64,000 nt of DNA from Sphingomonas sp. Root710 (GTDB taxonomy: Bacteria > Pseudomonadota > Alphaproteobacteria > Sphingomonadales > Sphingomonadaceae), in NCBI RefSeq assembly GCF_001429065.1, contig NZ_LMIB01000001.1, positions 1,780,172-1,844,171 of the forward strand, written 5' to 3'. The notes under the pieces were generated by a model. It ran no database searches. It was not told where the DNA came from and saw nothing but the letters and a program-made list of their open reading frames with translations. Below, piece by piece: positions 1 through 64,000 of the stretch (positions within the stretch are counted from its first letter, which is position 1; each line of letters starts with the position of its first letter). The position numbers and the translations under genes were made by a program.

Positions 1-740
1 TATTTGCGGCCCAGGAATTTCTCCCACTGCTCGGCTTCGATCACCTTGTTGAGGATCGCCTTCTTGCCCTCGGGCGTGAAGCTGATCTCGGCGTCCTTGC
101 CTTCCATCCGCGCCTGAAGGAAGCGCCGCTCCTCCACATCGCCGATGTGCATATATTCGAGGCCGACATTGCCGCAGTAATTCTTGCGGAGAATGGCGAT
201 GATCTCACGCGGGGTCGCGCGCTCCAGCCCCAGGAAGCCGCCGAGATAGACCTGGCGGTCCATGTCGCTTTCCTTGAAGCCGTGCCATTCGGGGGTAAGG
301 TCGGCGGGCTCGTCGCGCTTCGACAGGCCCAGCGGATCGAGATTGGCGAGCAGATGACCCCGAACCCGATAGGTCCGGATCAGCATCAGCGCGCGCATCG
401 AATCGACCGCGCGCTGTTCGATCTCGGCTTCGCTGACGCCGGAGGCCGCCGCGGGGGCGGCCGGCGCGCCGACAGGCGCGGGCGGCGCGGCCTTGGCCGG
501 TTTCGCCGCGGGCGCCATCTGGGTCGGGTCGAGCCCGGCGGTCAGGGCATCGGTATCGCTGGGCGGCCAGTCCGGCCGGGCCCAGCTCGGGCCCGAAACC
601 TCGGCCTCGACGCTGGCGAAATAGTCCTGCCAGCTCGGTTCGACACTATTCTTGTCGGCGCGATATTGCCGATAGAGAGACTCGACGAATGAAGGACTCA
701 CACCTTCCGGCCCGTCGAAAGCCACGCCTTCGATACCCAT
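1..740 (-). CDS. sucA: 2-oxoglutarate dehydrogenase E1 component, N-terminal part (runs off the left edge)
   Basis: E1 of the 2-oxoglutarate dehydrogenase complex: thiamine-diphosphate-dependent decarboxylation of 2-oxoglutarate in the TCA cycle. Only about the first 246 residues lie in the window. The N-terminus reads MGIEGVAFDGPEG and then SFVESLYRQYRADKNSV, the E1 peripheral-subunit-binding region, followed by an Ala/Pro-rich linker (about residues 70-100) and the segment YRVRGHLLANLDPLGL that is typical of bacterial E1. The start at 740 is supported by an AAGGAAGG ribosome site 4 nt upstream on the minus strand. It is last in the run sdhB-paaI-zapE-mdh-sucD-sucA and follows sucD by about 105 nt, which contains no recognised gene. 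Confidence 0.93.
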   Translation of the reverse strand, partial: MGIEGVAFDGPEGVSPSFVESLYRQYRADKNSVEPSWQDYFASVEAEVSGPSWARPDWPPSDTDALTAGLDPTQMAPAAKPAKAAPPAPVGAPAAPAAASGVSEAEIEQRAVDSMRALMLIRTYRVRGHLLANLDPLGLSKRDEPADLTPEWHGFKESDMDRQVYLGGFLGLERATPREIIAILRKNYCGNVGLEYMHIGDVEERRFLQARMEGKDAEISFTPEGKKAILNKVIEAEQWEKFLGRK

Positions 741-845
741 GATACCTTCCTTGTCTGCACCCACCCCGGGACTTAGGCCCGAAGCGCAGCAATTCGGTTA
801 CGCTCTACATATAGTCGGTGACTCGCCGATAGCGAGCCCCCCGGC

Positions 846-1730
846 TTATCCCTTCAGTACTTCTGCGAGGGTGGTGCCGAGCTCCGAGGGGCTCGCCGCC
901 ACCTTGATGCCCGCCGCTTCCATCGCCGCGATCTTGTCCTCGGCGCCGCCCTGGCCGCCCGAGACGATCGCCCCGGCATGGCCCATGCGGCGGCCCGGAG
1001 GCGCGGTGCGGCCCGCGATGAAGCCCGCCATCGGCTTCTTGCGGCCACGCTTGGCCTCGTCACGCAGGAACTGCGCAGCTTCCTCTTCCGCCGAACCGCC
1101 GATCTCGCCGATCATGATGATCGACTTGGTTTCGTCGTCGGCCAAGAACAGCTCGAGCACGTCGATGAAGTTGGTGCCGTTGACCGGATCGCCGCCGATG
1201 CCGACCGCAGTGGTCTGGCCGAGGCCGATCGCCGAGGTCTGGAACACCGCTTCATAGGTCAGCGTGCCGGAGCGCGAGACGACGCCCACCGAACCCTTCT
1301 TGAAGATCGAACCCGGCATGATGCCGATCTTGCACTCGTTCGGGGTCAGGACACCCGGGCAATTCGGTCCGATCAGGCGCGACTTCGATCCCTGCAGGGC
1401 ACGCTTCACCCGGATCATGTCGATCACGGGAATGCCCTCGGTGATGCAGACGATCAGCGGCACTTCGGCGTCGATCGCTTCGAGGATGGAATCGGCCGCG
1501 AAGGGCGGCGGCACATAGATCACGCTGGCGTCGGCGCCGGTGGCAGCGACGGCTTCGTGGACGGTGTCGAAGTTGGGCAGGCCGATATGGGTCGTGCCGC
1601 CCTTGCCCGGCGTCACGCCACCGACCATCTGCGTGCCATAGGCCAGCGCCTGTTCGGTGTGGAACGTACCGGTGTTACCGGTCATCCCCTGGGTAATGAC
1701 CTTGGTGTTCTTGTTGACCAGGATACTCAT
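846..1730 (-). CDS. sucD: Succinyl-CoA synthetase (ADP-forming) alpha subunit
   Basis: Alpha subunit of succinate-CoA ligase, which makes ATP or GTP from succinyl-CoA in the TCA cycle. The 294 residues match the family length. A CoA-binding Rossmann half is at the N-terminus ([11 protein letters not shown] at 14-24), the ligase signature GPNCPG is at 121-126, and the histidine that is phosphorylated during catalysis is H251 in [11 protein letters not shown]. The gene lies 64 nt downstream of mdh. Its partner sucC, usually directly upstream of sucD, is not in this interval or anywhere in the window, so the beta subunit must be encoded elsewhere. Confidence 0.96.
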
Positions 1731-1794
1731 AAGCTGCGCGTCATCCCTTCATGTTCACCCAGACAAGGCCGGGGATCGGGTTTCTTTGCGTTGA

Positions 1795-4051
<2,257 letters not shown>

Positions 4052-4055
<4 letters not shown>

Positions 4056-4498
4056 GATGTCTTGCGGACGATCCCCATGAAGCTGGCCACCATAGTATCT
4101 CCCTGTTCCAGCGTCCCGCGCATGAACAGCATCCGCCGGGTCTCGCGCATGATCTCCAGGGTCAGGTCGATGGGCTGGTCGAGATTGGCCGGCGCCGTGA
4201 ACTGGGTGCTGAGATCGACCGTCGCCCCGCCCATTCCGACATCGCCCAGGAAGCGCGGGCCGATGAACAGGGCATTGTCGATCAGGGTCAGCAGCGCGCC
4301 GCCATGGACCGTGTCGATCAGGTTGGAATGGCGTGCCTGCGGCTGCATCCGGATAACGGCGCGGTCGCCGTCGCGGCGGACGGCGAGGTCGCCGACCACC
4401 CCGTTGAACCGCGCGTCATCCGTGACGCGCCAGCGGGTCCACCCCGGCATGTCGGGGTGCGGCTCGAACAGATAGAGAGAAGTTTCGAGACTGCTCAT
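4052..4498 (-). CDS. PaaI-family hotdog thioesterase
   Basis: A 148-residue single hotdog-fold protein of the PaaI/4HBT family, predicted to hydrolyse acyl-CoA thioesters. The core motif HGGALLTLIDNALF at 65-78 is the central hotdog helix, with the conserved HGG and an aspartate for catalysis. Substrate cannot be inferred. The gene lies 13 nt downstream of sdhB and overlaps zapE by 4 nt, so it belongs to the sdhB-led operon. Confidence 0.85.
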
Positions 4499-4511
4499 CC
4501 CGAACGAACGA

Positions 4512-5294
4512 TCAGATCTGGCGTTCGACCACCATCTTCTTGATCTCCGCGATCGCCTTGGCCGGGCTGAGGCCCTTGGGGCAGACGTTCGAACAGTTCA
4601 TGATGGTATGGCAGCGATAGAGCCGGAACGGATCCTCGAGCTCGTCGAGGCGCTCACCGGTCATCTCGTCGCGGCTGTCGGCCAGCCAGCGATAGGCCTG
4701 GAGCAGGATCGCCGGTCCGAGGAACTTGTCGCTGTTCCACCAGTAGCTCGGGCACGAGGTCGAGCAGCAGGCGCACAGGATGCACTCATAGAGGCCGTCC
4801 AGCTTGTTGCGGTCGTCGGGCGACTGGAGCCGCTCCTTGCCCGACGGCGCGGGGCTGACCGTCTGCAGCCAAGGCTGGATCGACGCATATTGCGCGTAGA
4901 AATGGGTGAAGTCGGGAACGAGGTCCTTGATCACGTCCATATGCGGCAGCGGGGTGATGCGCAGCTCGCCCTTGCAGTCCTCAATCGAGGTGGTGCAGGC
5001 GAGACCGTTCTTGCCGTCCATGTTCATCGAACAGGAGCCGCAGATACCCTCGCGGCACGAGCGGCGGAAGGTGAGCGAGGGATCCTGCTCGTTCTTGATC
5101 TTGATCAGCGCGTCGAGGACCATCGGGCCGCAATCGGCCAGATCGATCTCGAACGTGTCATACCGCGGATTCTCGCCCGTGTCGGGATCATAGCGATAGA
5201 TTTTGAAGGACTTGGGCTCCTTGGCGCCGGGGGTCTTGTGGACCTTGCCCTTCTTCGTGATCTTGCTGTTCTTCGGAAGTGCGAACTCAGCCAT
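4512..5294 (-). CDS. sdhB: Succinate dehydrogenase iron-sulfur subunit
   Basis: Iron-sulfur subunit of complex II, carrying electrons from the flavin in SdhA to the membrane quinone site. Of 260 residues, the 2Fe-2S ligands are C80, C85, C88 and C100 ([10 protein letters not shown]). The 4Fe-4S ligands are in [12 protein letters not shown] starting at C171. The 3Fe-4S cysteines are at C228, C234 and C238. The start at 5294 ([10 protein letters not shown]) is chosen over an upstream in-frame ATG because homology begins here. Unusually, sdhB is separated from sdhCDA by more than 7 kb and is the first gene of its own minus-strand operon, divergent from the flippase gene at 5416. Confidence 0.96.
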
Positions 5295-5415
5295 GACTCG
5301 GAACCCCCTGCATCTCGTTGGAGCCGCGATAGCGAATAGATCCGCACTGCTCAACGGATAACCGCCTAAAAATCCGGTCCCTTGAAAGGGAAAGGGGAAA
5401 CGCTAGAAACGCGCA

Positions 5416-6939
5416 ATGTCATCCCCCCCTCCCGACGAGCCGCCGCCCGGCTCGCGACAGGTCGCCAAAGGCGCCGGGACGGCGCTGCTGGCGCGCGCCG
5501 GAGGGGTGATCGAGATCATTTCCCAGCCGCTCTATGTCTGGCTGTTCGGCTTGCCGACCTATGGCCTTTATATGGTGCTGTGGTCGGCGGTGAACCTGAT
5601 CGAGAATATCGCCGACCTGGGCATGACCAGCGCGTTGCAGCGCGTCGTGCCGCAAGCCAGGGATGATGCCGAACGCGCCCGCTCGCTGCGCCAGGCGATG
5701 CTGTTCGGTATAGTGCCGTGCATCATCATCGCGCTGGGCATCAGCCTCGGCGCGCAATGGATCGCGGAAATCGTCAACGTCGCCGCCAAGGACCGCGATA
5801 AGCTGGCGACCGGCATCGCGCTGTTCGCCTGGGCGCTGCCCTTCTGGGCCTATGTCGAGATATCGACCTCGGCCCTGCGGGCCCGCAAGGCGTTCGGCCC
5901 CGAGATTCGCCTGCGGGTGATGTGGGAACAGTTCATCCGCATGGGCGCGGCCATCCTGCTATATGCGCTGGGGGCGGACACGCTGGGTCTGCTGATCGCG
6001 CATATCTGTTCGCTCGCCATCACCTGCGTCTTCTCGACCCGGCTGCTCGCCCGCTATTACCGGCTCGATCTCGCGCTGCGCGGCGGCGGCGGGCCGGTGC
6101 GGGGAACGCTATACGCCGGCTTGTCGGTGCTGCCTTCGAATATCGTCAGCCGCCTGTTCTCCGATGCGCCGCCGCTGATCCTCAACCTGATCATTCCCGG
6201 CGCGGGCGGCGCGAGCGCGGCGGGCCTGTTCGCGATCGCGCGCAAGATCGCCAGCGCGGTGCAGTTGATCCGTCAGGCCTTCTCCTACGTCATGGCGCCG
6301 CTCGCATCCGAAGCGGTGCGCCACGATCTGCGCCATGTCGCCGAGATTTACGGCTTCGCGACGCGGCTGACCATCGTCGTCGCCACCCCCGTCGTCTGCA
6401 CGATCGCGGGCGGCGGGCGGGCCCTGCTCGCTCTGTTCGGCGCACCCGCACAGGCCGCCTATCTGGCGCTCGCCCTGCTCACCTTCACCCGGCTGATCGA
6501 GGCGGTGGCGGGGCAGGCATCGTCGATCCAGTCGGTGATCAGCCGCTATCATCATCCGCTGGTCGGCAGCGCGATCGGCTTGGCCGCGGCGCTGGCGCTG
6601 GGCGCGCTGCTGCTGCCGCAGGGCGGCATGGACGGGATGGCGGTCGCGGTGTCGGCGGGCATCGCGATCAGCGTGGTGACGCCGATGATCCAATTGTGGA
6701 TCGACAAGCGCATCCAACCCTTCGCGCCGCCCTTCGCTCGCGCAGCGGCGGTGGCGGCGGGCGTCGGCGCGTCGATCCTGCTCGCCTCACACCTGCTGCT
6801 GCCGCTGCACCATCTGATCCGCATCGCGATCGGCGCGGCGCTGCTGATGGGCGGCATCTGGCTATCGGGCCGCTTCGGCCTGTCGCAGGACGACAAGCTG
6901 GCGCTGGGCAAGACGGCGCGGCGGCTGCGGCTGCTCTAG
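5416..6939 (+). CDS. Polysaccharide/lipid flippase-like membrane protein (MOP superfamily)
   Basis: A 507-residue integral membrane protein with about a dozen hydrophobic segments and the N-terminal pattern of Wzx/MurJ-type flippases (GTALLARAGGVIEIISQPLY, then YGLYMVLWS). Such proteins move lipid-linked sugars or similar amphiphiles across the inner membrane. Neighbouring nucleotidyltransferase and CDP-alcohol phosphatidyltransferase genes fit a role in envelope glycan or lipid headgroup biosynthesis, but the cargo is unknown. It is convergent with the gene at 6936, and the two stop codons share the palindrome CTAG. Confidence 0.82.
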   Translation: MSSPPPDEPPPGSRQVAKGAGTALLARAGGVIEIISQPLYVWLFGLPTYGLYMVLWSAVNLIENIADLGMTSALQRVVPQARDDAERARSLRQAMLFGIVPCIIIALGISLGAQWIAEIVNVAAKDRDKLATGIALFAWALPFWAYVEISTSALRARKAFGPEIRLRVMWEQFIRMGAAILLYALGADTLGLLIAHICSLAITCVFSTRLLARYYRLDLALRGGGGPVRGTLYAGLSVLPSNIVSRLFSDAPPLILNLIIPGAGGASAAGLFAIARKIASAVQLIRQAFSYVMAPLASEAVRHDLRHVAEIYGFATRLTIVVATPVVCTIAGGGRALLALFGAPAQAAYLALALLTFTRLIEAVAGQASSIQSVISRYHHPLVGSAIGLAAALALGALLLPQGGMDGMAVAVSAGIAISVVTPMIQLWIDKRIQPFAPPFARAAAVAAGVGASILLASHLLLPLHHLIRIAIGAALLMGGIWLSGRFGLSQDDKLALGKTARRLRLL

Positions 6940-7727
6940 GCGCTCCGCTTGCGCAATATCTCCTCGACCATCGCGTGATCGGACGGCTTGTCGACGTCGA
7001 TACAAGCTTCGGCGAAGGGCAGCACCACTGCCCGCGCCTTCACCCCGATCTTGCGGCCCGCGCGCGCCATCGCCTGATCGAGAGTAACCAGCCGCGCCGC
7101 GATGAGCAATGCCAGGCCGATACCGAACGCGCCGAGCACGGCGCGCGCCTTCTTTCGCTGCTGCTCGATCCGCCGCCACACCGCCAGCGCATCGAGCGCG
7201 GCGGGGCCGCCGAGCCAGAACATATTCGCGCCCGAATAGGCCCCGCCCCGGAAAGGCAGCCAGGTGCGCTTGTTTCCTGGATAAGCGGCTTCGAGCGTGC
7301 GCCGTTCAACCAGCGCGACAGCCACATCGGCGCCATCGGCGCGCGCCGTGAACTGTCCGATCATCGCATCGTCGAGCAGGACGTTGTCCGCGGTGGTCAG
7401 CAGGAATGGATAGGCTGCCGGCATCGCCTTCAGCGTATCGCCGATCGCCTCGACGATCGACGCGCCGGAGTCGCGCGTCGTCACGCGCGGTTCGTCGCGC
7501 AGCCAGCGCGTGCCGGGATGATCGAGCAGCGCGTCGCTGTCCTGCGCCAGAATCACGATCCGCTTCACGTCGCTCCGCGCCGCCAGCGCTGCCCCCACCC
7601 AGGCGAGCATCGGCTGGCCCGCGACGCCGATCAACGCCTTGCGCGGCTCACCGAAATGTTCCGACATCGGGTCCTTGCCGGGCCGCTGACCCGCGAGGAC
7701 AATTACCGTAAAGCCACCATTTTGCAT
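6936..7727 (-). CDS. MobA-like NTP-transferase domain protein
   Basis: A 263-residue nucleotidyltransferase of the GT-A fold: N-terminal VIVLAGQRPGKDPM resembles the nucleotide-binding loop LAGGxxxR...K, followed by GVAGQPMLAW and a TTADN motif corresponding to the metal-binding aspartate. It likely activates a phosphorylated small molecule with a nucleotide. The start MQNGGFTV at 7727 is preferred to an upstream in-frame ATG at 7763. It is divergent from the CDP-alcohol phosphatidyltransferase gene with 68 nt between starts, so a shared regulatory region is likely. Its substrate is unknown. Confidence 0.78.
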   Translation of the reverse strand: MQNGGFTVIVLAGQRPGKDPMSEHFGEPRKALIGVAGQPMLAWVGAALAARSDVKRIVILAQDSDALLDHPGTRWLRDEPRVTTRDSGASIVEAIGDTLKAMPAAYPFLLTTADNVLLDDAMIGQFTARADGADVAVALVERRTLEAAYPGNKRTWLPFRGGAYSGANMFWLGGPAALDALAVWRRIEQQRKKARAVLGAFGIGLALLIAARLVTLDQAMARAGRKIGVKARAVVLPFAEACIDVDKPSDHAMVEEILRKRSA

Positions 7728-7795
7728 CTTTCCAGCCTTGCCAGTCCCTTGAGCGATGGGCAAGGAAGCTGGCCCAGGCAGATTCCAAGGACAGC

Positions 7796-8881
7796 ATGAC
7801 AGTAGCCTCGCTTACCGTTCGCCCGGTCGGAACCAACCCCACCAGGATCTGGGGCATGACCAGCACCGAGCGGCTTCGCCGCATCGCCCGAGCCCAGAGA
7901 TTTTCCTTCGACAAATCCGGCAATGGGCCGGCGCTGCTGGTTGCCGCCAGCCATGTGTTCGAGCCCGCCTGGCTGAAGTTCATGGCGGCGCGTCCCGGTC
8001 ACGTCCTGACGCTGAACGGCGAGAAGGTAATCGCCCATGTCGAAAAGGGCGGCGCGCGCGATTTCCCGGAAGGCCTGAGCGAGGTCCGGGCGGAGGATCA
8101 CCGGGTCTTCTACAACGAGGCGCTGCGCAAGCGCGAGGAACCCGTCCTCGAACGGCTCGAGCCCGCGACCGTCCGCGCGATCGAGCGCAAGACCTATTTC
8201 GGCGCCTATAAGGGCGTGACCGATATCCTGACCAAATATCTGTGGCCCGAATGGGCGCTGGTGCTGACGCGGATCGCCGCCCGGCTGCACATGACACCCA
8301 ATATGGTCACCGCAATCGGGGCGATATTGTGCGTGCTGGCGACCTGGCTGTTCTGGGAAGGCCGCTTCTGGGAAGGGATGGCGGCGGGCCTCGGCTTCAT
8401 GGTGCTCGACACGGTCGACGGCAAGCTTGCCCGTTGCACGATCACGTCGAGCTATTGGGGTAATATCTTCGACCATGGACTCGATCTGGTCCATCCCCCC
8501 TTCTGGTGGTGGGCGTGGGGCGTCGGCCTGACACATTGGGGGCTGGCGCTGGCCCCGCACGAATTCGCACTGGTGATGATCGCGATCGTCGCCGGCTATG
8601 TGGTGCAGCGGCTGATCGAGGGGGTGTTCATGCGCCGCTTCGGCAACATGCACATCCATGTCTGGGAAAAGGTCGACAGCGATTTCCGCCTGATCACCGC
8701 GCGGCGCAACCCGAACATGGTGATCCTGTTCGTCGCGACTGCGCTGAAAAGGCCCGATATCGGCATCATCGCCATCGCTATCTGGACCGTGCTATCCTGT
8801 ATCTTTCACGCGGTAAGGCTGCGTCAGGCAACTCGCAAGCGGCAGCGCGGCATCAAGATCCGTTCCTGGCTCGAGGTGTAA
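7796..8881 (+). CDS. CDP-alcohol phosphatidyltransferase family protein
   Basis: Membrane enzyme that transfers a phosphate-linked group from a CDP-alcohol to a second alcohol, the chemistry of phospholipid headgroup synthesis. The complete signature is present: D205, D208-G209, A212-R213, G222, D226 and D230 (DTVDGKLAR then GNIFDHGLD). Several transmembrane helices surround it. About 150 residues precede the catalytic domain, longer than simple PgsA-type enzymes, and may form an accessory domain. An alternative start at 7856 is possible. It is followed at once by the HIT gene (1 nt gap) and is flanked by two nucleotidyltransferases that could supply a CDP-activated substrate. Confidence 0.88.
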   Translation: MTVASLTVRPVGTNPTRIWGMTSTERLRRIARAQRFSFDKSGNGPALLVAASHVFEPAWLKFMAARPGHVLTLNGEKVIAHVEKGGARDFPEGLSEVRAEDHRVFYNEALRKREEPVLERLEPATVRAIERKTYFGAYKGVTDILTKYLWPEWALVLTRIAARLHMTPNMVTAIGAILCVLATWLFWEGRFWEGMAAGLGFMVLDTVDGKLARCTITSSYWGNIFDHGLDLVHPPFWWWAWGVGLTHWGLALAPHEFALVMIAIVAGYVVQRLIEGVFMRRFGNMHIHVWEKVDSDFRLITARRNPNMVILFVATALKRPDIGIIAIAIWTVLSCIFHAVRLRQATRKRQRGIKIRSWLEV

Positions 8882-8882
8882 G

Positions 8883-9317
8883 ATGGCCAATGCGACGATC
8901 ACCAAGTTCGGCTATCCGGCAACGCTGATCCGCGATTATCGGCACTGGGTCGTACTGCTTCGCCCGGCCCAGCCGACGCTCGGCTCGCTCATCCTGGCCG
9001 CCAAGTCCGACGCCATCGCCTTCGGCGCGCTGCCGCCCGAGGCGCATTCCGAACTTGCGACGATCACCGCCGAGATCGAAGCGGCGCTGACTCAGGCGGT
9101 CGCCTATCAGAAGATCAACTATCTGATGCTGATGATGGTCGACCCGCACGTCCATTTCCACGTCATCCCCCGCTATGAGGGCGAGCGCGAATGGAACGAT
9201 CTGTCGGTCACCGACGCCGGCTGGGCAGGCCCGCCCGCGCTCGGCCAGGCGGTCGCTCTGAGCGAGGATCAGGTCAGGGGTCTGTCAGGCTGGTTGAAAG
9301 GGCTCTGGCCTAGTTAA
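8883..9317 (+). CDS. HIT-family (histidine triad) nucleotide hydrolase/transferase
   Basis: A 144-residue HIT protein. The histidine triad HVHFHV is at 89-94 and the nucleotide-binding residues precede it. HIT enzymes hydrolyse or transfer nucleoside phosphates. The gene begins 1 nt after the CDP-alcohol phosphatidyltransferase stop, so the two are co-transcribed and the HIT protein may process a nucleotide by-product of that pathway. Its stop overlaps that of the convergent gene at 9314 in the palindrome TTAA. Confidence 0.88.
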   Translation: MANATITKFGYPATLIRDYRHWVVLLRPAQPTLGSLILAAKSDAIAFGALPPEAHSELATITAEIEAALTQAVAYQKINYLMLMMVDPHVHFHVIPRYEGEREWNDLSVTDAGWAGPPALGQAVALSEDQVRGLSGWLKGLWPS

Positions 9318-10051
9318 GCCTTTACCCACCCTTCGGTCAGCGCGCGCGCGATCGGCAGGTCCTCGGGGAAGTCGACCTCGGCCCAGTCGAGCCCTTCGAT
9401 CGACACGGTGCCCACCACGCCCGACGGCGCCAGCGCGTGGATCGCCTTCAGATACCAGTTGAGCACGCCTTCGGGCGTTCGCATCATCGCCTCGACCTGG
9501 CCTCGGAAGATCGCCGGGCCTTCGCCCTTGAAGGCGAGCATGCCGATCGATTCCGCATTGGTCTCATGCGGTTCCAGCCGCTTGCCGATCTGCAGCAGCC
9601 GGTCGCCGTCACGCTGCACCTTCATGTCGTCGAGATCATAGTCGTCCTTGACGTCGATCGTCACGGTGATCGGCGCGGTGGCACCCGCAATCAGGCGGCC
9701 GACGATATCGGGCGAGACCAGCGTGTCGCCGTTGAGGATGATGAAATCCTGATCCATCTCCTCACGCACGATCCAGCAGGAGCCGAGATTGTCCGCAACC
9801 TTGTAGAAGGGGTTGAACACCGTCCTGATCGTAACGCAGGGCATGTCGAGATCGGCCAGCGCGGCGGCGAGCTTGGCATCACGGAACCCGGTGACCACGG
9901 CGATCTCGCTGATACCGTTCGCGGCCAGCGAGGCGATCTGCCACGCGATCAGGCTCTTGCCCGCGAAATCGATCAGGCATTTGGGCTGGTCGGCGGTCAG
10001 CGGCAGCAGACGCGACCCCTGTCCCGCCGAAAGGATGATGGCTTTCTTCAT
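9314..10051 (-). CDS. Sugar/choline-phosphate nucleotidyltransferase-like protein
   Basis: A 245-residue GT-A fold nucleotidyltransferase with the classical N-terminal signature SAGQGSRLLPLTADQPK (residues 8-24), similar to cytidylyl- or other nucleotidyl-transferases such as LicC. The metal-binding motif ILNGDTLV follows near residue 107. It likely makes an NDP-activated headgroup or sugar from the corresponding phosphate. Product specificity cannot be read from the sequence. It is divergent from the phasin gene and convergent with the HIT gene. Confidence 0.85.
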   Translation of the reverse strand: MKKAIILSAGQGSRLLPLTADQPKCLIDFAGKSLIAWQIASLAANGISEIAVVTGFRDAKLAAALADLDMPCVTIRTVFNPFYKVADNLGSCWIVREEMDQDFIILNGDTLVSPDIVGRLIAGATAPITVTIDVKDDYDLDDMKVQRDGDRLLQIGKRLEPHETNAESIGMLAFKGEGPAIFRGQVEAMMRTPEGVLNWYLKAIHALAPSGVVGTVSIEGLDWAEVDFPEDLPIARALTEGWVKA

Positions 10052-10165
10052 GGGGCCGGGCCCCTAAGCCGGAATTGCGGCAGGAAGATGAAAAGCGGCG
10101 GCCCCGATTGGCGCTTTCCCGCGTTATGTTGCGACGCGGCCCTTCCGGCGCGCGGGAGACCCTTC

Positions 10166-10633
10166 ATGCTCGATCCCTTCACGGCCTGGACCCGACTGAT
10201 GTCTGCCGCCTTCGACCTTTCGCAAGCTGGCCTCAAGGCATCGGCGACCATCACGGCTTCACACGAAGTCATCGTCCGTCGCACCGGCATAATGGCGGAG
10301 GCAATGCGATCACCGCTAACCGCCGATTATACCGAGCTGGCCAGAATGGCGCCCGAGAAGATCGAGGCCTTTTCGAAGGGAGGCGGGGCGATGATCTCAG
10401 AATGGTGGTCGATGCAGGCGGCCTTCCTTTCCGAGGCTCAGAATCTGGGCCGCCTCATGATGCGCGGCCGCCCGCCGAGCATCGCTGAACTGACCGAACT
10501 TTCCTCGCGCGGGATGAGCTACGCGGTTCACAACACCGAGCGCGCCGCCCGCTTCGGCGGCCTCGGCCTGTCCCCGGTCCACGCCGCCGCCACCGCCAAT
10601 GCGCGCCGGCTCAAGCGCCGCGGCGCGAAGTGA
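10166..10633 (+). CDS. Phasin-family protein
   Basis: A 155-residue, mainly amphipathic helical protein without membrane segments. The N-terminus (DPFTAWTRLMSAAFDLSQAG) and the alanine-rich helical body match phasin-like proteins that coat polyhydroxyalkanoate granules. The start at 10166 is set by a GGGAGA ribosome site about 6 nt upstream; the frame is open far upstream, but that part is antisense to the nucleotidyltransferase. No PHA synthase gene is nearby. It is convergent with the M1 aminopeptidase gene (9 nt apart). Confidence 0.7.
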   Translation: MLDPFTAWTRLMSAAFDLSQAGLKASATITASHEVIVRRTGIMAEAMRSPLTADYTELARMAPEKIEAFSKGGGAMISEWWSMQAAFLSEAQNLGRLMMRGRPPSIAELTELSSRGMSYAVHNTERAARFGGLGLSPVHAAATANARRLKRRGAK

Positions 10634-10642
10634 TCCAGGAGT

Positions 10643-12502
10643 TCAGGGCGTGAAACCGACGATCTTGTCGACAGAGGCCACCGTCACCGGGTGATAATGC
10701 GGCCGGGCGCCAGCATAGATGCGCTCGGCGATCGGCCTGCCCCACGCGCCCTGCTCGACCAGCGTCCGATAGACCGGACGGATCAGCAGCATCCGGCCGA
10801 TGCGCGGCAGATATTCTTCGGCCGATACCACCGCCGGCTGATAGCGGTTGCCGAGCGCCAACACGAGCCAGGCCGACCGAACATAGGCATTGGGCGAAGC
10901 CGACAGCCGCATTGCGCCGTCGAGTTCGGCCAGCCGTTCGGTAGACAGCTTGCGCGGCAGACCGTTGAGGAAGCGCTGCCACTCCTGGGTACCCCATGTC
11001 GAGAAAGGCAGTGTCCCGACCGGTGCGCCCTCGCTGACCTGTTCGATCGCTCGATCGACCTGCGCCAGCGTGGCCGAACGGACGCGGTAGGCGTTGCCAG
11101 GCAGGCCGGGCTGATAAGCCCAAGCATCGAGCTGCAACTGCTTCTCGAGCGCCGCGTCGCCCTTAACCAGCCGGGCGCGAATGTCCTTGAGGAAATTGGC
11201 GGTGGTCTGCGGCTGAAAGGCGTGCCGGTCGAAATAGGAGCGCAGATAGGCGTCCCACCGCGACCGGCCCACGGCATGTTCGATCGTCCGCAGGAAGATC
11301 GCGCCCTTGTTGTAGGCGAGTTCGCCATAAAGCTCCTCGGGCTCGCCGTGAAGGCGGGTGGCCGGCGGCTTGGCTTCCTTCAGATCGCGCTGGAGATCAT
11401 CCCATGACAGGTCGGCAAGAACCGCGGCGCGCTCCTTGCCATAGACGATCTCGTCGATACGGTTCTCGAAATAGGTGGTGAAGCCCTCGTTGAGCCAGCT
11501 GTCGGACCAGGTCGCGTTGGTGACGAGATTGCCCGACCAGCTGTGCGCCAGTTCATGCGCGACGACATCGGTGTTGGCCTTGTCGCCGGTGAAGATCGTC
11601 GGCGTCAGGAAGGTCAGCGTCGGGTTCTCCATGCCGCCATAGGGAAAGGACGGCGGCAGGACGAGCATGTCGTAACGGCCCCAGCGATAAGGTCCGTACA
11701 GCCCTTCGGCGGCGCGAACCATCTTCTCCGTGTCGTCGAGCTCGCGCGCGGCGGGGGCGAGCGTCACCGGCTCGGCATAGACCCCGGTGCGTGCACCCAG
11801 CGGCTTGAAGGCGAGATCGCCTACTGCAAGGGCGATCAGATAAGGCGGCACCGGATGCTCCATCCGGAAACGGTAACGCTTCCAGCTCTTGCCGGCGGGC
11901 TCCCCTCTGGGCGTCAGCCGCGTGCCGCTCATCACCGCGACGAGATCGGCCGGTACGGTGATCCGCGCAGACCAGCTCTGGCGGATACCGGGGCTATCCT
12001 GGGTGGGAATCCAGCTGCGATTCTCGATCGACTGGCCCTGGCTGAACAGGAAGGGCTTCTTCTTGCCGGCGGTGAGTTCGGGCGGCAGCCAGCCGAGCGC
12101 ACTGGCGTCGGGTTTCGAGTGGTAGGCGATGACGATCCGCCGCGCCGCGCCGATCCGGATGGTGAGCGGCGCCCCCTTATAATCGTCGGCCTTGCCGACC
12201 GCCCATGTCAGCGCCCGCCCGCCAGCATCGGTGATCCGCTCGATCACCAGCCCCTTGTCGTCGAGGATGATCTCCGACGCGCCGGGCTTCGCAGCGATAT
12301 CGAGCGTCGCGGAGCCCCGCATCACCTTCGCGGCGAAGTCGGCGCGCAGATCGAGATCGACGTGGGTGACGCGCGCCACCTCCGGCCGCGCATAGGACAG
12401 CGCATCGCGCGCGTCGGGGGTGGTGAGGATCGGCGAGGGTACCGGCGCGGCGGCGCTGAGCGGTGCGGCGAGCAGCAGCAAGGCGGGGAGGATGATACGC
12501 AT
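10643..12502 (-). CDS. Secreted M1-family zinc aminopeptidase
   Basis: A 619-residue gluzincin aminopeptidase of the leukotriene-A4-hydrolase-like branch of family M1. It has an N-terminal signal peptide (residues 1-19, hydrophobic run ending ASAA-like at PLSAAAP), exopeptidase motif GGMEN at 289-293, zinc site HELAH at 316-320 and the third zinc ligand E339 in WLNEGFTTYFE. It should remove N-terminal residues from peptides in the periplasm or outside. It lies directly downstream of sdhA on the same strand with about 108 nt between, so read-through from the sdhCDA operon is possible. Confidence 0.93.
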   Translation of the reverse strand: MRIILPALLLLAAPLSAAAPVPSPILTTPDARDALSYARPEVARVTHVDLDLRADFAAKVMRGSATLDIAAKPGASEIILDDKGLVIERITDAGGRALTWAVGKADDYKGAPLTIRIGAARRIVIAYHSKPDASALGWLPPELTAGKKKPFLFSQGQSIENRSWIPTQDSPGIRQSWSARITVPADLVAVMSGTRLTPRGEPAGKSWKRYRFRMEHPVPPYLIALAVGDLAFKPLGARTGVYAEPVTLAPAARELDDTEKMVRAAEGLYGPYRWGRYDMLVLPPSFPYGGMENPTLTFLTPTIFTGDKANTDVVAHELAHSWSGNLVTNATWSDSWLNEGFTTYFENRIDEIVYGKERAAVLADLSWDDLQRDLKEAKPPATRLHGEPEELYGELAYNKGAIFLRTIEHAVGRSRWDAYLRSYFDRHAFQPQTTANFLKDIRARLVKGDAALEKQLQLDAWAYQPGLPGNAYRVRSATLAQVDRAIEQVSEGAPVGTLPFSTWGTQEWQRFLNGLPRKLSTERLAELDGAMRLSASPNAYVRSAWLVLALGNRYQPAVVSAEEYLPRIGRMLLIRPVYRTLVEQGAWGRPIAERIYAGARPHYHPVTVASVDKIVGFTP

Positions 12503-12610
12503 CGGCTGAAGATGGCGATGATGCCGAACGGCTGCAACCCGCCCCGCGCCCGGCGGCGGATATAGAAAAGGGGGCCGAAGCCCCCTCTTCCGACCGCATG
12601 GAAGCGCCGC

Positions 12611-14413
12611 TCAGTAAACGCGCGGCTTGGGCTTCACATATTCGGCTTCGTCGGTGAGCGTGTAATCGTGCACCGGACGATAATCGATCGAGACCGCGCC
12701 CTTCTCGAACCAGGTGATGGTGTGCTTCATCCAGTTCTCGTCGTCGCGATCGGGGTAGCTCTCATGCATATGCGCGCCGCGGCTTTCCTTGCGGTTGGCG
12801 GCGGAATGCATCGTCACCACAGCCTGCGGCAGCATGTTGTCGAGCTCGAGCGTTTCGACGAGGTCGGTGTTCCAGATCAGCGAACGATCGGTGACGCCAA
12901 CATCCTGCAGATTGGCATAGACATTGTCGATCAGGCCGAGGCCCTCGCGCAGCAGCTCCTCGTCGCGGAACACCGCGCAATGCTTCTGCATCGTGTGCTG
13001 CATGTTCAGGCGGATTTGCGCCGTCGGCGTCCCGCCCTTGGCGTTGCGATAATGGTCGAGACGGGCGAGCGCCTTGTCGTCGGCTTCCTTGACGACCGCG
13101 CCATGCTTGCTGTTCGGCTTGATCAGTTCGGCGAGACGGAAGCCCGTCGCGCGGCCGAACACGACCAGGTCGATCAGCGAGTTGGAGCCGAGGCGGTTCG
13201 CGCCATGGACCGAGACGCACGCCGCCTCGCCCACTGCGAACAGGCCGGGGACGACCGTATCCGGGTTGCCATCCTTCAGCGTGACGACTTCGCCATGATA
13301 GTTACAGGGGATGCCGCCCATATTATAATGGACCGTCGGCGTGACCGGCAGCGGCTGGCGCGTCAGATCGACATTGGCGAAGATCTTGCCGGTCTCGGTG
13401 ATGCCGGGCAGCCGCTCCGCCAGCACCTTGGGATCGATATGATCGAGGTGCAGGTAGATATAGTCGCCATTCTTGCCGACGCCTCGGCCTTCGCGCATTT
13501 CCGCCGCCATCGAACGCGACACGACGTCGCGGCTGGCGAGGTCCTTCGCCGACGGGGCATAGCGCTCCATGAAGCGCTCGCCTTCGGAGTTGGTCAGATA
13601 ACCGCCCTCGCCGCGCGCGCCCTCGGTGATGAGCACGCCCGCGCCGTAGATGCCGGTCGGGTGGAACTGGACGAACTCCATGTCCTGCAGCGGCAGGCCC
13701 GCACGCAGCACCATGCCGCCACCGTCGCCGGTGCAGGTGTGCGCCGAGGTGGCGGAGAAATAGGTGCGGCCAGAACCGCCGGTCGCGAGGACGACGGCAT
13801 GGCTGCGGAAGCGATGGATCGAGCCATCTTCCATGCAGAGCGCGATCACGCCCTTGCACTCGCCATTCTCCATGATCAGGTCGAGCGCGAAATATTCGAT
13901 GTAGAAGTCCGCGTCATACTTCAGGCTCTGCTGATAGAGCGCGTGGAGCATGGCGTGACCGGTGCGGTCGGCGGCGGCGCAGGTGCGCTGCACGGGCGGG
14001 CCCGCGCCCATATTCTGCATATGGCCGCCGAACGGACGCTGGTAGATCAGGCCCTCGGCGGTGCGGCTGAACGGCACGCCGGCATGTTCGAGCTCGATCA
14101 CCGCGGCGGGCGCTTCGCGCACCATATATTCGATGGCGTCCTGGTCGCCCAGCCAGTCCGACCCCTTGACGGTGTCGTACATATGCCAGGTCCAGTGATC
14201 CGGGCCCATATTGCCGAGCGAGGCGGCGATGCCGCCCTGTGCCGCGACGGTGTGGCTGCGGGTCGGGAAGACCTTGGTGATGCAGGCGGTCTTGAGACCG
14301 GCGCCGGCCGCTCCCATGGTGGCGCGAAGGCCCGAGCCGCCCGCGCCGACGACCACCGCATCATAGAGGTGGTCGATGATCTTGTAAGCCGAGCCAGAGG
14401 ATTCTGTAGGCAT
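12611..14413 (-). CDS. sdhA: Succinate dehydrogenase flavoprotein subunit
   Basis: Catalytic subunit of complex II that oxidises succinate to fumarate. The 600 residues contain the dinucleotide-binding GAGGSGLR at 23-30, the covalent FAD histidine H54 in SHTVAAQGG, substrate-site HPTGI, and the C-terminal flavoprotein motifs [10 protein letters not shown]. Length and motif order are normal for SdhA. Its start overlaps the sdhD stop by one base (TGATG). The expected next gene, sdhB, is not downstream; instead the M1 aminopeptidase follows. Confidence 0.97.
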
Positions 14414-14802
14414 CAGGCGGGCACTCCCCCAAATGCGATCTTGAGGATCGAGAAGATCGCCAGCGCGGCGCCCGCGATCGCGTAGAAATTGAGCAACAGC
14501 ACGCAGAAGACCTTGCTGCCTTCTTCATGCACATAGTCCTCCATGAACACCTGCAGCCCCAGCCGCATGTGATAGAAAACCGAGATCGTCAGCAGAATCA
14601 GCGGAACAGCAACTAGCGGCGCACCGATCCACTGCAGGACTGCGGCATGCTCCAGCGAGGGTAGCCGGAACAGCGAGACGACGAACCAGGTGGCGAGCAG
14701 CAGGTTGCCGACTGCGGTCACCCGCTGGCGCCACCAGTGCATCGAGCCATGCTTGGCCGAGCCGAGACCGCGGACGCGGCCGATTCCCGTTCCCGAACCC
14801 AT
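14413..14802 (-). CDS. sdhD: Succinate dehydrogenase membrane anchor subunit
   Basis: Small membrane anchor of complex II with three transmembrane helices in 129 residues. H78 in [15 protein letters not shown] is the likely haem b ligand, and the HxxxGLxVxxEDY pattern is diagnostic of SdhD. Together with SdhC it forms the ubiquinone-binding site. It is coupled to sdhC upstream and sdhA downstream by one-base stop/start overlaps. Confidence 0.94.
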
Positions 14803-15209
14803 TATTCCGCTCCCCGCGCCAGCCGGGCCAGGATCGGCCCCCAGATCAGCAGCGTTACCAGGACCGATCCGGCCATCGTCGCCAGTGCGCCCATCTTGTT
14901 GGTCTTAAGCTCATAGCCCGCACCGATATCGAGCACGAAGTGCCGCAGCGCCGAGAACATATGCTGGAAAAAGGCCCAGGTCAGGCCAATCCACACGACA
15001 TAGGCGAGCGGATGCCTGGCTACGGTCAGGAAGGTGGCATAGGCCTCCGGTCCGCTCGCGGCGGCGACCAGCCACCAGATGAAGCCAAGTCCCGCAACCA
15101 CGGCCATGCCCACGCCGGTCGCCCGGTGCAGGATCGAGACCACCATATGCGGTCCCCATTTCCAGATTGTGAGGTGTGGCGAAAGCGGACGCCCTGGATT
15201 GCGCGACAT
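14802..15209 (-). CDS. sdhC: Succinate dehydrogenase cytochrome b556 subunit
   Basis: Cytochrome b subunit of complex II, 135 residues and three transmembrane helices. The family signature SILHRATG at 25-32 and the haem ligand H83 within HMFSALRHFVLDIG are present. It is the first gene of sdhCDA and starts 160 nt from the divergent methyl-accepting receptor gene, so the sdhCDA promoter should lie in 15210-15370. Confidence 0.95.
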   Translation of the reverse strand: MSRNPGRPLSPHLTIWKWGPHMVVSILHRATGVGMAVVAGLGFIWWLVAAASGPEAYATFLTVARHPLAYVVWIGLTWAFFQHMFSALRHFVLDIGAGYELKTNKMGALATMAGSVLVTLLIWGPILARLARGAE

Positions 15210-15375
15210 GATGCCCTCCCTCTGTCGACGGCGACGTTCTTAGACGAAGCGCCACGCCATGCAAGGCGCTTAACCACAGTTTATCCGCCCTTTTCGAAAC
15301 AACCTCAACGCCCTGTTTACCATTGCCGCCTAAAACGGCGGTCACTCGCAGAATCAGAGGACGTACGGAGTCATG

Positions 15376-16734
15376 ATGGACGGTCAAGAGGTGAGCGCGA
15401 TCGGATTGTCCGATCAGGAGATCAGCCGCAAGATGCGCGTCTATGATCACCGCGGCGATCTCGACTCGCGACTCAAGGCGATCTGGACACGGTGCGGCGA
15501 AGAGTTGCTGGAAAGCCTGCGCGATTATTACGGAACCACCTTTGAGGTCGATAAGCAGAGCCAAGCCGCCTATGACAGCGTCGTCGGCGGAGAGGATGTC
15601 GTTACGCGCGCCACGCGTCTTTGGCGGGAGATTCTCAGCGAAGGCTTTACCATCGCCCAGCCCCGGGCCTATGCCAGCAATGCATTCGCATATGCCATGG
15701 CTGGCGGCGACAATAGCATGATCGCGCGTAAAACCTCTGGCGCGACGTCGCTCATCTGCCAGGAACTCATCCGGCGTTTTCCCGACGATCCCGATTTCGT
15801 AGCCAGCAGCTGCGATGCGATCATCGCCATGAACGCACTTTATTTCGACCTGGCCTTCACCGTGGTCGGTGCGCAGAACCGCGCCACCCATCATCAGGGC
15901 CTGGCGCATCAGAGCCGCGAGTTCCGGTCGAACATCTCCGAGACGCTCAGCCGCGCGCTGGGTGACAGCCGTGGCCTGCGCGAGCGGACCGGCCAGACCT
16001 CGCACGCCGCACGCGGCATGCTGGGCAAGACCTCCGAAGTCGCCGCCGCCGCCGAGCAGTCCGCCCTCGCCATGCGCGAAGCCGCCCACACCGCCGCGGG
16101 TCTGATCCGCGCGATCGAGGAAAGCCGCGCGGAGGTCGAGGTCGCGGCGCAGATCGCGACCCGCGCCGCCGACCGCTCGGTGCATGCCGTGGCGATCTCC
16201 GAAGTCCTGTCCGATCATGCCCAGGCGATCGAGTCTATCCTCGGCCTGATCCGCGACATCGCCGGCCAGACCAACCTGCTTGCGCTCAACGCCACGATCG
16301 AGGCCGCCCGCGCCGGCGACGCCGGACGCGGCTTCGCGGTGGTGGCGCAGGAGGTGAAGAGCCTCGCGAGCCAGACCGCCCGCGCCACCGACGACATCGC
16401 CGCCAAGATCGCCGCGATCCAGGCCGCGACCCGCCAAACCGTCGAGGCGAATGGCGCGATCCGCGACATCGTCGGCGAGGTCCAGACCTCCGCCGAGCGC
16501 ATCCGTACGACGATGGAGACCCAGGCGCAGACCGTCACCATGATCACCGCCGCCGTCGACGAGACCGCACTGGCCGCCGACTCGATGTCGACGACCATCT
16601 CCGCGATCCGCGCCGACACCGAAAGCGTCGCGGGCGAGATCGATCACCTCGAAGCCGGTTTCCGCCGCGTCGATGGCGAGCTGTCCAACCTGGAGACGAT
16701 CGCTGGCGACTTCGTATCGAAGATTGCAGCTTGA
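15376..16734 (+). CDS. Soluble methyl-accepting chemotaxis-type receptor with globin-like N-terminal sensor
   Basis: A 452-residue cytoplasmic receptor: no transmembrane segment, an all-helical N-terminal domain (about 1-170), then a long coiled-coil signalling domain whose hairpin tip ([20 protein letters not shown] and [19 protein letters not shown]) binds CheA/CheW. The N-terminal domain resembles the protoglobin/globin-coupled-sensor fold in size and in the helix before the linker ([14 protein letters not shown]), but I cannot place a haem-ligating histidine with confidence. Two ATGs are adjacent; the second (15376) has the better spacing to GGAG at 15367. No che genes are nearby. Confidence 0.85.
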
Positions 16735-16994
16735 TTTGATCTAGCCCTCAAACGCCGGGCGCGAGGCATCCGCCTCGCTTGGCTGCCTCGCATATGCTCG
16801 GGCGGCCGTTCGGCCTTGCGGGGCCTAAGGGCCTCGTTTGGTTTTTATCGTCATCCCAACGGAAGCTGGGATCTCCCATTCTCTTTCGGATTGAAGGCAA
16901 AGAGACCCCAGCTTTCGCTGGGATGACGGCCTGTGGGGACGGATAGCCCCACTTGCCGTTGCCACCATCCTCGCCTGCGCCTATCCCGCCCCTC
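16735..16994. other. Intergenic stretch with palindromic repeats, no gene
   Basis: The 260 nt between the receptor gene and the SDR gene contain no supported coding region. They hold GC-rich inverted repeats near 16798-16835 (GGCCGTTCGGCC and GGGGCCTAAGGGCC), which could act as a terminator for the receptor gene, followed by the larger palindromic element at 16849-16928. Confidence 0.6.
16849..16928. repeat. REP-like interspersed palindromic element
   Basis: The left arm begins CGTCATCCCAACGGAAGCTG (16849) and the right arm ends CAGCTTTCGCTGGGATGACG (16928). The arms are near-perfect inverted repeats of each other (about 26 nt including GGGATCTC / GAGACCCC), separated by about 30 nt. Elements with this CCCAGC-GAAA-GCTGGG arm are dispersed in many alphaproteobacterial genomes as small non-coding palindromes. 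It could form a strong hairpin in RNA. Only one copy is visible in this window. Confidence 0.7.
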
Positions 16995-17705
16995 ATGACC
17001 ATCAATATCTTCGCTACCGGCACCAGCCGGGGCATTGGCAGGGCGATCATCGAACGTTTCGCGGGAGAGGACGTCCGGATCATCGGCCATCGATCGGCTG
17101 ATCCCGACGACGTCACCGTCACCGCGGACCTGACCGACCCGACCGCACCGCGCCGCATCTGGGAGCAGGCGCTTGAGCAGCTCGACGGGCGGATCGACGT
17201 GCTGGTCAACAATGCCGGTATCTTCGAAGCCGTCTCGATCGACGCACCCGACGCCGCCTGGACCGAGGCGTGGAACCGGACGATGCAGATCAACCTGACG
17301 GCATCGGCCGAGCTTTGCCGCCTCGCCGTCCTCCATTTCCGCCGCCATGGCGGCGGACGGATCATCAACATCGCCAGCCGCGCGGCCTATCGCGGCGACA
17401 GCCCCGCGCACTGGCATTATGCGGCGTCGAAGGCGGGCATGGTGGCGATGACCAAGACGATCGCGCGCGGCTACGGAACCGAGAACATCCTGGCCTTTGC
17501 GGTCTGCCCCGGTTTTACCATGACTGGCATGGCCGAGGAGTATCTGGCCAGCCGCGGCGGCGACAAATTGCTCGCCGATATCCCGCTGGGCCGCGTAGCC
17601 GATCCGGCCGAGGTCGCCGAAACCGTCAAATTCCTGGCACTCGACGCGCCGCCCTCGATGACCGGGGCGGTGATCGACGTCAATGGAGCCAGCTATGTCC
17701 GCTAA
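16995..17705 (+). CDS. Short-chain dehydrogenase/reductase
   Basis: A 236-residue classical SDR. The NAD(P)-binding loop GTSRGIG is at 9-15, the NNAG motif follows, and the active-site pattern is S...YAASK (HYAASKAGM). The usual VCPGF motif and C-terminal TGAVIDVNGASYV are present, so the protein is complete. It probably oxidises or reduces a hydroxyl/keto group, but the substrate is unknown. The 3' end overlaps prmA by 11 nt, so the two are co-transcribed. Confidence 0.87.
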   Translation: MTINIFATGTSRGIGRAIIERFAGEDVRIIGHRSADPDDVTVTADLTDPTAPRRIWEQALEQLDGRIDVLVNNAGIFEAVSIDAPDAAWTEAWNRTMQINLTASAELCRLAVLHFRRHGGGRIINIASRAAYRGDSPAHWHYAASKAGMVAMTKTIARGYGTENILAFAVCPGFTMTGMAEEYLASRGGDKLLADIPLGRVADPAEVAETVKFLALDAPPSMTGAVIDVNGASYVR

Positions 17706-18675
17706 GACCCGCGCCAAGGAGCCGAAGGGTGATGGCGTGACCGGCTTCCCTTTCGCACCCGAGCGCGCCGGAAGCTGGAAGATCACCCTGCCCTGCAACA
17801 AGGCGGAGGGCGAGATGCTCGCGGGCGAGGTGCCGGAGATCGCCCTGCTCGATCCGCCGCCGACGCTGATGACCAGCGAGCCTGATCCCGACAAGCCCGA
17901 CGATTGGCAGCTCGACGTCTATGTCGAAGCCAAGCCCGACAAGGCGCTGATCGCGATGATCCTGGCGCTGGTGCCGAGCGCGAAGGGCCTGAAGCCCGCC
18001 ATCACCCATATCCCCGAGGAGGATTGGGTGACACTGTCGCAATCGGGGCTCGATCCGATCCGCGCCGGGCGCTTCTTCGTCCACACCCCCTATAATGCCG
18101 ATCACGCCCCCGACGGCATGACCGGCTTCGTGATCGACGCGGGCCGCGCCTTCGGCACCGGCCATCATGAGACGACCACCGGCTGCCTGATGATGCTCGA
18201 CAAGCTGCGCCGCAGCGGGCTGCGCTTCGACGATATCGCCGATGTCGGCACCGGCACCGGCCTCCTCGCCTTCGCCGCGCGCTCGCTGTGGCCGGCCGCC
18301 AAGGTGATCGCCTCGGACATCGACCCGGTCTCAATCGAGGTTACCGCCGAGAACGCCGTGGCGAACCGCATCCCGATCGGGCGCGGGCGCGGGCAGGTCG
18401 AACTGGTGGTCGCGGCGGAGCTCGCTCACCGGCGGCTCAAGGCGCGCCTGCCTTATGACCTGCTGATCGCGAACATCCTGGCCGGTCCGCTGATCGAACT
18501 CGCGCCTGTGTTCGGCCACGCCGTGCTGCCGGGCGGTTCGCTGATCCTAGCCGGCCTGCTCGATACCCAGGCCGAGGCGGTGGCACGGGCGTATCGTCGT
18601 CAGGGCATGTATCTTGCCGACAGCATCGTCCGCGGCGATTGGCCGACGCTGCGGATGGTCAAGCGGCGCAACTGA
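17695..18675 (+). CDS. prmA: Ribosomal protein L11 methyltransferase
   Basis: SAM-dependent methyltransferase that modifies ribosomal protein L11. The 326 residues include the substrate-recognition N-terminal domain, the PrmA signature AFGTGHHETT at 152-161, the SAM-binding motif I DVGTGTGLLA at 183-192 and the catalytic-loop motif ANILAGPL. The start at 17695 has GGAG 6 nt upstream, inside the end of the SDR gene. An upstream in-frame ATG at 17683 is less likely. It ends back to back with the convergent EVE gene. Confidence 0.92.
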   Translation: MSAKTRAKEPKGDGVTGFPFAPERAGSWKITLPCNKAEGEMLAGEVPEIALLDPPPTLMTSEPDPDKPDDWQLDVYVEAKPDKALIAMILALVPSAKGLKPAITHIPEEDWVTLSQSGLDPIRAGRFFVHTPYNADHAPDGMTGFVIDAGRAFGTGHHETTTGCLMMLDKLRRSGLRFDDIADVGTGTGLLAFAARSLWPAAKVIASDIDPVSIEVTAENAVANRIPIGRGRGQVELVVAAELAHRRLKARLPYDLLIANILAGPLIELAPVFGHAVLPGGSLILAGLLDTQAEAVARAYRRQGMYLADSIVRGDWPTLRMVKRRN

Positions 18676-19089
18676 TCAGCTGTCCGCCATCTTCAGGATC
18701 GTCCTCCATTGATCCGGGCTGACGGGTGACACCGACAGGCGGCTCTGACGCAGCATCGCCATCTCGGCGAGCGCGGGTTCTGCCTTCATCTCGGATAGCG
18801 TCACCGGACGCTTGAGCGCGCGAACCGGTGCCAGCTCGACCGCGACGAAGCGGCCTGCCGGGTCGCTCTTGTCGGGAAAGGCGGTACGGATCACCTTCGC
18901 GATCCCGACCACCGCCAGCCCCTCCTGTGAATGGTAGAAGAGGACCTCGTCACCGTCCCGCATCGCCTTCAGATGCAGCGCGGCAGCATTGTTGCGGACC
19001 CCGTCCCACACGGTTTTCCCGTCGCGCTGCAGATCGCCATAGGAATAGGCGTTGGGCTCGGACTTCACCAGCCAGTGCGAGGTGGTCAT
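18676..19089 (-). CDS. EVE domain-containing protein
   Basis: A 137-residue single EVE domain (PUA-like fold). The hallmark N-terminal WLVKSEP (residues 6-12) and the W(D)GVRN motif at 28-33 are clear, as is the FYHS segment. EVE and related YTH domains bind modified bases in DNA or RNA. It is the last confidently core gene before the proposed island boundary at 19.2 kb, transcribed away from it. Confidence 0.88.
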   Translation of the reverse strand: MTTSHWLVKSEPNAYSYGDLQRDGKTVWDGVRNNAAALHLKAMRDGDEVLFYHSQEGLAVVGIAKVIRTAFPDKSDPAGRFVAVELAPVRALKRPVTLSEMKAEPALAEMAMLRQSRLSVSPVSPDQWRTILKMADS

Positions 19090-19207
19090 TATCGGTCCCC
19101 TGTGTCGTCGCCAACGGACGAAGGCTATAGCCTCGACGCGAAAAAGACAAAGGACAAGCTGGCCGGTACGAAAGCACTCTCCCTTACCACCCCGCCGTCC
19201 GCATCTC

Positions 19208-19228
19208 TCACTCCCACTCGATTGTCTT
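19208..19228 (-). other. Candidate attachment-site remnant: 3' end of guaA
   Basis: Read on the minus strand, this 21-nt segment encodes K-T-I-E-W-E-stop. TIEWE is the near-invariant C-terminus of GMP synthase (GuaA), yet no other part of guaA is present: the frame upstream has no GuaA homology. A free-standing guaA tail is what a site-specific recombinase leaves at one end of an island that integrated in the 3' end of guaA. The orientation predicts that intact guaA lies on the minus strand at the far (right) end of the island. Confidence 0.55.
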
Positions 19229-19509
19229 CACGCCAATTAACAAATTGATTCTATTATATTTTCTTGAGCTTTGCAGTCTGGAATCCGCCCCCTAGCCTGT
19301 CAAAACTCTATGCTTATGAAAATGCGCCATTTTTTCCGCGAAAAATTTTTTCACCCCTTCGCAATCAATCGAAGACTATTGGTCAGAAGACCCGTGTCAG
19401 ATGCCGACTTGGACCCAACGCTACAAAACACTTCTACCGTCGGCCTACTACGCTATCATTCGAAGACTCTGCCTTCCAATAGCCCGGCAATGTCCAGCTC
19501 TGCGAAGGG
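19229..19509. other. AT-rich non-coding stretch next to the proposed island end
   Basis: About 280 nt with no convincing gene, visibly richer in A+T than the flanking core genes (TTCTATTATATTTTCTTGAG near 19249-19268). It separates the guaA-tail remnant from the decayed endonuclease gene. Its base composition fits newly acquired DNA or a recombinase-binding region, but I see no recognisable integrase gene. Confidence 0.4.
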
Positions 19510-20662
19510 CTAGGGGCGCAACCGTTCTGCGTTCTCCATCAGTTCGAGCAAATCGCCCCGATCCATCAACGCGATTGTCCATCCGGACGCTCCTGCCTCC
19601 TTTTGAGCGTCTGCAGAGAAGGTTGTGCTTGTCACCACGACACCGCCCGCTGTGTCATGGCGGACATTGTCGGCCACACCTTTGAGCCCGCGCACAACAT
19701 CGACGCCCATTATTCGCCCCTTTCGAGGATTTTTGCATTCCGACGAGGTACGACGCTTTGAGTTTGCTGAAGAGCGGAACGACCAGCCGCAGATCGTAGC
19801 CGCCATCGCGGGACTGCTTGGTTTGTATGACCTCAAAGCCGTTGTTGCGGAATATCTGCGCAACGACGGCTTCGAACTGGTGACCACTCATTGCCGCAAA
19901 GTAGCCGGGCTGCGCCTTCACCAGCGACAGAAAATTTCTGGATGTGACGTCGAGCGCGGCCCAAATGTCCGTTGTTAGTTGGCAAAAGGGCATGAGGCTT
20001 GGGATATCGACCGCGATATGGTCGGCAAAAGTGATATAAGCCTGCAGCAGGTCGGGATGCTCGTGCGAAACTGCCGAGAACGCGGCCAGCTCGCTCGCAG
20101 CGAACTCCTGTGCTTCCGCTTCGTCGGCAGAAATACCCGGAATGTCCGTCGAATGCACCCGGCCGTTGTAGCTTTCGCTGAAAGCGAATCGCCAACCGCC
20201 AAAAATTCTCAACGTTTGTGTCAGTCGTCTCGTCCAGCCCTCCTCGGAATCGTCGCCGGTAGGCAGGATCTCTGAAGCGTTGTAGGCAGTGACCATGTAA
20301 AACTTCGCAAGAAATCGACCGTAGCTCCGGATCGCAGCCTGCATCGATTTCGGATAATCGCCGACAACAGGAATGCCCTCAAGGCGGCACGAAGCGGCGA
20401 TGGTGTCCTACATTTCAGTCGTAAGTCGGTCGCCCCTAACCTGTTCGAAAAATCCTTTCCACCGAGCGCCTCTGAGCGCAGAACGGGCGGTATCGTAGAA
20501 CTCATATCGCTCAGGCGAAATGTGTTCTGCGTCGCACTCAAACTCATAAGCGCCAGCTGAGGCGAGGCTGCTGAGATAATCGCCTCGCACCTCCAATTCC
20601 GGGACCCAAGGGCCCCGATGATCGACGACGCTGTAGTCCCAAATCGGATTTGCCGTAACCAT
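19510..20662 (-). pseudogene. Decayed Mrr-like restriction endonuclease (nonsense and frameshift)
   Basis: Three consecutive pieces on the minus strand form one protein. The first runs from MVTANPIWDY at 20662 to an in-frame TAG at 20408-20410. The same frame continues (DTIAASCRLEGIPVVGDYPK) to about 19741. Then one extra base near 19740 shifts the frame, after which ECKNPRKGRIMGVDVVRGLK continues to a stop at 19510. Removing the extra G gives the PD-(D/E)xK nuclease pattern: GHQFEAVVAQIFRNNGFEV, then DGGYDLRL, then YLVECKN. That is an Mrr-type catalytic domain at the C-terminus. Sequencing errors could explain one lesion, but two are more consistent with real decay. Confidence 0.7.
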
Positions 20663-20735
20663 GCTGTCTGAGATCTAGCGGACGAACAACTCTCGTTACG
20701 GTAGCATCAGATAGCGGGCCGCTCAAGGAGAAGCA

Positions 20736-20751
20736 CGGAGAAGCTTCTCCG
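20736..20751. promoter_or_regulatory. 16-bp perfect palindrome upstream of the hydrolase-caspase genes
   Basis: CGGAGAAGCTTCTCCG is a perfect palindrome 164 nt before the start of the lipase-like gene, inside a 250-nt non-coding interval. It could be an operator or a short hairpin. No regulator gene is directly attached to this pair, although an XRE gene lies 3.8 kb downstream. Confidence 0.35.
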
Positions 20752-20914
20752 GAAGATGCCGTAGCGCACCGAGGCAGCGGTCAGATATTCAGGGGATGCC
20801 GACGCCAACGGTCCCCGGCGGGGCGCGGCAGAGGTAATCCAACGTTTCGCCGATAAATCGGGAAGCCAAGCGAGGAGAATATAGCTAAATTGTGCGCGAG
20901 CGGAGACAGCAAGC

Positions 20915-22138
20915 ATGGCCATTATTTATGTTCACGGCGTCAAGGTGCGATCGCCAGATCACGGTATTGCCCTGGGAAAGTCCTTTCAGCGCTGGCTGGC
21001 ACCCAAATTATCAGTCGGCGGCACCGCGCCCGACTATGAGCCGGTCTATTGGGGCGATCTTGCGGCGACCTTTCACTGGAACCTGGCTTCTCGCCCGCGG
21101 ACCGCGCTGCTCGGAATGGGGGGCGCGGATGATTTCGCCGGTCTCGGATCGCTGCGCGGCGCAAGCGACGTCAAATTGTTCGACCGTTCGCCCGTCGCGC
21201 CGATTGCGGCAGGACCGGTGCTCGGTGCAGCTATGGTTCCGGAACAAGAGCCCGTTGCGCCTTTATCCGCGGTCCCGCGCGAGAAACGGCCGGATTTTCT
21301 AGCCGATCTTTATCTGGCTTGCTTTCCGGCGGGCTCGAGGGACCCGATTGTTGATGATCCGGAACTTGCCGCACTCGCCGATGCCGCTGCGGCCGTCGCT
21401 GACCAGTGGGACTCGATCGCGGCGCATGAGGCAGATGATGCCGCGCGCGCGCGAAAACTCGTGGCCAGGGTCGATGAGGCGCTCAAGGGCGGCACGCTGA
21501 TCGGCATGGGCGGCTTTGCCGGTTGGATGGAAAAGGCCGGCGAAGTCGTGCGACGGGCAACGACCTGGCCTGGCGACGCGGTCAGCACGGTGCTCGGCGA
21601 GGCGCGGCCCGTGATGAACGAATTCGTTGCGTACTTCGTCGGCGACGTGTTTACTTACCTGACCCGGCGGGTCGACCAGGGTGCGCCGGGCCCAATCCCG
21701 AGCCGCATGCTGGCGGCGCTACGGCGTGCTCAGGAGCGCAAGAAGGCGACAGGCGAGAAGATTGTGGTGGTCAGTCACTCGATGGGCGGCCAGCTGGTGT
21801 ATGACGCGCTGGCGCATTTTGCCGCGGGCGATCCCGTACTGGACGATTTCGAGGTCGATCATTGGATCACCTGCGGATCGCAGGTGTCGCTGTTCGCCGA
21901 GATGCAGCTGTTTCTTGGCCAAGCTCTCCCACTGGAGGGTGGCAAACTGGCGAAGCCGCCACGGGTGAAGGCTTGGACCAATTATTATGACCGCAACGAT
22001 CTGGTCGGGTTCATCATGGAGCCGGTTTTCGACGATGTGAAGGACCAAGCCTATGATACCGGGTATGGGCTGTTCTTCGCCCATACCGGGTTCTTGGCGC
22101 GGCCGAGCTTCTTCAAAGCCATTGCGGATCGCCTGTAG
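20915..22138 (+). CDS. Lipase-like alpha/beta hydrolase
   Basis: A 407-residue protein beginning IIYVHGVK (residues 3-10), the oxyanion-hole HG motif of alpha/beta hydrolases, with a nucleophile elbow VVSHSMGGQLVYDA in which S289 is the nucleophile. This SHSMGG form is common in lipases and phospholipases. About 110 residues of insertion (150-260) lie between, and no signal peptide is present, so it acts in the cytoplasm, perhaps on the membrane's inner face. It is 24 nt upstream of the caspase gene on the same strand, implying joint function. A role as a membrane-damaging effector or as a caspase target is conceivable but unproven. Confidence 0.75.
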   Translation: MAIIYVHGVKVRSPDHGIALGKSFQRWLAPKLSVGGTAPDYEPVYWGDLAATFHWNLASRPRTALLGMGGADDFAGLGSLRGASDVKLFDRSPVAPIAAGPVLGAAMVPEQEPVAPLSAVPREKRPDFLADLYLACFPAGSRDPIVDDPELAALADAAAAVADQWDSIAAHEADDAARARKLVARVDEALKGGTLIGMGGFAGWMEKAGEVVRRATTWPGDAVSTVLGEARPVMNEFVAYFVGDVFTYLTRRVDQGAPGPIPSRMLAALRRAQERKKATGEKIVVVSHSMGGQLVYDALAHFAAGDPVLDDFEVDHWITCGSQVSLFAEMQLFLGQALPLEGGKLAKPPRVKAWTNYYDRNDLVGFIMEPVFDDVKDQAYDTGYGLFFAHTGFLARPSFFKAIADRL

Positions 22139-22162
22139 GCGGCGGGAAGAGGGGCGAGAGAG

Positions 22163-24307
22163 ATGCCGCTGGAAGCCGATACCGACACTCCCGGATTGTG
22201 GCGCGCCGCCACGGCGGACAGCTGCGGGGTACATGCGCTGATCATCGGGATCAGCGATTATCCCTATCTGTCCGACGGCACCGCACCGGGGAACGAACGC
22301 GCCGGCGATAGCGGCGGCTTGGGGCAGCTCGAGGTCTCGGCTCTGTCGGCGGCCATGTTCTTCGATTGGCTGTGCGAAGCCGGTGAAGTCGCCGGAGCGC
22401 CACTTGCGAGCTGCCGTTTGCACCTGGCGCCAAGACCGGACGAGCGCGATCGTGTCGTACAGCTCGTCAAAGGCCATTTTGGCGCGGCGGATTATGCAAC
22501 GCTGCGCGCGGCGCTCACGGCTTGGGCGGACGAGATGGCGCTGGCCGGGCGGCTCGCCGGCGATCCCAATGTGGCGTTGCTGTTTTATTCGGGGCACGGC
22601 GTCGAGGTCGCGGCCTCGCCAGCAATCCTCGCCAGCGACGTTCTGACCCAGCGGGCGGCCGATGGGGGCGCGAGCCGAGCGATTGCGGTTGAGCCGACCA
22701 CCGCTGCGGTCAAAACCTACAATATTAGCCGCGGGCTGTTTTTCATCGATGCCTGCCGCGATGCGCCGCAAGCGGCGCGTCTGCTCAATCTGGTCGGCGA
22801 CGACGCGCTCAAGCCCAATCGAAACGCCGTTCGCCGCCCTGATGGACTTATCAGGCTGCATTCGACCGCGTCTGGGCTAAAATCTTATCAGGTCAAGGAC
22901 GAGACCGGCACCTTATTCACCCAGGCGGTGCTCAGCGGCTTGCAAGGCGAGCCGCCCGCCTATGTGCCCTACGACACGACAAACCTGCCCTGGGCTTTGA
23001 AATTCGCAGCCCTCGAAGGTCATGTGAAGCGGGCAGTGAACCGGCTGCTGGCCGAGCACAGCCCACTGGCGATCCAGTTGGTCGAGCCTTACGGCAATCC
23101 CTACAATGCGGAGATGCTGGTGGCTTTGAAAGCCGGACCGCCGCTCGATGCCGGCGACGTGCCAGCGGTTAGCGAACCCACCCCAGCGAATGTCGAGGAG
23201 GTGGTCGAGCGCAGCGCCGCGGACGTGTTAAAGAACATCCGTTCGCTGAACACGGCCGCGATCAGCGATCTGCGCGGGCCGGCGCCGGGAGGCGTGAAAG
23301 GCGATCTGTTCAACTTCAATGTGATGCACGAGGTGCTCGGCCATGAATCGGTAACCGATCCGTGGATCAGGTCGCTGCGCTTCCTAGATGCCTGGACCGG
23401 GGAGAGCGTCGATCCGACGGTCGCCGAGATCTTTGCCGCACATAGGCAGGAGATTGACGGCCGGATCGCGGCATGGGTCGACATGACGGTTCAACCCGGC
23501 CAGGGTGAAGCGCTCTGGATCGCCGCCGGCGCCGGCGGCGACGAGGACACGACCGGCGCGGCGATTGCGATCCCGCGCGATGCCTGGCAGCCGATCCCGG
23601 TGCGACTAGATATCCAGTTTGACGCAAGCGAAGGACCGTGGAAACTGCGGCAAATGAGCGCGCGTTTGGCCGATCCGGCGGGCGCGGAGGTTTACTTGCC
23701 GTCCAGTTGGCAGACGCTGTTCGAGGCACAGCGGATCGAAGCCTTTGCCGATCTCGCCTCGGCAGCCCGGCCGATCGAGCAGCTTGCGGATCTTCAGGAC
23801 GTCGTCAGTGGCAAGCGCGAGTCGCCGGTCGCGGCGGCATTCGCCACCAATCTTCTGCTGCGGGCAGGCGCCATCGATTATCTTCACGATTGGCCGCGCA
23901 ACCTGGCGGAGTGGTTCCCATGGTTGGCCGATGGCCCGGTCCTGTGGGCGGAGACGCTCCTGAGGCGCCGCGAGGGCGATGAGCTTGATCTCGGCCAACC
24001 GGTTATAGAAGAGGCGCTCCGCTATTTTACGATGCTTAGCGATCGCGGCGCACCGCTGGTGGCGCACAGCCTAGGGCTGGCCCTCCGGCAGGCCGATCTC
24101 TGGCGGCCGTTCGTCGAAAATGACGCTCTCGACGGCGGGAAGCAGTCCAATCTGCGCGCTGCGCTCGAATATGTCGATCGTGCCGGCCGCTTCGCACAAT
24201 CGAGCGTCGGCTTCAGCCGGTTCGTCGGCGCGGGTGTCGAGACGCACCCTGATCACGTCTTGGGTCGCGGCCGATATCGGCCACAACAGATGTTAGCGGT
24301 GGCGTAA
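22163..24307 (+). CDS. Caspase-like (peptidase C14/metacaspase) protein with helical C-terminal extension
   Basis: A 714-residue protein whose first 330 residues form a caspase p20-like domain: first strand HALIIGISDYPYL at 24-36, catalytic histidine H145 in YSGHG and catalytic cysteine C198 in FFIDACRDAP. The full His/Cys dyad is intact. The rest (330-714) is soluble, has two regions (one beta-rich near 460-510, one helical after 520), and matches no domain I recognise. Bacterial caspase homologues act in abortive infection and programmed cell death when paired with sensors or effectors. Here it is translationally adjacent to a lipase-like gene and upstream of an XRE/ImmA operon. Confidence 0.85.
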   Translation: MPLEADTDTPGLWRAATADSCGVHALIIGISDYPYLSDGTAPGNERAGDSGGLGQLEVSALSAAMFFDWLCEAGEVAGAPLASCRLHLAPRPDERDRVVQLVKGHFGAADYATLRAALTAWADEMALAGRLAGDPNVALLFYSGHGVEVAASPAILASDVLTQRAADGGASRAIAVEPTTAAVKTYNISRGLFFIDACRDAPQAARLLNLVGDDALKPNRNAVRRPDGLIRLHSTASGLKSYQVKDETGTLFTQAVLSGLQGEPPAYVPYDTTNLPWALKFAALEGHVKRAVNRLLAEHSPLAIQLVEPYGNPYNAEMLVALKAGPPLDAGDVPAVSEPTPANVEEVVERSAADVLKNIRSLNTAAISDLRGPAPGGVKGDLFNFNVMHEVLGHESVTDPWIRSLRFLDAWTGESVDPTVAEIFAAHRQEIDGRIAAWVDMTVQPGQGEALWIAAGAGGDEDTTGAAIAIPRDAWQPIPVRLDIQFDASEGPWKLRQMSARLADPAGAEVYLPSSWQTLFEAQRIEAFADLASAARPIEQLADLQDVVSGKRESPVAAAFATNLLLRAGAIDYLHDWPRNLAEWFPWLADGPVLWAETLLRRREGDELDLGQPVIEEALRYFTMLSDRGAPLVAHSLGLALRQADLWRPFVENDALDGGKQSNLRAALEYVDRAGRFAQSSVGFSRFVGAGVETHPDHVLGRGRYRPQQMLAVA

Positions 24308-24317
24308 CGTATTGCAC

Positions 24318-24346
24318 TTGCATGTCGGATAATCCGACATTATAAA
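24318..24346 (+). promoter_or_regulatory. Promoter with internal perfect 19-bp operator
   Basis: A -35-like TTGCAT (24318-24323) and a -10-like TATAAA (24341-24346) are 17 nt apart, the optimal spacing. Almost the whole spacer is the perfect inverted repeat ATGTCGGAT-A-ATCCGACAT (24322-24340, 9-bp arms). A repressor bound there would block RNA polymerase. The second gene of the operon it drives encodes an XRE-type regulator, so autorepression is the natural reading. The first ATG of the operon is 33 nt downstream of the -10 box. Confidence 0.65.
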
Positions 24347-24378
24347 GCCATCGTGTCTTCATAGCAGACAGAGGCTTT

Positions 24379-24714
24379 ATGGCGACAATCGCGCCCGCCG
24401 CACCACAAACAACAGCGTTTCCAATCACGGCGGTTGAAACCTGCCTGCACGACGAGCTCATGCAGACGATCAAGTCGATGGCGAAGATCAAGGGCATCGC
24501 GCTGCCCTCGATTGACGCGCAGATCCGCGCGATGCCGGTGCAGGTTGATTCGCTGGTGTGCGTCGACATCTTGTGCGCGGTTGAGCCGATCATCGGGATC
24601 GAACTGCCCGAAAGCGTCGTCAAGGCGGGCGGCTACGGCTCGATCGACAACGCCATCAAGAATCTGATTCCCCGCATTGAAGCCGAGTGGAAGAAGAAAG
24701 GAGGCAAGCCATGA
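24379..24714 (+). CDS. Acyl-carrier-protein-like small protein
   Basis: A 111-residue helical protein. Residues 52-98 follow the acyl carrier protein pattern: a DSL motif (D57-S58-L59) where S58 would carry phosphopantetheine, then helix VCVDILCAVEPIIGIELP and a last helix after YGSIDNAI. In true ACPs the order is DSL, then an acidic helix, then FGIEIP. The N-terminal 25 residues are unstructured and proline/alanine rich. It is the first gene of the operon, preceded by the operator-promoter, and overlaps the XRE gene as ATGA. No fatty-acid or polyketide synthesis gene is nearby, so its partner is unclear. Confidence 0.6.
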   Translation: MATIAPAAPQTTAFPITAVETCLHDELMQTIKSMAKIKGIALPSIDAQIRAMPVQVDSLVCVDILCAVEPIIGIELPESVVKAGGYGSIDNAIKNLIPRIEAEWKKKGGKP

Positions 24715-25076
24715 GCGCTGTCGCAGTCCCCACCGATACGGACGAGGAAGCCCGCCGCCTTCTGGGCGAACGCCTGCGCGAGGCCCGCAAATATCTTGGG
24801 CTCCGGCAGGAAGAGGTTGCGTCCTATCTTAAGATTCCGCGCACCGCGCTGACCGATATCGAAAACGGCCAGCGCCGGGTCGAGGCGATCGAGCTGACGC
24901 GTCTCGCCCGGCTGTACCGCCAGTCGGTCGGCTATTTTACCGGCGAGGACGAAGCCGCGGCCAGCTATGCGCCCGACGTGGCGCATCTTGCGCGCGCCGC
25001 GTCGGAGCTGTCGCCGACCGATCGCGCGGAGCTCGGAAGATTCGCCGAATATCTGCGTACGCGTTCGCGGGCCTGA
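24711..25076 (+). CDS. XRE-family transcriptional regulator
   Basis: A 121-residue regulator with an N-terminal Cro/CI-type helix-turn-helix (about 15-70: LREARKYLGLRQEEVASYL, then IPRTALTDIENGQRRV). The C-terminal 45 residues are acidic and helical. The start at 24711 has an AGGAGG ribosome site at 24699 and forms an ATGA overlap with the ACP-like gene. It is directly followed (2 nt) by an ImmA/IrrE-like protease gene, the standard pairing in which the protease cleaves or inactivates the repressor. The 19-bp palindrome at 24322-24340 is its likely operator. Confidence 0.88.
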   Translation: MSAVAVPTDTDEEARRLLGERLREARKYLGLRQEEVASYLKIPRTALTDIENGQRRVEAIELTRLARLYRQSVGYFTGEDEAAASYAPDVAHLARAASELSPTDRAELGRFAEYLRTRSRA

Positions 25077-25078
25077 CG

Positions 25079-26089
25079 ATGGCGAGCAGCTATGCCCGAT
25101 CGGTGCGCGGCGGGATGATGGCGGCGAGCCGCCTGCATCAGCGTCTCGAGCAGAAGCAAAGGATCGAAGCGCGCGGCGGCAATGTCGACGTGTTCGCGGC
25201 GATCCATGCGCTCGATCTTCCGGTGCTGCTCCGCCCGCTCGAAGGGCTGCTCGGCGCCTATATCAGCGATCCGGCGCCCGGCGTGTTGATCACCACCCAG
25301 CGGCCGATGGCGATCCAGCGTTTCACGGCCGCCCACGAGCTTGGCCACTTCTGTCTCGACCATCAACTGAGTCTCGACGACGAAACAATCCTGCGGCGGA
25401 TGGCCGCGACGTTGGCGCCGGCGATGGATTTCCAGGAAGTCGAAGCCGATGCGTTCGCAGTGGGCTTCATGATGCCGCAATGGCTGATCGCGTGGCACTG
25501 CGAGCGGCAGGGCTGGACGGGCGAAACGCTTGCGCGGCCGAGCACCGTCTACCAGCTCGCATTGCGGATGGGCGCCAGCTATTCGGCGACCTGCTACACG
25601 CTCGGCCGCTACAATCTGCTGCCGCAGAACAGGGTTCAGGATCTGCTCAAAACCCAACCGAAGCAAGTGAAGGCAGCGCTGCTGGCGAACTATCAACCGC
25701 AGGATTATCGCGGCGACGTCTGGCTGCTGACCGAACGTGATGCCAATACTCGGATCGATGGCAGCCGCAATGACTTGTTTGTCCTGCGGCTCGAGGAGCA
25801 TAGCGGCGGCGGCTATCTCTGGGACATCGATCAGCTGCGCGAGAGCGGCTTTGCAATCGTCGGCGATGCGGTCGAGGACATGGATGGCGACGGTGTGGGC
25901 GGTCCGGTCGTGCGCCGCGTCACCGCCGCGACGCGCGAAGCCAACCGGGGAACGCTCGTGCTCGACGAGCGGCGGCCGTGGGAACCGGACGAACCTCTGG
26001 CGAGCCTGGCGGTCGACTATGATTTCACAGGGCCGGAAGAGGTCGGCCTGTCGCGCGCCGAGCGTCGCATTCGTCTCGAGGCGGCATGA
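25079..26089 (+). CDS. ImmA/IrrE-family metallo-endopeptidase
   Basis: A 336-residue zinc protease. The gluzincin site FTAAHELGHFCLDH has HELGH at 86-90, and the downstream EVEADAFAVGFMMP (about 120-133) supplies the third ligand, as in ImmA and IrrE. The C-terminal 150 residues are an added domain I do not recognise. In ICEBs1 and in Deinococcus, such proteases inactivate a partner XRE repressor on DNA damage or stress. Immediate coupling to the XRE gene suggests the same switch controls this operon. Confidence 0.88.
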   Translation: MASSYARSVRGGMMAASRLHQRLEQKQRIEARGGNVDVFAAIHALDLPVLLRPLEGLLGAYISDPAPGVLITTQRPMAIQRFTAAHELGHFCLDHQLSLDDETILRRMAATLAPAMDFQEVEADAFAVGFMMPQWLIAWHCERQGWTGETLARPSTVYQLALRMGASYSATCYTLGRYNLLPQNRVQDLLKTQPKQVKAALLANYQPQDYRGDVWLLTERDANTRIDGSRNDLFVLRLEEHSGGGYLWDIDQLRESGFAIVGDAVEDMDGDGVGGPVVRRVTAATREANRGTLVLDERRPWEPDEPLASLAVDYDFTGPEEVGLSRAERRIRLEAA

Positions 26090-26772
26090 GCCTGATTGAC
26101 GTTCACCAGGATTTGCGGGGCATGTTCGGCGCGGCGCGCGACCAGCGCGGGCGTCCGACCTGCCTCGCCTTTGCGGCGAGCGACACCCATGCCGCGCTGC
26201 GCGATGGGTGGGACCCGTTGTGTTGCGAATATGCCTTCTATCAGGCGCAGCGGCGTGCGGGGCGCCCGCCGACGCGGGGCGCGGTCCTGCCGGTCATGGT
26301 GCAGTCGCTAGCAGAAGACGGGCAGCCGATGGAAGTGGCCTGGCCCTATCTGGCGGCGCTGCCGGCCGATATGGCCCATTATGTCCCGCCGGCCGAACTC
26401 GGCGCGCTGCATGGTCGCGCGGGCATGTTGACATCGACCGCGATTGACCAGGTCGCCGCGTCGCTCGACGCCCACCGGCCGGTGATCCTGCTGCTGATGC
26501 TGTCGCGGTGTTTCTTCGAGCCCAGTGGCGACGGCGTCGTCGATCCGCCGATCGGCGAGCATCCCGAGCCGGCACGGCGGCATGCGGTCATCGCGTGCGG
26601 GCACGGTACGGTCGACGGCTGTCCGGCGCTGTTGGTGCGTAATAGTTGGGGGCCGCGCTGGGGTCTCGGCGGCTGCGCCTGGCTCACTGAATCTTTCCTC
26701 AAGCCGCGACTGTTCGCGGCGGCAACACTCTTGGAGGATATCGATGTATCTGCCCGTCCCGTCGCAGCCTGA
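26086..26772 (+). CDS. Papain-like C1-family cysteine protease
   Basis: A 228-residue papain-fold protease with all active-site residues in place: oxyanion Q20 and nucleophile C26 in DQRGRPTCLAFAAS, H166 in RRHAVIACGHG, and N186 in VRNSWGPRWGLGG. There is no signal peptide or pro-region, so it would be active in the cytoplasm. It overlaps the ImmA-like gene as ATGA and overlaps the next gene by 29 nt. A cytoplasmic C1 peptidase in a repressor-controlled operon is unusual and suggests a dormant effector or a processing enzyme for another product of the locus. Confidence 0.87.
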   Translation: MSLIDVHQDLRGMFGAARDQRGRPTCLAFAASDTHAALRDGWDPLCCEYAFYQAQRRAGRPPTRGAVLPVMVQSLAEDGQPMEVAWPYLAALPADMAHYVPPAELGALHGRAGMLTSTAIDQVAASLDAHRPVILLLMLSRCFFEPSGDGVVDPPIGEHPEPARRHAVIACGHGTVDGCPALLVRNSWGPRWGLGGCAWLTESFLKPRLFAAATLLEDIDVSARPVAA

Positions 26773-27535
26773 CTGTGCGAGCGCGTGGCGCGAGGCCGTT
26801 CGGTTGGTCGACGCGCTGCCCGGCCATGCCGCCTATAATGTCATCATCGATGTCGCGAACGCCGTGACCGGCACCAGGACGGACGATCCGCGGGTCGCGG
26901 CGGTCGACGCATTCCTGCGGCCCTATGAGAAGACGGTCGAGACGGTGGCCAACACGATCTTCCCATCGCAATTCTACTACCGCTACGGCGCGCCGGCGTT
27001 CTTCGAGGCCTTCACCAGCCGGGTGCTCGCAAAGGTGCGCAAGAATTGCCGCTGGTCGGGATATTATTTCGAGCGGATGATCAGTGTGCCGCGGGCCGAC
27101 GGACCGCCGATCAATCAGCTATGGGAAATCGTTAGCCGGATGAAGGCGCCCTCGGTCAAGGCGAACAACAAATTCGAGCTGTCGCTGTTCGATCCCGATC
27201 GCGACGTCGATGAGTCCCCTTATGGCGGGCAGTGCCTGAGCTTCCTCAGCTTCAAGCTGCTGCCGGGGGATCCGAAGACGCTGACGCTGACGGCGATGTA
27301 CCGCAACCACTATTACGTCGAAAAGCTGCTCGGCAATCTCATCGGCCTCGGACGGTTGATGGAGTTCGTCGCGCACGAGGCAGGTCTCAAGGTCGGCAGC
27401 CTGACCGTCATTTCGACCCATGCGGTGGTTGACCAGCCCAAGTCGAAGGCCAAGGGCCAGGCGACGCGAGCACAGATCGAGGCGATGATCGCCGCGTTCG
27501 ATCAGGCCAGCGCCAAACCCGCGCTCGCCGCATGA
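26744..27535 (+). CDS. Thymidylate-synthase-like protein of unknown function
   Basis: A 263-residue protein. The C-terminal half resembles thymidylate synthase/hydroxymethylase folds: a cysteine in GGQCLSFLSFKL (C164) at the place of the catalytic Cys, then LTAMYRNHYYVEKLLGNLIG (182-201), which parallels the QRS-D...N substrate loop, and EAGLKVGSLTVISTHAVVD, which parallels the helix and strand ending in the HxY motif. The canonical PCH and QRSxD residues are not conserved, so it may bind a nucleotide without normal synthase activity. The start at 26744 follows a GGAGG box 6 nt upstream. Its end overlaps the convergent uracil-glycosylase-like gene by 34 nt. The assignment is by eye and moderate. 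Confidence 0.5.
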   Translation: MYLPVPSQPDCASAWREAVRLVDALPGHAAYNVIIDVANAVTGTRTDDPRVAAVDAFLRPYEKTVETVANTIFPSQFYYRYGAPAFFEAFTSRVLAKVRKNCRWSGYYFERMISVPRADGPPINQLWEIVSRMKAPSVKANNKFELSLFDPDRDVDESPYGGQCLSFLSFKLLPGDPKTLTLTAMYRNHYYVEKLLGNLIGLGRLMEFVAHEAGLKVGSLTVISTHAVVDQPKSKAKGQATRAQIEAMIAAFDQASAKPALAA

Positions 27536-28206
27536 TCGAGCGGCAGCTGGGGCGAGGCCGAGGGCCGCTCGGGATCGACGCCGTAAAGCGCGGCGATGCC
27601 GGCTATAAAGTCGGCCTGGCCGCCGTAGCTTGGATGACGGACGCCGGTGACGGGGATGTCGAGCCCTTCGAGCGCGAGCTGGGCGTCACGGCCGATCGCG
27701 ACGATACGGCGCGGGCGGAAGATCGCGATCAGGCCGCGCAGCAGCGGCGCGGTGGCCTCCCGCTCGGTGCGGGTGTGGCAACGGTTCGACAGGGGATCGC
27801 CCGCTCCGTGCGGGTGGAGAGGAAAAACGTTCCAAAGCACGGCGGGCTCGGCGATGGCGGTCAGCATGCGCCAGACGATGGCCGCGGTCCGCTCGGCGAC
27901 GACGGGGCCGCGCGTTGCACGGTGAAATTCGATCCCGCCAAGCAGCGTCCCGGCGTCCTTGAGATGCACTTCGTCGGTCAGGGGCAAGCCGGTCCGTCGG
28001 CCGCCGCGATAGCCGAGGTCACGTGCGATCCAGATGGTGTCGACCCGGGCGACGAGCGCGGCTTCTAACCAGGCTTCGAGATTACGGCGCCGTAGCGCCG
28101 GAGCGTCCGCGCGGTCATGTTCGGGACAGGCTTCGGCATAGGGATTGAAGACCGAGTCGAGGCGGGTGCGCGCGAGCGCGGCAACGAAGGAACGGGGAGT
28201 TTTCAC
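27502..28206 (-). CDS. Uracil-DNA-glycosylase-superfamily protein
   Basis: A 234-residue protein with the UDG fold motifs: FNPYAE (20-25), ARDLGYRGGRRTGLPLTDE (61-79), resembling the GEAPGxxG...TGxPFTSE active-site loop, LWNVFPLHPH (124-133), and VRHPSYGG (189-196), matching the leucine/DNA-intercalation HPS loop. It may excise uracil or a modified base. The start is GTG at 28206, which overlaps the stop of the MazG-like gene as GTGA; the frame is open further upstream but lies within that gene. Convergent with the thymidylate-synthase-like gene. Confidence 0.75.
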   Translation of the reverse strand: MKTPRSFVAALARTRLDSVFNPYAEACPEHDRADAPALRRRNLEAWLEAALVARVDTIWIARDLGYRGGRRTGLPLTDEVHLKDAGTLLGGIEFHRATRGPVVAERTAAIVWRMLTAIAEPAVLWNVFPLHPHGAGDPLSNRCHTRTEREATAPLLRGLIAIFRPRRIVAIGRDAQLALEGLDIPVTGVRHPSYGGQADFIAGIAALYGVDPERPSASPQLPLDHAASAGLALA

Positions 28207-29381
28207 GGCAGGGCCTCGATACGCAAGCGATGATGAATCATGTCGATATGGACGCGCCCGCGGCGATGGGCGCGCAAGAAGCGGAATGCGGCATAGCCCT
28301 CCAATATGGCCTCCTCCCATAGCCACAAGGGACAATCGGCCGCCTCATAGCCGGCGACGAACTGGCGGATATGTTTGAGTAGGTCGAAGGGCAAGTCTCC
28401 GGGCTTCATGCCTTCGAAATAATCGAGGCGGGCAGCCTGACCGAATATCCAAGTGGTCACCCCCTCTTCGATCAGGATGGCGCGCGCACCATCCTCGGCT
28501 TCGTCCAGCTTGGGATCTTCTTTGCGCTTGAGGCGCAGCAGTGCGCGAATGACCGGTGACCAGCCTAGCACCGCGACGTGGGCGAGATGGAAGACGTCGT
28601 GGAAACGGTAATCGTCGGCGACCAAGGCATTGTCGGTCAGACGGTCGCCAATGTTGATGCCGTTGCAGCGCTGATAGACGTAGCTCTGGCCGCGGACATT
28701 GCGCTCGTAGACGTCCAGCGTCAGGATGCGGGGAAGCTTCTCGTCGGGCAAGGCGCTTTCATCGAAGGGCTGCGGATAGATGCGCTCGCTGGGCCAACGG
28801 TCGGCGGTCTTGGCGAGGTTCTTAATGGCGGCGGCCTCGAGGGTCACGCCGGCGTCGGTCGCCGCATGGATGATCGTCCGCAGGATCGCGACGAGGCGCC
28901 CGGCAAAGGCGGCACGATTGTCGGACAGATGGCCAGCTTGCTGATCGCTGACCAGCATTCCGACTTCGCCGGCGAGGCGCAGCAGCGTGGTTTCGAAAGC
29001 AGGTGACGGTTCGGTCTTGCGATCCATGATCGCCGGCTGGAGCGCAGCGAAACTGAGGGCCGCGTCGCCGCCCTGCCGCCAATTGCCGAAGCTCGTCTCG
29101 ACGTTGGCGCAGAGCTCGTCGAGGCCGATGCCGACCCGCGAGGCGAGCACGGTCATGTACCAGAGCACATCGCCGAGTTCCTCGGCCACGGTATCGGCGT
29201 AGCCGAGGTAGGATGCCTTATCGCGCTGCTTCTTCTTGACCTCGCTCAACAGGCTGCCGGTTTCGCCGAATAGCCCGAGCATGGGAAAGGTGATCGATCC
29301 GCCGTCGCTGCGCTGATCGGTGCCAAGCGCTCGGGCGGCGTAATCGGCGATTGTGAGGGGTGCAAAATCGTCGTCGGTCAT
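28203..29381 (-). CDS. MazG-like nucleotide pyrophosphohydrolase with C-terminal domain
   Basis: A 392-residue protein. Residues 30-95 form a MazG/all-alpha NTP-pyrophosphatase domain with metal residues E40, E47 and EELGD (E67, E68, D71). The second glutamate of the usual ExxE is replaced by S43, as seen in a subgroup. The remaining 290 residues are another helical region containing VYQRCNGINIGDRL and FHDVFHLAHVAVLG, which resemble a second metal-binding helical core. It likely hydrolyses (d)NTPs and so may alter or cleanse the nucleotide pool. It is coupled by 4-nt overlaps to both neighbours. Confidence 0.78.
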   Translation of the reverse strand: MTDDDFAPLTIADYAARALGTDQRSDGGSITFPMLGLFGETGSLLSEVKKKQRDKASYLGYADTVAEELGDVLWYMTVLASRVGIGLDELCANVETSFGNWRQGGDAALSFAALQPAIMDRKTEPSPAFETTLLRLAGEVGMLVSDQQAGHLSDNRAAFAGRLVAILRTIIHAATDAGVTLEAAAIKNLAKTADRWPSERIYPQPFDESALPDEKLPRILTLDVYERNVRGQSYVYQRCNGINIGDRLTDNALVADDYRFHDVFHLAHVAVLGWSPVIRALLRLKRKEDPKLDEAEDGARAILIEEGVTTWIFGQAARLDYFEGMKPGDLPFDLLKHIRQFVAGYEAADCPLWLWEEAILEGYAAFRFLRAHRRGRVHIDMIHHRLRIEALP

Positions 29382-29572
29382 CGTGGTCTCCGCCGGCGGT
29401 CCGCGATCGCGTCGGCCGGTACGGGAACACCATAGGCGGCTAGCGCGCGCAGTACGATCAAGCGGATAGGTTCGCGGGCTTCGACGGCGCGATGGCCGAG
29501 GTCGCGCTTGGTAATGGCCGGAACCTGGACCTGAAGAAACTCATCCGGCTCCTCGTGATCTGATGATTTCAT
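29378..29572 (-). CDS. Small ribbon-helix-helix-like protein
   Basis: A 64-residue basic protein that reads MKSSDHEEPDEFLQVQVPAI, followed by an alpha-helical segment with RAVEAREPIRLIVLRALAAYGV. A strand followed by two helices is the layout of Arc/MetJ-type ribbon-helix-helix DNA-binding proteins, which often autoregulate short operons. Start is uncertain: an upstream ATG at 29602 would add ten residues. It overlaps the MazG-like gene as ATGA and is the first gene of the three-gene minus-strand unit. Confidence 0.55.
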   Translation of the reverse strand: MKSSDHEEPDEFLQVQVPAITKRDLGHRAVEAREPIRLIVLRALAAYGVPVPADAIADRRRRPR

Positions 29573-29753
29573 GAAACTAAGATAACATGGAATCATGAGC
29601 AAGGCGAGGATTGGCGGAAGTCGCAGCCTCCCGGCCGAAACCTGTGGAATCTTAGGCTTATGATGGCGCGGCAGGGTGCCGCGGCTTGGCGCGCTCGGCG
29701 CTCAATGGTGACGGCGAAGCTGTCATCCTGACGCCGATGCTGGCGGAGTCGGC
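29573..29753. other. Non-coding stretch between the RHH-MazG-UDG unit and the xthA remnant
   Basis: No gene can be supported here. The right-to-left promoter of the RHH-MazG-UDG unit should lie in this interval. The last 100 nt may be more decayed coding sequence but match nothing I recognise. Confidence 0.4.
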
Positions 29754-30038
29754 GGATATTTCCGGTTGCTCGAATAGGGTTGGACCGACGCGCTGCGGAC
29801 CATCCACCCGGGCAAGGTGATCTATACCTTCTTCGACTATTTCCGGAACGCCTATGCCCGCAATGCCGGACTTCGTATCGACCATCTGCTGCTGAGCCCG
29901 GCGCTGGCTGATCGGCTCGTGGATGCGCAGGTCGACCGTCATGTTCGTGGTTGGGAGAAGACCAGCGACCATGCACCGGTTTGGGTCGAGCTTGCCGATA
30001 ACCCGAAGCGACGGCGCAAGTCGTCGTCGGCCGCCTGA
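29754..30038 (+). pseudogene. Exodeoxyribonuclease III C-terminal fragment
   Basis: The frame reads GYFRLLE, an in-frame TAG (29775-29777), then GWTDALRTIHPGKVIYTFFD, followed by GLRIDHLLLSPALADRL and TSDHAPVWVELA. These are the last three conserved motifs of XthA, including the catalytic SDHAPV box. The first two thirds of the enzyme and a start codon are missing, so this is a remnant left by insertion or deletion just upstream of the trb operon. Confidence 0.75.
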
Positions 30039-30281
30039 GGAAGAACATAGGCTTCCGCGCCGCGCTGGCGACTGCGTTTGACGACCGGCTGATTCGCGCC
30101 GAATTCCCGTTGAAATAAGGTCCACCCGGCGAGCGCGCGCGTTTCTGGTCCGCGCCAATATATCCAGACCTCGCCGGCCGTACGACGCCCGTGGAATGCT
30201 GTTGTAGGCGGCCGAATTTGGCATTCTTTACCTGTCTCCGGCGCCGCTCGTGCGGCTCTCGATCCACGGAGACAGCCTCAA
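30039..30281. other. Upstream region of the trb operon
   Basis: A 243-nt interval with no gene. It should hold the trbB promoter. GAATGC (30194) and GCATTC (30221) form a loosely spaced inverted repeat. A GGAGA ribosome site at 30268-30272 precedes the GTG start of trbB. The coupling-protein gene traG, usually found just upstream of trbB in related elements, is absent. Confidence 0.4.
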
Positions 30282-31253
30282 GTGACCCAGCCATCGGCTA
30301 TCGTTCACGCACGCGGAACCGCGATGCTGCGGACCGCGCTCGGCCCGGCGATCGCGGCCTGGCTCGATGACGCGAACGTCGCCGAGATCATGCTCAATGC
30401 GGATGGGCGACTATGGGTCGATCACCTCGACACCGGCATCGCGGCGACCGACGAGAAACTGAGCCCGCTTCAGGCCGAGCGTATCATTCGGCTTGTCGCG
30501 CATCATGTCGGCGCTGAGGTTCACAGGGGTGCTCCGCGCGTCTCGGCGGAGCTGCCGGAAGGCGGCGAGCGGTTCGAGGGATTGCTTCCACCGGTGGTGA
30601 CCGAGCCGGTCTTCTCGATCCGCCGGCCGGCCAGCCTGCCGCTCGCGCTGGCAGACTATGTGGCTGCCGGCACGATGACGGCGACGGCGGCGGCATACCT
30701 TGCGCAAGCCGTCCAAACGCGCGCGAACATCCTCGTCGCCGGCGGCACGTCGACCGGCAAGACGACGCTCACCAATGCGCTACTCGGCGTCGCATCCAGC
30801 GGAAGCGACCGGATCATCCTGATCGAAGACACGCGCGAGCTGCGCTGCGACGCGGCCAACGTCGTGGCGCTGCGCACCGCACCGGGCGTCACGATGACCG
30901 ACCTGGTGCGCTCGAGCCTGCGCCTGCGTCCCGATCGCATTCCGATCGGCGAGGTGAGTGGCCCGGAAGCGCTCGACCTGCTGAAGGCCTGGGGCACCGG
31001 CCACCCCGGCGGGATCGGAACGATCCACGCCGGGACCGCGACCGCCGCGCTGCACCGGCTCGAGCAGCTCATTCTCGAAGCCATCACCCATGTGCCCCGT
31101 GCGCTGATCGCCGAGACGATCGACGTGATCGCGGTGCTGACCGGGCGTGGCGTCGAGCGCCGACTGTCCGAACTGGTCCGCGTCGAGGGCCTCGAGCCCG
31201 ACGGCACCTACCGCCTTCTCACCATCCACCTTGTCACAGGAGCAGCCTCATGA
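30282..31253 (+). CDS. trbB: Conjugal transfer ATPase TrbB (VirB11-like)
   Basis: Hexameric secretion ATPase that powers pilus assembly and substrate transfer at the inner membrane. The 323-residue protein has Walker A GGTSTGKTT at 154-162, Asp box EDTRELRC at 182-189, and the His-box region GTGHPGGIGTIHAG. In the Walker B region the usual GE[VL]RG is GEVSG, with serine 226 in place of a conserved arginine. Start is GTG at 30282. It is first in the trb operon and overlaps trbC as ATGA. Confidence 0.93.
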   Translation: MTQPSAIVHARGTAMLRTALGPAIAAWLDDANVAEIMLNADGRLWVDHLDTGIAATDEKLSPLQAERIIRLVAHHVGAEVHRGAPRVSAELPEGGERFEGLLPPVVTEPVFSIRRPASLPLALADYVAAGTMTATAAAYLAQAVQTRANILVAGGTSTGKTTLTNALLGVASSGSDRIILIEDTRELRCDAANVVALRTAPGVTMTDLVRSSLRLRPDRIPIGEVSGPEALDLLKAWGTGHPGGIGTIHAGTATAALHRLEQLILEAITHVPRALIAETIDVIAVLTGRGVERRLSELVRVEGLEPDGTYRLLTIHLVTGAAS

Positions 31254-31564
31254 CCCGTTTGCAAAACCTCCAGCGCGCTGGCCTTCTCGCTGCCGCGATC
31301 CTCACCTCGTCGCCGGCCTGGGCCGGCGGCTCGGGCATGCCCTGGGAGACGCCGCTCCAGTCGATCGTCGACTCGGTGCAGGGTCCGGTCGCCAAGGTCA
31401 TCGGCGTGATCATCATCGTTATCACCGGCCTGACCCTAGCGTTCGGCGACACCTCGGGCGGTTTCCGTAAGCTGATCCAGATCGTGTTCGGCCTGTCGGT
31501 AGCCTTCGCCGCTTCGTCCTTCTTCCTGAGCTTCTTCAGCTTCGGTGGCGGGGCGCTGGTCTGA
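31250..31564 (+). CDS. trbC: Conjugal transfer pilin TrbC (VirB2-like)
   Basis: Major pilus subunit precursor, 104 residues. A signal peptide ends at PAWA (about residue 25). Two hydrophobic helices follow (about 48-68 and 76-98), the VirB2/TrbC layout. TrbC of RP4 is cyclised after trimming; whether that occurs here cannot be seen. It overlaps trbB by 4 nt and shares one base with the trbD start. Confidence 0.88.
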   Translation: MTRLQNLQRAGLLAAAILTSSPAWAGGSGMPWETPLQSIVDSVQGPVAKVIGVIIIVITGLTLAFGDTSGGFRKLIQIVFGLSVAFAASSFFLSFFSFGGGALV

Positions 31565-31827
31565 TGCAAGAGGATCTGCCCGGGTTCGCGGCGCCGGTGC
31601 ATCGGGCGCTGGCCGAGCCGATCCTGCTGGCGGGGGCGCCGCGCGCGCTCGCAATCGTCAACGGGACGCTCGCGGCCGCGGTCGGAATCGGTCTGCGCTT
31701 GTGGATCGCCGGCATTGTGATGGCGGTGGTCGGCCATGGCCTCGCCGTCTTCGCCGCCCGCCGTGACGCGCAGATCCTCCCTGTCGCCCGCCGTCACATC
31801 GCGCTTCCCACCCTGTTCGAAAGCTAA
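31564..31827 (+). CDS. trbD: Conjugal transfer protein TrbD (VirB3-like)
   Basis: A small inner-membrane component of 87 residues that works with the TrbE ATPase. It begins LPGFAAPVHRALAEPILLAG, typical of VirB3/TrbD, with hydrophobic segments at about 34-65. It starts on the last base of the trbC stop (TGATG) and precedes trbE by 5 nt. Confidence 0.87.
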   Translation: MQEDLPGFAAPVHRALAEPILLAGAPRALAIVNGTLAAAVGIGLRLWIAGIVMAVVGHGLAVFAARRDAQILPVARRHIALPTLFES

Positions 31828-31832
31828 GCCCC

Positions 31833-34286
31833 ATGTTGTTCCTGCGCGAACATGCCCGCCGCGCGTCGCGGCTTTCCGACTTCCTGCCCTGGGCGGCGAT
31901 GATCGCACCCGGCATCATCCTCAACAAGGATGGCAGCTTCCTGCGCATCGCGCGGTTTCGTGGGCCCGATCTCGACAGCGCGACGCAGGCCGAACTCATC
32001 GCGACCTCGGCGCGGCTCAACAATGCCTTGAAGCGGCTCGGCACCGGCTGGGCGATCTATGTCGAGGCGCAACGTACGGCGTCGCCCGGCTATCCCGTCT
32101 CGGACGGCTTCGCCGATCCGGTCTCGATGCTGATCGACGAAGAACGGCGCGACCTGTTCGAAGGCGGCGACATCACCCGGCCCAACTTCACCAGTGCTTA
32201 TTATCTGACGCTGCAATGGCTGCCCCCGGCTGACGATACGTCGAAGGCGTCATCGCTCTTCTATGAAGGCGGGGCCGAGGGCGTCGCGACGGCCGCCGAC
32301 CATCTCGACGATTTCGAGCGCGAGACGGGCCGGGTGCTCGACATGATCGAGGGCGTCATGCCCGAGGCGGTCTGGCTGTCGCCGGCCGAGACGCTCACCT
32401 ATCTGCATTCGACGATCTCGACCCACGACCAGCAGATCGCGGTCCCCGAGACGCCCATGCATCTCGACGCGCTCCTGGCCGACGAACTGCTCGTCGGCGG
32501 ACTGGCCCCGCAGCTGGGCGCCAAGCACCTGCGCTGCCTGTCGATCACCGGCTTTCCGGCGGCGACGGTGCCTGGAATGCTCGACGAGCTCAACCGGCTG
32601 GGCTTCGCCTATCGCTGGACGACGCGCGCGATCTGCCTCGACAAGGTGTCGGCGCAGCGCATGCTGACGCGCATCCGCCGGCTCTGGTTCTCCAAGCGCA
32701 AGAGCCTGGCCGCGATCATCAAGGAGGTGCTGACCAACGAGGCGAGCGTCCTTGTCGACAGCGACGCGGCTAACAAGTCGGCGGAGGCCGATGCGGCGCT
32801 CCAGGATCTCGGCGCCGATATCGCGGGCTATGCCTATGTCACCACGACGATCACGGTGTTGGGCGACAGCCCGCGGGATGCCGATCTCAGGCTGCAGGCG
32901 ATCGAGAAGATCGTGCGTGGCCGCGATTTCGCCTGCATCGCCGAAGGGTTGAACGCGCTCGAAGCCTGGCTCGGCTCGCTGCCGGGCAATCCCTACGCCA
33001 ATGTCCGGCAGCCGCCGATCTCGACGCTGAACCTCGCCCATATCATGCCGGTGTCGGCGGTCTGGGCGGGGCCGACCAGCGACGGGCATTTCAATGACCC
33101 GCCGCTGTTCCATGCGCGCACCCTCGGCAGCACGCCGTTTCGCTTCTCACTCCATGTCGGCGACATCGGTCATACCCTCGTCGTCGGTCCGACCGGATCG
33201 GGCAAGAGTGTGCTCCTCGCTTTCATGGCGCTGCAGTTCCGCCGCTACCGCGGCGCCCAGGTCTTCGCCTTCGACCATGGCGGCTCGATCCGCGCGGCGA
33301 TATTGGCGGTCGGCGGCGAATGGCACGATCTCGGCGGCGCCCTCGGTGGCGGCGCCGCGCCGCTCTCGCTGCAGCCGCTGGCGCGGATCGACGAAGCCGA
33401 CGAACGGGCCTGGGCGTCGGACTGGCTCGGCGCGATCCTGGCCCGCGAGGGATTCGCGATCACCCCGGAGGTGAAGGAGCATCTCTGGACGGCGCTGGGC
33501 AGCCTCGCCGATGCGCCGGTTGCGCAACGCACCCTTACGGGCCTCACCGTGCTGATCCAGGCGTCCGGCCTGAAGCGCGCGCTGGCGCCTTATACGCTGG
33601 CCGGTCCTTATGGCCGGCTGCTCGACGGCGATATCGAGCATTTCGGGGACAGCGATGCTCAGGCGTTCGAGACCGAGGGGCTGGTCGGCACGCCGGCCGC
33701 GCCGGCCGTGCTCGCCTATCTATTCCACCGGATCGGGCGGCGGCTCGACGGTCGCCCGACCCTGATCCTGATCGACGAGGGCTGGCTCGCGCTCGACGAC
33801 CCGCTGTTCGGCCGCCAGCTCAAGGAATGGCTGAAGACGCTGCGCAAGAAGAATGCGAGCGTGGTGTTCGCGACGCAGAGCCTGGCCGACATCGAAGGCT
33901 CGGCGATCGCGCCGGCGATCATCGAGAGCTGCCCGACGCGGTTGTTCCTCGCCAATGAGCGTGCGCTCGAGCCCCAGATCCTCGGCGTCTATCGCCGGTT
34001 CGGGCTCAACGACCGGCAGATCGAGATCATCGCCTCGGCCACGCCGAAGCGCGACTATTATTGCCAATCCGCGCTCGGCAATCGACTGTTCGACCTGGGC
34101 CTTGGACCGGTCGCGCTCGCCTTCACGGCAGCGTCGTCGCGCACCGACCTGAACGCCATCACCGCGTTGGTCGAGCAGCATGGGACCGAGGGCTTTGCGG
34201 CTGCCTGGGCGCGCCACCGCGGTCTCGGCTGGGCCGCCGAATTTCTCACCACAGAATCGCTCAAGCCCGAGGAGGTTGTTCCATGA
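31833..34286 (+). CDS. trbE: Conjugal transfer ATPase TrbE (VirB4-like)
   Basis: The large 817-residue ATPase of the mating channel. It has the N-terminal VirB4 domain (begins LREHARRASRLSDFLPWAAM), Walker A VGPTGSGKS at about 452-460 and Walker B LILIDEGWLAL near 643-653. The family's FATQS motif follows. Length and motif order are normal. The gene overlaps trbJ by 4 nt. Confidence 0.94.
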   Translation: MLFLREHARRASRLSDFLPWAAMIAPGIILNKDGSFLRIARFRGPDLDSATQAELIATSARLNNALKRLGTGWAIYVEAQRTASPGYPVSDGFADPVSMLIDEERRDLFEGGDITRPNFTSAYYLTLQWLPPADDTSKASSLFYEGGAEGVATAADHLDDFERETGRVLDMIEGVMPEAVWLSPAETLTYLHSTISTHDQQIAVPETPMHLDALLADELLVGGLAPQLGAKHLRCLSITGFPAATVPGMLDELNRLGFAYRWTTRAICLDKVSAQRMLTRIRRLWFSKRKSLAAIIKEVLTNEASVLVDSDAANKSAEADAALQDLGADIAGYAYVTTTITVLGDSPRDADLRLQAIEKIVRGRDFACIAEGLNALEAWLGSLPGNPYANVRQPPISTLNLAHIMPVSAVWAGPTSDGHFNDPPLFHARTLGSTPFRFSLHVGDIGHTLVVGPTGSGKSVLLAFMALQFRRYRGAQVFAFDHGGSIRAAILAVGGEWHDLGGALGGGAAPLSLQPLARIDEADERAWASDWLGAILAREGFAITPEVKEHLWTALGSLADAPVAQRTLTGLTVLIQASGLKRALAPYTLAGPYGRLLDGDIEHFGDSDAQAFETEGLVGTPAAPAVLAYLFHRIGRRLDGRPTLILIDEGWLALDDPLFGRQLKEWLKTLRKKNASVVFATQSLADIEGSAIAPAIIESCPTRLFLANERALEPQILGVYRRFGLNDRQIEIIASATPKRDYYCQSALGNRLFDLGLGPVALAFTAASSRTDLNAITALVEQHGTEGFAAAWARHRGLGWAAEFLTTESLKPEEVVP

Positions 34287-35029
34287 CCCGTCCGCGTACC
34301 ACCAAGCTCGCTCTCGGCGCCGCTGCGCTCGCGCTGGCGCTGAGTTCCCCCGCAAGCGCCCAGTTCGGCGGCATCGTCTACGATCCGACCAACTATGCGC
34401 AGAATGTGCTGACGGCGGCGCGCAGCCTCCAGCAGATCAACAACCAGATCACCCAGATCCAGAATCAGGCCCAAAGCCTGATCAACCAGGCGCGCAATCT
34501 CACCAACCTGCCGACCTCGGTCCTGTCGAGCATCCAGCAGGACATCGACCGAACGCGGGCGTTGATCACCCAGGCGCAGCAGATCGCCTATCGGGTGCAG
34601 GACATCGACCAGGTGTTCCGCCAGCGTTATCCGGCGGGCTCGCTGTCCGGCACCTCGTCGGGCACCCTGGTGACCAATGCGCAGACGCGCTGGACCGACG
34701 CTCTCGCGGCCTATCAGGATTCGCTACGGACCGGCGCCACCGTCACCGGCAATCTCGACGGTACACGGACCCAGGCGGGCACGCTGGTGACCGCGAGCCA
34801 GGGCGCGACGGGTGCGCTGCAGGCGGCGCAGGCGGGCAATCAGTTGATCGCACTGCAAACGCGCCAGCTTGCAGATCTCACCGCGATGCTGGCGGCGCAG
34901 GCGCGGGCCACGGCGATCGAGTCCGCACGCGCTGCGGCCGACGAAGCGCAGGGCCGCGAGCAGACAAAGCGGTTCCTCGCGCGCGGCACGGGCTATGTCG
35001 CGCAAAGCGTCAGCCTGTTCCATGACTGA
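34283..35029 (+). CDS. trbJ: Conjugal transfer protein TrbJ (VirB5-like)
   Basis: Periplasmic or pilus-tip component, 248 residues. A signal peptide ends at SPASA (about residue 26), followed by FGGIVYDPTNYAQNVLTAAR and a glutamine-rich coiled-coil stretch (QQINNQITQIQNQAQSL), both typical of TrbJ. The start at 34283 has GGAGG at 34271 and an ATGA overlap with trbE. It overlaps the next gene by 8 nt. Confidence 0.9.
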   Translation: MTRPRTTKLALGAAALALALSSPASAQFGGIVYDPTNYAQNVLTAARSLQQINNQITQIQNQAQSLINQARNLTNLPTSVLSSIQQDIDRTRALITQAQQIAYRVQDIDQVFRQRYPAGSLSGTSSGTLVTNAQTRWTDALAAYQDSLRTGATVTGNLDGTRTQAGTLVTASQGATGALQAAQAGNQLIALQTRQLADLTAMLAAQARATAIESARAAADEAQGREQTKRFLARGTGYVAQSVSLFHD

Positions 35030-35429
35030 AGAGGAACAGCCTGCGAAGCCGCGCCGCCGGTTCGCCGCGCTCGGCTGGCGATCGGCGGCGATCGCCGCTG
35101 CCGCCGCGACGACCGGCGTAGCCGTGCTGATCACGCTCAGTGGCGCTCAGCCGCCGGCGGCACATTATCGGGTCGGCGACACCACGGGCGAACCGGCGAA
35201 GCCGAACGTCGATCCGCTCCTCGCCGAGCTCACGCGCTGCCGGACGCTTCCCGCCGATACCGACGACGCGCGTTGCCGGGCGGCGTGGGAAGTGAACCGG
35301 CGCCGCTTCATGGGTGAGAGTCGTAGCCTGGTGGTGCCGGTTGAGCCGGCGCCGATCGAACCCGCGCCCGCCAATCCGCTGACCGTTCCGGCCGGCGCCG
35401 GTGCGCCCTCAACGACATGGGAGCACTGA
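35022..35429 (+). CDS. trbK: Putative entry-exclusion protein (TrbK-alt type)
   Basis: A 135-residue protein with one N-terminal transmembrane helix (about 20-40), a proline-rich tail and the cysteine pattern LTRCRTLPADTDDARCRAAW that is shared by TrbK-alt proteins. The family sits between trbJ and trbL in many alphaproteobacterial elements and is thought to block redundant conjugation. The symbol follows position; sequence similarity to RP4 TrbK is not implied. Confidence 0.75.
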   Translation: MTEEEQPAKPRRRFAALGWRSAAIAAAAATTGVAVLITLSGAQPPAAHYRVGDTTGEPAKPNVDPLLAELTRCRTLPADTDDARCRAAWEVNRRRFMGESRSLVVPVEPAPIEPAPANPLTVPAGAGAPSTTWEH

Positions 35430-35432
35430 GCC

Positions 35433-36770
35433 ATGGGCGAAGGCACGGGCGTCATCGACCGCTTCCTCGACATGTTCGCGCGCTACATCGATTCAGGCTT
35501 CGGTCTGATCCATGGCGACGTCGGGTTTCTGGCAAGCTCGCTGATCGTCATCGATGTAACGCTGGCGCTCCTGTTCTGGACCTGGGGCGAAGGTGACGAC
35601 ATCGTCGCGCGGCTGGTCAAAAAGACGCTGCAGGTCGGCTTCTTTGCCTTCCTGATCGCGAATTGGAACGGCCTCGCCAAGATCATCTATCTAAGCTTCT
35701 CCGGCATCGGCCTGAAGGCTGCCGGCTCGGGTAGTGCGGACGATCTGCTCCATCCCGGCAAGATCGCACAGATCGGGATCGATGCCGGGCAGCCTTTGCT
35801 CGACCAGGCCTCGCTCTTGGTCGGCCCGGTCGGCATCTTCACCAACTTCGTCCAGATCGCGGTGCTGTTGCTCGCTTGGGCGATCGTCCTGCTCGCCTTC
35901 TTCATCATCGCGATCCAGCTGTTCGTCACGCTGATCGAGTTCAAGCTCTCGACGCTGGCGGGGTTCGTGCTGGTGCCGTTCGGGCTCTTCGGTCGCACCG
36001 CCTTTCTCGCCGAACGGGTGCTCGGCAATGTGATGGCGACCGGCGTCAAGGTGCTCGTCCTCGCGGTGATCATCGGGATCGGCTCCACCATCTTCCGCGA
36101 CTTCGTGATCGATTTCGGCGGCGCGCAGCCGACGCTCGAACAGGTCGCCAGCCTCGCGCTTGCCGCGCTCACGCTTCTTGGTCTCGCCATCTTCGGCCCC
36201 GGCATTGCCTCCGGCCTCATCTCGGGCGGCCCGCAACTTGGGGCCGGCGCGGCGGTCGCTGCCGGCGCCACCGTCGCCGGGATCGGAGCTGCCGCCACGA
36301 TGGGCGTGGCGGGCGCTGCGGGCCTTGCCGGACGGGCGGGCTCCGCTGCGGCTTCAACCCTCTCCCGGTCCGCTGGCTCGCGCGCCTCTGGTGCTTCTGG
36401 GCCAGGCGGATCCTCGTCGGCGCCACCCGCTCCCCCGGCGCCGACGGGCGGCGCTCCGACGGTTCCCCCGCCGTCCGGGGCGCCGGGAGGTGGCGGCGGT
36501 GGCGGGAGCGCAGGTGGCGGTGGTACGGAACCCGCCGCGTCCGAAGCTGAACCGGCACCTAGCGGTGGCGAGAGCAGCGCGGCGCTTGGAGCGGAGGGTG
36601 GTGAGCCGGCCGTGGCTGCGCCACCAGCGCAGGCATCCGCCCCGGCCTGGGCCAAGCAGCTCCGTCGCCGACAGGCGATGATCCAGGGCGCGACGCTCGC
36701 CGCCCACACCTTGCGGTCCTCCGACCATCACGGCGGATCAGCCCACATCTCGCTGGAGGATCGTTCATGA
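35433..36770 (+). CDS. trbL: Conjugal transfer protein TrbL (VirB6-like)
   Basis: Polytopic inner-membrane channel component, 445 residues. Hydrophobic helices occupy roughly residues 25-45, 65-90, 135-185, and 195-300. The last 150 residues are a low-complexity Gly/Ala/Pro/Ser tail, as usual for TrbL. The motif WTWGEGDDIVARLVKKTLQV is family-typical. It overlaps trbF as ATGA. Confidence 0.92.
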   Translation: MGEGTGVIDRFLDMFARYIDSGFGLIHGDVGFLASSLIVIDVTLALLFWTWGEGDDIVARLVKKTLQVGFFAFLIANWNGLAKIIYLSFSGIGLKAAGSGSADDLLHPGKIAQIGIDAGQPLLDQASLLVGPVGIFTNFVQIAVLLLAWAIVLLAFFIIAIQLFVTLIEFKLSTLAGFVLVPFGLFGRTAFLAERVLGNVMATGVKVLVLAVIIGIGSTIFRDFVIDFGGAQPTLEQVASLALAALTLLGLAIFGPGIASGLISGGPQLGAGAAVAAGATVAGIGAAATMGVAGAAGLAGRAGSAAASTLSRSAGSRASGASGPGGSSSAPPAPPAPTGGAPTVPPPSGAPGGGGGGGSAGGGGTEPAASEAEPAPSGGESSAALGAEGGEPAVAAPPAQASAPAWAKQLRRRQAMIQGATLAAHTLRSSDHHGGSAHISLEDRS

Positions 36771-37456
36771 ACCCGTTTCGCCGCCCCTCATCGCGCTTCG
36801 GCCGCGAGCCCGTTCCTGAAACCCCTTATCAGCGCGCCGGTCAGGCGTGGGACGATCGCATCGGCTCGGCGCGGGTGCAGGCGCATAGTTGGCGATTGAT
36901 GGCCTTCGGCGCGACCGCGCTGCTGTCGCTGTCGGTCGTCGACAATCTTAGGCTGCGCTTCGGCTCGCATATCGTGCCCTATATCGTCGAGGTCGATCGC
37001 CTGGGTGCTGCGCGTTCGGTCGCGCCGGCGACGACGGACTATCGGCCGACCGATCCGCAGATCGCTTGGCATCTCGCGCGTTTCATCGAGAATGTCCGGT
37101 CGCGGCCCGCCGATCCGATCGTGCTCCGGCAGAATCTTGCGGCCGCCTATGATTTCACGACCGAGCAGGGCGCGGCGGGGCTCAACGATTATGCCCGCGC
37201 AAATGACCCGTTCGCTGAATTGGCCGACCGCCAGATTTCGGTGGACGTAAAGAATGTGGTCCGCGCGTCCGGCGACAGCTTCCGCGTCGCCTGGGACGAG
37301 CGCCGGTACGAGCACGGCCAACTCGCGGCGACTACCCATTGGTCGGCAATCCTGACCATCGTGATCCGCACACCCAGCGATGCGGCGACGCTCAGCCGCA
37401 ATCCGCTCGGCCTCTACGTCCACGCGATCAACTGGTCGCAAGATCTCGGAGAATGA
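36767..37456 (+). CDS. trbF: Conjugal transfer protein TrbF (VirB8-like)
   Basis: A 229-residue bitopic inner-membrane protein: short cytoplasmic N-terminus (PETPYQRAGQAWDDRIGSAR), one transmembrane helix at about 45-62, and a periplasmic NTF2-like domain. The motif VPYIVEVDRLG is typical of TrbF. It links the ATPases to the outer-membrane core. Overlaps trbG as ATGA. Confidence 0.93.
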   Translation: MNPFRRPSSRFGREPVPETPYQRAGQAWDDRIGSARVQAHSWRLMAFGATALLSLSVVDNLRLRFGSHIVPYIVEVDRLGAARSVAPATTDYRPTDPQIAWHLARFIENVRSRPADPIVLRQNLAAAYDFTTEQGAAGLNDYARANDPFAELADRQISVDVKNVVRASGDSFRVAWDERRYEHGQLAATTHWSAILTIVIRTPSDAATLSRNPLGLYVHAINWSQDLGE

Positions 37457-38295
37457 CCATGCGCATAGTTCCCATCGCATTACCGTTTCTGTTGGCGGCC
37501 GCGCCAGCACTCGCACAGACTGCATCGTCGTCGGCGCGGCCGGTCGCCGCTGCGACCGAAGCGGCGCGGGTCAGTCCGCGCTCTGCGGGCTGGCAGGGTG
37601 CGACCCAGTTGTTCGTCTATGCGCCGGGCGGCCTCTATCAGGTCTATGCCGCGGTCGGCCAGGTCACCGATATCGTGCTGCAGGACGGCGAGACGCTCTC
37701 GGACACGGGCGCGGTGGCGGCGGGCGATACCGTGCGCTGGGTAATCGGCGAGGCGGCGAGCGGCAGTGGGGCCGGTCGCCGCACGCATATCCTCGTCAAG
37801 CCGACCGATCCGGGTCTCAGGACCAACCTGGTCATCAACACCGACAAGCGAACCTACCATGTCGAGCTGCGCTCGACGTCGGCGACTTATATGGCGAGCG
37901 TCGGCTGGTCCTATCCGCAGGACGAGCTGATCGCGATACGGGCCAGGATCGAGGCCGCGGCGGCGGTCGCCAACACGCAGGTCCAGACCGGCATCGATCC
38001 GGCCAAGCTCGATTTCGCGTACCGGCTGTCGGGCGCGAACCCGCCATGGAAGCCGGTCGAGGTGTTCGACGATGGGGCCAAGACCTATCTGCTGTTCCCC
38101 GAGACGATCGCGCAGAGCGAGCTGCCCCCGCTCTTCCTGATCGGCGAGAAGAAGGCCGAACTGGTCAATTACCGCGTGTCGGGCCGCTACATGGTGGTCG
38201 ATCGCTTGTTCTCGGTCGCTGAGCTGCGCCTTGGCAGCAAGCGGCAACAGATCGTGCGGATCGAGCGCACACGGAGCCGGCAGCAGCGCTCATGA
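37453..38295 (+). CDS. trbG: Conjugal transfer protein TrbG (VirB9-like)
   Basis: Outer-membrane core component, 280 residues. The signal peptide ends at APALA (about residue 21). The beta-rich VirB9 domains contain YAPGGLYQVYAAVGQVTDI and LFLIGEKKAELVNYRVSGRY. The start at 37453 makes an ATGA overlap with trbF; MRIV two codons later is an alternative. Overlaps trbI by 4 nt. Confidence 0.93.
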   Translation: MTMRIVPIALPFLLAAAPALAQTASSSARPVAAATEAARVSPRSAGWQGATQLFVYAPGGLYQVYAAVGQVTDIVLQDGETLSDTGAVAAGDTVRWVIGEAASGSGAGRRTHILVKPTDPGLRTNLVINTDKRTYHVELRSTSATYMASVGWSYPQDELIAIRARIEAAAAVANTQVQTGIDPAKLDFAYRLSGANPPWKPVEVFDDGAKTYLLFPETIAQSELPPLFLIGEKKAELVNYRVSGRYMVVDRLFSVAELRLGSKRQQIVRIERTRSRQQRS

Positions 38296-39503
38296 GCCGC
38301 GACGAAGATCATCCGCCAAGCGATCCCACCGCGCCCCGTCCGCCGATCGCGACGCGGGCGCCGGCGCCGACGCCGCGACGCCTGTCGCGCAAGGCTTTGA
38401 CCGGGCTGTGCGGCGTCAGCGCGCTCGGGGTCGCGGCCGCGCTCGGTTACAGCCTAACCGCAGGTCATTACAGCCCAGCACCCCAGGAGACCGTTTCGGT
38501 CGAGCGCCGCAATACGAATGCCCTTGCTGACGCGCCCAAGGATTATGGTGACCTGGCGCGGACAGCCTCGGCGAACCTTGGCGCACCACCGGCTGCGACT
38601 GAGCCGATCACACCGCCGCCAGCGACCGGTACGCCGTCCGCGCCGACGACGATCAACAATGAAGCCAGCGTGGATCGGCAGCGCCAACGCCAGCAGCGCG
38701 ACAGCGCGCGGGCGAGCAAGCTGTTCGCAGGGGCGGGCGAAGGTGGGCACTCTTCCGGGACGCCAGCGGCGCAAGACGCATCGCCTCTTCAGGGTCAGGC
38801 GACGACCAATACGCCTGAAGCCGGGGCCAATGGCGATGCCCAGGCGCGGAAAGCCGCGTTCGTGGCGGGCGGCGGGCGCGAGCCCAGCGTGAACAGCGGT
38901 CGGGTCACCGATCCGGCCGGTCGCTATGTCGTCTCGGCAGGTTCGACGATCGCCGCGGCGCTCATTACCGGCCTGTCTTCGGACCTTCCCGGCCAGGTCG
39001 TGGCGCAGGTGACCGAGGATGTGTTCGATAGCGTCAGCGGCCGAACCCGCCTCGTGCCGCAAGGAACGAGGCTGATCGGCGTCTATGATGCGCGGGTGAC
39101 TTATGGCCAGTCGCGTGCGCTGGTGGTCTGGACGCGGATGATTTTCGCCGATGGCCGTTCGATTGACCTTGATCGCCTTATGGGCACGGACGCGGCGGGT
39201 CAGTCTGGATTCGCCGATCGCGTCAACAACCATACCGGCAAGCTGCTGATGGCGGGATTGCTCTCGACGCTGTTCGGCGTCGTTGCCAATGCGGCGACGG
39301 TGGGCGGCGGCGACAATAGCGACATCGCCTACGCAATCCGAGAAAGTGCCGGTCGGTCGGTCGAGAATGCGGGCGACAAGATTGTCAGTCGCCAACTCGA
39401 TGTGCAGCCGACTATCACAGTCCGGCCGGGGGCGAGAGTGCAAGTGTTGGTGAGCCGCGATCTGGTTCTGCCGGCATGGGGTGAAGTCCGGTCGGTGCCG
39501 TAG
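38292..39503 (+). CDS. trbI: Conjugal transfer protein TrbI (VirB10-like)
   Basis: Core-complex scaffold of 403 residues spanning both membranes. It has a short cytoplasmic N-terminus, one transmembrane helix at about 35-55, a proline-rich periplasmic linker and the C-terminal VirB10 barrel (YVVSAGSTIAAALITGLSSD; LVPQGTRLIGVYDARVTYGQ). It is the last trb gene. In related elements a DUF2274-type small gene follows trbI, but here the next sequence is a broken XRE gene. Confidence 0.94.
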   Translation: MSRDEDHPPSDPTAPRPPIATRAPAPTPRRLSRKALTGLCGVSALGVAAALGYSLTAGHYSPAPQETVSVERRNTNALADAPKDYGDLARTASANLGAPPAATEPITPPPATGTPSAPTTINNEASVDRQRQRQQRDSARASKLFAGAGEGGHSSGTPAAQDASPLQGQATTNTPEAGANGDAQARKAAFVAGGGREPSVNSGRVTDPAGRYVVSAGSTIAAALITGLSSDLPGQVVAQVTEDVFDSVSGRTRLVPQGTRLIGVYDARVTYGQSRALVVWTRMIFADGRSIDLDRLMGTDAAGQSGFADRVNNHTGKLLMAGLLSTLFGVVANAATVGGGDNSDIAYAIRESAGRSVENAGDKIVSRQLDVQPTITVRPGARVQVLVSRDLVLPAWGEVRSVP

Positions 39504-39505
39504 AA

Positions 39506-39661
39506 CTAGAGATCCGGATTAGCTTTGGCGGAAATGTGCAGCGTCTCGATCGCGTGGTCGACGTATGCAACGAGAATTCCCTCATCGCGTCGGTCCAGAA
39601 ACCGGCGTGCCAATTCGATCAGACGCTCGGTCTCGGCGTGGCGTGGTGATCGAGGACGGGG
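39506..39661 (-). pseudogene. Possible short remnant ORF of unknown origin
   Basis: On the minus strand the segment ETERLIELARRFLDRRDEGI, then LVAYVDHAIETLHISAK, reads like the end of a small helical protein and closes with a stop at 39506, just after trbI. No clear start is present and the upstream part of the frame looks random, so I treat it as a fragment. It may equally be chance. Confidence 0.25.
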
Positions 39662-39710
39662 TGACAATGATATGGTCGAACTGGTTGAAGTGTTGGCGCA
39701 CCTCGGTGCA

Positions 39711-39723
39711 TTCCGAATCGGAA
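39711..39723. promoter_or_regulatory. Short palindrome upstream of the broken XRE gene
   Basis: TTCCGA-A-TCGGAA is a perfect inverted repeat with a one-base centre, 17 nt before the GTG of the XRE pseudogene. Position fits an autoregulatory operator. It is short, so chance cannot be excluded. Confidence 0.3.
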
Positions 39724-39739
39724 CGATCGCTCTTATCGC

Positions 39740-39975
39740 GTGATTAAATGCCGGACGGATCTCCGGGAAAATCGCGCGATCAATCTTCGACGAATTCGGA
39801 AAGAGACGGAGCTCACCCAGGAGGAGATGGCACATGTTCTCGGGGTGAGTGCGCACCATTTGAATCGATCGAGATGTGCAGGGTGTCACCGAGTGTGACA
39901 TTGCTCGACCAGTTTGCCGACGTCGTTGAGATCGACGCTTGCGAATTGATCAGCCGGGCGGAGACGGATCGCTGA
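39740..39975 (+). pseudogene. Frameshifted XRE-family regulator
   Basis: From a GTG at 39740 the frame reads a helix-turn-helix start (NLRRIRKETELTQEEMAHVL, then GVSAHHLN). Near 39865-39872 one extra base breaks it, and the matching continuation is in the next frame (IEMCRVSPSVTLLDQFADVV to a stop at 39973-39975). Restored, the junction would read HHL-RIE-RVSPSVTLLD, a normal XRE recognition helix. The gene is thus inactivated. Its 3' end lies antisense to the C-terminus of the convergent LysR gene. Confidence 0.65.
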
Positions 39976-40914
39976 GGGCGTCCGACGAGATGCATGGCTC
40001 CGCACGGAACCCAGCAATCGGTGACGTAAGGGATTCCGACCATGCTTCGGCCAGATCGCCTCGATCCACAGGACGGCATCGTCCTCATCGATAGGAATAT
40101 AGCGAATCCCGGAACGCGGTAGGGCCGCCGAAGCCAGATGGAGTGTACCGCCGATCCCGCGCCGCACCAGTTCGATGAGTGTACCGCGCGAAACCTCGTG
40201 GAGGTTGCATTCGAACGGCAGGTCACCCATCCGGGCGGTAAATGCGCGATAGTCAGTGAGATCACCTTGGCAGGACTTGAGCATCATAGGGATTGCGGAC
40301 AGGTCCAACCACTTAACGCTTTTTGCATGTGCGAGCGGATGTCGGTCGGAGAGTGCGAGGACCAGGGACTGGCGCCACAGCCGCTCCTGGATGTTGCTTC
40401 CCTCACCAATTTCCGGGTGCAGCGGAGTAAACAAAATGTCGACACTCCGTTCGTTGAGCCGGCGGTAGAGGTCGCCCGGCGGCCCCTCTATAAAACGTAG
40501 AGCGATGTCCGGTTTGGCCTCGCAAATCTCTGCAATGCCATCGCCTACCGGACCGTGTGCGAGCGCAGGGTGAAATCCGACTGTCAAAGAGCCAGCGTTG
40601 CTCTGCGCGGTTGCCAGCGCGCGTTCGATCTGGTGCTCTACTGTGAAGAGGAGCAGCTTCGCAGAAGGCAAGATCGCTTGACCGATAGGGGTGAGCGCCG
40701 CGGGTGACCCCCGGCGACGTTCGAACAGATCTCCTCCGTATAGTTCTTCCAGACGTGCGATCGTCTGGCTCACGGCGGGCTGGCTAACGCGGAGTTGGCG
40801 GGCAGCGGCAAAGCTCCGGGTCTCCGCCACCTTCAAGAATATCTCGAGTTGCTTGAAATTAGGCCGGTTGGCGCTAAGGCGGCGATTGTTTCGCGGCGAG
40901 TCGTCCATTAACAA
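39886..40914 (-). CDS. LysR-family transcriptional regulator
   Basis: A 342-residue regulator with an N-terminal winged HTH (FKQLEIFLKVAETRSFAAAR then SQPAVSQTIARLEELYG, residues 20-60) and a substrate-binding domain (LTVGFHPALA, about 130-300). It probably controls some of the catabolic genes to its right. The last 30 or so residues are antisense to the XRE pseudogene and extend past the usual end of the family, which suggests that the original stop was lost at a recombination junction near 39975. An inducer cannot be predicted. Confidence 0.85.
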   Translation of the reverse strand: MLMDDSPRNNRRLSANRPNFKQLEIFLKVAETRSFAAARQLRVSQPAVSQTIARLEELYGGDLFERRRGSPAALTPIGQAILPSAKLLLFTVEHQIERALATAQSNAGSLTVGFHPALAHGPVGDGIAEICEAKPDIALRFIEGPPGDLYRRLNERSVDILFTPLHPEIGEGSNIQERLWRQSLVLALSDRHPLAHAKSVKWLDLSAIPMMLKSCQGDLTDYRAFTARMGDLPFECNLHEVSRGTLIELVRRGIGGTLHLASAALPRSGIRYIPIDEDDAVLWIEAIWPKHGRNPLRHRLLGSVRSHASRRTPSAIRLRPADQFASVDLNDVGKLVEQCHTR

Positions 40915-41300
40915 CGGTCCCGGCCGTCATACTAGTTTGTCGCCGTTCGAAATGCGAGCTTTTGCACTGGCGTAAGTCTGAGTAGATGCAAAAGATACCT
41001 CGCTAGGCCGCAGGTCGAATCAAACAATCTCTAGCAGCATTCCGACTTTAAACGCCAAAGCGGCGCGCAAATTCATTAAACATTAATTAATCCGCACTCG
41101 CACTGTTTGCGCGGCCGAAACTTCCGCAGTGCTAATCAACAGTTGGATCTTGTCGGAAGTGGCTTACTTTTCGTCAACATGTACCAGTCCGATCGAAAAT
41201 CCGGAGCAGTTAAGCTTTCGGTGGTTCTCGATAGTACTATCAAAGCGAAAAAACTTTATGCAGCGAGCTTTGCACGCATTCGTCGGTCGAACAGCTGAAA
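40915..41300. other. AT-rich intergenic region upstream of the LysR gene
   Basis: A 386-nt interval with no supported gene. It contains AT-rich sequence (AACATTAATTAATCCGC near 41081-41097) and probably the LysR promoter, since the LysR gene is transcribed leftward from 40914. On the other side it borders the 3' end of an acyl-CoA dehydrogenase gene. Confidence 0.45.
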
Positions 41301-42557
41301 TTAACGCAATTCATTGCGACCAACAACCATATGGTGCACCTCGTCCGGACCATCTGCCAAGCGCAACCAGCGTGCCTCGATGTACATGTCCGCAAGCGGC
41401 GTCCATTGCGATACGCCAGTTCCACCATGTATTTGTATGGCCTGATCGACAATCTGACAGACTTTTTCAGGGACCATCGCCTTGACCATGCTCACCCAGA
41501 CGCGGGCTTCCTTGTTGCCGAGGGCGTCCATCGCCTTGGCAGCCTTCAGGACCATAAGGCGCATGGCCTCGATCTCGATTCGAGCGCGGGAGGCCTTTTC
41601 CAGATTGCCTCCAAGCATGATCAGCGGCTTGCCGAAGGCTTCACGAGACTGACCGCGCGTCACCATCAGGTCCAACGCGCGTTCGGCTTGACCAATTGCC
41701 CGCATGCAATGATGGATACGGCCAGGCCCGAGGCGTACCTGTGAAATCTCGAAGCCCCGCCCTTCGCCCAGCAGCATATTTTCTTTGGGGACGCGCACAT
41801 CTTCAAGCCTGACGTGCATCGGTCCGCGCGGTCCGTGATCCTGCCCGAACACATACATTGGCCCCAAAACGTTCACTCCGGACGTATCCATCGGCACCAG
41901 TATCTGGGAGTGTTGCTGGCGTGCGGGCGCATCCGGGTTGGTCTTCACCATCGCGATCATCAATTTACAGCGCGGATCGCCGGAACCTGATGTGAAGAAT
42001 TTCTCGCCGTTGATCACCCACTCGTCGCCGTCAAGGACGGCACTTGTCGAAATATTCTTTGCATCGGACGACGCGACGTTCGGCTCCGTCATGGCATAGG
42101 TCGAGCGGATTTCGCCGTCCATCAACGGCTTCAGCCAGCGCTCTTTCTGGGCAGGCGTGCCAACACGCTCCAGCACCTCCATGTTGCCCGTGTTCGGCGC
42201 ATCGCAATTCATGGTTTCCGGAGCCAGGGGCGACTTGCCAAGCTCGACGGCAATATAGGCGTAGTCGAGATTGCTGAGCCCCTCTTCCGTTTCCGCGTTG
42301 GGCAGGAAAAAATTCCATAAGCCCTGTGATTTGGCCTTTTGCTTCGCGACTTCCAGCACTTCGATCTGCCTCGACGTATATGCGCGAGGATTGGGATTGC
42401 CTTGACCTAATCGATCAAATTCCTCGGTCATGGGCGTGACGATTTCGGCGATGAACCGCTTGACATGATTGTAGAGCGGCGCCGCCTTTTCACTCATGCG
42501 CAAGTCGTTCAGCGGATCTTTAGGGTCGGGACCGAACATGGAAGGAACCTTTGGCAC
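41301..42557 (-). CDS. Acyl-CoA dehydrogenase (tandem copy 1)
   Basis: FAD enzyme of 418 residues that introduces an alpha,beta double bond into an acyl-CoA. The FAD/substrate signature YAMTEPNVASSDAKNIST lies at about residues 155-172, [20 protein letters not shown] near 270, and the C-terminal HGGTGVSQWTPLADMYIEAR holds the dimer/FAD interface. It belongs to the larger ACAD branch with N-terminal LYNHVKRFIAE. The next gene is a close paralogue, with long stretches nearly identical in nucleotide sequence, so these arose by tandem duplication. Confidence 0.88.
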   Translation of the reverse strand: MPKVPSMFGPDPKDPLNDLRMSEKAAPLYNHVKRFIAEIVTPMTEEFDRLGQGNPNPRAYTSRQIEVLEVAKQKAKSQGLWNFFLPNAETEEGLSNLDYAYIAVELGKSPLAPETMNCDAPNTGNMEVLERVGTPAQKERWLKPLMDGEIRSTYAMTEPNVASSDAKNISTSAVLDGDEWVINGEKFFTSGSGDPRCKLMIAMVKTNPDAPARQQHSQILVPMDTSGVNVLGPMYVFGQDHGPRGPMHVRLEDVRVPKENMLLGEGRGFEISQVRLGPGRIHHCMRAIGQAERALDLMVTRGQSREAFGKPLIMLGGNLEKASRARIEIEAMRLMVLKAAKAMDALGNKEARVWVSMVKAMVPEKVCQIVDQAIQIHGGTGVSQWTPLADMYIEARWLRLADGPDEVHHMVVGRNELR

Positions 42558-42663
42558 GTCTTTATTTCCCTTTATTTTACTGCTCTGCTATCGGAAGCGC
42601 GCGAATTCGTTGGGACTTAGTGTTTAAAGAAGGCCGTCCCGTCGCTTCCTGCTGGACGCTTAA

Positions 42664-43941
42664 TCAGCGCAACTCATTTCGGCCCACGATCATGTGGTGC
42701 ACCTCGTCGGGACCATCCGCCAGCCGTAGTTCACGACTTTCGATGTACAGGTCAGCAAGCGGCGTCCATTGCGAGACTCCGGCGCCGCCGTATATCTGAA
42801 TGGCCTGATCGATAATTTGACATACCTTTTCGGGTACCAGGGCTTTAGCCATGCTCACCCAGACGCGCGCCTGCTTGTTGCCGAGGACATCCATTGCTTT
42901 TGCTGCCTTCAAGACCATCAAGCGCATGGCCTCAATCTCGATTCGGGCGCGGGAGGCCTTTTCCAGATTGCCTCCGAGCATGATCAGCGGCTTGCCGAAG
43001 GCTTCGCGAGACTGACCGCGCGTCACCATCAGGTCCAGCGCGCGTTCGGCCTTGCCAATCGCCCGCATGCAATGATGTATACGGCCGGGCCCGAGGCGCA
43101 CCTGTGAGATTTCGAAACCCCGCCCCTCACCGAGAAGCATGTTATCTTTCGGCACACGTACATTCTCGAATCGAATATGCATGTGACCTCTCGGTGCGAC
43201 ATCATGACCGAACAGATGCATGGGTCCTAGGATGTTTACACCTGGTGTGTCCTTCGGAACTAATATTTGCGACTGTTGCCGGTGAGGAGCAGCGTTTGGG
43301 CTGGTCTTGACCATGACGATCATGATTTTACAGCGCGGATCGCCCGCGCCTGAAATATAATATTTCTCACCGTTGATCACCCAGTCGTTGCCGTCGAGGA
43401 CGGCGCTCGTCGAAATATTCTTGGCGTCGGATGATGCGACATTTGGCTCCGTCATGGCATAGGCCGACCGGATTTCGCCGTTCAAAAGCGGCTTCAGCCA
43501 GCGCTCTTTCTGGGCGGGCGTGCCAACACGTTCAAGCACTTCCATATTGCCGGTGTCCGGGGCGGCGCAATTCATCACTTCGGAGGCCAGCGAGTTTTTG
43601 CCTAACTCGACTGCAATATACGCATAATCAAGATTACTGAGGCCTTCGCCCGTCTCGGCGTCGGGCAGGAAGAAATTCCAAAGCCCCTCGGCCTTTGCCT
43701 TATCCTTGGCTTGTTCGAGGATCTCTAACTGTCCCGGCGCGAACTGCCAGCGCTCGGTCCAGCCTTCGCCTAGGCGGACATATTCCTGATACATCGGCTC
43801 AACCGTCTGGGCGATAAATCGCTTCACGTGATCGTAGAGGGGAGCCGCCTTTTCGCTCATGCGCAAGTCGTTCAGCGGATCGCTTGGATCACGACCAAAC
43901 ATGGAGGAGGCTTCAGATTGATCAGATTGATCAGGGGTCAC
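42664..43941 (-). CDS. Acyl-CoA dehydrogenase (tandem copy 2)
   Basis: A 425-residue paralogue of the gene at 41301, with the same start region (SMFGRDPSDPLNDLRMSEKA) and the same motifs ([33 protein letters not shown]). The segment from about residue 270 to the end is most alike. Differences cluster at residues 40-65 and 220-260, near the substrate side, so the two may act on different acyl-CoA substrates or successive intermediates. It lies upstream of copy 1 on the same strand, 106 nt apart. Confidence 0.88.
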   Translation of the reverse strand: MTPDQSDQSEASSMFGRDPSDPLNDLRMSEKAAPLYDHVKRFIAQTVEPMYQEYVRLGEGWTERWQFAPGQLEILEQAKDKAKAEGLWNFFLPDAETGEGLSNLDYAYIAVELGKNSLASEVMNCAAPDTGNMEVLERVGTPAQKERWLKPLLNGEIRSAYAMTEPNVASSDAKNISTSAVLDGNDWVINGEKYYISGAGDPRCKIMIVMVKTSPNAAPHRQQSQILVPKDTPGVNILGPMHLFGHDVAPRGHMHIRFENVRVPKDNMLLGEGRGFEISQVRLGPGRIHHCMRAIGKAERALDLMVTRGQSREAFGKPLIMLGGNLEKASRARIEIEAMRLMVLKAAKAMDVLGNKQARVWVSMAKALVPEKVCQIIDQAIQIYGGAGVSQWTPLADLYIESRELRLADGPDEVHHMIVGRNELR

Positions 43942-44022
43942 GTCAGAAATTTCTCCAGAATTTACTTATGCTGCTGAGCCCGCGCACTCCACGCTCCCGG
44001 CATTCAGCAGCATTTGCTGATT

Positions 44023-44062
44023 GCCATAATAGATTTATGCAAGCAATAAATATTTTTATGGC
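44023..44062. promoter_or_regulatory. Two tandem AT-rich inverted repeats (CCATAA-type)
   Basis: The segment reads GCCATAA-TAGA-TTTATGC (44023-44040), two bases, then GCAATAAA-TATT-TTTATGGC (44043-44062). Both are inverted repeats with near-identical GCMATAA half-sites. They lie in the 224-nt divergent region between the acyl-CoA dehydrogenase gene and the phosphatase gene, an ideal place for a dimeric regulator. A related CCATAAA...TTTATGG pair is at 51733-51764. Confidence 0.5.
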
Positions 44063-44165
44063 TAGCATCGGCATGCGAGTCTCAGAGTCCGTATAAGGAC
44101 TGCCGGGGCCGCCGAATTTCGTCGGTGACCGAGGGAAATGCGCGATTGATTTATGAGGAGGTGCG

Positions 44166-44924
44166 GTGGTTATGTTGGAAGGTGCGGCAAATTTCCGAGA
44201 TCTCGGCGGTTGGGGCACAGAAGACGGCCGGAAGCTTATTCTGGGTGCGCTCTTCCGTTCCAATGCCTTAGCCAGACTGTCCGAAGGCGATTTGATTATG
44301 CTGAACGGTTTGGGAATAAAGGTCGTCCACGACCTTCGCGCTCGCCTCGAACGGGAGGGGGCGCCCACGGCTTGGTCTTGCGAAGGATTGGTTACAAAGA
44401 CATATCGACCGCCCCACAAACGCCGGCTGGTCGATATGGCGCTGGAATATTCAGCAGACGTGCCCGGCATTCGCCGTCTTATGCACGATTTCTATTGCGA
44501 TCTTCCTTTCGTTTTTGCGCCTGTGATCGCCGACGTGTTCACATCCATTCTTGAAGAGGGCACGCCATGTGTCGTCCATTGTTCGGCGGGCAAAGACCGT
44601 ACTGGCATAGTATGCGCGGTCTTACTTGCAGCCTTGGGAGTACCCCGGTCGTCCATAATTGAAGACTACATAAGATCTGGCCCCCTTCTTCATGCTAGGC
44701 CAACGACAGATCAGACCTTTGCTCCTCGTGTCGACGAGGAAGCAGTACGCCGTCGATTACCGCCAGAAGCCATCGCAGTAATGACTGCGGCTGATCCCGC
44801 CTATATCGAAGCGGCATTAGACGCCATCGACCGCAGATACCCCCACATCAGCGACTATTTCATGGAAGAACTACGGCTGGATGCGGGCCATTTGAAACGG
44901 CTTCGCGATATTTTGCTCGTGTAA
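44166..44924 (+). CDS. Tyrosine/dual-specificity phosphatase-like protein
   Basis: A 252-residue phosphatase with the CX5R signature HCSAGKDRTG at 138-147 (C139, R145) and the N-terminal NFRDLGGWGTEDGRKL that marks the bacterial tyrosine-phosphatase family related to the Mycobacterium PtpB type. It may act on protein or phospholipid/inositol phosphate. Start is GTG at 44166 or ATG at 44172; AGGAGG is at 44156. It heads a plus-strand run followed by an acyl-CoA dehydrogenase, SDR and CoA ligase genes, although a 137-nt gap leaves co-transcription uncertain. Confidence 0.85.
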   Translation: MVMLEGAANFRDLGGWGTEDGRKLILGALFRSNALARLSEGDLIMLNGLGIKVVHDLRARLEREGAPTAWSCEGLVTKTYRPPHKRRLVDMALEYSADVPGIRRLMHDFYCDLPFVFAPVIADVFTSILEEGTPCVVHCSAGKDRTGIVCAVLLAALGVPRSSIIEDYIRSGPLLHARPTTDQTFAPRVDEEAVRRRLPPEAIAVMTAADPAYIEAALDAIDRRYPHISDYFMEELRLDAGHLKRLRDILLV

Positions 44925-45061
44925 AGAGGGGCAAGCGGTGCCACGTAAGGCGCCCAGCGGAAATGAGCTCAATGCCGTCGTCCCAGGCTGACGGCGCTGC
45001 GAACCCCACAAACGGCTGGACAGGCCAGATAATATATATATCTTTCAGAAAACTCTATTGA

Positions 45062-46330
45062 TTGGATCTCGACGTGGATTTTTCTTTGACAGAACGAGAG
45101 CGAAATTTTTCGGATCGCGTGCACGATTTTATGACGGACGAGGTGCGTCCTGTGGTTTCGCTTCACCGGCAAGAGCTTGAGGCTGGCGGTCGCTTTGCGG
45201 TCTTGCAAAGCGTCGTAACCCTTAAGGAAAAGGCGAAGGCTGCAGGTCTCTGGAACCTTTTCATGCCGCCGACCGGATCAAACGTACAGGTTGACGATAG
45301 CTTCGAGTTTACGGGCGAACGCCTTACGAATCTGGAATACGCGCTCTGTGCAGAAGAGATGGGACGCATTCACTGGGCGTCAGAGGTTTTTAACTGTTCC
45401 GCTCCCGATACAGGCAATATGGAAGTTCTCCACCGGTATGGCACTAGGGCTCAGAAAGAGCGCTGGCTGAAGCCGTTGATGGAAGGTGAGATTCGGTCCG
45501 CCTTCTTGATGACCGAACCTGACATAGCCTCCTCGGACGCCATCAATATCCAAACTGACATCCGGCGCGATGGAGATTTCTATGTGATCAACGGCCGAAA
45601 ATGGTGGTCGACGGGTGTGCCCGATCCGCGCTGCAAGGTCGCTATCGTTATGGGAAAGACAGACCCCGGCGCCGAGCCGCATCGTCAGCAGGCGATGATT
45701 CTCGTCGATCTCGACACGCCGGGGATTACTATCGAGCGCCGACTTTCGTTTTACGGTTACGATCATGCCCCCACCGGAGAGGCTGAGGTTACACTCACCA
45801 ATGTTCGCGTACCGGCAGAAAGCCTCCTGCTTGGTGAAGGACGTGGATTTGAAATTGCTCAAGGGCGGCTAGGGCCAGGCCGCATCCATCATTGCATGCG
45901 CACGATCGGCATCGCTGAAGAGGCCCTGGAAGCGATGACCAGGCGCCTGCTTTCGCGCTCAGTGTTCGGGAAGCGCATCGCAGACCATTCGGTATGGGAG
46001 GAGCGCATCGCACGGGCGCGCATCGATATTGAGATGACGCGCCTGCTCTGCCTGAAAGCCGCCGACATGATGGACCGGGCGGGCAATAAGGCAGCGCGCA
46101 ACGAAATTGCGATGATCAAGGTGCAAGCGCCCCACATGGCGCTTCAAATTATCGATGACGCGGTTCAGGCGCACGGGGGAGCAGGCGTGAGCGCCGACTT
46201 CCACCTCGCTTATGATTGGGCAGCAGTCCGCACGCTGCGCATTGCCGATGGGCCGGACGAAGTGCACGCTCGCAGCATCGCGCGCGCAGAGTTCGGAAAG
46301 TATAAAGCCGCGGTGGAGATCGGAAAATAA
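45062..46330 (+). CDS. Acyl-CoA dehydrogenase (third paralogue)
   Basis: A 422-residue FAD acyl-CoA dehydrogenase related to the tandem pair at 41-44 kb: shared motifs [35 protein letters not shown] and [20 protein letters not shown]. The start codon is TTG at 45062 or GTG at 45074 (no strong ribosome site to decide). It is followed by an SDR gene 1 nt after its stop. The protein shares less with the pair than they do with one another. Confidence 0.87.
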
Positions 46331-46331
46331 G

Positions 46332-47129
46332 ATGGACCCGAAAAACAAAGTGATCGTCGTTACAGGAGCGGCCGGCGGAATCGGAGAGGCCCTGGCCCGT
46401 CGCTTCGCGCGCGAGGGCGCCAAACTCGTTGTGGTCGTCGACCGTGATGGTGAGCGGGCCGCGGCTGTGGCAGCAGCGATCGGTGGCGAGACGGTGACTT
46501 TGGATGTCACTGATGGGCAAGCCATGATCGACATGGTTGCCGACATTGAATCACGTCACGGCGGGATCGATCTTTTTTGCTCCAACGCAGGCGTGGGAGA
46601 ACCCGACACGGACGAGCAAAATGCGGCCTCATCTCCTGATGATGTCTGGACCCGGGCATGGGAAGTCAACGTCATGGCGCATGTCTATGCCGCCCGTGCT
46701 GTCATTCCAGGGATGCGCGCGCGCGGCAATGGTTATTTTCTGAACACGGTCTCCGCTGCGGGACTGCTTTCACAAATCGGCGGAGCAGCCTACGCGACCA
46801 CCAAACATGCGGCGGTTGGTTTTGCAGAGTCTCTCGCCATCACGCAAGGCGATCAAGGAATCAAGGTATCGATCCTGTGCCCCCAAGCCGTCGATACGGC
46901 GATGTTACGCAAAGGAGATGCCAGTTCGCAAGCGGAGAATATAGACGGAGTGCTAACACCAGATCAGGTTGCCGACAGCGTAATCCGTGGTTTGGCTGCC
47001 GAAGTTTTCCTAATTCTCCCCCATCCGATCGTCATGACATATATGCAACGCAAAGCTGCGGATTACGATCGCTGGATTCAGGGAATGCGCCGGCTGCGCG
47101 CGAGGTTGGGAGGGGCGCGAGGAGATTAA
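46332..47129 (+). CDS. Short-chain dehydrogenase/reductase
   Basis: A 265-residue classical SDR with cofactor loop TGAAGGIGEALARRF (11-25), D61-V-T pattern LDVTDGQ, SNAG in place of NNAG, and catalytic YATTKHA. It starts 1 nt after the acyl-CoA dehydrogenase stop, so it likely acts next in the same pathway, for instance oxidising a hydroxyacyl-CoA. Confidence 0.87.
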   Translation: MDPKNKVIVVTGAAGGIGEALARRFAREGAKLVVVVDRDGERAAAVAAAIGGETVTLDVTDGQAMIDMVADIESRHGGIDLFCSNAGVGEPDTDEQNAASSPDDVWTRAWEVNVMAHVYAARAVIPGMRARGNGYFLNTVSAAGLLSQIGGAAYATTKHAAVGFAESLAITQGDQGIKVSILCPQAVDTAMLRKGDASSQAENIDGVLTPDQVADSVIRGLAAEVFLILPHPIVMTYMQRKAADYDRWIQGMRRLRARLGGARGD

Positions 47130-47224
47130 TTTCGTCGCCAACGAACCGATTATTCTGAAAATGGACCAATGAGCGCGCGGCACTATGCATCGCCACGTTG
47201 GAACGACACTCGCGAGGTTCTCTT

Positions 47225-48967
47225 ATGGGAAAATCATATAACCCAGTAATGTCGATTGCAGAAGCCCATCGATGCATGACCGCTTCTGGAGAAATATTTG
47301 AACTAGAGCAGAAAGTTATCGAAGATAGGACCTGCTCAACCTGGAAGTTCGCTCCGAACAATCTCCGTGATATTTTCCTTGATACGGAGAAATTCGCCGA
47401 TCGTGTATTGATGATCTACGAGCATGACGCTGTAACTTATGATGCATTCAGACGCGCCACGATTGCTCTAGCTCAGCACCTCATCGACGACGGTGTGCAA
47501 AAGGGGGACAGGGTTGCGATAATCATGCGCAATCTGCCGGAATGGCCGGTTGCCTTTTTTGCCGCCGCACTCGTGGGCGCGATTGTCACCCCGCTGAACG
47601 CTCGGTGGGCATCCGCTGAACTGAAATACGGTCTGATCGACTCAGGCGCGCGAGTTATATTTATCGATGGCGAGCGGCTGGGTCAGATTTCCGATTTCGT
47701 TGCCAAAGCTGGGTTTGTCGAAAAAGTCTATGTAGCACGCAAGGCAAACGGAAATCTGCCGCCCAAAACAGAGAGGCTGGAGCAGTTGATCGGGTCTGTC
47801 AAGGAATGGCCTAATCTGGCCGCGAAGGCCCTGCCGGACGTAGCCTTGGGCCCAGAAGACGACGCCACCATTCTCTATACATCGGGAACATCCGGCAACC
47901 CGAAGGGCGCACTGGCTACCCATCGAAACATCACTACGGCCATATGGACCAATAGCTTCGCCAACGCGCGAAAGCTGGTGCGACTAGGCGAGCCGGGTTC
48001 GGACAGTACTGGGGTGGAACAAGCTCAAGAGACCACATTGATGGTCGTGCCTTTGTTCCATGTCACGGGACTTGCTTCGATATTTATTCCGACGATGAAT
48101 TCGGGTGGCAAGATCATATTCATGCGGCGGTGGGATGCCGAGCAAGCGCTTCGTATGATAGAACATCATAAAATCAATCACATCGGTGGTGTTCCGACTA
48201 TCCCCTGGCAGCTGATCGAGCATCCGATGCGCCGTGATTACGACCTGTCGTCATTGCGTACCGTGAGTTACGGCGGTGCACCATCTGCGCCCGAGCTGCC
48301 CAGGAAAATCCGGGAGGCGTTTCCCGGCGTCGCCATCGGCACCGGTTGGGGGATGACAGAGACTAGCGCGAGTTTCGCAGGCCACATGGGGCCAGACTAC
48401 GAAGACCATCCTGAGAGCGTTGGCATCGCCGCCCCAGTCGGCGAAATGCAAATACGAGACCCCGCGGATGGGCAAACAGTTCTTCCCCCGGGCATGGTGG
48501 GCGAACTGTGGGTCAAAGGTCCTCAGGTGGTAAAGAGGTATTGGAACAAGCCGGAGGCGACCGCTGAAATGTTTCAGAACGGCTGGTTGCGCACAGGTGA
48601 TCTGGCGCGGATCGATGAGGAAGGGTTTCTCTTTATCATCGATCGGATAAAGGACATGCTAATTCGAGGTGGCGAGAACATCTATTGCATCGAAGTCGAA
48701 AACATTCTTTACGATCATCCCGACGTCATCGATGCTGCGGTTGTCGGTATCCCGCACAAAACGCTTGGCGAAGAGCCTGGTGCAGTCGTTCACCTGCGAA
48801 CGGGGGCATTCGCCACCGAAGAAGAGCTTCAAACCTGGGTCGGTGACCGCGCAGCGGCCTTCAAGGTGCCGGTCAGAATCTCGTTTTTGCCAGAGCATTT
48901 ACCGCGGAATGCTAACGGAAAGATCCTCAAGAGCGAATTGAAGCGGATTTTCGCAGATACGGAATAA
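47225..48967 (+). CDS. Acyl/aryl-CoA synthetase (AMP-binding)
   Basis: ATP-dependent acid:CoA ligase of 580 residues. The adenylation P-loop ATILYTSGTSGNPKGA is at about 216-231, motif GWGMTETSAS follows, then GWLRTGDLARIDEEGF and the C-terminal catalytic lysine region NANGKILKSELKR. It should activate the entry substrate or an intermediate acid of the catabolic route. The start at 47225 (MGKSYN) is used; an alternative is 47249 where homology becomes strong (MSIAEAHRC). Preceded by the SDR gene with 95 nt between. Confidence 0.88.
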   Translation: MGKSYNPVMSIAEAHRCMTASGEIFELEQKVIEDRTCSTWKFAPNNLRDIFLDTEKFADRVLMIYEHDAVTYDAFRRATIALAQHLIDDGVQKGDRVAIIMRNLPEWPVAFFAAALVGAIVTPLNARWASAELKYGLIDSGARVIFIDGERLGQISDFVAKAGFVEKVYVARKANGNLPPKTERLEQLIGSVKEWPNLAAKALPDVALGPEDDATILYTSGTSGNPKGALATHRNITTAIWTNSFANARKLVRLGEPGSDSTGVEQAQETTLMVVPLFHVTGLASIFIPTMNSGGKIIFMRRWDAEQALRMIEHHKINHIGGVPTIPWQLIEHPMRRDYDLSSLRTVSYGGAPSAPELPRKIREAFPGVAIGTGWGMTETSASFAGHMGPDYEDHPESVGIAAPVGEMQIRDPADGQTVLPPGMVGELWVKGPQVVKRYWNKPEATAEMFQNGWLRTGDLARIDEEGFLFIIDRIKDMLIRGGENIYCIEVENILYDHPDVIDAAVVGIPHKTLGEEPGAVVHLRTGAFATEEELQTWVGDRAAAFKVPVRISFLPEHLPRNANGKILKSELKRIFADTE

Positions 48968-49320
48968 CGATCCCGTCAAGAGGTCGGGGCTATCAGGCAA
49001 GGGGCAGCAAGCACGTGTGATTTCAGCCCATGCGATTGCCAGTTACAGATGCGGCGCGTAGCCGACTTCGCTCGTCCGCGCCGCCATCAGAGGATGATCT
49101 TGTGATCTCCCGCTCCGATCAGGTCGGCGAAATAGGCCGGGCATATCCACCGCCGCGCCTAGTGACCGAGGCCCTTCAGATACGGCTCCTGCCAACGGTC
49201 CAGCTCCCCCCAATCACCATCCATCCCCGACATCCGTCCAACGCCAGCTCTCTATGAATCACCGAATCACCCGTCAACATGAACGGGAATCCATAAAATC
49301 ACTCTTCTGCCAAAGTAGTG
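48968..49320. other. Intergenic region holding the transposase remnant
   Basis: No intact gene is present between the CoA ligase and the next acyl-CoA dehydrogenase. Apart from the IS701-like remnant, I see nothing recognisable. Confidence 0.5.
49040..49224 (-). pseudogene. IS701-family transposase N-terminal remnant
   Basis: On the minus strand the segment reads MDGDWGELDRWQEPYLKGLG-H, a TAG stop (49159-49161), then ARRWICPAYFADLIGAGDHK, and after a shift MAARTSEVGYAP. IS701-type transposases begin with the same pattern (LxRWLxPFLxALGHxxRRxxCPxYxxGLIGPGxRKSxxPMAAR). The remnant has one nonsense mutation and one frameshift, and the catalytic DDE core is missing. It marks past transposition in the middle of the catabolic region. 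Confidence 0.5.
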
Positions 49321-50463
49321 CTACGCGGCCGTGTCGAGGCCTAGCGCTTGGTAACGCCGCAAATGGTAATCGACATTGCCGAAAGCATTTTCGATCATGG
49401 TTGCGCGTTTGAAGAAATGCCCAATCATCAGTTCATCCGTGATGCCAATGCCGCCGTGCAGCTGGACGGAATTCTGGCCGATGAAGCGACAGGCCCTGCT
49501 TACCTGTACTTTAGTGGCCGAGACGGCTCTCGCCCGACCTGCGGCGTCTTCCATTTCGAGGCTGGCCAAGAAAGTCATCGCTTCTGCCTGTTCGACATGC
49601 ATGAACATGTCGACCATACGGTGCTGCAGCACCTGAAAAGTGGAGATAGGCACACCGAATTGCTCGCGTTGCTTCGTGAATTCGACCGTGCCGCTGAGCA
49701 GCTTTTGCATCACGCCGCAAGCTTCTGCGCATGTAGCCAGGATGGCTTCGTCCACTACCCTCTCGATCAACGGCAAGCCGTTATCAAGCGGCCCCAACAG
49801 TGCATCCTCGGCAAGACTCACATTGTTGAAGAAAACTTCGGAAGCCCGGTTTCCGTCCACCGTCGCGAAGTCCTGCGTCGTCAAGCCTTTTGCACTCTTC
49901 TCGACGATAAAAATGGATATCCCCGCGCGGTCCCGCTCGGCGCCAGCCGTCCGTGCGCTGACGACCAGATGGGTAGCGTAAGGCGCTCCGATGACAACCG
50001 CCTTGTGCCCGTTCAGGACCCACCCTGATCCTTGCTTTACCGCAGCAGTCCTGACGGCAGCGAGGTTGTAGCGGCTTTCGGGTTCGGCCTGAGCGAATGC
50101 GAAGATCGCTTCGCCACCGATGATCGCAGTTATGAGATCTGCACTGGCGGGATGATCGGAGTGCTTCAGGAAGCCACCGGCGATAACGACAGTGCTTAGA
50201 TAAGGCTCGATCACGAGCGCCTTTCCCAGCTCGGTCATGATCACCATATTTTCAATCATGCCGCCGCTGATGCCGCCGAGTTCTTCCGGAAATGATGCAC
50301 CGAGAATGCCCAACTCGCTGGCAAAGGCTTTCCAGATTTGTGGCCGCCAGCCGAGCGGGTCAGCCAGTATCGCCTGTCGTTTGTCAAAGCTGTAATTATC
50401 GAGCAGATAGGCGGCAAGCATGTCGCGCAGCATCAGTTGCTCATCTGTCAATGTCAGTTCCAT
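49321..50463 (-). CDS. Acyl-CoA dehydrogenase family protein (small-subunit type)
   Basis: A 380-residue FAD-dependent acyl-CoA dehydrogenase beginning MELTLTDEQLMLRDMLAAYL, with FAFAQAEPESRYNL in the place of the usual T-E-P loop and the C-terminal QLHGGIGITDELMIGHFFKR. The divergent substrate loop and shorter length are typical of one partner in alpha2-beta2 heteromeric ACADs. It lies 103 nt downstream of a quinone-oxidoreductase-like gene on the minus strand. The start at 50463 is preferred; the frame is open 150 nt further. Confidence 0.85.
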   Translation of the reverse strand: MELTLTDEQLMLRDMLAAYLLDNYSFDKRQAILADPLGWRPQIWKAFASELGILGASFPEELGGISGGMIENMVIMTELGKALVIEPYLSTVVIAGGFLKHSDHPASADLITAIIGGEAIFAFAQAEPESRYNLAAVRTAAVKQGSGWVLNGHKAVVIGAPYATHLVVSARTAGAERDRAGISIFIVEKSAKGLTTQDFATVDGNRASEVFFNNVSLAEDALLGPLDNGLPLIERVVDEAILATCAEACGVMQKLLSGTVEFTKQREQFGVPISTFQVLQHRMVDMFMHVEQAEAMTFLASLEMEDAAGRARAVSATKVQVSRACRFIGQNSVQLHGGIGITDELMIGHFFKRATMIENAFGNVDYHLRRYQALGLDTAA

Positions 50464-50566
50464 CGGGCTCTCCGGTACAGCGGTGAAGCAGGCGGTGTTA
50501 ACACGACGGCTATCCGGGACTTTACTTGAAACCGCACCGACCGTGCCTGCCTGGCCATCTAACCCG

Positions 50567-51688
50567 CTAGCCCAGAGCTGGGTTGACCAGGAACTTTTCT
50601 CCAGCGGCTCGTCGCGCATAGGCTCGGAGGATTTCGGGTTGCAAAGCCTCTGAAAGCGTTATGGTTCTTGTATAGTGGCTTGAAAAAGTGGTTGTAAGCT
50701 CGTCTACAATACGCTTGCGCAATCGATCCGCGCCGTCTTCGCCGATCTTTTGCAGGAAGGGCGGGAGGAGCCAGCCACAAGCCCCCCAATTGTATCCCAG
50801 CCCCGCCCGGTTGATGATTGTTTCTGATTGATCAAGATTTCCATAAATATAAAGTTGCTTGAAAGTATCAGATCCATAACGGTCGTAGACCTTCATGTTG
50901 CGTATTGCTGCACGCTCCATCGCATGCAGAATTGTGCTACCTAGCGATCCGCCGCCGATCGCATCGAACGCGACCGTGGCTTCGACGGCTGCGATCTCAT
51001 CGGTCAAGCGGGCGACAAAATCATCGTCGTTGCTGTTAAGTATTCGGGTCGCGCCGAGACTGCGCATTATCTCGACTTGCGCCTGCGAGCGGACGATATT
51101 GATAAGGGGTATGTCGTCGGCAAGGCAAATCCGTTGCAGCATCCTGCCGAGGTTCGACGCCGCAGGGGCGTGAATGATAGCCTTGTGACCTTCGAGTCGC
51201 GCCGTTTCGACAAATCCCAGCGAGGTTTGCGGATTCACGAACATGGACGCGCTTTGCGCGGCAGTCGCACCGTCGGGCACGACGACGACATTCTCAGCGC
51301 GGATCAAGCGATAATCAGAATACATGCCGCCCGCGAGCATCGCGACAGTCTTTCCGACAAATTCCGCCGCATTTTTTCCGGCGGCAACAACAGTACCGGC
51401 GCCTTCGCCCCCCGCCGCCAGGGATTGACCGAGCCTGCCGGCGACCGGTCCAAGCCGCCCGGGAGGAATGGTGAACGTAAGTCTTGAGCCGGCGCTATCT
51501 TCTTTGAGGGATGAAACATCCGCAGGTCCAAGCAGCAAGCCCAGATCGCTTGGATTGATCGGGGTTGCTTCGACACGAACAATAACTTCGTCATCATCAG
51601 GATCTGGAACGATTACTTGCTTCAAAGACAGGGTCAAGTTTCCGGATGCATCGATCATCGAATGCAACTGGCGTCCACTGTAGGCCAT
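50567..51688 (-). CDS. Zinc-type medium-chain alcohol dehydrogenase/quinone oxidoreductase
   Basis: A 373-residue MDR-fold oxidoreductase. The N-terminal GroES-like part contains VRVEATPINPSDLGLLLG, the GGEGAGTVVAAGKNA motif is at about 92-106, and the NAD(P) Rossmann core includes APAASNLGRMLQRIC. Structural-zinc cysteines are lacking, which points to the quinone oxidoreductase/crotonyl-CoA-reductase branch. It probably reduces an alpha,beta-unsaturated carbonyl or CoA ester. Confidence 0.82.
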   Translation of the reverse strand: MAYSGRQLHSMIDASGNLTLSLKQVIVPDPDDDEVIVRVEATPINPSDLGLLLGPADVSSLKEDSAGSRLTFTIPPGRLGPVAGRLGQSLAAGGEGAGTVVAAGKNAAEFVGKTVAMLAGGMYSDYRLIRAENVVVVPDGATAAQSASMFVNPQTSLGFVETARLEGHKAIIHAPAASNLGRMLQRICLADDIPLINIVRSQAQVEIMRSLGATRILNSNDDDFVARLTDEIAAVEATVAFDAIGGGSLGSTILHAMERAAIRNMKVYDRYGSDTFKQLYIYGNLDQSETIINRAGLGYNWGACGWLLPPFLQKIGEDGADRLRKRIVDELTTTFSSHYTRTITLSEALQPEILRAYARRAAGEKFLVNPALG

Positions 51689-51732
51689 TATTCACTCCAA
51701 TCAATGATGAGAGACAGTTAGTATAGGCTTAT

Positions 51733-51764
51733 CCATAAAAAGATATCCATCTACATATTTATGG
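51733..51764. promoter_or_regulatory. CCATAAA...TTTATGG inverted repeat
   Basis: CCATAAA (51733-51739) and TTTATGG (51758-51764) are perfect 7-bp arms, with the half-site extended on both sides. The site is about 45 nt upstream of the start of the gene at 51688 and 90 nt from the stop of the dioxygenase gene. It shares its half-site with the tandem repeats at 44023-44062 and a weaker copy at 52906-52928, so a common regulator is plausible. Confidence 0.45.
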
Positions 51765-51820
51765 TCACTTGATCTTTATGAGTGTAAGATACAGCATAAT
51801 AGGCGAGCGTGACGGCCAGG

Positions 51821-52720
51821 CTATGTCATCCACAATGTTCCGATCAGTTCTTTATCTCCGACAACATTAGGCTGGTCGGCCGAAATGAACAGATCCCCGT
51901 CAGTCCAATGTTCAACTACGTTACCCCAAGGATCTTGCCAGTAGTCAAAAATCGCGCTGCCAAGGAGGTGGCGGCCCACCCCCCACGCATGCTGCCTGTT
52001 GCGTGCCTTGAGATAGCTGTGCCCCCTCATTAGGTCATCGAAGCCGACAACCTCGAACGCCGCGTGGTTCAGACCAAGCTGCTCCGATGACTGCAGCAAG
52101 AAAAGCGTATGATGGTCGGTTGGAATATCCCCCCTGTCGCACCGAAGAAAAGCGCCATATGGCTTGCCTTCCTCGTTCTCGACCTGGTCCGAAGTCAGTA
52201 ACCCAAATCGCTCTTTATACCAGGCTTCCGACACGGCAAAGTCACGGACATTGAGCACGACATGCCCGAGGCGGTAGACACTCGACGCGCCGGCCGAAAT
52301 GCGGACAGAGCTGCGCAGACGGCGCCGTTCGCCAGGTGAATTGACCAACGCCGGTGGAAGAAGCTTGGCGGGGGCGAATTCCTGTTCCCCCACGACATCT
52401 ACCGAGTTGCCGTCCGGATCATGGAGTCGAACGACAGCACCGCCACCCGGCGCGCTAGAATTCACTACAGGCACGGCATCACGCTCCGCCAGCGCCTCAA
52501 GTTCGGCGCGGGAAGAAACGCGAAAGCCCACCCCTGCGAATCCCGGACTTCCCGGTTCTGTCACATGAAGATATGGCGAGCCATCTGCTCCCCTGCCGTA
52601 CAACTTTCCGTCATGTAACAGGCTAGAGAACCCGAAATCTTCTATGAACGAGCACATTTCCGCGAGGTCAGGTGCATTAAAGCGCACGAACGCGATATCT
52701 TCAATCTTAGCAATGCTCAT
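51821..52720 (-). CDS. Type I extradiol ring-cleavage dioxygenase
   Basis: A 299-residue vicinal-oxygen-chelate dioxygenase with two repeated domains. The iron ligands H153 (in LGHVVLNV), H219 (in GLNHAAFEV) and E270 (in VVEHWTDGD) and the auxiliary H204, H251 and Y260 all match the spacing in BphC-type extradiol dioxygenases (H146, H210, E260; H195, H241, Y250). It should cleave a catechol-like ring next to its hydroxyls. It is divergent from a fumarylacetoacetase-family hydrolase gene. Confidence 0.85.
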   Translation of the reverse strand: MSIAKIEDIAFVRFNAPDLAEMCSFIEDFGFSSLLHDGKLYGRGADGSPYLHVTEPGSPGFAGVGFRVSSRAELEALAERDAVPVVNSSAPGGGAVVRLHDPDGNSVDVVGEQEFAPAKLLPPALVNSPGERRRLRSSVRISAGASSVYRLGHVVLNVRDFAVSEAWYKERFGLLTSDQVENEEGKPYGAFLRCDRGDIPTDHHTLFLLQSSEQLGLNHAAFEVVGFDDLMRGHSYLKARNRQHAWGVGRHLLGSAIFDYWQDPWGNVVEHWTDGDLFISADQPNVVGDKELIGTLWMT

Positions 52721-52905
52721 ATCAGGCCTCGTGTTGTTTGCCTCGTCGCGCGTCCCGTGCTTTGTGCAACTGCCACATTATACGACCAGCAGCGGACCCG
52801 CCTTCGGCCATAATCACCCGCGCCTGCGCAAATCTCATAGAGGCAAACCAGCAATCCATTATCTCTGTATGCCCAGACGTTGTAGCGAAACGCATCGAAG
52901 TCACG

Positions 52906-52928
52906 CCATAAAAAGTATTTTTTCTGTG
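52906..52928. promoter_or_regulatory. Weaker CCATAAA-type inverted repeat before the hydrolase gene
   Basis: CCATAAAAA (52906) and TTCTGTGG (52921-52928) form a partial inverted repeat in the divergent promoter region of the dioxygenase and hydrolase genes, about 62 nt before the hydrolase start. Similar half-sites occur at 44023-44062 and 51733-51764. GGGAGAAT before the ATG at 52990 is the ribosome site of the hydrolase gene. Confidence 0.35.
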
Positions 52929-52989
52929 GTCAAATAGGTTTTTTGCCTTTACTAGGTTTCTAGGCATCGCGCTAGCCAGGGAGAATTGC

Positions 52990-53850
52990 ATGCGCTTGAT
53001 TCGATTTGACGATAACGGGACGCCACGGCTTGGCGTCATGAACGGCGCAGTAGCCGTTTCTCTCGCATCATTGTCCTCGCGCTTTCCTTCGATGCTGTCA
53101 TTAATCGCTGGCGGAAAGGATGCTCTTGCCGCCGTTCAGGCTGTGCTCGATTCCAGCGACCAGACGACCGTTGAAAAGCCAGTTTTGCTGGCGCCAATTG
53201 AGCGCCCCGGCAAGTATCTCGCGATTGGGATGAATTATCGTAAGCATATCGAAGAGGTCGGTGCCTCCATTCCTCCGAAACAATTTTGGTTCAATAAGCA
53301 GACCACCTGTATTTCTGGCCCTTTCGACGATATTGATCCAGGCGTTAGTGAAAAGGTCGACTATGAGGTTGAGCTTGGCGTTATCATTGGGCACGTTGCC
53401 AAGCATGTGAGTGTTGATAATGCGAAGAATTATGTTTTTGGCTACGTGGTGTGCAATGATGTTTCTGCTCGCGATTGGCAAGGGCATTCGCCTACGTTCA
53501 CCATGGGCAAATCGTTCGACACACATGGCCCGGTTGGTCCTTGGATTGTGACCGCTGATGAGATTTCCGATCCCCACTCCCTCGGCATTCGTTGCTATGT
53601 GAATGGTGATGTGCGCCAAGATAGCAATACCAGCGAGCTGGTATACAATGTCTGGGAGCAGATTTCCTACCTCTCGGATGCCTTTACGCTTGAGCCAGGA
53701 GATTTGTTGGCGACGGGTACGCCCAGCGGCGTAGGCCTTGCGATGAAGCCGCAACAGTTTCTTCAGGTCGGCGATGTCGTCAGGTGTGAAGTCGATCAAA
53801 TCGGTACGATTGAAAACCGGGTTGTCAGTCCGACCCTCGCACGCCCGTAG
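52990..53850 (+). CDS. Fumarylacetoacetase-family hydrolase
   Basis: A 286-residue metal-dependent hydrolase/lyase of the FAH fold. The metal ligands lie in VDYEVELGVIIG (about 128-139), the active-site lysine region is near GKYLAIGMNYRKH, and SFDTHGPVGPW follows. Such enzymes cleave or decarboxylate keto-acids from ring cleavage, so with the divergent extradiol dioxygenase next to it, it is a likely downstream step. The start has GGGAGAAT upstream. Confidence 0.88.
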   Translation: MRLIRFDDNGTPRLGVMNGAVAVSLASLSSRFPSMLSLIAGGKDALAAVQAVLDSSDQTTVEKPVLLAPIERPGKYLAIGMNYRKHIEEVGASIPPKQFWFNKQTTCISGPFDDIDPGVSEKVDYEVELGVIIGHVAKHVSVDNAKNYVFGYVVCNDVSARDWQGHSPTFTMGKSFDTHGPVGPWIVTADEISDPHSLGIRCYVNGDVRQDSNTSELVYNVWEQISYLSDAFTLEPGDLLATGTPSGVGLAMKPQQFLQVGDVVRCEVDQIGTIENRVVSPTLARP

Positions 53851-53940
53851 CTTGATCGCGAATTCTCGGCTCGGGCTTAGGCAGAGTGTGATCCCCAGCG
53901 AGTTCGTGCTTAATAAAATACCATAGCGATTTAGGTGATT

Positions 53941-55137
53941 ATGAACAACGCAAGCGAGCATCGAGATGCGGGAGTGAAGCTTGGCATTCTATTAACCTGT
54001 GCAACGACGATGATCATTGCGACCGTTTGCGCGGCGCTTCCGGTACTTCCGGCCGTTATTCTGGCTTTTCCTAACGAACCCCATATTGCCGAGCTCGCCC
54101 CGCTGATCGCCGTGCTGCCATTCCTTACATCAGCGCTTTCCAGCGTTGCCACAGGCGTGCTGGGTGAGAGACTTGACCGTCGAAAACTTTTGGTACCCGG
54201 CGCTGCGGTTTTCGCGGCCAGTGCCGTTATGCCGATCTGGGTCGAATCTTTCACACTCATATTGGTTTCGCGTGCTGTGGTCGGCTTGGCTGTTGGAGCA
54301 ATGATGACGTCAGCCGTCGCATTGACCGGTGATTATTATTCCGGCCATGCACGGCAAAAGTGGCTCAGCGCTCAGGGTGCCGCTGTGGCCGTCGCCGGCA
54401 TGTTTGTATCGATTGTGAGCGGTGCGCTCGGTGAACTAAATTGGCGATATGCTTTCCTACCTTTGTTTGTTGGCATACCTCTCTTTTTGGGGCTGATAAC
54501 TGCTCGTGCGCCGATCGCACGGAGTGGGCACGTTGACGCGTTAACCGCTACGCCGTCGGCGGGAGCAGTTCCACGGGCAGCGTGGTTTTTTATCTTCGGC
54601 TTGGCTGTCGCGGGCAATGCGCTTATTATGCCCCCGTCATTTGAACTGGGCGCGCTGCTCCAAGAGAAGGCCGTCGGCAGTTCCTTGCTTACGGGGTTAG
54701 CCTTGGCTACCGTATCGGCGACTAGTGCCCTGGCGGCATTCAGCGTCGCCAGACTGCAGCGCCTGACCCCATCAACAAAAATAGTTCTTGCTTTTGGGGC
54801 CGCAGGCATAGGGACAATAGTAATTGCCCAAGCGTCGCTGCTGACAACGTTATTCATAGGCGCAGCGTTGGTAGGTATAGGCCAGGGCTTGTTGGGGCCG
54901 ACGCTCTCGATCTGGCTTTTAGAGGAAACGCCAGACCGAATGCGCGGTCGCGCTGTCGGTGTCTATACGACGCTAACACTGATCACATTCTTTGCTGCCC
55001 CGCTGATCGCGCGCTCGGCGGCAATAAGCTTGCAGAGTAGTTCTGCGGCAATGAGATCGTATGCAGCGCTGGACCTAATAATAATGCTTATTTTTGCAGC
55101 TGGGCGTAGGAGCGCATACTCGCGCAAAGCACCCTAA
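53941..55137 (+). CDS. MFS transporter
   Basis: A 398-residue major-facilitator protein with about 12 hydrophobic segments. Loop 2-3 motif GVLGERLDRRKLLVPGA (about 70-85) is the MFS signature with GxLxDRxxRRxx pattern. It probably imports or exports a substrate or intermediate of the nearby catabolic genes. An upstream GTG at 53935 is possible; the ATG has AGGTG close by. Translated 90 nt after the FAH-type gene in the same direction. Confidence 0.85.
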   Translation: MNNASEHRDAGVKLGILLTCATTMIIATVCAALPVLPAVILAFPNEPHIAELAPLIAVLPFLTSALSSVATGVLGERLDRRKLLVPGAAVFAASAVMPIWVESFTLILVSRAVVGLAVGAMMTSAVALTGDYYSGHARQKWLSAQGAAVAVAGMFVSIVSGALGELNWRYAFLPLFVGIPLFLGLITARAPIARSGHVDALTATPSAGAVPRAAWFFIFGLAVAGNALIMPPSFELGALLQEKAVGSSLLTGLALATVSATSALAAFSVARLQRLTPSTKIVLAFGAAGIGTIVIAQASLLTTLFIGAALVGIGQGLLGPTLSIWLLEETPDRMRGRAVGVYTTLTLITFFAAPLIARSAAISLQSSSAAMRSYAALDLIIMLIFAAGRRSAYSRKAP

Positions 55138-55390
55138 CAAAGGCCGAAGTCGTCGACACCCCAAGGCCATCAAGAGTTGCTTGGCGCCCCTCCGCGTTGG
55201 TATCGAGGGCGCTTCCCCCTGACATACTGGGTCTCTCTGCTTAAGTTATTATACTGCACCGTACATGAAATTGCTGATATTCCAAATTCGCAGCATCGCC
55301 GGACGGGACCTGTACAGCTATACGAGACTTGCGCGCGGGCCGATAGCAGGTGACCCGCTATTCATAACACGCATGGAGCCATAGTTCGCT

Positions 55391-56041
55391 TCACGCGTGA
55401 TCCGTACCAAGCAACATAGCTGGAAACGTTGATTGGAAGCTTTCCCTCCCGCGCAATTTCGCGAGCCAGGCATTGAGCCTAGGTCGATCCATCACCAAGG
55501 CGCGCCCCCCTCTCGCACGGGCGATGTAATCGACCGCCGCACCACAATAAAGGTCAGCGAAACTCAAGGCGTTGCCCGCTAGGTAGCCGGACACGAGAGC
55601 CTCTTCGAGAACATCGAGGTGGATGGCTGTTGGCGCCACGGCCGCCTCGGCTGCAGCTTCATCCGGAGTCATGTCGAAAAGAGGGGCGAGTACTGAATTG
55701 AAGTAAAGCTGCATGCAGCCCACAGGATGTAAATAGTTCTGTGCGACGCCTACAAATTGCCACATCCGCGCACGCTCGACTCGATCTTGGGTCTCTAGAG
55801 AAGGTCCCAATCCGATGGCATTCGCATAAGCCATCAGCGCGGGCGTCTCGTAAAGCCGGAGACTTCCATGCTCGAGCGCCGGCATCTTCTGAAACGGATT
55901 GATGCGTGTATATTCGGGAGACTGCAATTGCTCTCCCATGATCTCCTGCAGCTCGACGGCTAGGTGTTTCTCATGAAACGCAAGGCGGGCGGAGCGAACA
56001 TGAGTGCTGACAGCGAATCCATAAAGCTTGATAACGCTCAT
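55391..56041 (-). CDS. Glutathione S-transferase
   Basis: A 216-residue soluble GST. The N-terminal thioredoxin-like domain has LYGFAVSTHVRSARLAFHEK, with the catalytic position S/T near residue 12, NPFQKMPALEHG and the glutathione-binding YETPALMAY (ExxAI-type) at about 63-71. The helical C-terminal domain contains SFADLYCGAAVDY. In sphingomonad catabolic islands GSTs serve in ring isomerisation or in detoxifying reactive products. Confidence 0.87.
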   Translation of the reverse strand: MSVIKLYGFAVSTHVRSARLAFHEKHLAVELQEIMGEQLQSPEYTRINPFQKMPALEHGSLRLYETPALMAYANAIGLGPSLETQDRVERARMWQFVGVAQNYLHPVGCMQLYFNSVLAPLFDMTPDEAAAEAAVAPTAIHLDVLEEALVSGYLAGNALSFADLYCGAAVDYIARARGGRALVMDRPRLNAWLAKLRGRESFQSTFPAMLLGTDHA

Positions 56042-56250
56042 TGGTTCCTCTCCTGATTTGGAAAACGGAGAAATGATGGCTTATCTAAGATAAATCATCC
56101 TCATCGAACCGCATTGCTCTCCGGCTAATTTACCGAAATAATCGGTGGGCGTTTTCTCTCACTCACAGCAAAAGGATGATTGTGAGCGAATTTTTCTCAA
56201 CCGTGCGCGACAGAACAACCTGCGTGCAAAGAATACTTTTCTGGCGCGCT

Positions 56251-57474
56251 CTAAAGCCCCAGGATCATTTTTGCGATGATGTTGCGCTGTATCTCATTAC
56301 TGCCGGCATAGATCGAGTATTTGCGGTGATTGAAGTAAGTAGGTGATATTGCAGCAGCATAATTCGGGCCAGCGCGGAACGCGCGAGTGCCGGGGCGGAG
56401 CATTTCCCAAGTGTCGCGCACAAAAGGCTGAGCGTAGACGCCGACGGCTTCGACAGCCAATTCGGTTACCGCCTGAACGAGCTCACTGCCGATCACCTTG
56501 AGCGCCGACGACACCGCCCCCAATGGTTGACCCTTGGCACCCACAGCGAAAGTCCGCAGTTCGAAAGCACTGAGCGCCTCCATTCTAATTTCCAGGTCGC
56601 AGAACTTTCTCCAGAAATCAGGATCTTCAATTAGCGCCTGACCGTCATCGGCACGCTCGACGCTGGCGATCCGTCGCAACTTCGACAGACGCGCCTTTAC
56701 CAGAGGGGCGAGAGCTCCTCCTCGCTCAAACTGAAGGAGATGCTTCGCACAGGTCCAACCGTCACCTTCTGCGCCGACGCGATTGGAGACCGGGACCCGG
56801 ACATTGTCGAAGAAAGTCTGGTTGACCTCCTGCTGGCCTTCCGCTGGCCCATCCAGCGTTGCGATCGGCGCGACGGTGATGCCTGGCGTTTTCATATCGA
56901 TCAGCAAAAAGGAGATGCCGTTCTGGCGACGGCCTTCATTCGACGTTCGGGCCAGACAGAACATCCAATCGGCCCATTGCGCGTGCGTCGTCCACATCTT
57001 GGACCCGTTCAGCACATAATCGTCGCCGTCGCGCTCAGCTTTAAGCGATAGTGATGCCAGATCCGATCCAGCATTCGGCTCAGAGTAACCCTGACACCAC
57101 CAAACGTCGCTATTGAGTATTTTCGGTAAATGCTGCGCCTTTTGCTCCGGCGTGCCGAACGCCATCAACACGGGTCCGCACATCTTGACGCCCATGTTGT
57201 TTGCATCAGGCGCGTCAGCGATAGCCATTTCCATGTCGAAAATGTATCGTTGGGTCAGATCCCAGCCCGGTCCGCCATACTCAACAGGCCACCCGGGCGC
57301 GATCCAACCTTTCCGCCCCAAGCGCTTGAACCATCGAACCTGCTCGGCCTTATCGAGATAATGGTTCTTCGACTGTGCCATCATCGCGCGCATGTGTTCG
57401 TCCAGATTCTCGGCAATAAAAGCGCGAACTTCCTGGCGGAAGGCTTCATGTTCAAGAGCAAAATTGAGGGTCAT
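56251..57474 (-). CDS. Acyl-CoA dehydrogenase family protein
   Basis: A 407-residue FAD acyl-CoA dehydrogenase with N-terminal GWIAPGWPVEYGGPGWDLTQ, FAD motif CQGYSEPNAGSDLAS, and C-terminal YAGSNEIQRNIIAKMILGL. It resembles subunits of heteromeric ACADs of sterol and terpene side-chain degradation, in which the large and small subunits are separate genes. The divergent small-type gene at 49321 is a possible partner. Confidence 0.87.
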   Translation of the reverse strand: MTLNFALEHEAFRQEVRAFIAENLDEHMRAMMAQSKNHYLDKAEQVRWFKRLGRKGWIAPGWPVEYGGPGWDLTQRYIFDMEMAIADAPDANNMGVKMCGPVLMAFGTPEQKAQHLPKILNSDVWWCQGYSEPNAGSDLASLSLKAERDGDDYVLNGSKMWTTHAQWADWMFCLARTSNEGRRQNGISFLLIDMKTPGITVAPIATLDGPAEGQQEVNQTFFDNVRVPVSNRVGAEGDGWTCAKHLLQFERGGALAPLVKARLSKLRRIASVERADDGQALIEDPDFWRKFCDLEIRMEALSAFELRTFAVGAKGQPLGAVSSALKVIGSELVQAVTELAVEAVGVYAQPFVRDTWEMLRPGTRAFRAGPNYAAAISPTYFNHRKYSIYAGSNEIQRNIIAKMILGL

Positions 57475-57512
57475 CGCGTATTATCATCCCATTCCGTCAG
57501 CGGTGCGCATCC

Positions 57513-58604
57513 TTAACGCGCTCCAGCCCGCTCGGCGAATTTCCACGCAAGATTGGCAAGAGTTGGTAACTGCGCCTGTGCCGCAGCATGGGCTTGCGGG
57601 CTGTTGGCATTGCCGTCGCGCACGCGGCCGAGGATACCCTGCACGATGCAAACATTCCGAAAGCTGCAATAAGCGAAATACCAGTCTAGGTCGGGAAGGC
57701 CGCTGCGTCCAGTGAGCCGGCAATATTCTTCGACATATTCCTCGACAGTCGGAATGCCGTGCGTGGTCAAGTCTGGAATGGCGGTGATAATTCCGGCATG
57801 CCAATTGAAAAGAAGGTAGGCGAAATCAGCCAGCGGATTGCCAATCGTACTGAGTTCCCAGTCCAGCACGGCCGCAACCCGCGACTGGGTTGGATGGAAC
57901 ACCATGTTGTCGAGCCGGTAGTCGCCGTGAACGATACTTGACCTGTCATCATCAGGTACGGTCGCGGGCAACCAGTCAATAAGCCTGTCGATTTCCTCGA
58001 CACGCGGGGCTCCAGAGGCCTCATACTGCTTAGTCCAACGCGCGATCTGGCGAGCGAAATAGTTGCCCGGCCTGCCAAAATCCGCCAGCCCGATCGCTGC
58101 GTGGTCGATATTATGGAGATCGGCCAATGTCTTGACCTGCGCCATGTAGATGGCTCGGCGTTCCACGGGTGCGTTTTGTGGCAGGCTTTGATCCCAAAGA
58201 ACGCGCCCCTCAACCATCTCCATGACATAGAACCACGTGCCAATTACTGCGTCATCAGTGCAAAGTCCATATGACTTTGCGACGGGGAAGCCGGTCGGAT
58301 AAAGTGCCGTGATGACCCTATACTCCCGGTCGACGGCGTGGGCGGAGGGAAGGAGCTTGCCGGGTGGCTTGCGCCGCATGACATATTTCTTGGCCGGCGT
58401 GACCAACTGATATGTCGGGTTGGACTGACCGCCCTTGAATTGCCGTACCTCAAGGGGCCCGTGATACCCTTCAACATTGGACTGCATCCATGAGGCCAGC
58501 CGCGCTTCCTCGAACTTGTGGGTGTCAGCGACTGTTTTCGTTCCCGAGTTGAGCGCTTCATGTTGTTGGCCGGCGGCCATGGCATCTTCATTCTGTTCAG
58601 TCAT
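57513..58604 (-). CDS. Aminoglycoside-phosphotransferase-like kinase (ACAD10-type)
   Basis: A 363-residue protein with the APH/choline-kinase fold. The Brenner motif SIVHGDYRLDNMVFHP holds the catalytic aspartate, and VLDWELSTIGNPLADFAY holds the metal-binding aspartate. The N-terminal YHGPLEVRQFKGGQSNPTYQ is the nucleotide-binding region. Homologues fused or adjacent to acyl-CoA dehydrogenases phosphorylate 4- or 5-hydroxyacyl-CoAs, allowing elimination of the hydroxyl. It lies 38 nt upstream of the acyl-CoA dehydrogenase gene at 56251. Start at 58604 (MTEQNED) is preferred over a longer frame. Confidence 0.83.
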   Translation of the reverse strand: MTEQNEDAMAAGQQHEALNSGTKTVADTHKFEEARLASWMQSNVEGYHGPLEVRQFKGGQSNPTYQLVTPAKKYVMRRKPPGKLLPSAHAVDREYRVITALYPTGFPVAKSYGLCTDDAVIGTWFYVMEMVEGRVLWDQSLPQNAPVERRAIYMAQVKTLADLHNIDHAAIGLADFGRPGNYFARQIARWTKQYEASGAPRVEEIDRLIDWLPATVPDDDRSSIVHGDYRLDNMVFHPTQSRVAAVLDWELSTIGNPLADFAYLLFNWHAGIITAIPDLTTHGIPTVEEYVEEYCRLTGRSGLPDLDWYFAYCSFRNVCIVQGILGRVRDGNANSPQAHAAAQAQLPTLANLAWKFAERAGAR

Positions 58605-58749
58605 GTTTGACAGTCCATGTCGAGTAAACTGGAAGGAAGTAGAGAGCAGTGCACTAAACACCTAAGCTCGCTATTCTTGGTTCCATGTGATCAATACCAA
58701 AAAAGATCTAATCAATGCAGCATTTATCCGTTGTACGATGTATTTGCGA

Positions 58750-59652
58750 TCACTCTGCGCTGAGCTCTGGGTAAAGCGGAGACGAAGCCTTCATAAATCG
58801 GAACAAATGGCGCATTCGCACAACAGGCACACCTTTTCCGTCTAGCGCAACTGCGTCCCACCACAACAACTCCGTCTTTGGGCTATCGCCTACTCCAACG
58901 ACGTTTCCTTCAATCGTATATGGACGGTCGAGGAAGACTGGGCCATTCTCGAATGCAATTTCGAATGCTCCGAATATGGACAGCGCATCTCCGATATGTG
59001 GTGATACGGTGTCTTTCGGAACAACCGTATCGTCGTCATTTATCAAAAAGGTCATCATCAAAGAGGTATTGTTCATCGAGGCGATCGGATCGCCCCAGGG
59101 CGACCGACCGGAATACCAACCCATTTGATCAGCCAGTTCGCCAACTTCAAGTTGTCGTTCCTGCCGGGCGCGGGGAATGATTAGCTGGCGACTAGCAAAC
59201 GGCTGCCCTACCTTCAGGCCCTTGAGCATGCGAAGCTGACCGTCATCGCAAGTTTTTAAATCGCGCGTGCGCAGTGCCGATCGAGAATGATCCCCAAGCG
59301 AAGCTGTACCGGAACTGACGACGATACTTGGATCATCCGCCCTCTCCTCTCGTATATTCACTTGAGCACCGTCGTGAGACGGCCTTTCGACGACGCCTCG
59401 CGCCTGCTCACCCGACACCACGACATTCAGGAAATAGAGCGACAACGCGCCTTTCTCTAGCCAGCAGTTGCCATAGACCTCGGTCAGCGGCGGCACGAAC
59501 AGATCCAGATGGACATTGGCTCCGACCGCAGGCCCTCGGAAACCGAGTTTTTGGGCCTCCACCGGATCATGGATGCTTGATTGTGCTTGATTTTTAAGAA
59601 TTTGGGGGGGACCGACCACCACGGCGGTTTCGTTTTCGGCAACCATGATCAT
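58750..59652 (-). CDS. Putative hotdog-fold (MaoC-like) protein
   Basis: A 300-residue soluble protein. The N-terminal half has IHDPVEAQKLGFRGPAVGAN, and LYFLNVVVSGEQARGVVE, a pattern seen in MaoC-like and related hotdog-fold dehydratases (with a HxxxxA...GxxG turn). The second half (from about 140) has no clear match. It may be a two-hotdog hydratase that adds water to an enoyl-CoA of the pathway, but without the canonical catalytic dyad that is uncertain. An alternative start is 59646. Confidence 0.5.
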   Translation of the reverse strand: MIMVAENETAVVVGPPQILKNQAQSSIHDPVEAQKLGFRGPAVGANVHLDLFVPPLTEVYGNCWLEKGALSLYFLNVVVSGEQARGVVERPSHDGAQVNIREERADDPSIVVSSGTASLGDHSRSALRTRDLKTCDDGQLRMLKGLKVGQPFASRQLIIPRARQERQLEVGELADQMGWYSGRSPWGDPIASMNNTSLMMTFLINDDDTVVPKDTVSPHIGDALSIFGAFEIAFENGPVFLDRPYTIEGNVVGVGDSPKTELLWWDAVALDGKGVPVVRMRHLFRFMKASSPLYPELSAE

Positions 59653-59862
59653 GTTTCTCCCTAATCTGCCAATTCTAGCCTTCCCTCATTTTTCAGTATT
59701 AAAACGAATAGAATATTTATTACACTTCGTCAGGGCCGACTGCATTCCGCGCAACGGTACACCCCTTCGAAAATGGACATCGACGTTTCGGCCCATCTTT
59801 GTGCGTGGGCGAAGGCGATCGCTAAACAGCCGACGTCGTGACCGTAACGCATCCGGCCAAAC

Positions 59863-60834
59863 TCAAATAAGGCCTGCCAACCGACCGCGGATCAGCTCGT
59901 CAGCCTCGCTCATAATACGATCAATCAGCTCCTCGCATGTCGGAATGTCATGGATGAGCCCGGCAACCATGCCGCACGACCATGCGCCTGCATCCATTTC
60001 GCCACCTTGCAAGATTCGCGGGTAGACACCGGCAACTTCATCGATGACATCTTCGAAGGTGATTTCCGCGCCGCGTTGCCGCTCTGTTTCGAGAACCCGT
60101 TCAACCGCCGCATTTATGAGAACGCGTTCGGTGTTGCGCAGCGGTCTCATGATCAGCCGTGTGTCGCGCTCGTCAGCGGCCAGGAGCGCGGCCTTGACGT
60201 TATCGTGGACAGGTGCCTCCTTGGTCGCAATGAACCGCGTCCCCATGTTCATTCCATCCGCGCCAAGGGCCAGCGCCGCAACGAGAGACCGTGCATCGGC
60301 CATGCCGCCAGATGCCAGTATCGGGATCTTCAATTCCTCAGAGGCGCGCGGCAGCAGGATCATGTTTGGTATGTCGTCTTCGCCGGGATGGCCGCCGCAC
60401 TCGAAACCATCGATCGATACCGCGTCGCAGCCGATCGCTTCCGCTTTCAGCGCGTGCCGTACCGAAGTACATTTGTGCACGACCTTGACGCTCGCTTCCT
60501 TCAGCGCGGGGAGATAAGCCTGCGGGTTGTTTCCAGCCGTCTCGACGACCTTCACACCGGAGTCGATAATGACCCGGACATAGCCGGGGTAATCCGGAGG
60601 CGTGACTGACGGCAAGAACGTCAGATTTACGCCAAAGGGTTTGTCAGTGAGCTCTTTGCATCGCGCAATCTCCCGAGCAAGATCGGCGGGTGTGCGCTGC
60701 GTCAATCCGGTGATGATACCAAGTCCGCCGGCATTGGACACTGCCGAGGCCATCTCGGCGTATCCAACATGGTGCATGCCACCTTGTACGATCGGGTGCC
60801 GGATGGCCAGAAGTTCGGTAATGCGTGTTTTCAC
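59863..60834 (-). CDS. Nitronate monooxygenase/2-nitropropane dioxygenase-like flavoprotein
   Basis: A 323-residue FMN protein of the NPD family, beginning ITELLAIRHPIVQGGMHHVG (residues 4-23), with GFECGGHPGEDD and ALGADGMNMGTRF, the phosphate-binding loop. Members include nitronate monooxygenases, enoyl reductase FabK and the steroid-ring hydroxylation enzyme IpdC, so function is open. The start is GTG at 60834 with a GGAGA box 6 nt upstream; the longer frame from 60858 lacks a good ribosome site. About 60 nt downstream of the FAD monooxygenase gene. Confidence 0.82.
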   Translation of the reverse strand: MKTRITELLAIRHPIVQGGMHHVGYAEMASAVSNAGGLGIITGLTQRTPADLAREIARCKELTDKPFGVNLTFLPSVTPPDYPGYVRVIIDSGVKVVETAGNNPQAYLPALKEASVKVVHKCTSVRHALKAEAIGCDAVSIDGFECGGHPGEDDIPNMILLPRASEELKIPILASGGMADARSLVAALALGADGMNMGTRFIATKEAPVHDNVKAALLAADERDTRLIMRPLRNTERVLINAAVERVLETERQRGAEITFEDVIDEVAGVYPRILQGGEMDAGAWSCGMVAGLIHDIPTCEELIDRIMSEADELIRGRLAGLI

Positions 60835-60897
60835 GAAATCTCTCCATATAACTGCCACCCTGCGACCTCATCAAAGAGATAGGGCAAAGTCGGTCCG

Positions 60898-62517
60898 TCA
60901 ACATGTTCTGCCGGTAACGCATTGGAGTACGGATATTCCCGGCCAATGATCACCGCGCCAGGCGATATGCTGGTCAGGGCGAACAAGAACCAGAGGACGT
61001 TCGTATAATTTTGCGACACGATCATCATGCAGCATTACTATTTTCAGTGGCAGATTCAGCGCTTCGGCATCGGCAAGCGCGCGTTGAACATCACCCGCAT
61101 GTGCGTCATCAAAGACGAGCAGAGAGAATTCCTCACCAAAGGTGTCGTAGAGCGAACAGCCGTTTTCTAGCCATGCGTGGGGAGCACGGGCGCCGGGACG
61201 AGACGTCGGATGATACTCGTGCATCGACGATGCTGGCTTTTCACATTGTTCGGACACGATAATCGGAGATCCGGAATAGCTGTATCCGAGCATGACTCCC
61301 AGACTTTGAAACTCCTGGAGCCGGCCTGCCGCCAATTTCTTCCCTAGATCAGCTCGCAACGCCTCGCCTCGCGCCGTATCGGCTTCGATCTCCGCTGGCA
61401 GTTCGCTGTGAAGTGCCATGGTGGCGTGATTGGATACCGCCGCATCTATCACAAATTTATGTACTGGGCCACGCTCTTGTTCATATGCTTCGAGTAGCGC
61501 ACTTCCGCCCCAGCCTTGGAGCACTGCGGCTAACTTCCAGCCAAGATCCACTGCATCTGACACCCCGAGGTTCATGCCATAGCCGCCAGTAGGGGGATTG
61601 AGATGACAGGCATCTCCCACTATGAACATTCGGCCCTTGCGATATTTGTCTGCAATGAACTGACTGGCCACCCACTCATCTGCGCTGAGCACCTCGAACT
61701 GCAGGTCAATTCCGGTTGATCGCCGGATCAGGTCAGTGGCGCTCGCTTGGTCCAGCACATCTATTTCGTCCGCCTTACCGGGGATGAAGTACCACAAGTC
61801 ATCCCGATCCATCGGGCCGATTGTTCCCGGAATATCAGGATTGGTTTGCCAATACATGATGCCCGGCCCATGCCCGTGAGCGTCAGCCAGTCCAGGTGCA
61901 CGGAACACGATATTATAGGCGTGCGCCAAGCCGTATTGGCCTTCCATCTTCGCACCGATAATGTCCCTGACCAACGAGCGCGCTCCATCGGCGCCTACCA
62001 GATATTCGCTTTCGACGTCGAATTCCTGGCCGTTGGCAATGTCACGGACGCGACTGATCACCACTTGATCGCGCTGTTCAGCCGAAATTAGCTCATTCTT
62101 GAAGCAAACACGCACATTCGGGAATGATATCAAATGATCTCGCATGATCTGCTCGACCAGATATTGGGGGATCCACTGGGAGTGCTCTGCGTAAAGTTCA
62201 TTTCTATCAGGAGCGCAATTAAACGCATTTTCGATCTTGGATAGCGGATATCCTCCAAGACGAGTGACAAAATGTATGTCGGAAGGATAATCAATACCCA
62301 GTGGCGAAGCGGAAGCCAGCGCATCGGCGATCCCCCACCTTCGAAAATGCTCTCGCGTTCGCGTGTGGGTTGTCTTGGCGCGAGGCGCGTATCCCACGCG
62401 GTCATTGCGCTCGATCAGGGTACACGCAATTCCCCGGCTGCCCAACTCTATGGCAAGAGCCAGACCCGCAGGTCCGGCTCCGGAGATCAGCACCTGAGTC
62501 GACTGCAGCGTTTCCAC
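60898..62517 (-). CDS. FAD-dependent aromatic monooxygenase (PheA/MhpA-type)
   Basis: A 539-residue flavin monooxygenase. The FAD-binding GAGPAGLALAIELGSRG is at 13-29, the DG motif LVGADGARS lies near 184-192, and the GD motif VGDACHLNPPTGGYGMN near 300-316. It likely hydroxylates an aromatic or enolic substrate using NAD(P)H and oxygen, producing a catechol or a lactone. A catechol product would fit the extradiol dioxygenase at 51821. It is followed by the nitronate monooxygenase-like gene on the same strand. Confidence 0.88.
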   Translation of the reverse strand: METLQSTQVLISGAGPAGLALAIELGSRGIACTLIERNDRVGYAPRAKTTHTRTREHFRRWGIADALASASPLGIDYPSDIHFVTRLGGYPLSKIENAFNCAPDRNELYAEHSQWIPQYLVEQIMRDHLISFPNVRVCFKNELISAEQRDQVVISRVRDIANGQEFDVESEYLVGADGARSLVRDIIGAKMEGQYGLAHAYNIVFRAPGLADAHGHGPGIMYWQTNPDIPGTIGPMDRDDLWYFIPGKADEIDVLDQASATDLIRRSTGIDLQFEVLSADEWVASQFIADKYRKGRMFIVGDACHLNPPTGGYGMNLGVSDAVDLGWKLAAVLQGWGGSALLEAYEQERGPVHKFVIDAAVSNHATMALHSELPAEIEADTARGEALRADLGKKLAAGRLQEFQSLGVMLGYSYSGSPIIVSEQCEKPASSMHEYHPTSRPGARAPHAWLENGCSLYDTFGEEFSLLVFDDAHAGDVQRALADAEALNLPLKIVMLHDDRVAKLYERPLVLVRPDQHIAWRGDHWPGISVLQCVTGRTC

Positions 62518-62553
62518 TTCTTAACCCCTCCCTCTATCTGCAAGTTGCCATCA

Positions 62554-63345
62554 TCAACCTTGCCCGCTTTCGAGAGGTTGTGCGAAAGTCGCGCCCCCAT
62601 CGACCGCGATCGCGATCCCGACTGCGTAGTCACCGGCGCGCGATGCGAGATAGACGGCAGCACCCTGTATATCCTCGTCGCGCCCGATGCGCCCGGCGGG
62701 AATGTGGCGCGCCACCTTATCGGCCTGGTCACGTGCGAAAATGTTCATATTGGACGCGAATGGCCCTGGAGCGATAGCGTTGACGCAGATATTATCCTTG
62801 ATCAACCTCGCCGCCATGCGCTGCGTCAAGTGGATTAGTCCAGCCTTGCTGGCCTGATAAGAATAGGTTTCGAGCGGATTCAGTCGAATGCCATCGACGG
62901 AAGCTATATTTATTACCTTCGCAGGCCAACCTCGGCTGGCGGCTTTCTTCAGCGCGCCGTGAAGCGCCTGGACCAAGAAAAACGGTGACTTCAGATTGAG
63001 ATCGAGTACCTTGTCCCATCCACTCTCAGGAAAAGTATCGAACGGAGCATTCCACGCCGCGCCGGCATTGTTAACGAGGATGTCAAGCGTTGGCTCTCTC
63101 CTCGTGATCGCGGCAGCCAAAGCCTTGCAGCCGTCCACGGTCGATATATCTTGAGGCAAGGAAACGCATTCGCCCGATGCAGAGAGTTCTCGGGCAACGG
63201 CATCACAAATCTCAGCTTTGCGGGATGAAATGTAAACGCGCGCACCGCGCGCAACAAAGCCCGCAGCGATCATTTTCCCAATCCCCGCAGATCCACCGGT
63301 AACTAGTGCAACCCGGCCCTCAAGAGAAAAAAGATCTTTTGTCAT
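62554..63345 (-). CDS. Short-chain dehydrogenase/reductase
   Basis: A 263-residue SDR with cofactor loop TGGSAGIGKMIAAGF (16-30), NNAG, catalytic S...YSYQASKAG (YxxxK) and IAPGPFASNMN. Complete, with the typical C-terminal DGGATF. It lies 36 nt upstream of the FAD monooxygenase gene on the same strand, so a ketone/alcohol interconversion in the same pathway is likely. Confidence 0.88.
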   Translation of the reverse strand: MTKDLFSLEGRVALVTGGSAGIGKMIAAGFVARGARVYISSRKAEICDAVARELSASGECVSLPQDISTVDGCKALAAAITRREPTLDILVNNAGAAWNAPFDTFPESGWDKVLDLNLKSPFFLVQALHGALKKAASRGWPAKVINIASVDGIRLNPLETYSYQASKAGLIHLTQRMAARLIKDNICVNAIAPGPFASNMNIFARDQADKVARHIPAGRIGRDEDIQGAAVYLASRAGDYAVGIAIAVDGGATFAQPLESGQG

Positions 63346-63585
63346 ACCTAGGAATCCCGCTTAGGTGCGCCTGGAACCGTGACGCGAAGTCGTTTTTTGT
63401 GGCGTGGTTCGAACTGCGCCAGCAGTACTAACTTGAACTTATATATATATTTTTACAAGATCAATACTTTATTGATGAATCCCAAGCGTTGCCATTAGCT
63501 CATCAATCCGATTTTAAGCCCTTGTATGGCTTGCCATTGCTCAGTTCTTTGTCCCGCCGGACAAGCCCTTAAGTGCCTGGTCCGA
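63346..63585. other. AT-rich intergenic region
   Basis: 240 nt without a gene between the SDR and the crotonase-fold gene. It has the run TTATATATATATTTTTACAAG near 63439-63459, a plausible promoter element for the minus-strand SDR-monooxygenase genes. Confidence 0.4.
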
Positions 63586-64000
63586 TCACGCTCCGACGAA
63601 TATTGGCTTTCGCTTTTCCACGAAGGCCGATGTCGCTTCCCGGTGATCGGCAGTAGCCATGCAGTGGACGTGATGTGTCGCTTCGATATCAAGGCAGTCG
63701 TCTGCTTCCCCTGATATTGCGCGATTTAAATTCTCTTTCATGTAGCGATAAGACACGCTCGGACCGTTGGCGAGGCGGTGGGCGATCTCCATCGTGAATG
63801 ATGCCGCAGTGTCTGGCTCGATGGACCAGTTCGTGAGGCCCAGTTGAAGCGCGCGATCTGCCGCAACGCGCTCGGAAAGATAGTAAAGCTCGCGCGCCAT
63901 CGCGGCGCCAACCAGCCTAGTCATGAAATATGTCCCACCGAAGTCTCCGGAAACTCCCACGTTGGCGAACGCGGTCATGAGAAATGCATCGGTCGACATC
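63586..64000 (-). CDS. Enoyl-CoA hydratase/isomerase, C-terminal part (runs off the right edge)
   Basis: The crotonase-fold C-terminal ~137 residues: VGVSGDFGGTYFMTRLVGAA (substrate-side loop and helix), ARELYYLSERVAADRALQLG, GLTNWSIEP and the tail EATSAFVEKRKPIFVGA. GVSGDFGGTYFMTRLVG corresponds to the catalytic-glutamate loop with D in place of the second Glu seen in hydratases, which occurs in isomerase-type crotonases. The start lies beyond the window. It is transcribed leftward, in the direction of the SDR gene at 62554 but about 240 nt away. Confidence 0.85.
   Translation of the reverse strand, partial: MSTDAFLMTAFANVGVSGDFGGTYFMTRLVGAAMARELYYLSERVAADRALQLGLTNWSIEPDTAASFTMEIAHRLANGPSVSYRYMKENLNRAISGEADDCLDIEATHHVHCMATADHREATSAFVEKRKPIFVGA

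Follow-up and report, generated by a model that had tools for sequence, protein, structure and literature searches.

A conserved operon joining an XRE/M78 switch, a papain-like protease and a thymidylate-synthase-like protein on mobile DNA

Genes and promoter of the locus

The window analysed here, a 64,000-nucleotide stretch of the Sphingomonas sp. Root710 genome, contains a block of two facing halves: a five-gene operon in the order ACP, XRE, M78 (ImmA/IrrE-type), C1 protease and TS-like protein, set against convergent UDG-like and MazG-MazG_C genes. Its features and nearest neighbours are as follows.

20915..22138, forward strand: alpha/beta-hydrolase-like protein paired with the caspase, an occasional neighbour (no family above cut-off)
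22163..24307, forward strand: caspase (C14) protein, an occasional neighbour (Pfam C14, E 1.0e-8)
24318..24346, forward strand: promoter-like TTGCAT, 17 bases, TATAAA (sequence pattern)
24322-24340, forward strand: palindrome ATGTCGGATAATCCGACAT filling the promoter spacer, predicted XRE operator
24379..24714, forward strand: ACP-like protein, 111 aa, with an Asp57-Ser58 phosphopantetheine-type site (profile match to solved ACPs)
24711..25076, forward strand: XRE-type HTH repressor, CapH-like, 121 aa (HTH_31, E 1.5e-10)
25079..26089, forward strand: M78 (ImmA/IrrE, CapP-like) metalloprotease with a C-terminal chagasin (I42) domain (Pfam M78, E 7.4e-10)
about 25766-25996, forward strand: I42 domain of the M78 protein, residues 230-306 (Pfam, E 1.6e-7)
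26086..26772, forward strand: papain-like C1 peptidase, 228 aa, without propeptide (Pfam C1, E 7.1e-7)
26744..27535, forward strand: TS-like protein, 263 aa (TIGR03283, E 1.9e-8, below cut-off)
27502..28335, reverse strand: UDG-like protein, convergent, start codon tentative (PF03167, E 1.4e-5)
28203..29381, reverse strand: MazG and MazG_C protein, 392 aa (PF18722, E 4.8e-81; PF03819, E 3e-5)
29378..29602, reverse strand: small ORF, 74 aa, found in the same place in some relatives

The five operon ORFs lie where the sequence-only reading had placed them and all begin with ATG. Their junctions were said to be ATGA overlaps or gaps of 2 nt or less, which holds for the first three (a 4-nt ATGA overlap between ACP and XRE, a 2-nt gap between XRE and M78, and a 4-nt ATGA overlap between M78 and C1) but not for the last, where the C1 and TS-like genes overlap by 29 nt. 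The grouping exceeds chance and the operon is confirmed, because a single genome scan of close relatives found all five genes together at 40 of 40 loci. The five families are therefore regular neighbours, and the repressor/protease switch and intact C1 protease are conserved as a unit, as had been proposed. UDG-like and MazG-MazG_C genes occur at 37 and 38 of these 40 loci, respectively. The I42 domain, the UDG-like and MazG genes and the promoter palindrome had escaped the sequence-only reading. The 74-aa ORF, which aligns with 12 relatives and has no Pfam match, is possibly a DNA-binding protein, as judged by eye.

The promoter-like element begins at 24318, the base at which the region was originally taken to start. 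A motif, TGTCNGANNNTCNGACA, composed after inspection of upstream sequences, lies near the ACP gene with at most two mismatches in 60 of 71 loci (shuffled control mean 0.5), and the palindrome is predicted to be the XRE operator. Two more matches in the window, each with two mismatches, are at 41443 and 43425. The same palindrome was sought at the UDG-MazG operon and none was found. No further exact TGTCNGANNNTCNGACA site exists in the genome; a reversed control pattern does have a match, so genomic uniqueness was dropped as evidence.

The fused I42 domain and the C1 protease

The XRE and M78 proteins resemble CapH and CapP of CBASS (PDB 7t5t) in having adjacent genes and an HExxH motif plus Glu. 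In CapHP-type systems, the M78 protein CapP cuts the XRE protein CapH upon a single-stranded DNA trigger. The window M78 protein matches PADLOC capP (E 6.9e-16), its profile matches a 7t5t chain (E 1.1e-7), and HELGH and Glu120 are kept in 23 of 23 aligned rows. The XRE protein matches capH at E 3.5e-12; its top PADLOC match is RmrA (E 9.8e-13), which counts against a CapH-type reading. The window system is also unlike CapH-CapP in the C-terminal chagasin domain of its M78 protein and in its ACP, C1 and TS-like target genes, and no CBASS CD-NTase was found among the part of the window's genes that was scanned.

Chagasin (I42) family proteins inhibit C1 proteases. The C-terminal domain of the M78 protein scores above the curated Pfam I42 cut-off (32 versus 27.2 bits) and has the three inhibitory loops of the family. 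Its profile matches Amoebiasin-2 (E 2.9e-11) and, at E 3.9e-5 to 0.077, other solved chagasin-family inhibitors. Gly245, Trp248, Gly274 and Trp301 are present in 20 of 20 aligned C1-associated rows and Arg299 and Pro300 in 19 of 20; we take these six to be loop residues of a chagasin-type inhibitor. The adjoining C1 protein has a full catalytic set (Gln20/Cys26/His166/Asn186, 20/20 aligned rows) and its profile matches solved C1 proteases in the PDB (E 7.7e-23). This profile aligns to mature domains from about residue 10; a long N-terminal extension is absent, and neither an N-terminal inhibitory propeptide nor an export signal was found. Known chagasin/ICP inhibitors and C1 peptidases are alike in domain and catalytic residues. 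They differ from the window pair, in which a metalloprotease predicted to be intracellular carries the I42 domain and a single operon also encodes the C1 protease, which has no propeptide.

Co-occurrence was tallied over 79 loci, after removal of 14 that repeated another locus's place. I42 and C1 are both present in 62 and both undetected in 17, which makes all 79 concordant, and C1 occurs only alongside I42. (An earlier tally of 61/18 changed because locus L082 has both on a fuller stretch.) Since the pairing holds at every locus, the fused I42 domain is a likely inhibitor of the neighbouring C1 protease. The earlier suggestion that one protease activates another is consequently unsupported, because the M78 protein bears a C1-inhibitor-type domain. 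On the TS tree the I42/C1 link is a single change, which argues for one event that was kept rather than repeated evolution. As a control, M78 or I42 was sought in the fetched flanks of viral-contig C1 relatives (best 80 of 280) and found in 0. C1 relatives are themselves common in viral contigs.

The 17 loci without C1 leave no room for it, with only 5 to 211 bases between the M78 and TS-like genes. Their M78 proteins extend 119 to 140 residues beyond the M78 domain; Pfam found no I42 in the seven of 17 scanned, but a divergent relative that lacks the loops may be present. Because these 17 loci have neither C1 nor a detected I42, the core function must lie elsewhere than in the protease, which is an accessory.

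Carrier and nucleotide proteins, carriers and neighbours

XRE, M78 and the TS-like protein form the constant part across loci, to which ACP, MazG_C and either UDG or HMUDK_hel are nearly always added. The window ACP alone has no Pfam match at E<=1 and a below-cut-off NCBIfam match (E 0.0099); a profile built from 23 relatives matches solved ACPs in the PDB (E 3.1e-5), with Ser58 in 23 of 23 aligned rows and Asp57 in 22. The TS-like protein likewise has nothing in Pfam at E<=1, where PF00303 fails to detect it, and it reaches 34.1 bits against an NCBIfam TIGR03283 cut-off of 174.55 bits. It resembles ThyA and the methanogen TIGR03283 family, by a weak match, in having the catalytic Cys and Arg and the substrate Asn in register (Cys164 and Asn198 in 23/23 aligned rows, Arg187 in 21/23), and its profile matches solved thymidylate synthases (PDB) weakly (E 0.037). 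It is unlike them in its family scores, in being encoded with XRE and M78, and in the position that we take to be the folate-binding Asp, which is Asp in 1 of 23 rows of a weak alignment. In one scan, 22 of 26 genomes gave only weak partial matches (E 3.6e-16 or weaker, in ORFs of 493-786 aa in all but one) and were left out as presumably holding other TS-like proteins.

HMUDK_hel occurs in 16 of the 17 C1-less loci and in five C1 loci (L068, L074, L090, L131 and L231), and UDG stands in for it in most C1 loci. Less regular neighbours are dCTP deaminase-like genes (8/79 loci) and AcpS-like genes (12/79 loci, four of which built the model), with an annotated Sfp-type transferase in one further locus. 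The neighbour models overlap the test loci: L073, L127, L129 and L131 for AcpS, and L072, L127 and L131 for the deaminase. Carriers of the block are plasmids and other mobile DNA from several bacterial phyla and one archaeon. The TS-like gene is on 24 plasmids, 15 of them predicted to be conjugative, and the window has conjugation genes at 30282-39503. Relatives were found in 0 of 50,697 phage records and in only three IMG/VR contigs (two patterns scanned); a phage origin is unsupported by the phage records.

The upstream caspase/hydrolase pair had been thought to join the system. A caspase match lies near the block in only three of 78 other loci, two of them near-identical, with flanks that varied and were often short; the caspase model included L131 and the hydrolase model came from the window alone. 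On an Agrobacterium plasmid, the pair adjoins repABC genes and the block is absent. Because it is rare near the block and exists without it, the pair lies outside the unit and was rejected as part of its core. Other neighbours give hints of a defence role: the 87 flank ORFs include, by raw count, one GajA, two GajB-like helicases and one type IIG enzyme, and the window has an Mrr gene. UvrD-type helicases are common proteins. Reverse-transcriptase defence neighbours are not claimed, since the PADLOC match concerned is to a helicase family; among the 25 of 132 PADLOC families listed, two members match it, a number equal to that for GajB.

A possible switch and its rivals

Taken together, we give roughly even chances to a mobile switch-and-effector system, centred on an altered uracil-nucleotide pathway, in which XRE and M78 would govern both a nucleotide module (ACP, TS-like, UDG and MazG) and a C1 effector protease caged by the fused inhibitor. 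In a resting cell, XRE would repress the operon and the I42 domain would hold in check whatever C1 protease is present. Phage, DNA damage or a nucleotide that the TS/MazG/UDG module produces or senses would be the cue that activates M78, which would cut XRE, as CapP cuts CapH, and induce the operon. A change in the M78-I42 protein would then release C1, which could cut proteins of the cell or invader and stop growth. Such a system may act in defence or cell death; the block could be a stress or anti-phage switch that is so far undescribed. Among the matches listed, no title in the open-licence literature describes it, and an earlier description is possible. If the reading is true, C1 would be a papain-type protease acting inside prokaryotic cells, with its inhibitor forming part of the operon's controlling protease, so that sensing and release could fall to a single protein.

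An unlikely alternative to this protease-bearing switch is that TS-like, MazG_C and HMUDK_hel/UDG proteins produce or install a modified form of uracil in the element's own DNA as an escape from restriction, the proteases having a regulatory role alone. HMUDK_hel (5-hmdU DNA kinase, helical domain), the dCTP deaminase-like neighbours and conjugative carriers are consistent with this. However, phages are the best-known setting of base hypermodification, and the block is nearly absent from the phage and IMG/VR records scanned; UDG, of a base-removing family, replaces HMUDK_hel in most C1 loci, and the fusion of an inhibitor-type domain beside a C1 protease is left unexplained. The constant pairing of I42 and C1 in one operon, with the inhibitor gene ahead of C1, and the mobile carriers would also suit an addiction module, with C1 as toxin and M78-I42 as antitoxin, that retains plasmids and integrative elements. 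This is quite unlikely, considering that 17 loci keep the rest of the block with no C1 or detectable I42 and that the enzyme set is superfluous for addiction.

Small-molecule or nucleoside biosynthesis, with an intermediate borne by ACP, C1 as a transferase or hydrolase acting on it and I42 tuning C1, could account for the invariant ACP serine and the AcpS-like and Sfp-type genes. It is very unlikely: no ketosynthase, adenylation or ACP-loading enzyme was found among annotated neighbours (18 plasmid stretches; L128 unannotated), C1 is optional, and a fixed XRE/M78 switch in a mobile setting is atypical. Ordinary thymidylate supply, in which the TS-like protein makes the element's dTMP, is scarcely to be expected. 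The TIGR03283 match and conserved Cys/Arg/Asn point towards it, whereas the escape from PF00303 and a folate position occupied by a residue other than Asp in 22 of 23 rows (weak alignment) do not. The genome also encodes a normal ThyA elsewhere (PF00303, E 5e-102), which makes the TS-like protein dispensable for dTMP; a housekeeping role was rejected, and the original reading is not refuted on this point. Within the preferred switch-and-effector reading, a phosphopantetheine-loaded ACP is probably there for the TS-like enzyme. A rather improbable further reading is that the phosphopantetheine arm would replace folate, a uracil nucleotide or DNA base would be joined to or modified from the carrier, and the protease switch would sense or clear the adduct. 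Its basis is that ACP and TS-like genes nearly always go together, that the ACP serine does not vary, that AcpS-like genes lie nearby and that the folate Asp is missing. If true, nucleotide chemistry of a new kind would be at work in immunity or control. The block offers a widely spread, mostly mobile setting for asking why ACP and a TS-like protein join a stress-type switch.

By domain names, the block can be likened to 5-hmdU/nucleotide-modification systems (HMUDK_hel PF18723, MazG_C PF18722), with TS, HMUDK_hel, MazG, MazG_C and UDG domains in common, and it is unlike phage base-hypermodification systems in being absent from the 50,697 phage records and found in only three IMG/VR contigs. 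Iyer 2013 and Burroughs 2015 are possible first descriptions. The terms ‘acyl carrier’ and ‘ImmA’ are absent from the main text of the DefensePredictor study (PMC13092281), which names MazG, MazG-C and UDG in its list of predictions that were not validated. The defence transcription units that it did validate include a thymidylate synthase and a 5-hydroxymethyluracil kinase domain.

The block and its distribution

The five genes that the sequence-only reading had grouped as one operon are all located as described, are closely coupled and have intact motifs, and the thymidylate-synthase-like (TS-like) start at 26744 overlaps the C1 (papain-like) protease gene by 29 nt. The finding is real, but the unit is larger and more orderly than was stated: the block faces convergent UDG-like and MazG genes. 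The Mrr-type endonuclease and conjugation genes nearby place the window within a mobile region. Features around the block are:

19655-20344, minus strand: Mrr-type restriction endonuclease gene, upstream of the block, between it and a PrmA-like gene
20915-24307: hydrolase-caspase pair (also 12734-14685 in locus L065, 4744-8118 in L133, and in L131/L132)
24322-24340: 19-base palindrome filling the spacer of TTGCAT-17-TATAAA upstream of ACP
24379-27535, plus strand: block of ACP-like, XRE, M78-I42, C1 protease and TS-like genes
29378-29602, minus strand: small ORF before MazG, with 12 relatives besides the window in the alignment
30282-39503: conjugation genes (pilin TrbC, secretion ATPase, TrbE/VirB-like, TrbL, VirB8, CagX, TrbI)

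The small ORF has no Pfam match and may be a regulator of the UDG-MazG operon.

When the TS-like protein was used to scan 84,980 species genomes, a search that picks up close relatives only, 40 loci came back. Judged by their titles, most are alphaproteobacterial; one assembly is betaproteobacterial and one is from Phycisphaerae. The expectation that the five families are conserved neighbours is borne out, with ACP, XRE, M78-I42 and C1 adjoining TS in 40/40 loci. UDG occurs in 37/40 and MazG in 38/40; L042 and L067, which fall short, are contig ends, and L068 has HMUDK_hel (5-hmdU DNA kinase helical domain) without UDG. TS-like genes also occur on 24 of 72,556 plasmid records, including one from Haloarcula, two from cyanobacteria and three from Streptomyces, and 15 of these 24 plasmids are predicted to be conjugative. 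Relatives were found in 0 of 50,697 phage records and, by the two patterns scanned, in three IMG/VR contigs. In genome draws that each include the window's own genome, a strong M78-I42 match occurs in 8 of 199 from the window's family (one in three pieces), with 4 further genomes that have the block type without C1; a TS-like match occurs in 7 of 289 from its class (one, G424, a fragment only) and a strong match in 4 of 398 from its phylum. Burkholderia arboris has a TS-like match without M78 (L128, 7001-7528), possibly a remnant.

A protease paired with an inhibitor-type domain

The last third of the M78 (ImmA/IrrE-type) protein contains a chagasin-type I42 domain, a family of C1 protease inhibitors, whose profile matches Amoebiasin-2 (E 2.9e-11), while that of the M78 part matches IrrE (E 1.6e-8) and CapP (E 1.1e-7). 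Among 79 de-duplicated loci, window included, 62 have both I42 and C1 (counting L082, where both are present in changed gene order), 17 have neither and none has one alone. Clustering at 90% TS identity gives 42 with both, 18 with neither and 0 with one alone, L082 still being scored as neither. The M78 stop lies 5 to 211 bases from the TS domain in the 17 loci without C1, and therefore no C1 gene is hidden there. In a TS tree of 59 rows, made by a quick method with long branches present and L082 left out, the I42 and C1 traits each change once, which indicates one joint gain or loss and no separation since. All 16 plasmid C1 matches are in records with a TS-like gene. For C1 relatives on viral contigs, taking the best 80 of 280, the fetched flanks contained neither M78 nor I42. 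I42 matches occur in 15 of the 289 class genomes; six are M78-fused block members (G000, G199, G294, G381, G382, G456), and around I42 in the other nine no other block gene was detected, mostly within ~1.5 kb.

The best-supported new element is a C1 protease with an inhibitor-type domain inside the regulatory protease, paired in every locus examined. We infer both a caged-protease mechanism and the role of the block. The M78 protein extends 119 to 140 residues past the M78 domain in the 17 loci without C1 (L069, L070, L073, L085-L089, L096, L097, L121-L127). Pfam detects I42 in none of the 7 tails scanned and our own profile in none of the 17. This tail is possibly a divergent I42 relative, and it may hint at what came before the inhibitor domain.

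The wider core and its enzymes

The C1/I42 pair overlies a broader core of XRE, M78 and TS-like genes, with which ACP and MazG_C are almost always found. Scored by running our own profiles on the loci, the constant part is XRE, M78 and TS. ACP was undetected in L122, L123, L231 and loci too short for it; MazG was undetected in L074, L122, L130 and L131 despite room, and also in 12 loci that are short or at a contig edge. Either UDG or HMUDK_hel is the partner gene. AcpS-like genes occur in at least 12/79 loci and dCTP deaminase-like genes in at least 8/79, both lower bounds because flank lengths differ; L074 additionally has an annotated Sfp-type transferase. L231 (G294:C8) is rearranged as TS, AcpS-like, XRE, M78-I42, C1, MazG and HMUDK_hel, with no ACP gene detected by profile. 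The UDG match of L237 (7986-10298) is in two pieces ~1.5 kb apart, as if interrupted, and in L127 (1653-2708) a further thymidylate synthase, with its own annotation, lies next to a dCTP deaminase and adjoins the block.

ACP Ser58 is kept in all 23 aligned rows, as are TS-like Cys164 and Asn198 (23/23 each), with Arg187 in 21/23. The position aligned, weakly (E 0.037), to the folate-binding Asp of TS is Tyr in 11, Phe in 7, His in 2, Gln in 2 and Asp in 1. MazG Glu40, Glu68 and Asp71 are conserved in 44/45 rows, the remaining row being a gap. Position 43, where common MazG proteins have an acidic residue that binds metal, is Ser in 38/45, which argues against ordinary MazG activity. A true ThyA is encoded in the host genome, which has no match to ThyX.

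The closest published support found for a defence role, by shared domain names, is the DefensePredictor report, where E. coli defence units with thymidylate synthase and 5-hydroxymethyluracil kinase are validated and MazG, MazG-C and UDG systems are among the predictions (PMC13092281).

Neighbouring modules and the promoter palindrome

The hydrolase-caspase pair adjoins the block in the window, in L065 and L066, two Mesorhizobium loci that are nearly identical, and in R. ruizarguesonis (hydrolase match E 7.9e-25, with a model built from the window alone); an Agrobacterium plasmid has the pair but not the block. It is a separate module that neighbours the block in three lineages, and is of interest in its own right. 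PADLOC matches among 87 flank ORFs of 10 loci include at least one GajA, at least two GajB-like helicases and at least one type IIG enzyme, as bare counts among 25 of 132 families listed, with no enrichment claimed.

The palindrome is a predicted XRE-bound site. The motif TGTCNGANNNTCNGACA, composed after inspection of upstream sequences and searched with up to 2 mismatches from 200 bases upstream to 60 downstream of the ACP start, occurs in 60/71 loci, compared with 0.5 of 71 in shuffles of the same stretches and 37 sites elsewhere in 1.10 Mb of locus sequence. It is present in 55/58 loci with C1 and 5/13 without; these five have one or two mismatches, with the site mostly further upstream. 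The exact motif occurs nowhere else in the whole genome, which is no proof because a reversed control pattern also matches, once per strand. Loci L055, L056 and L061 have a second promoter-motif copy near the ACP start.
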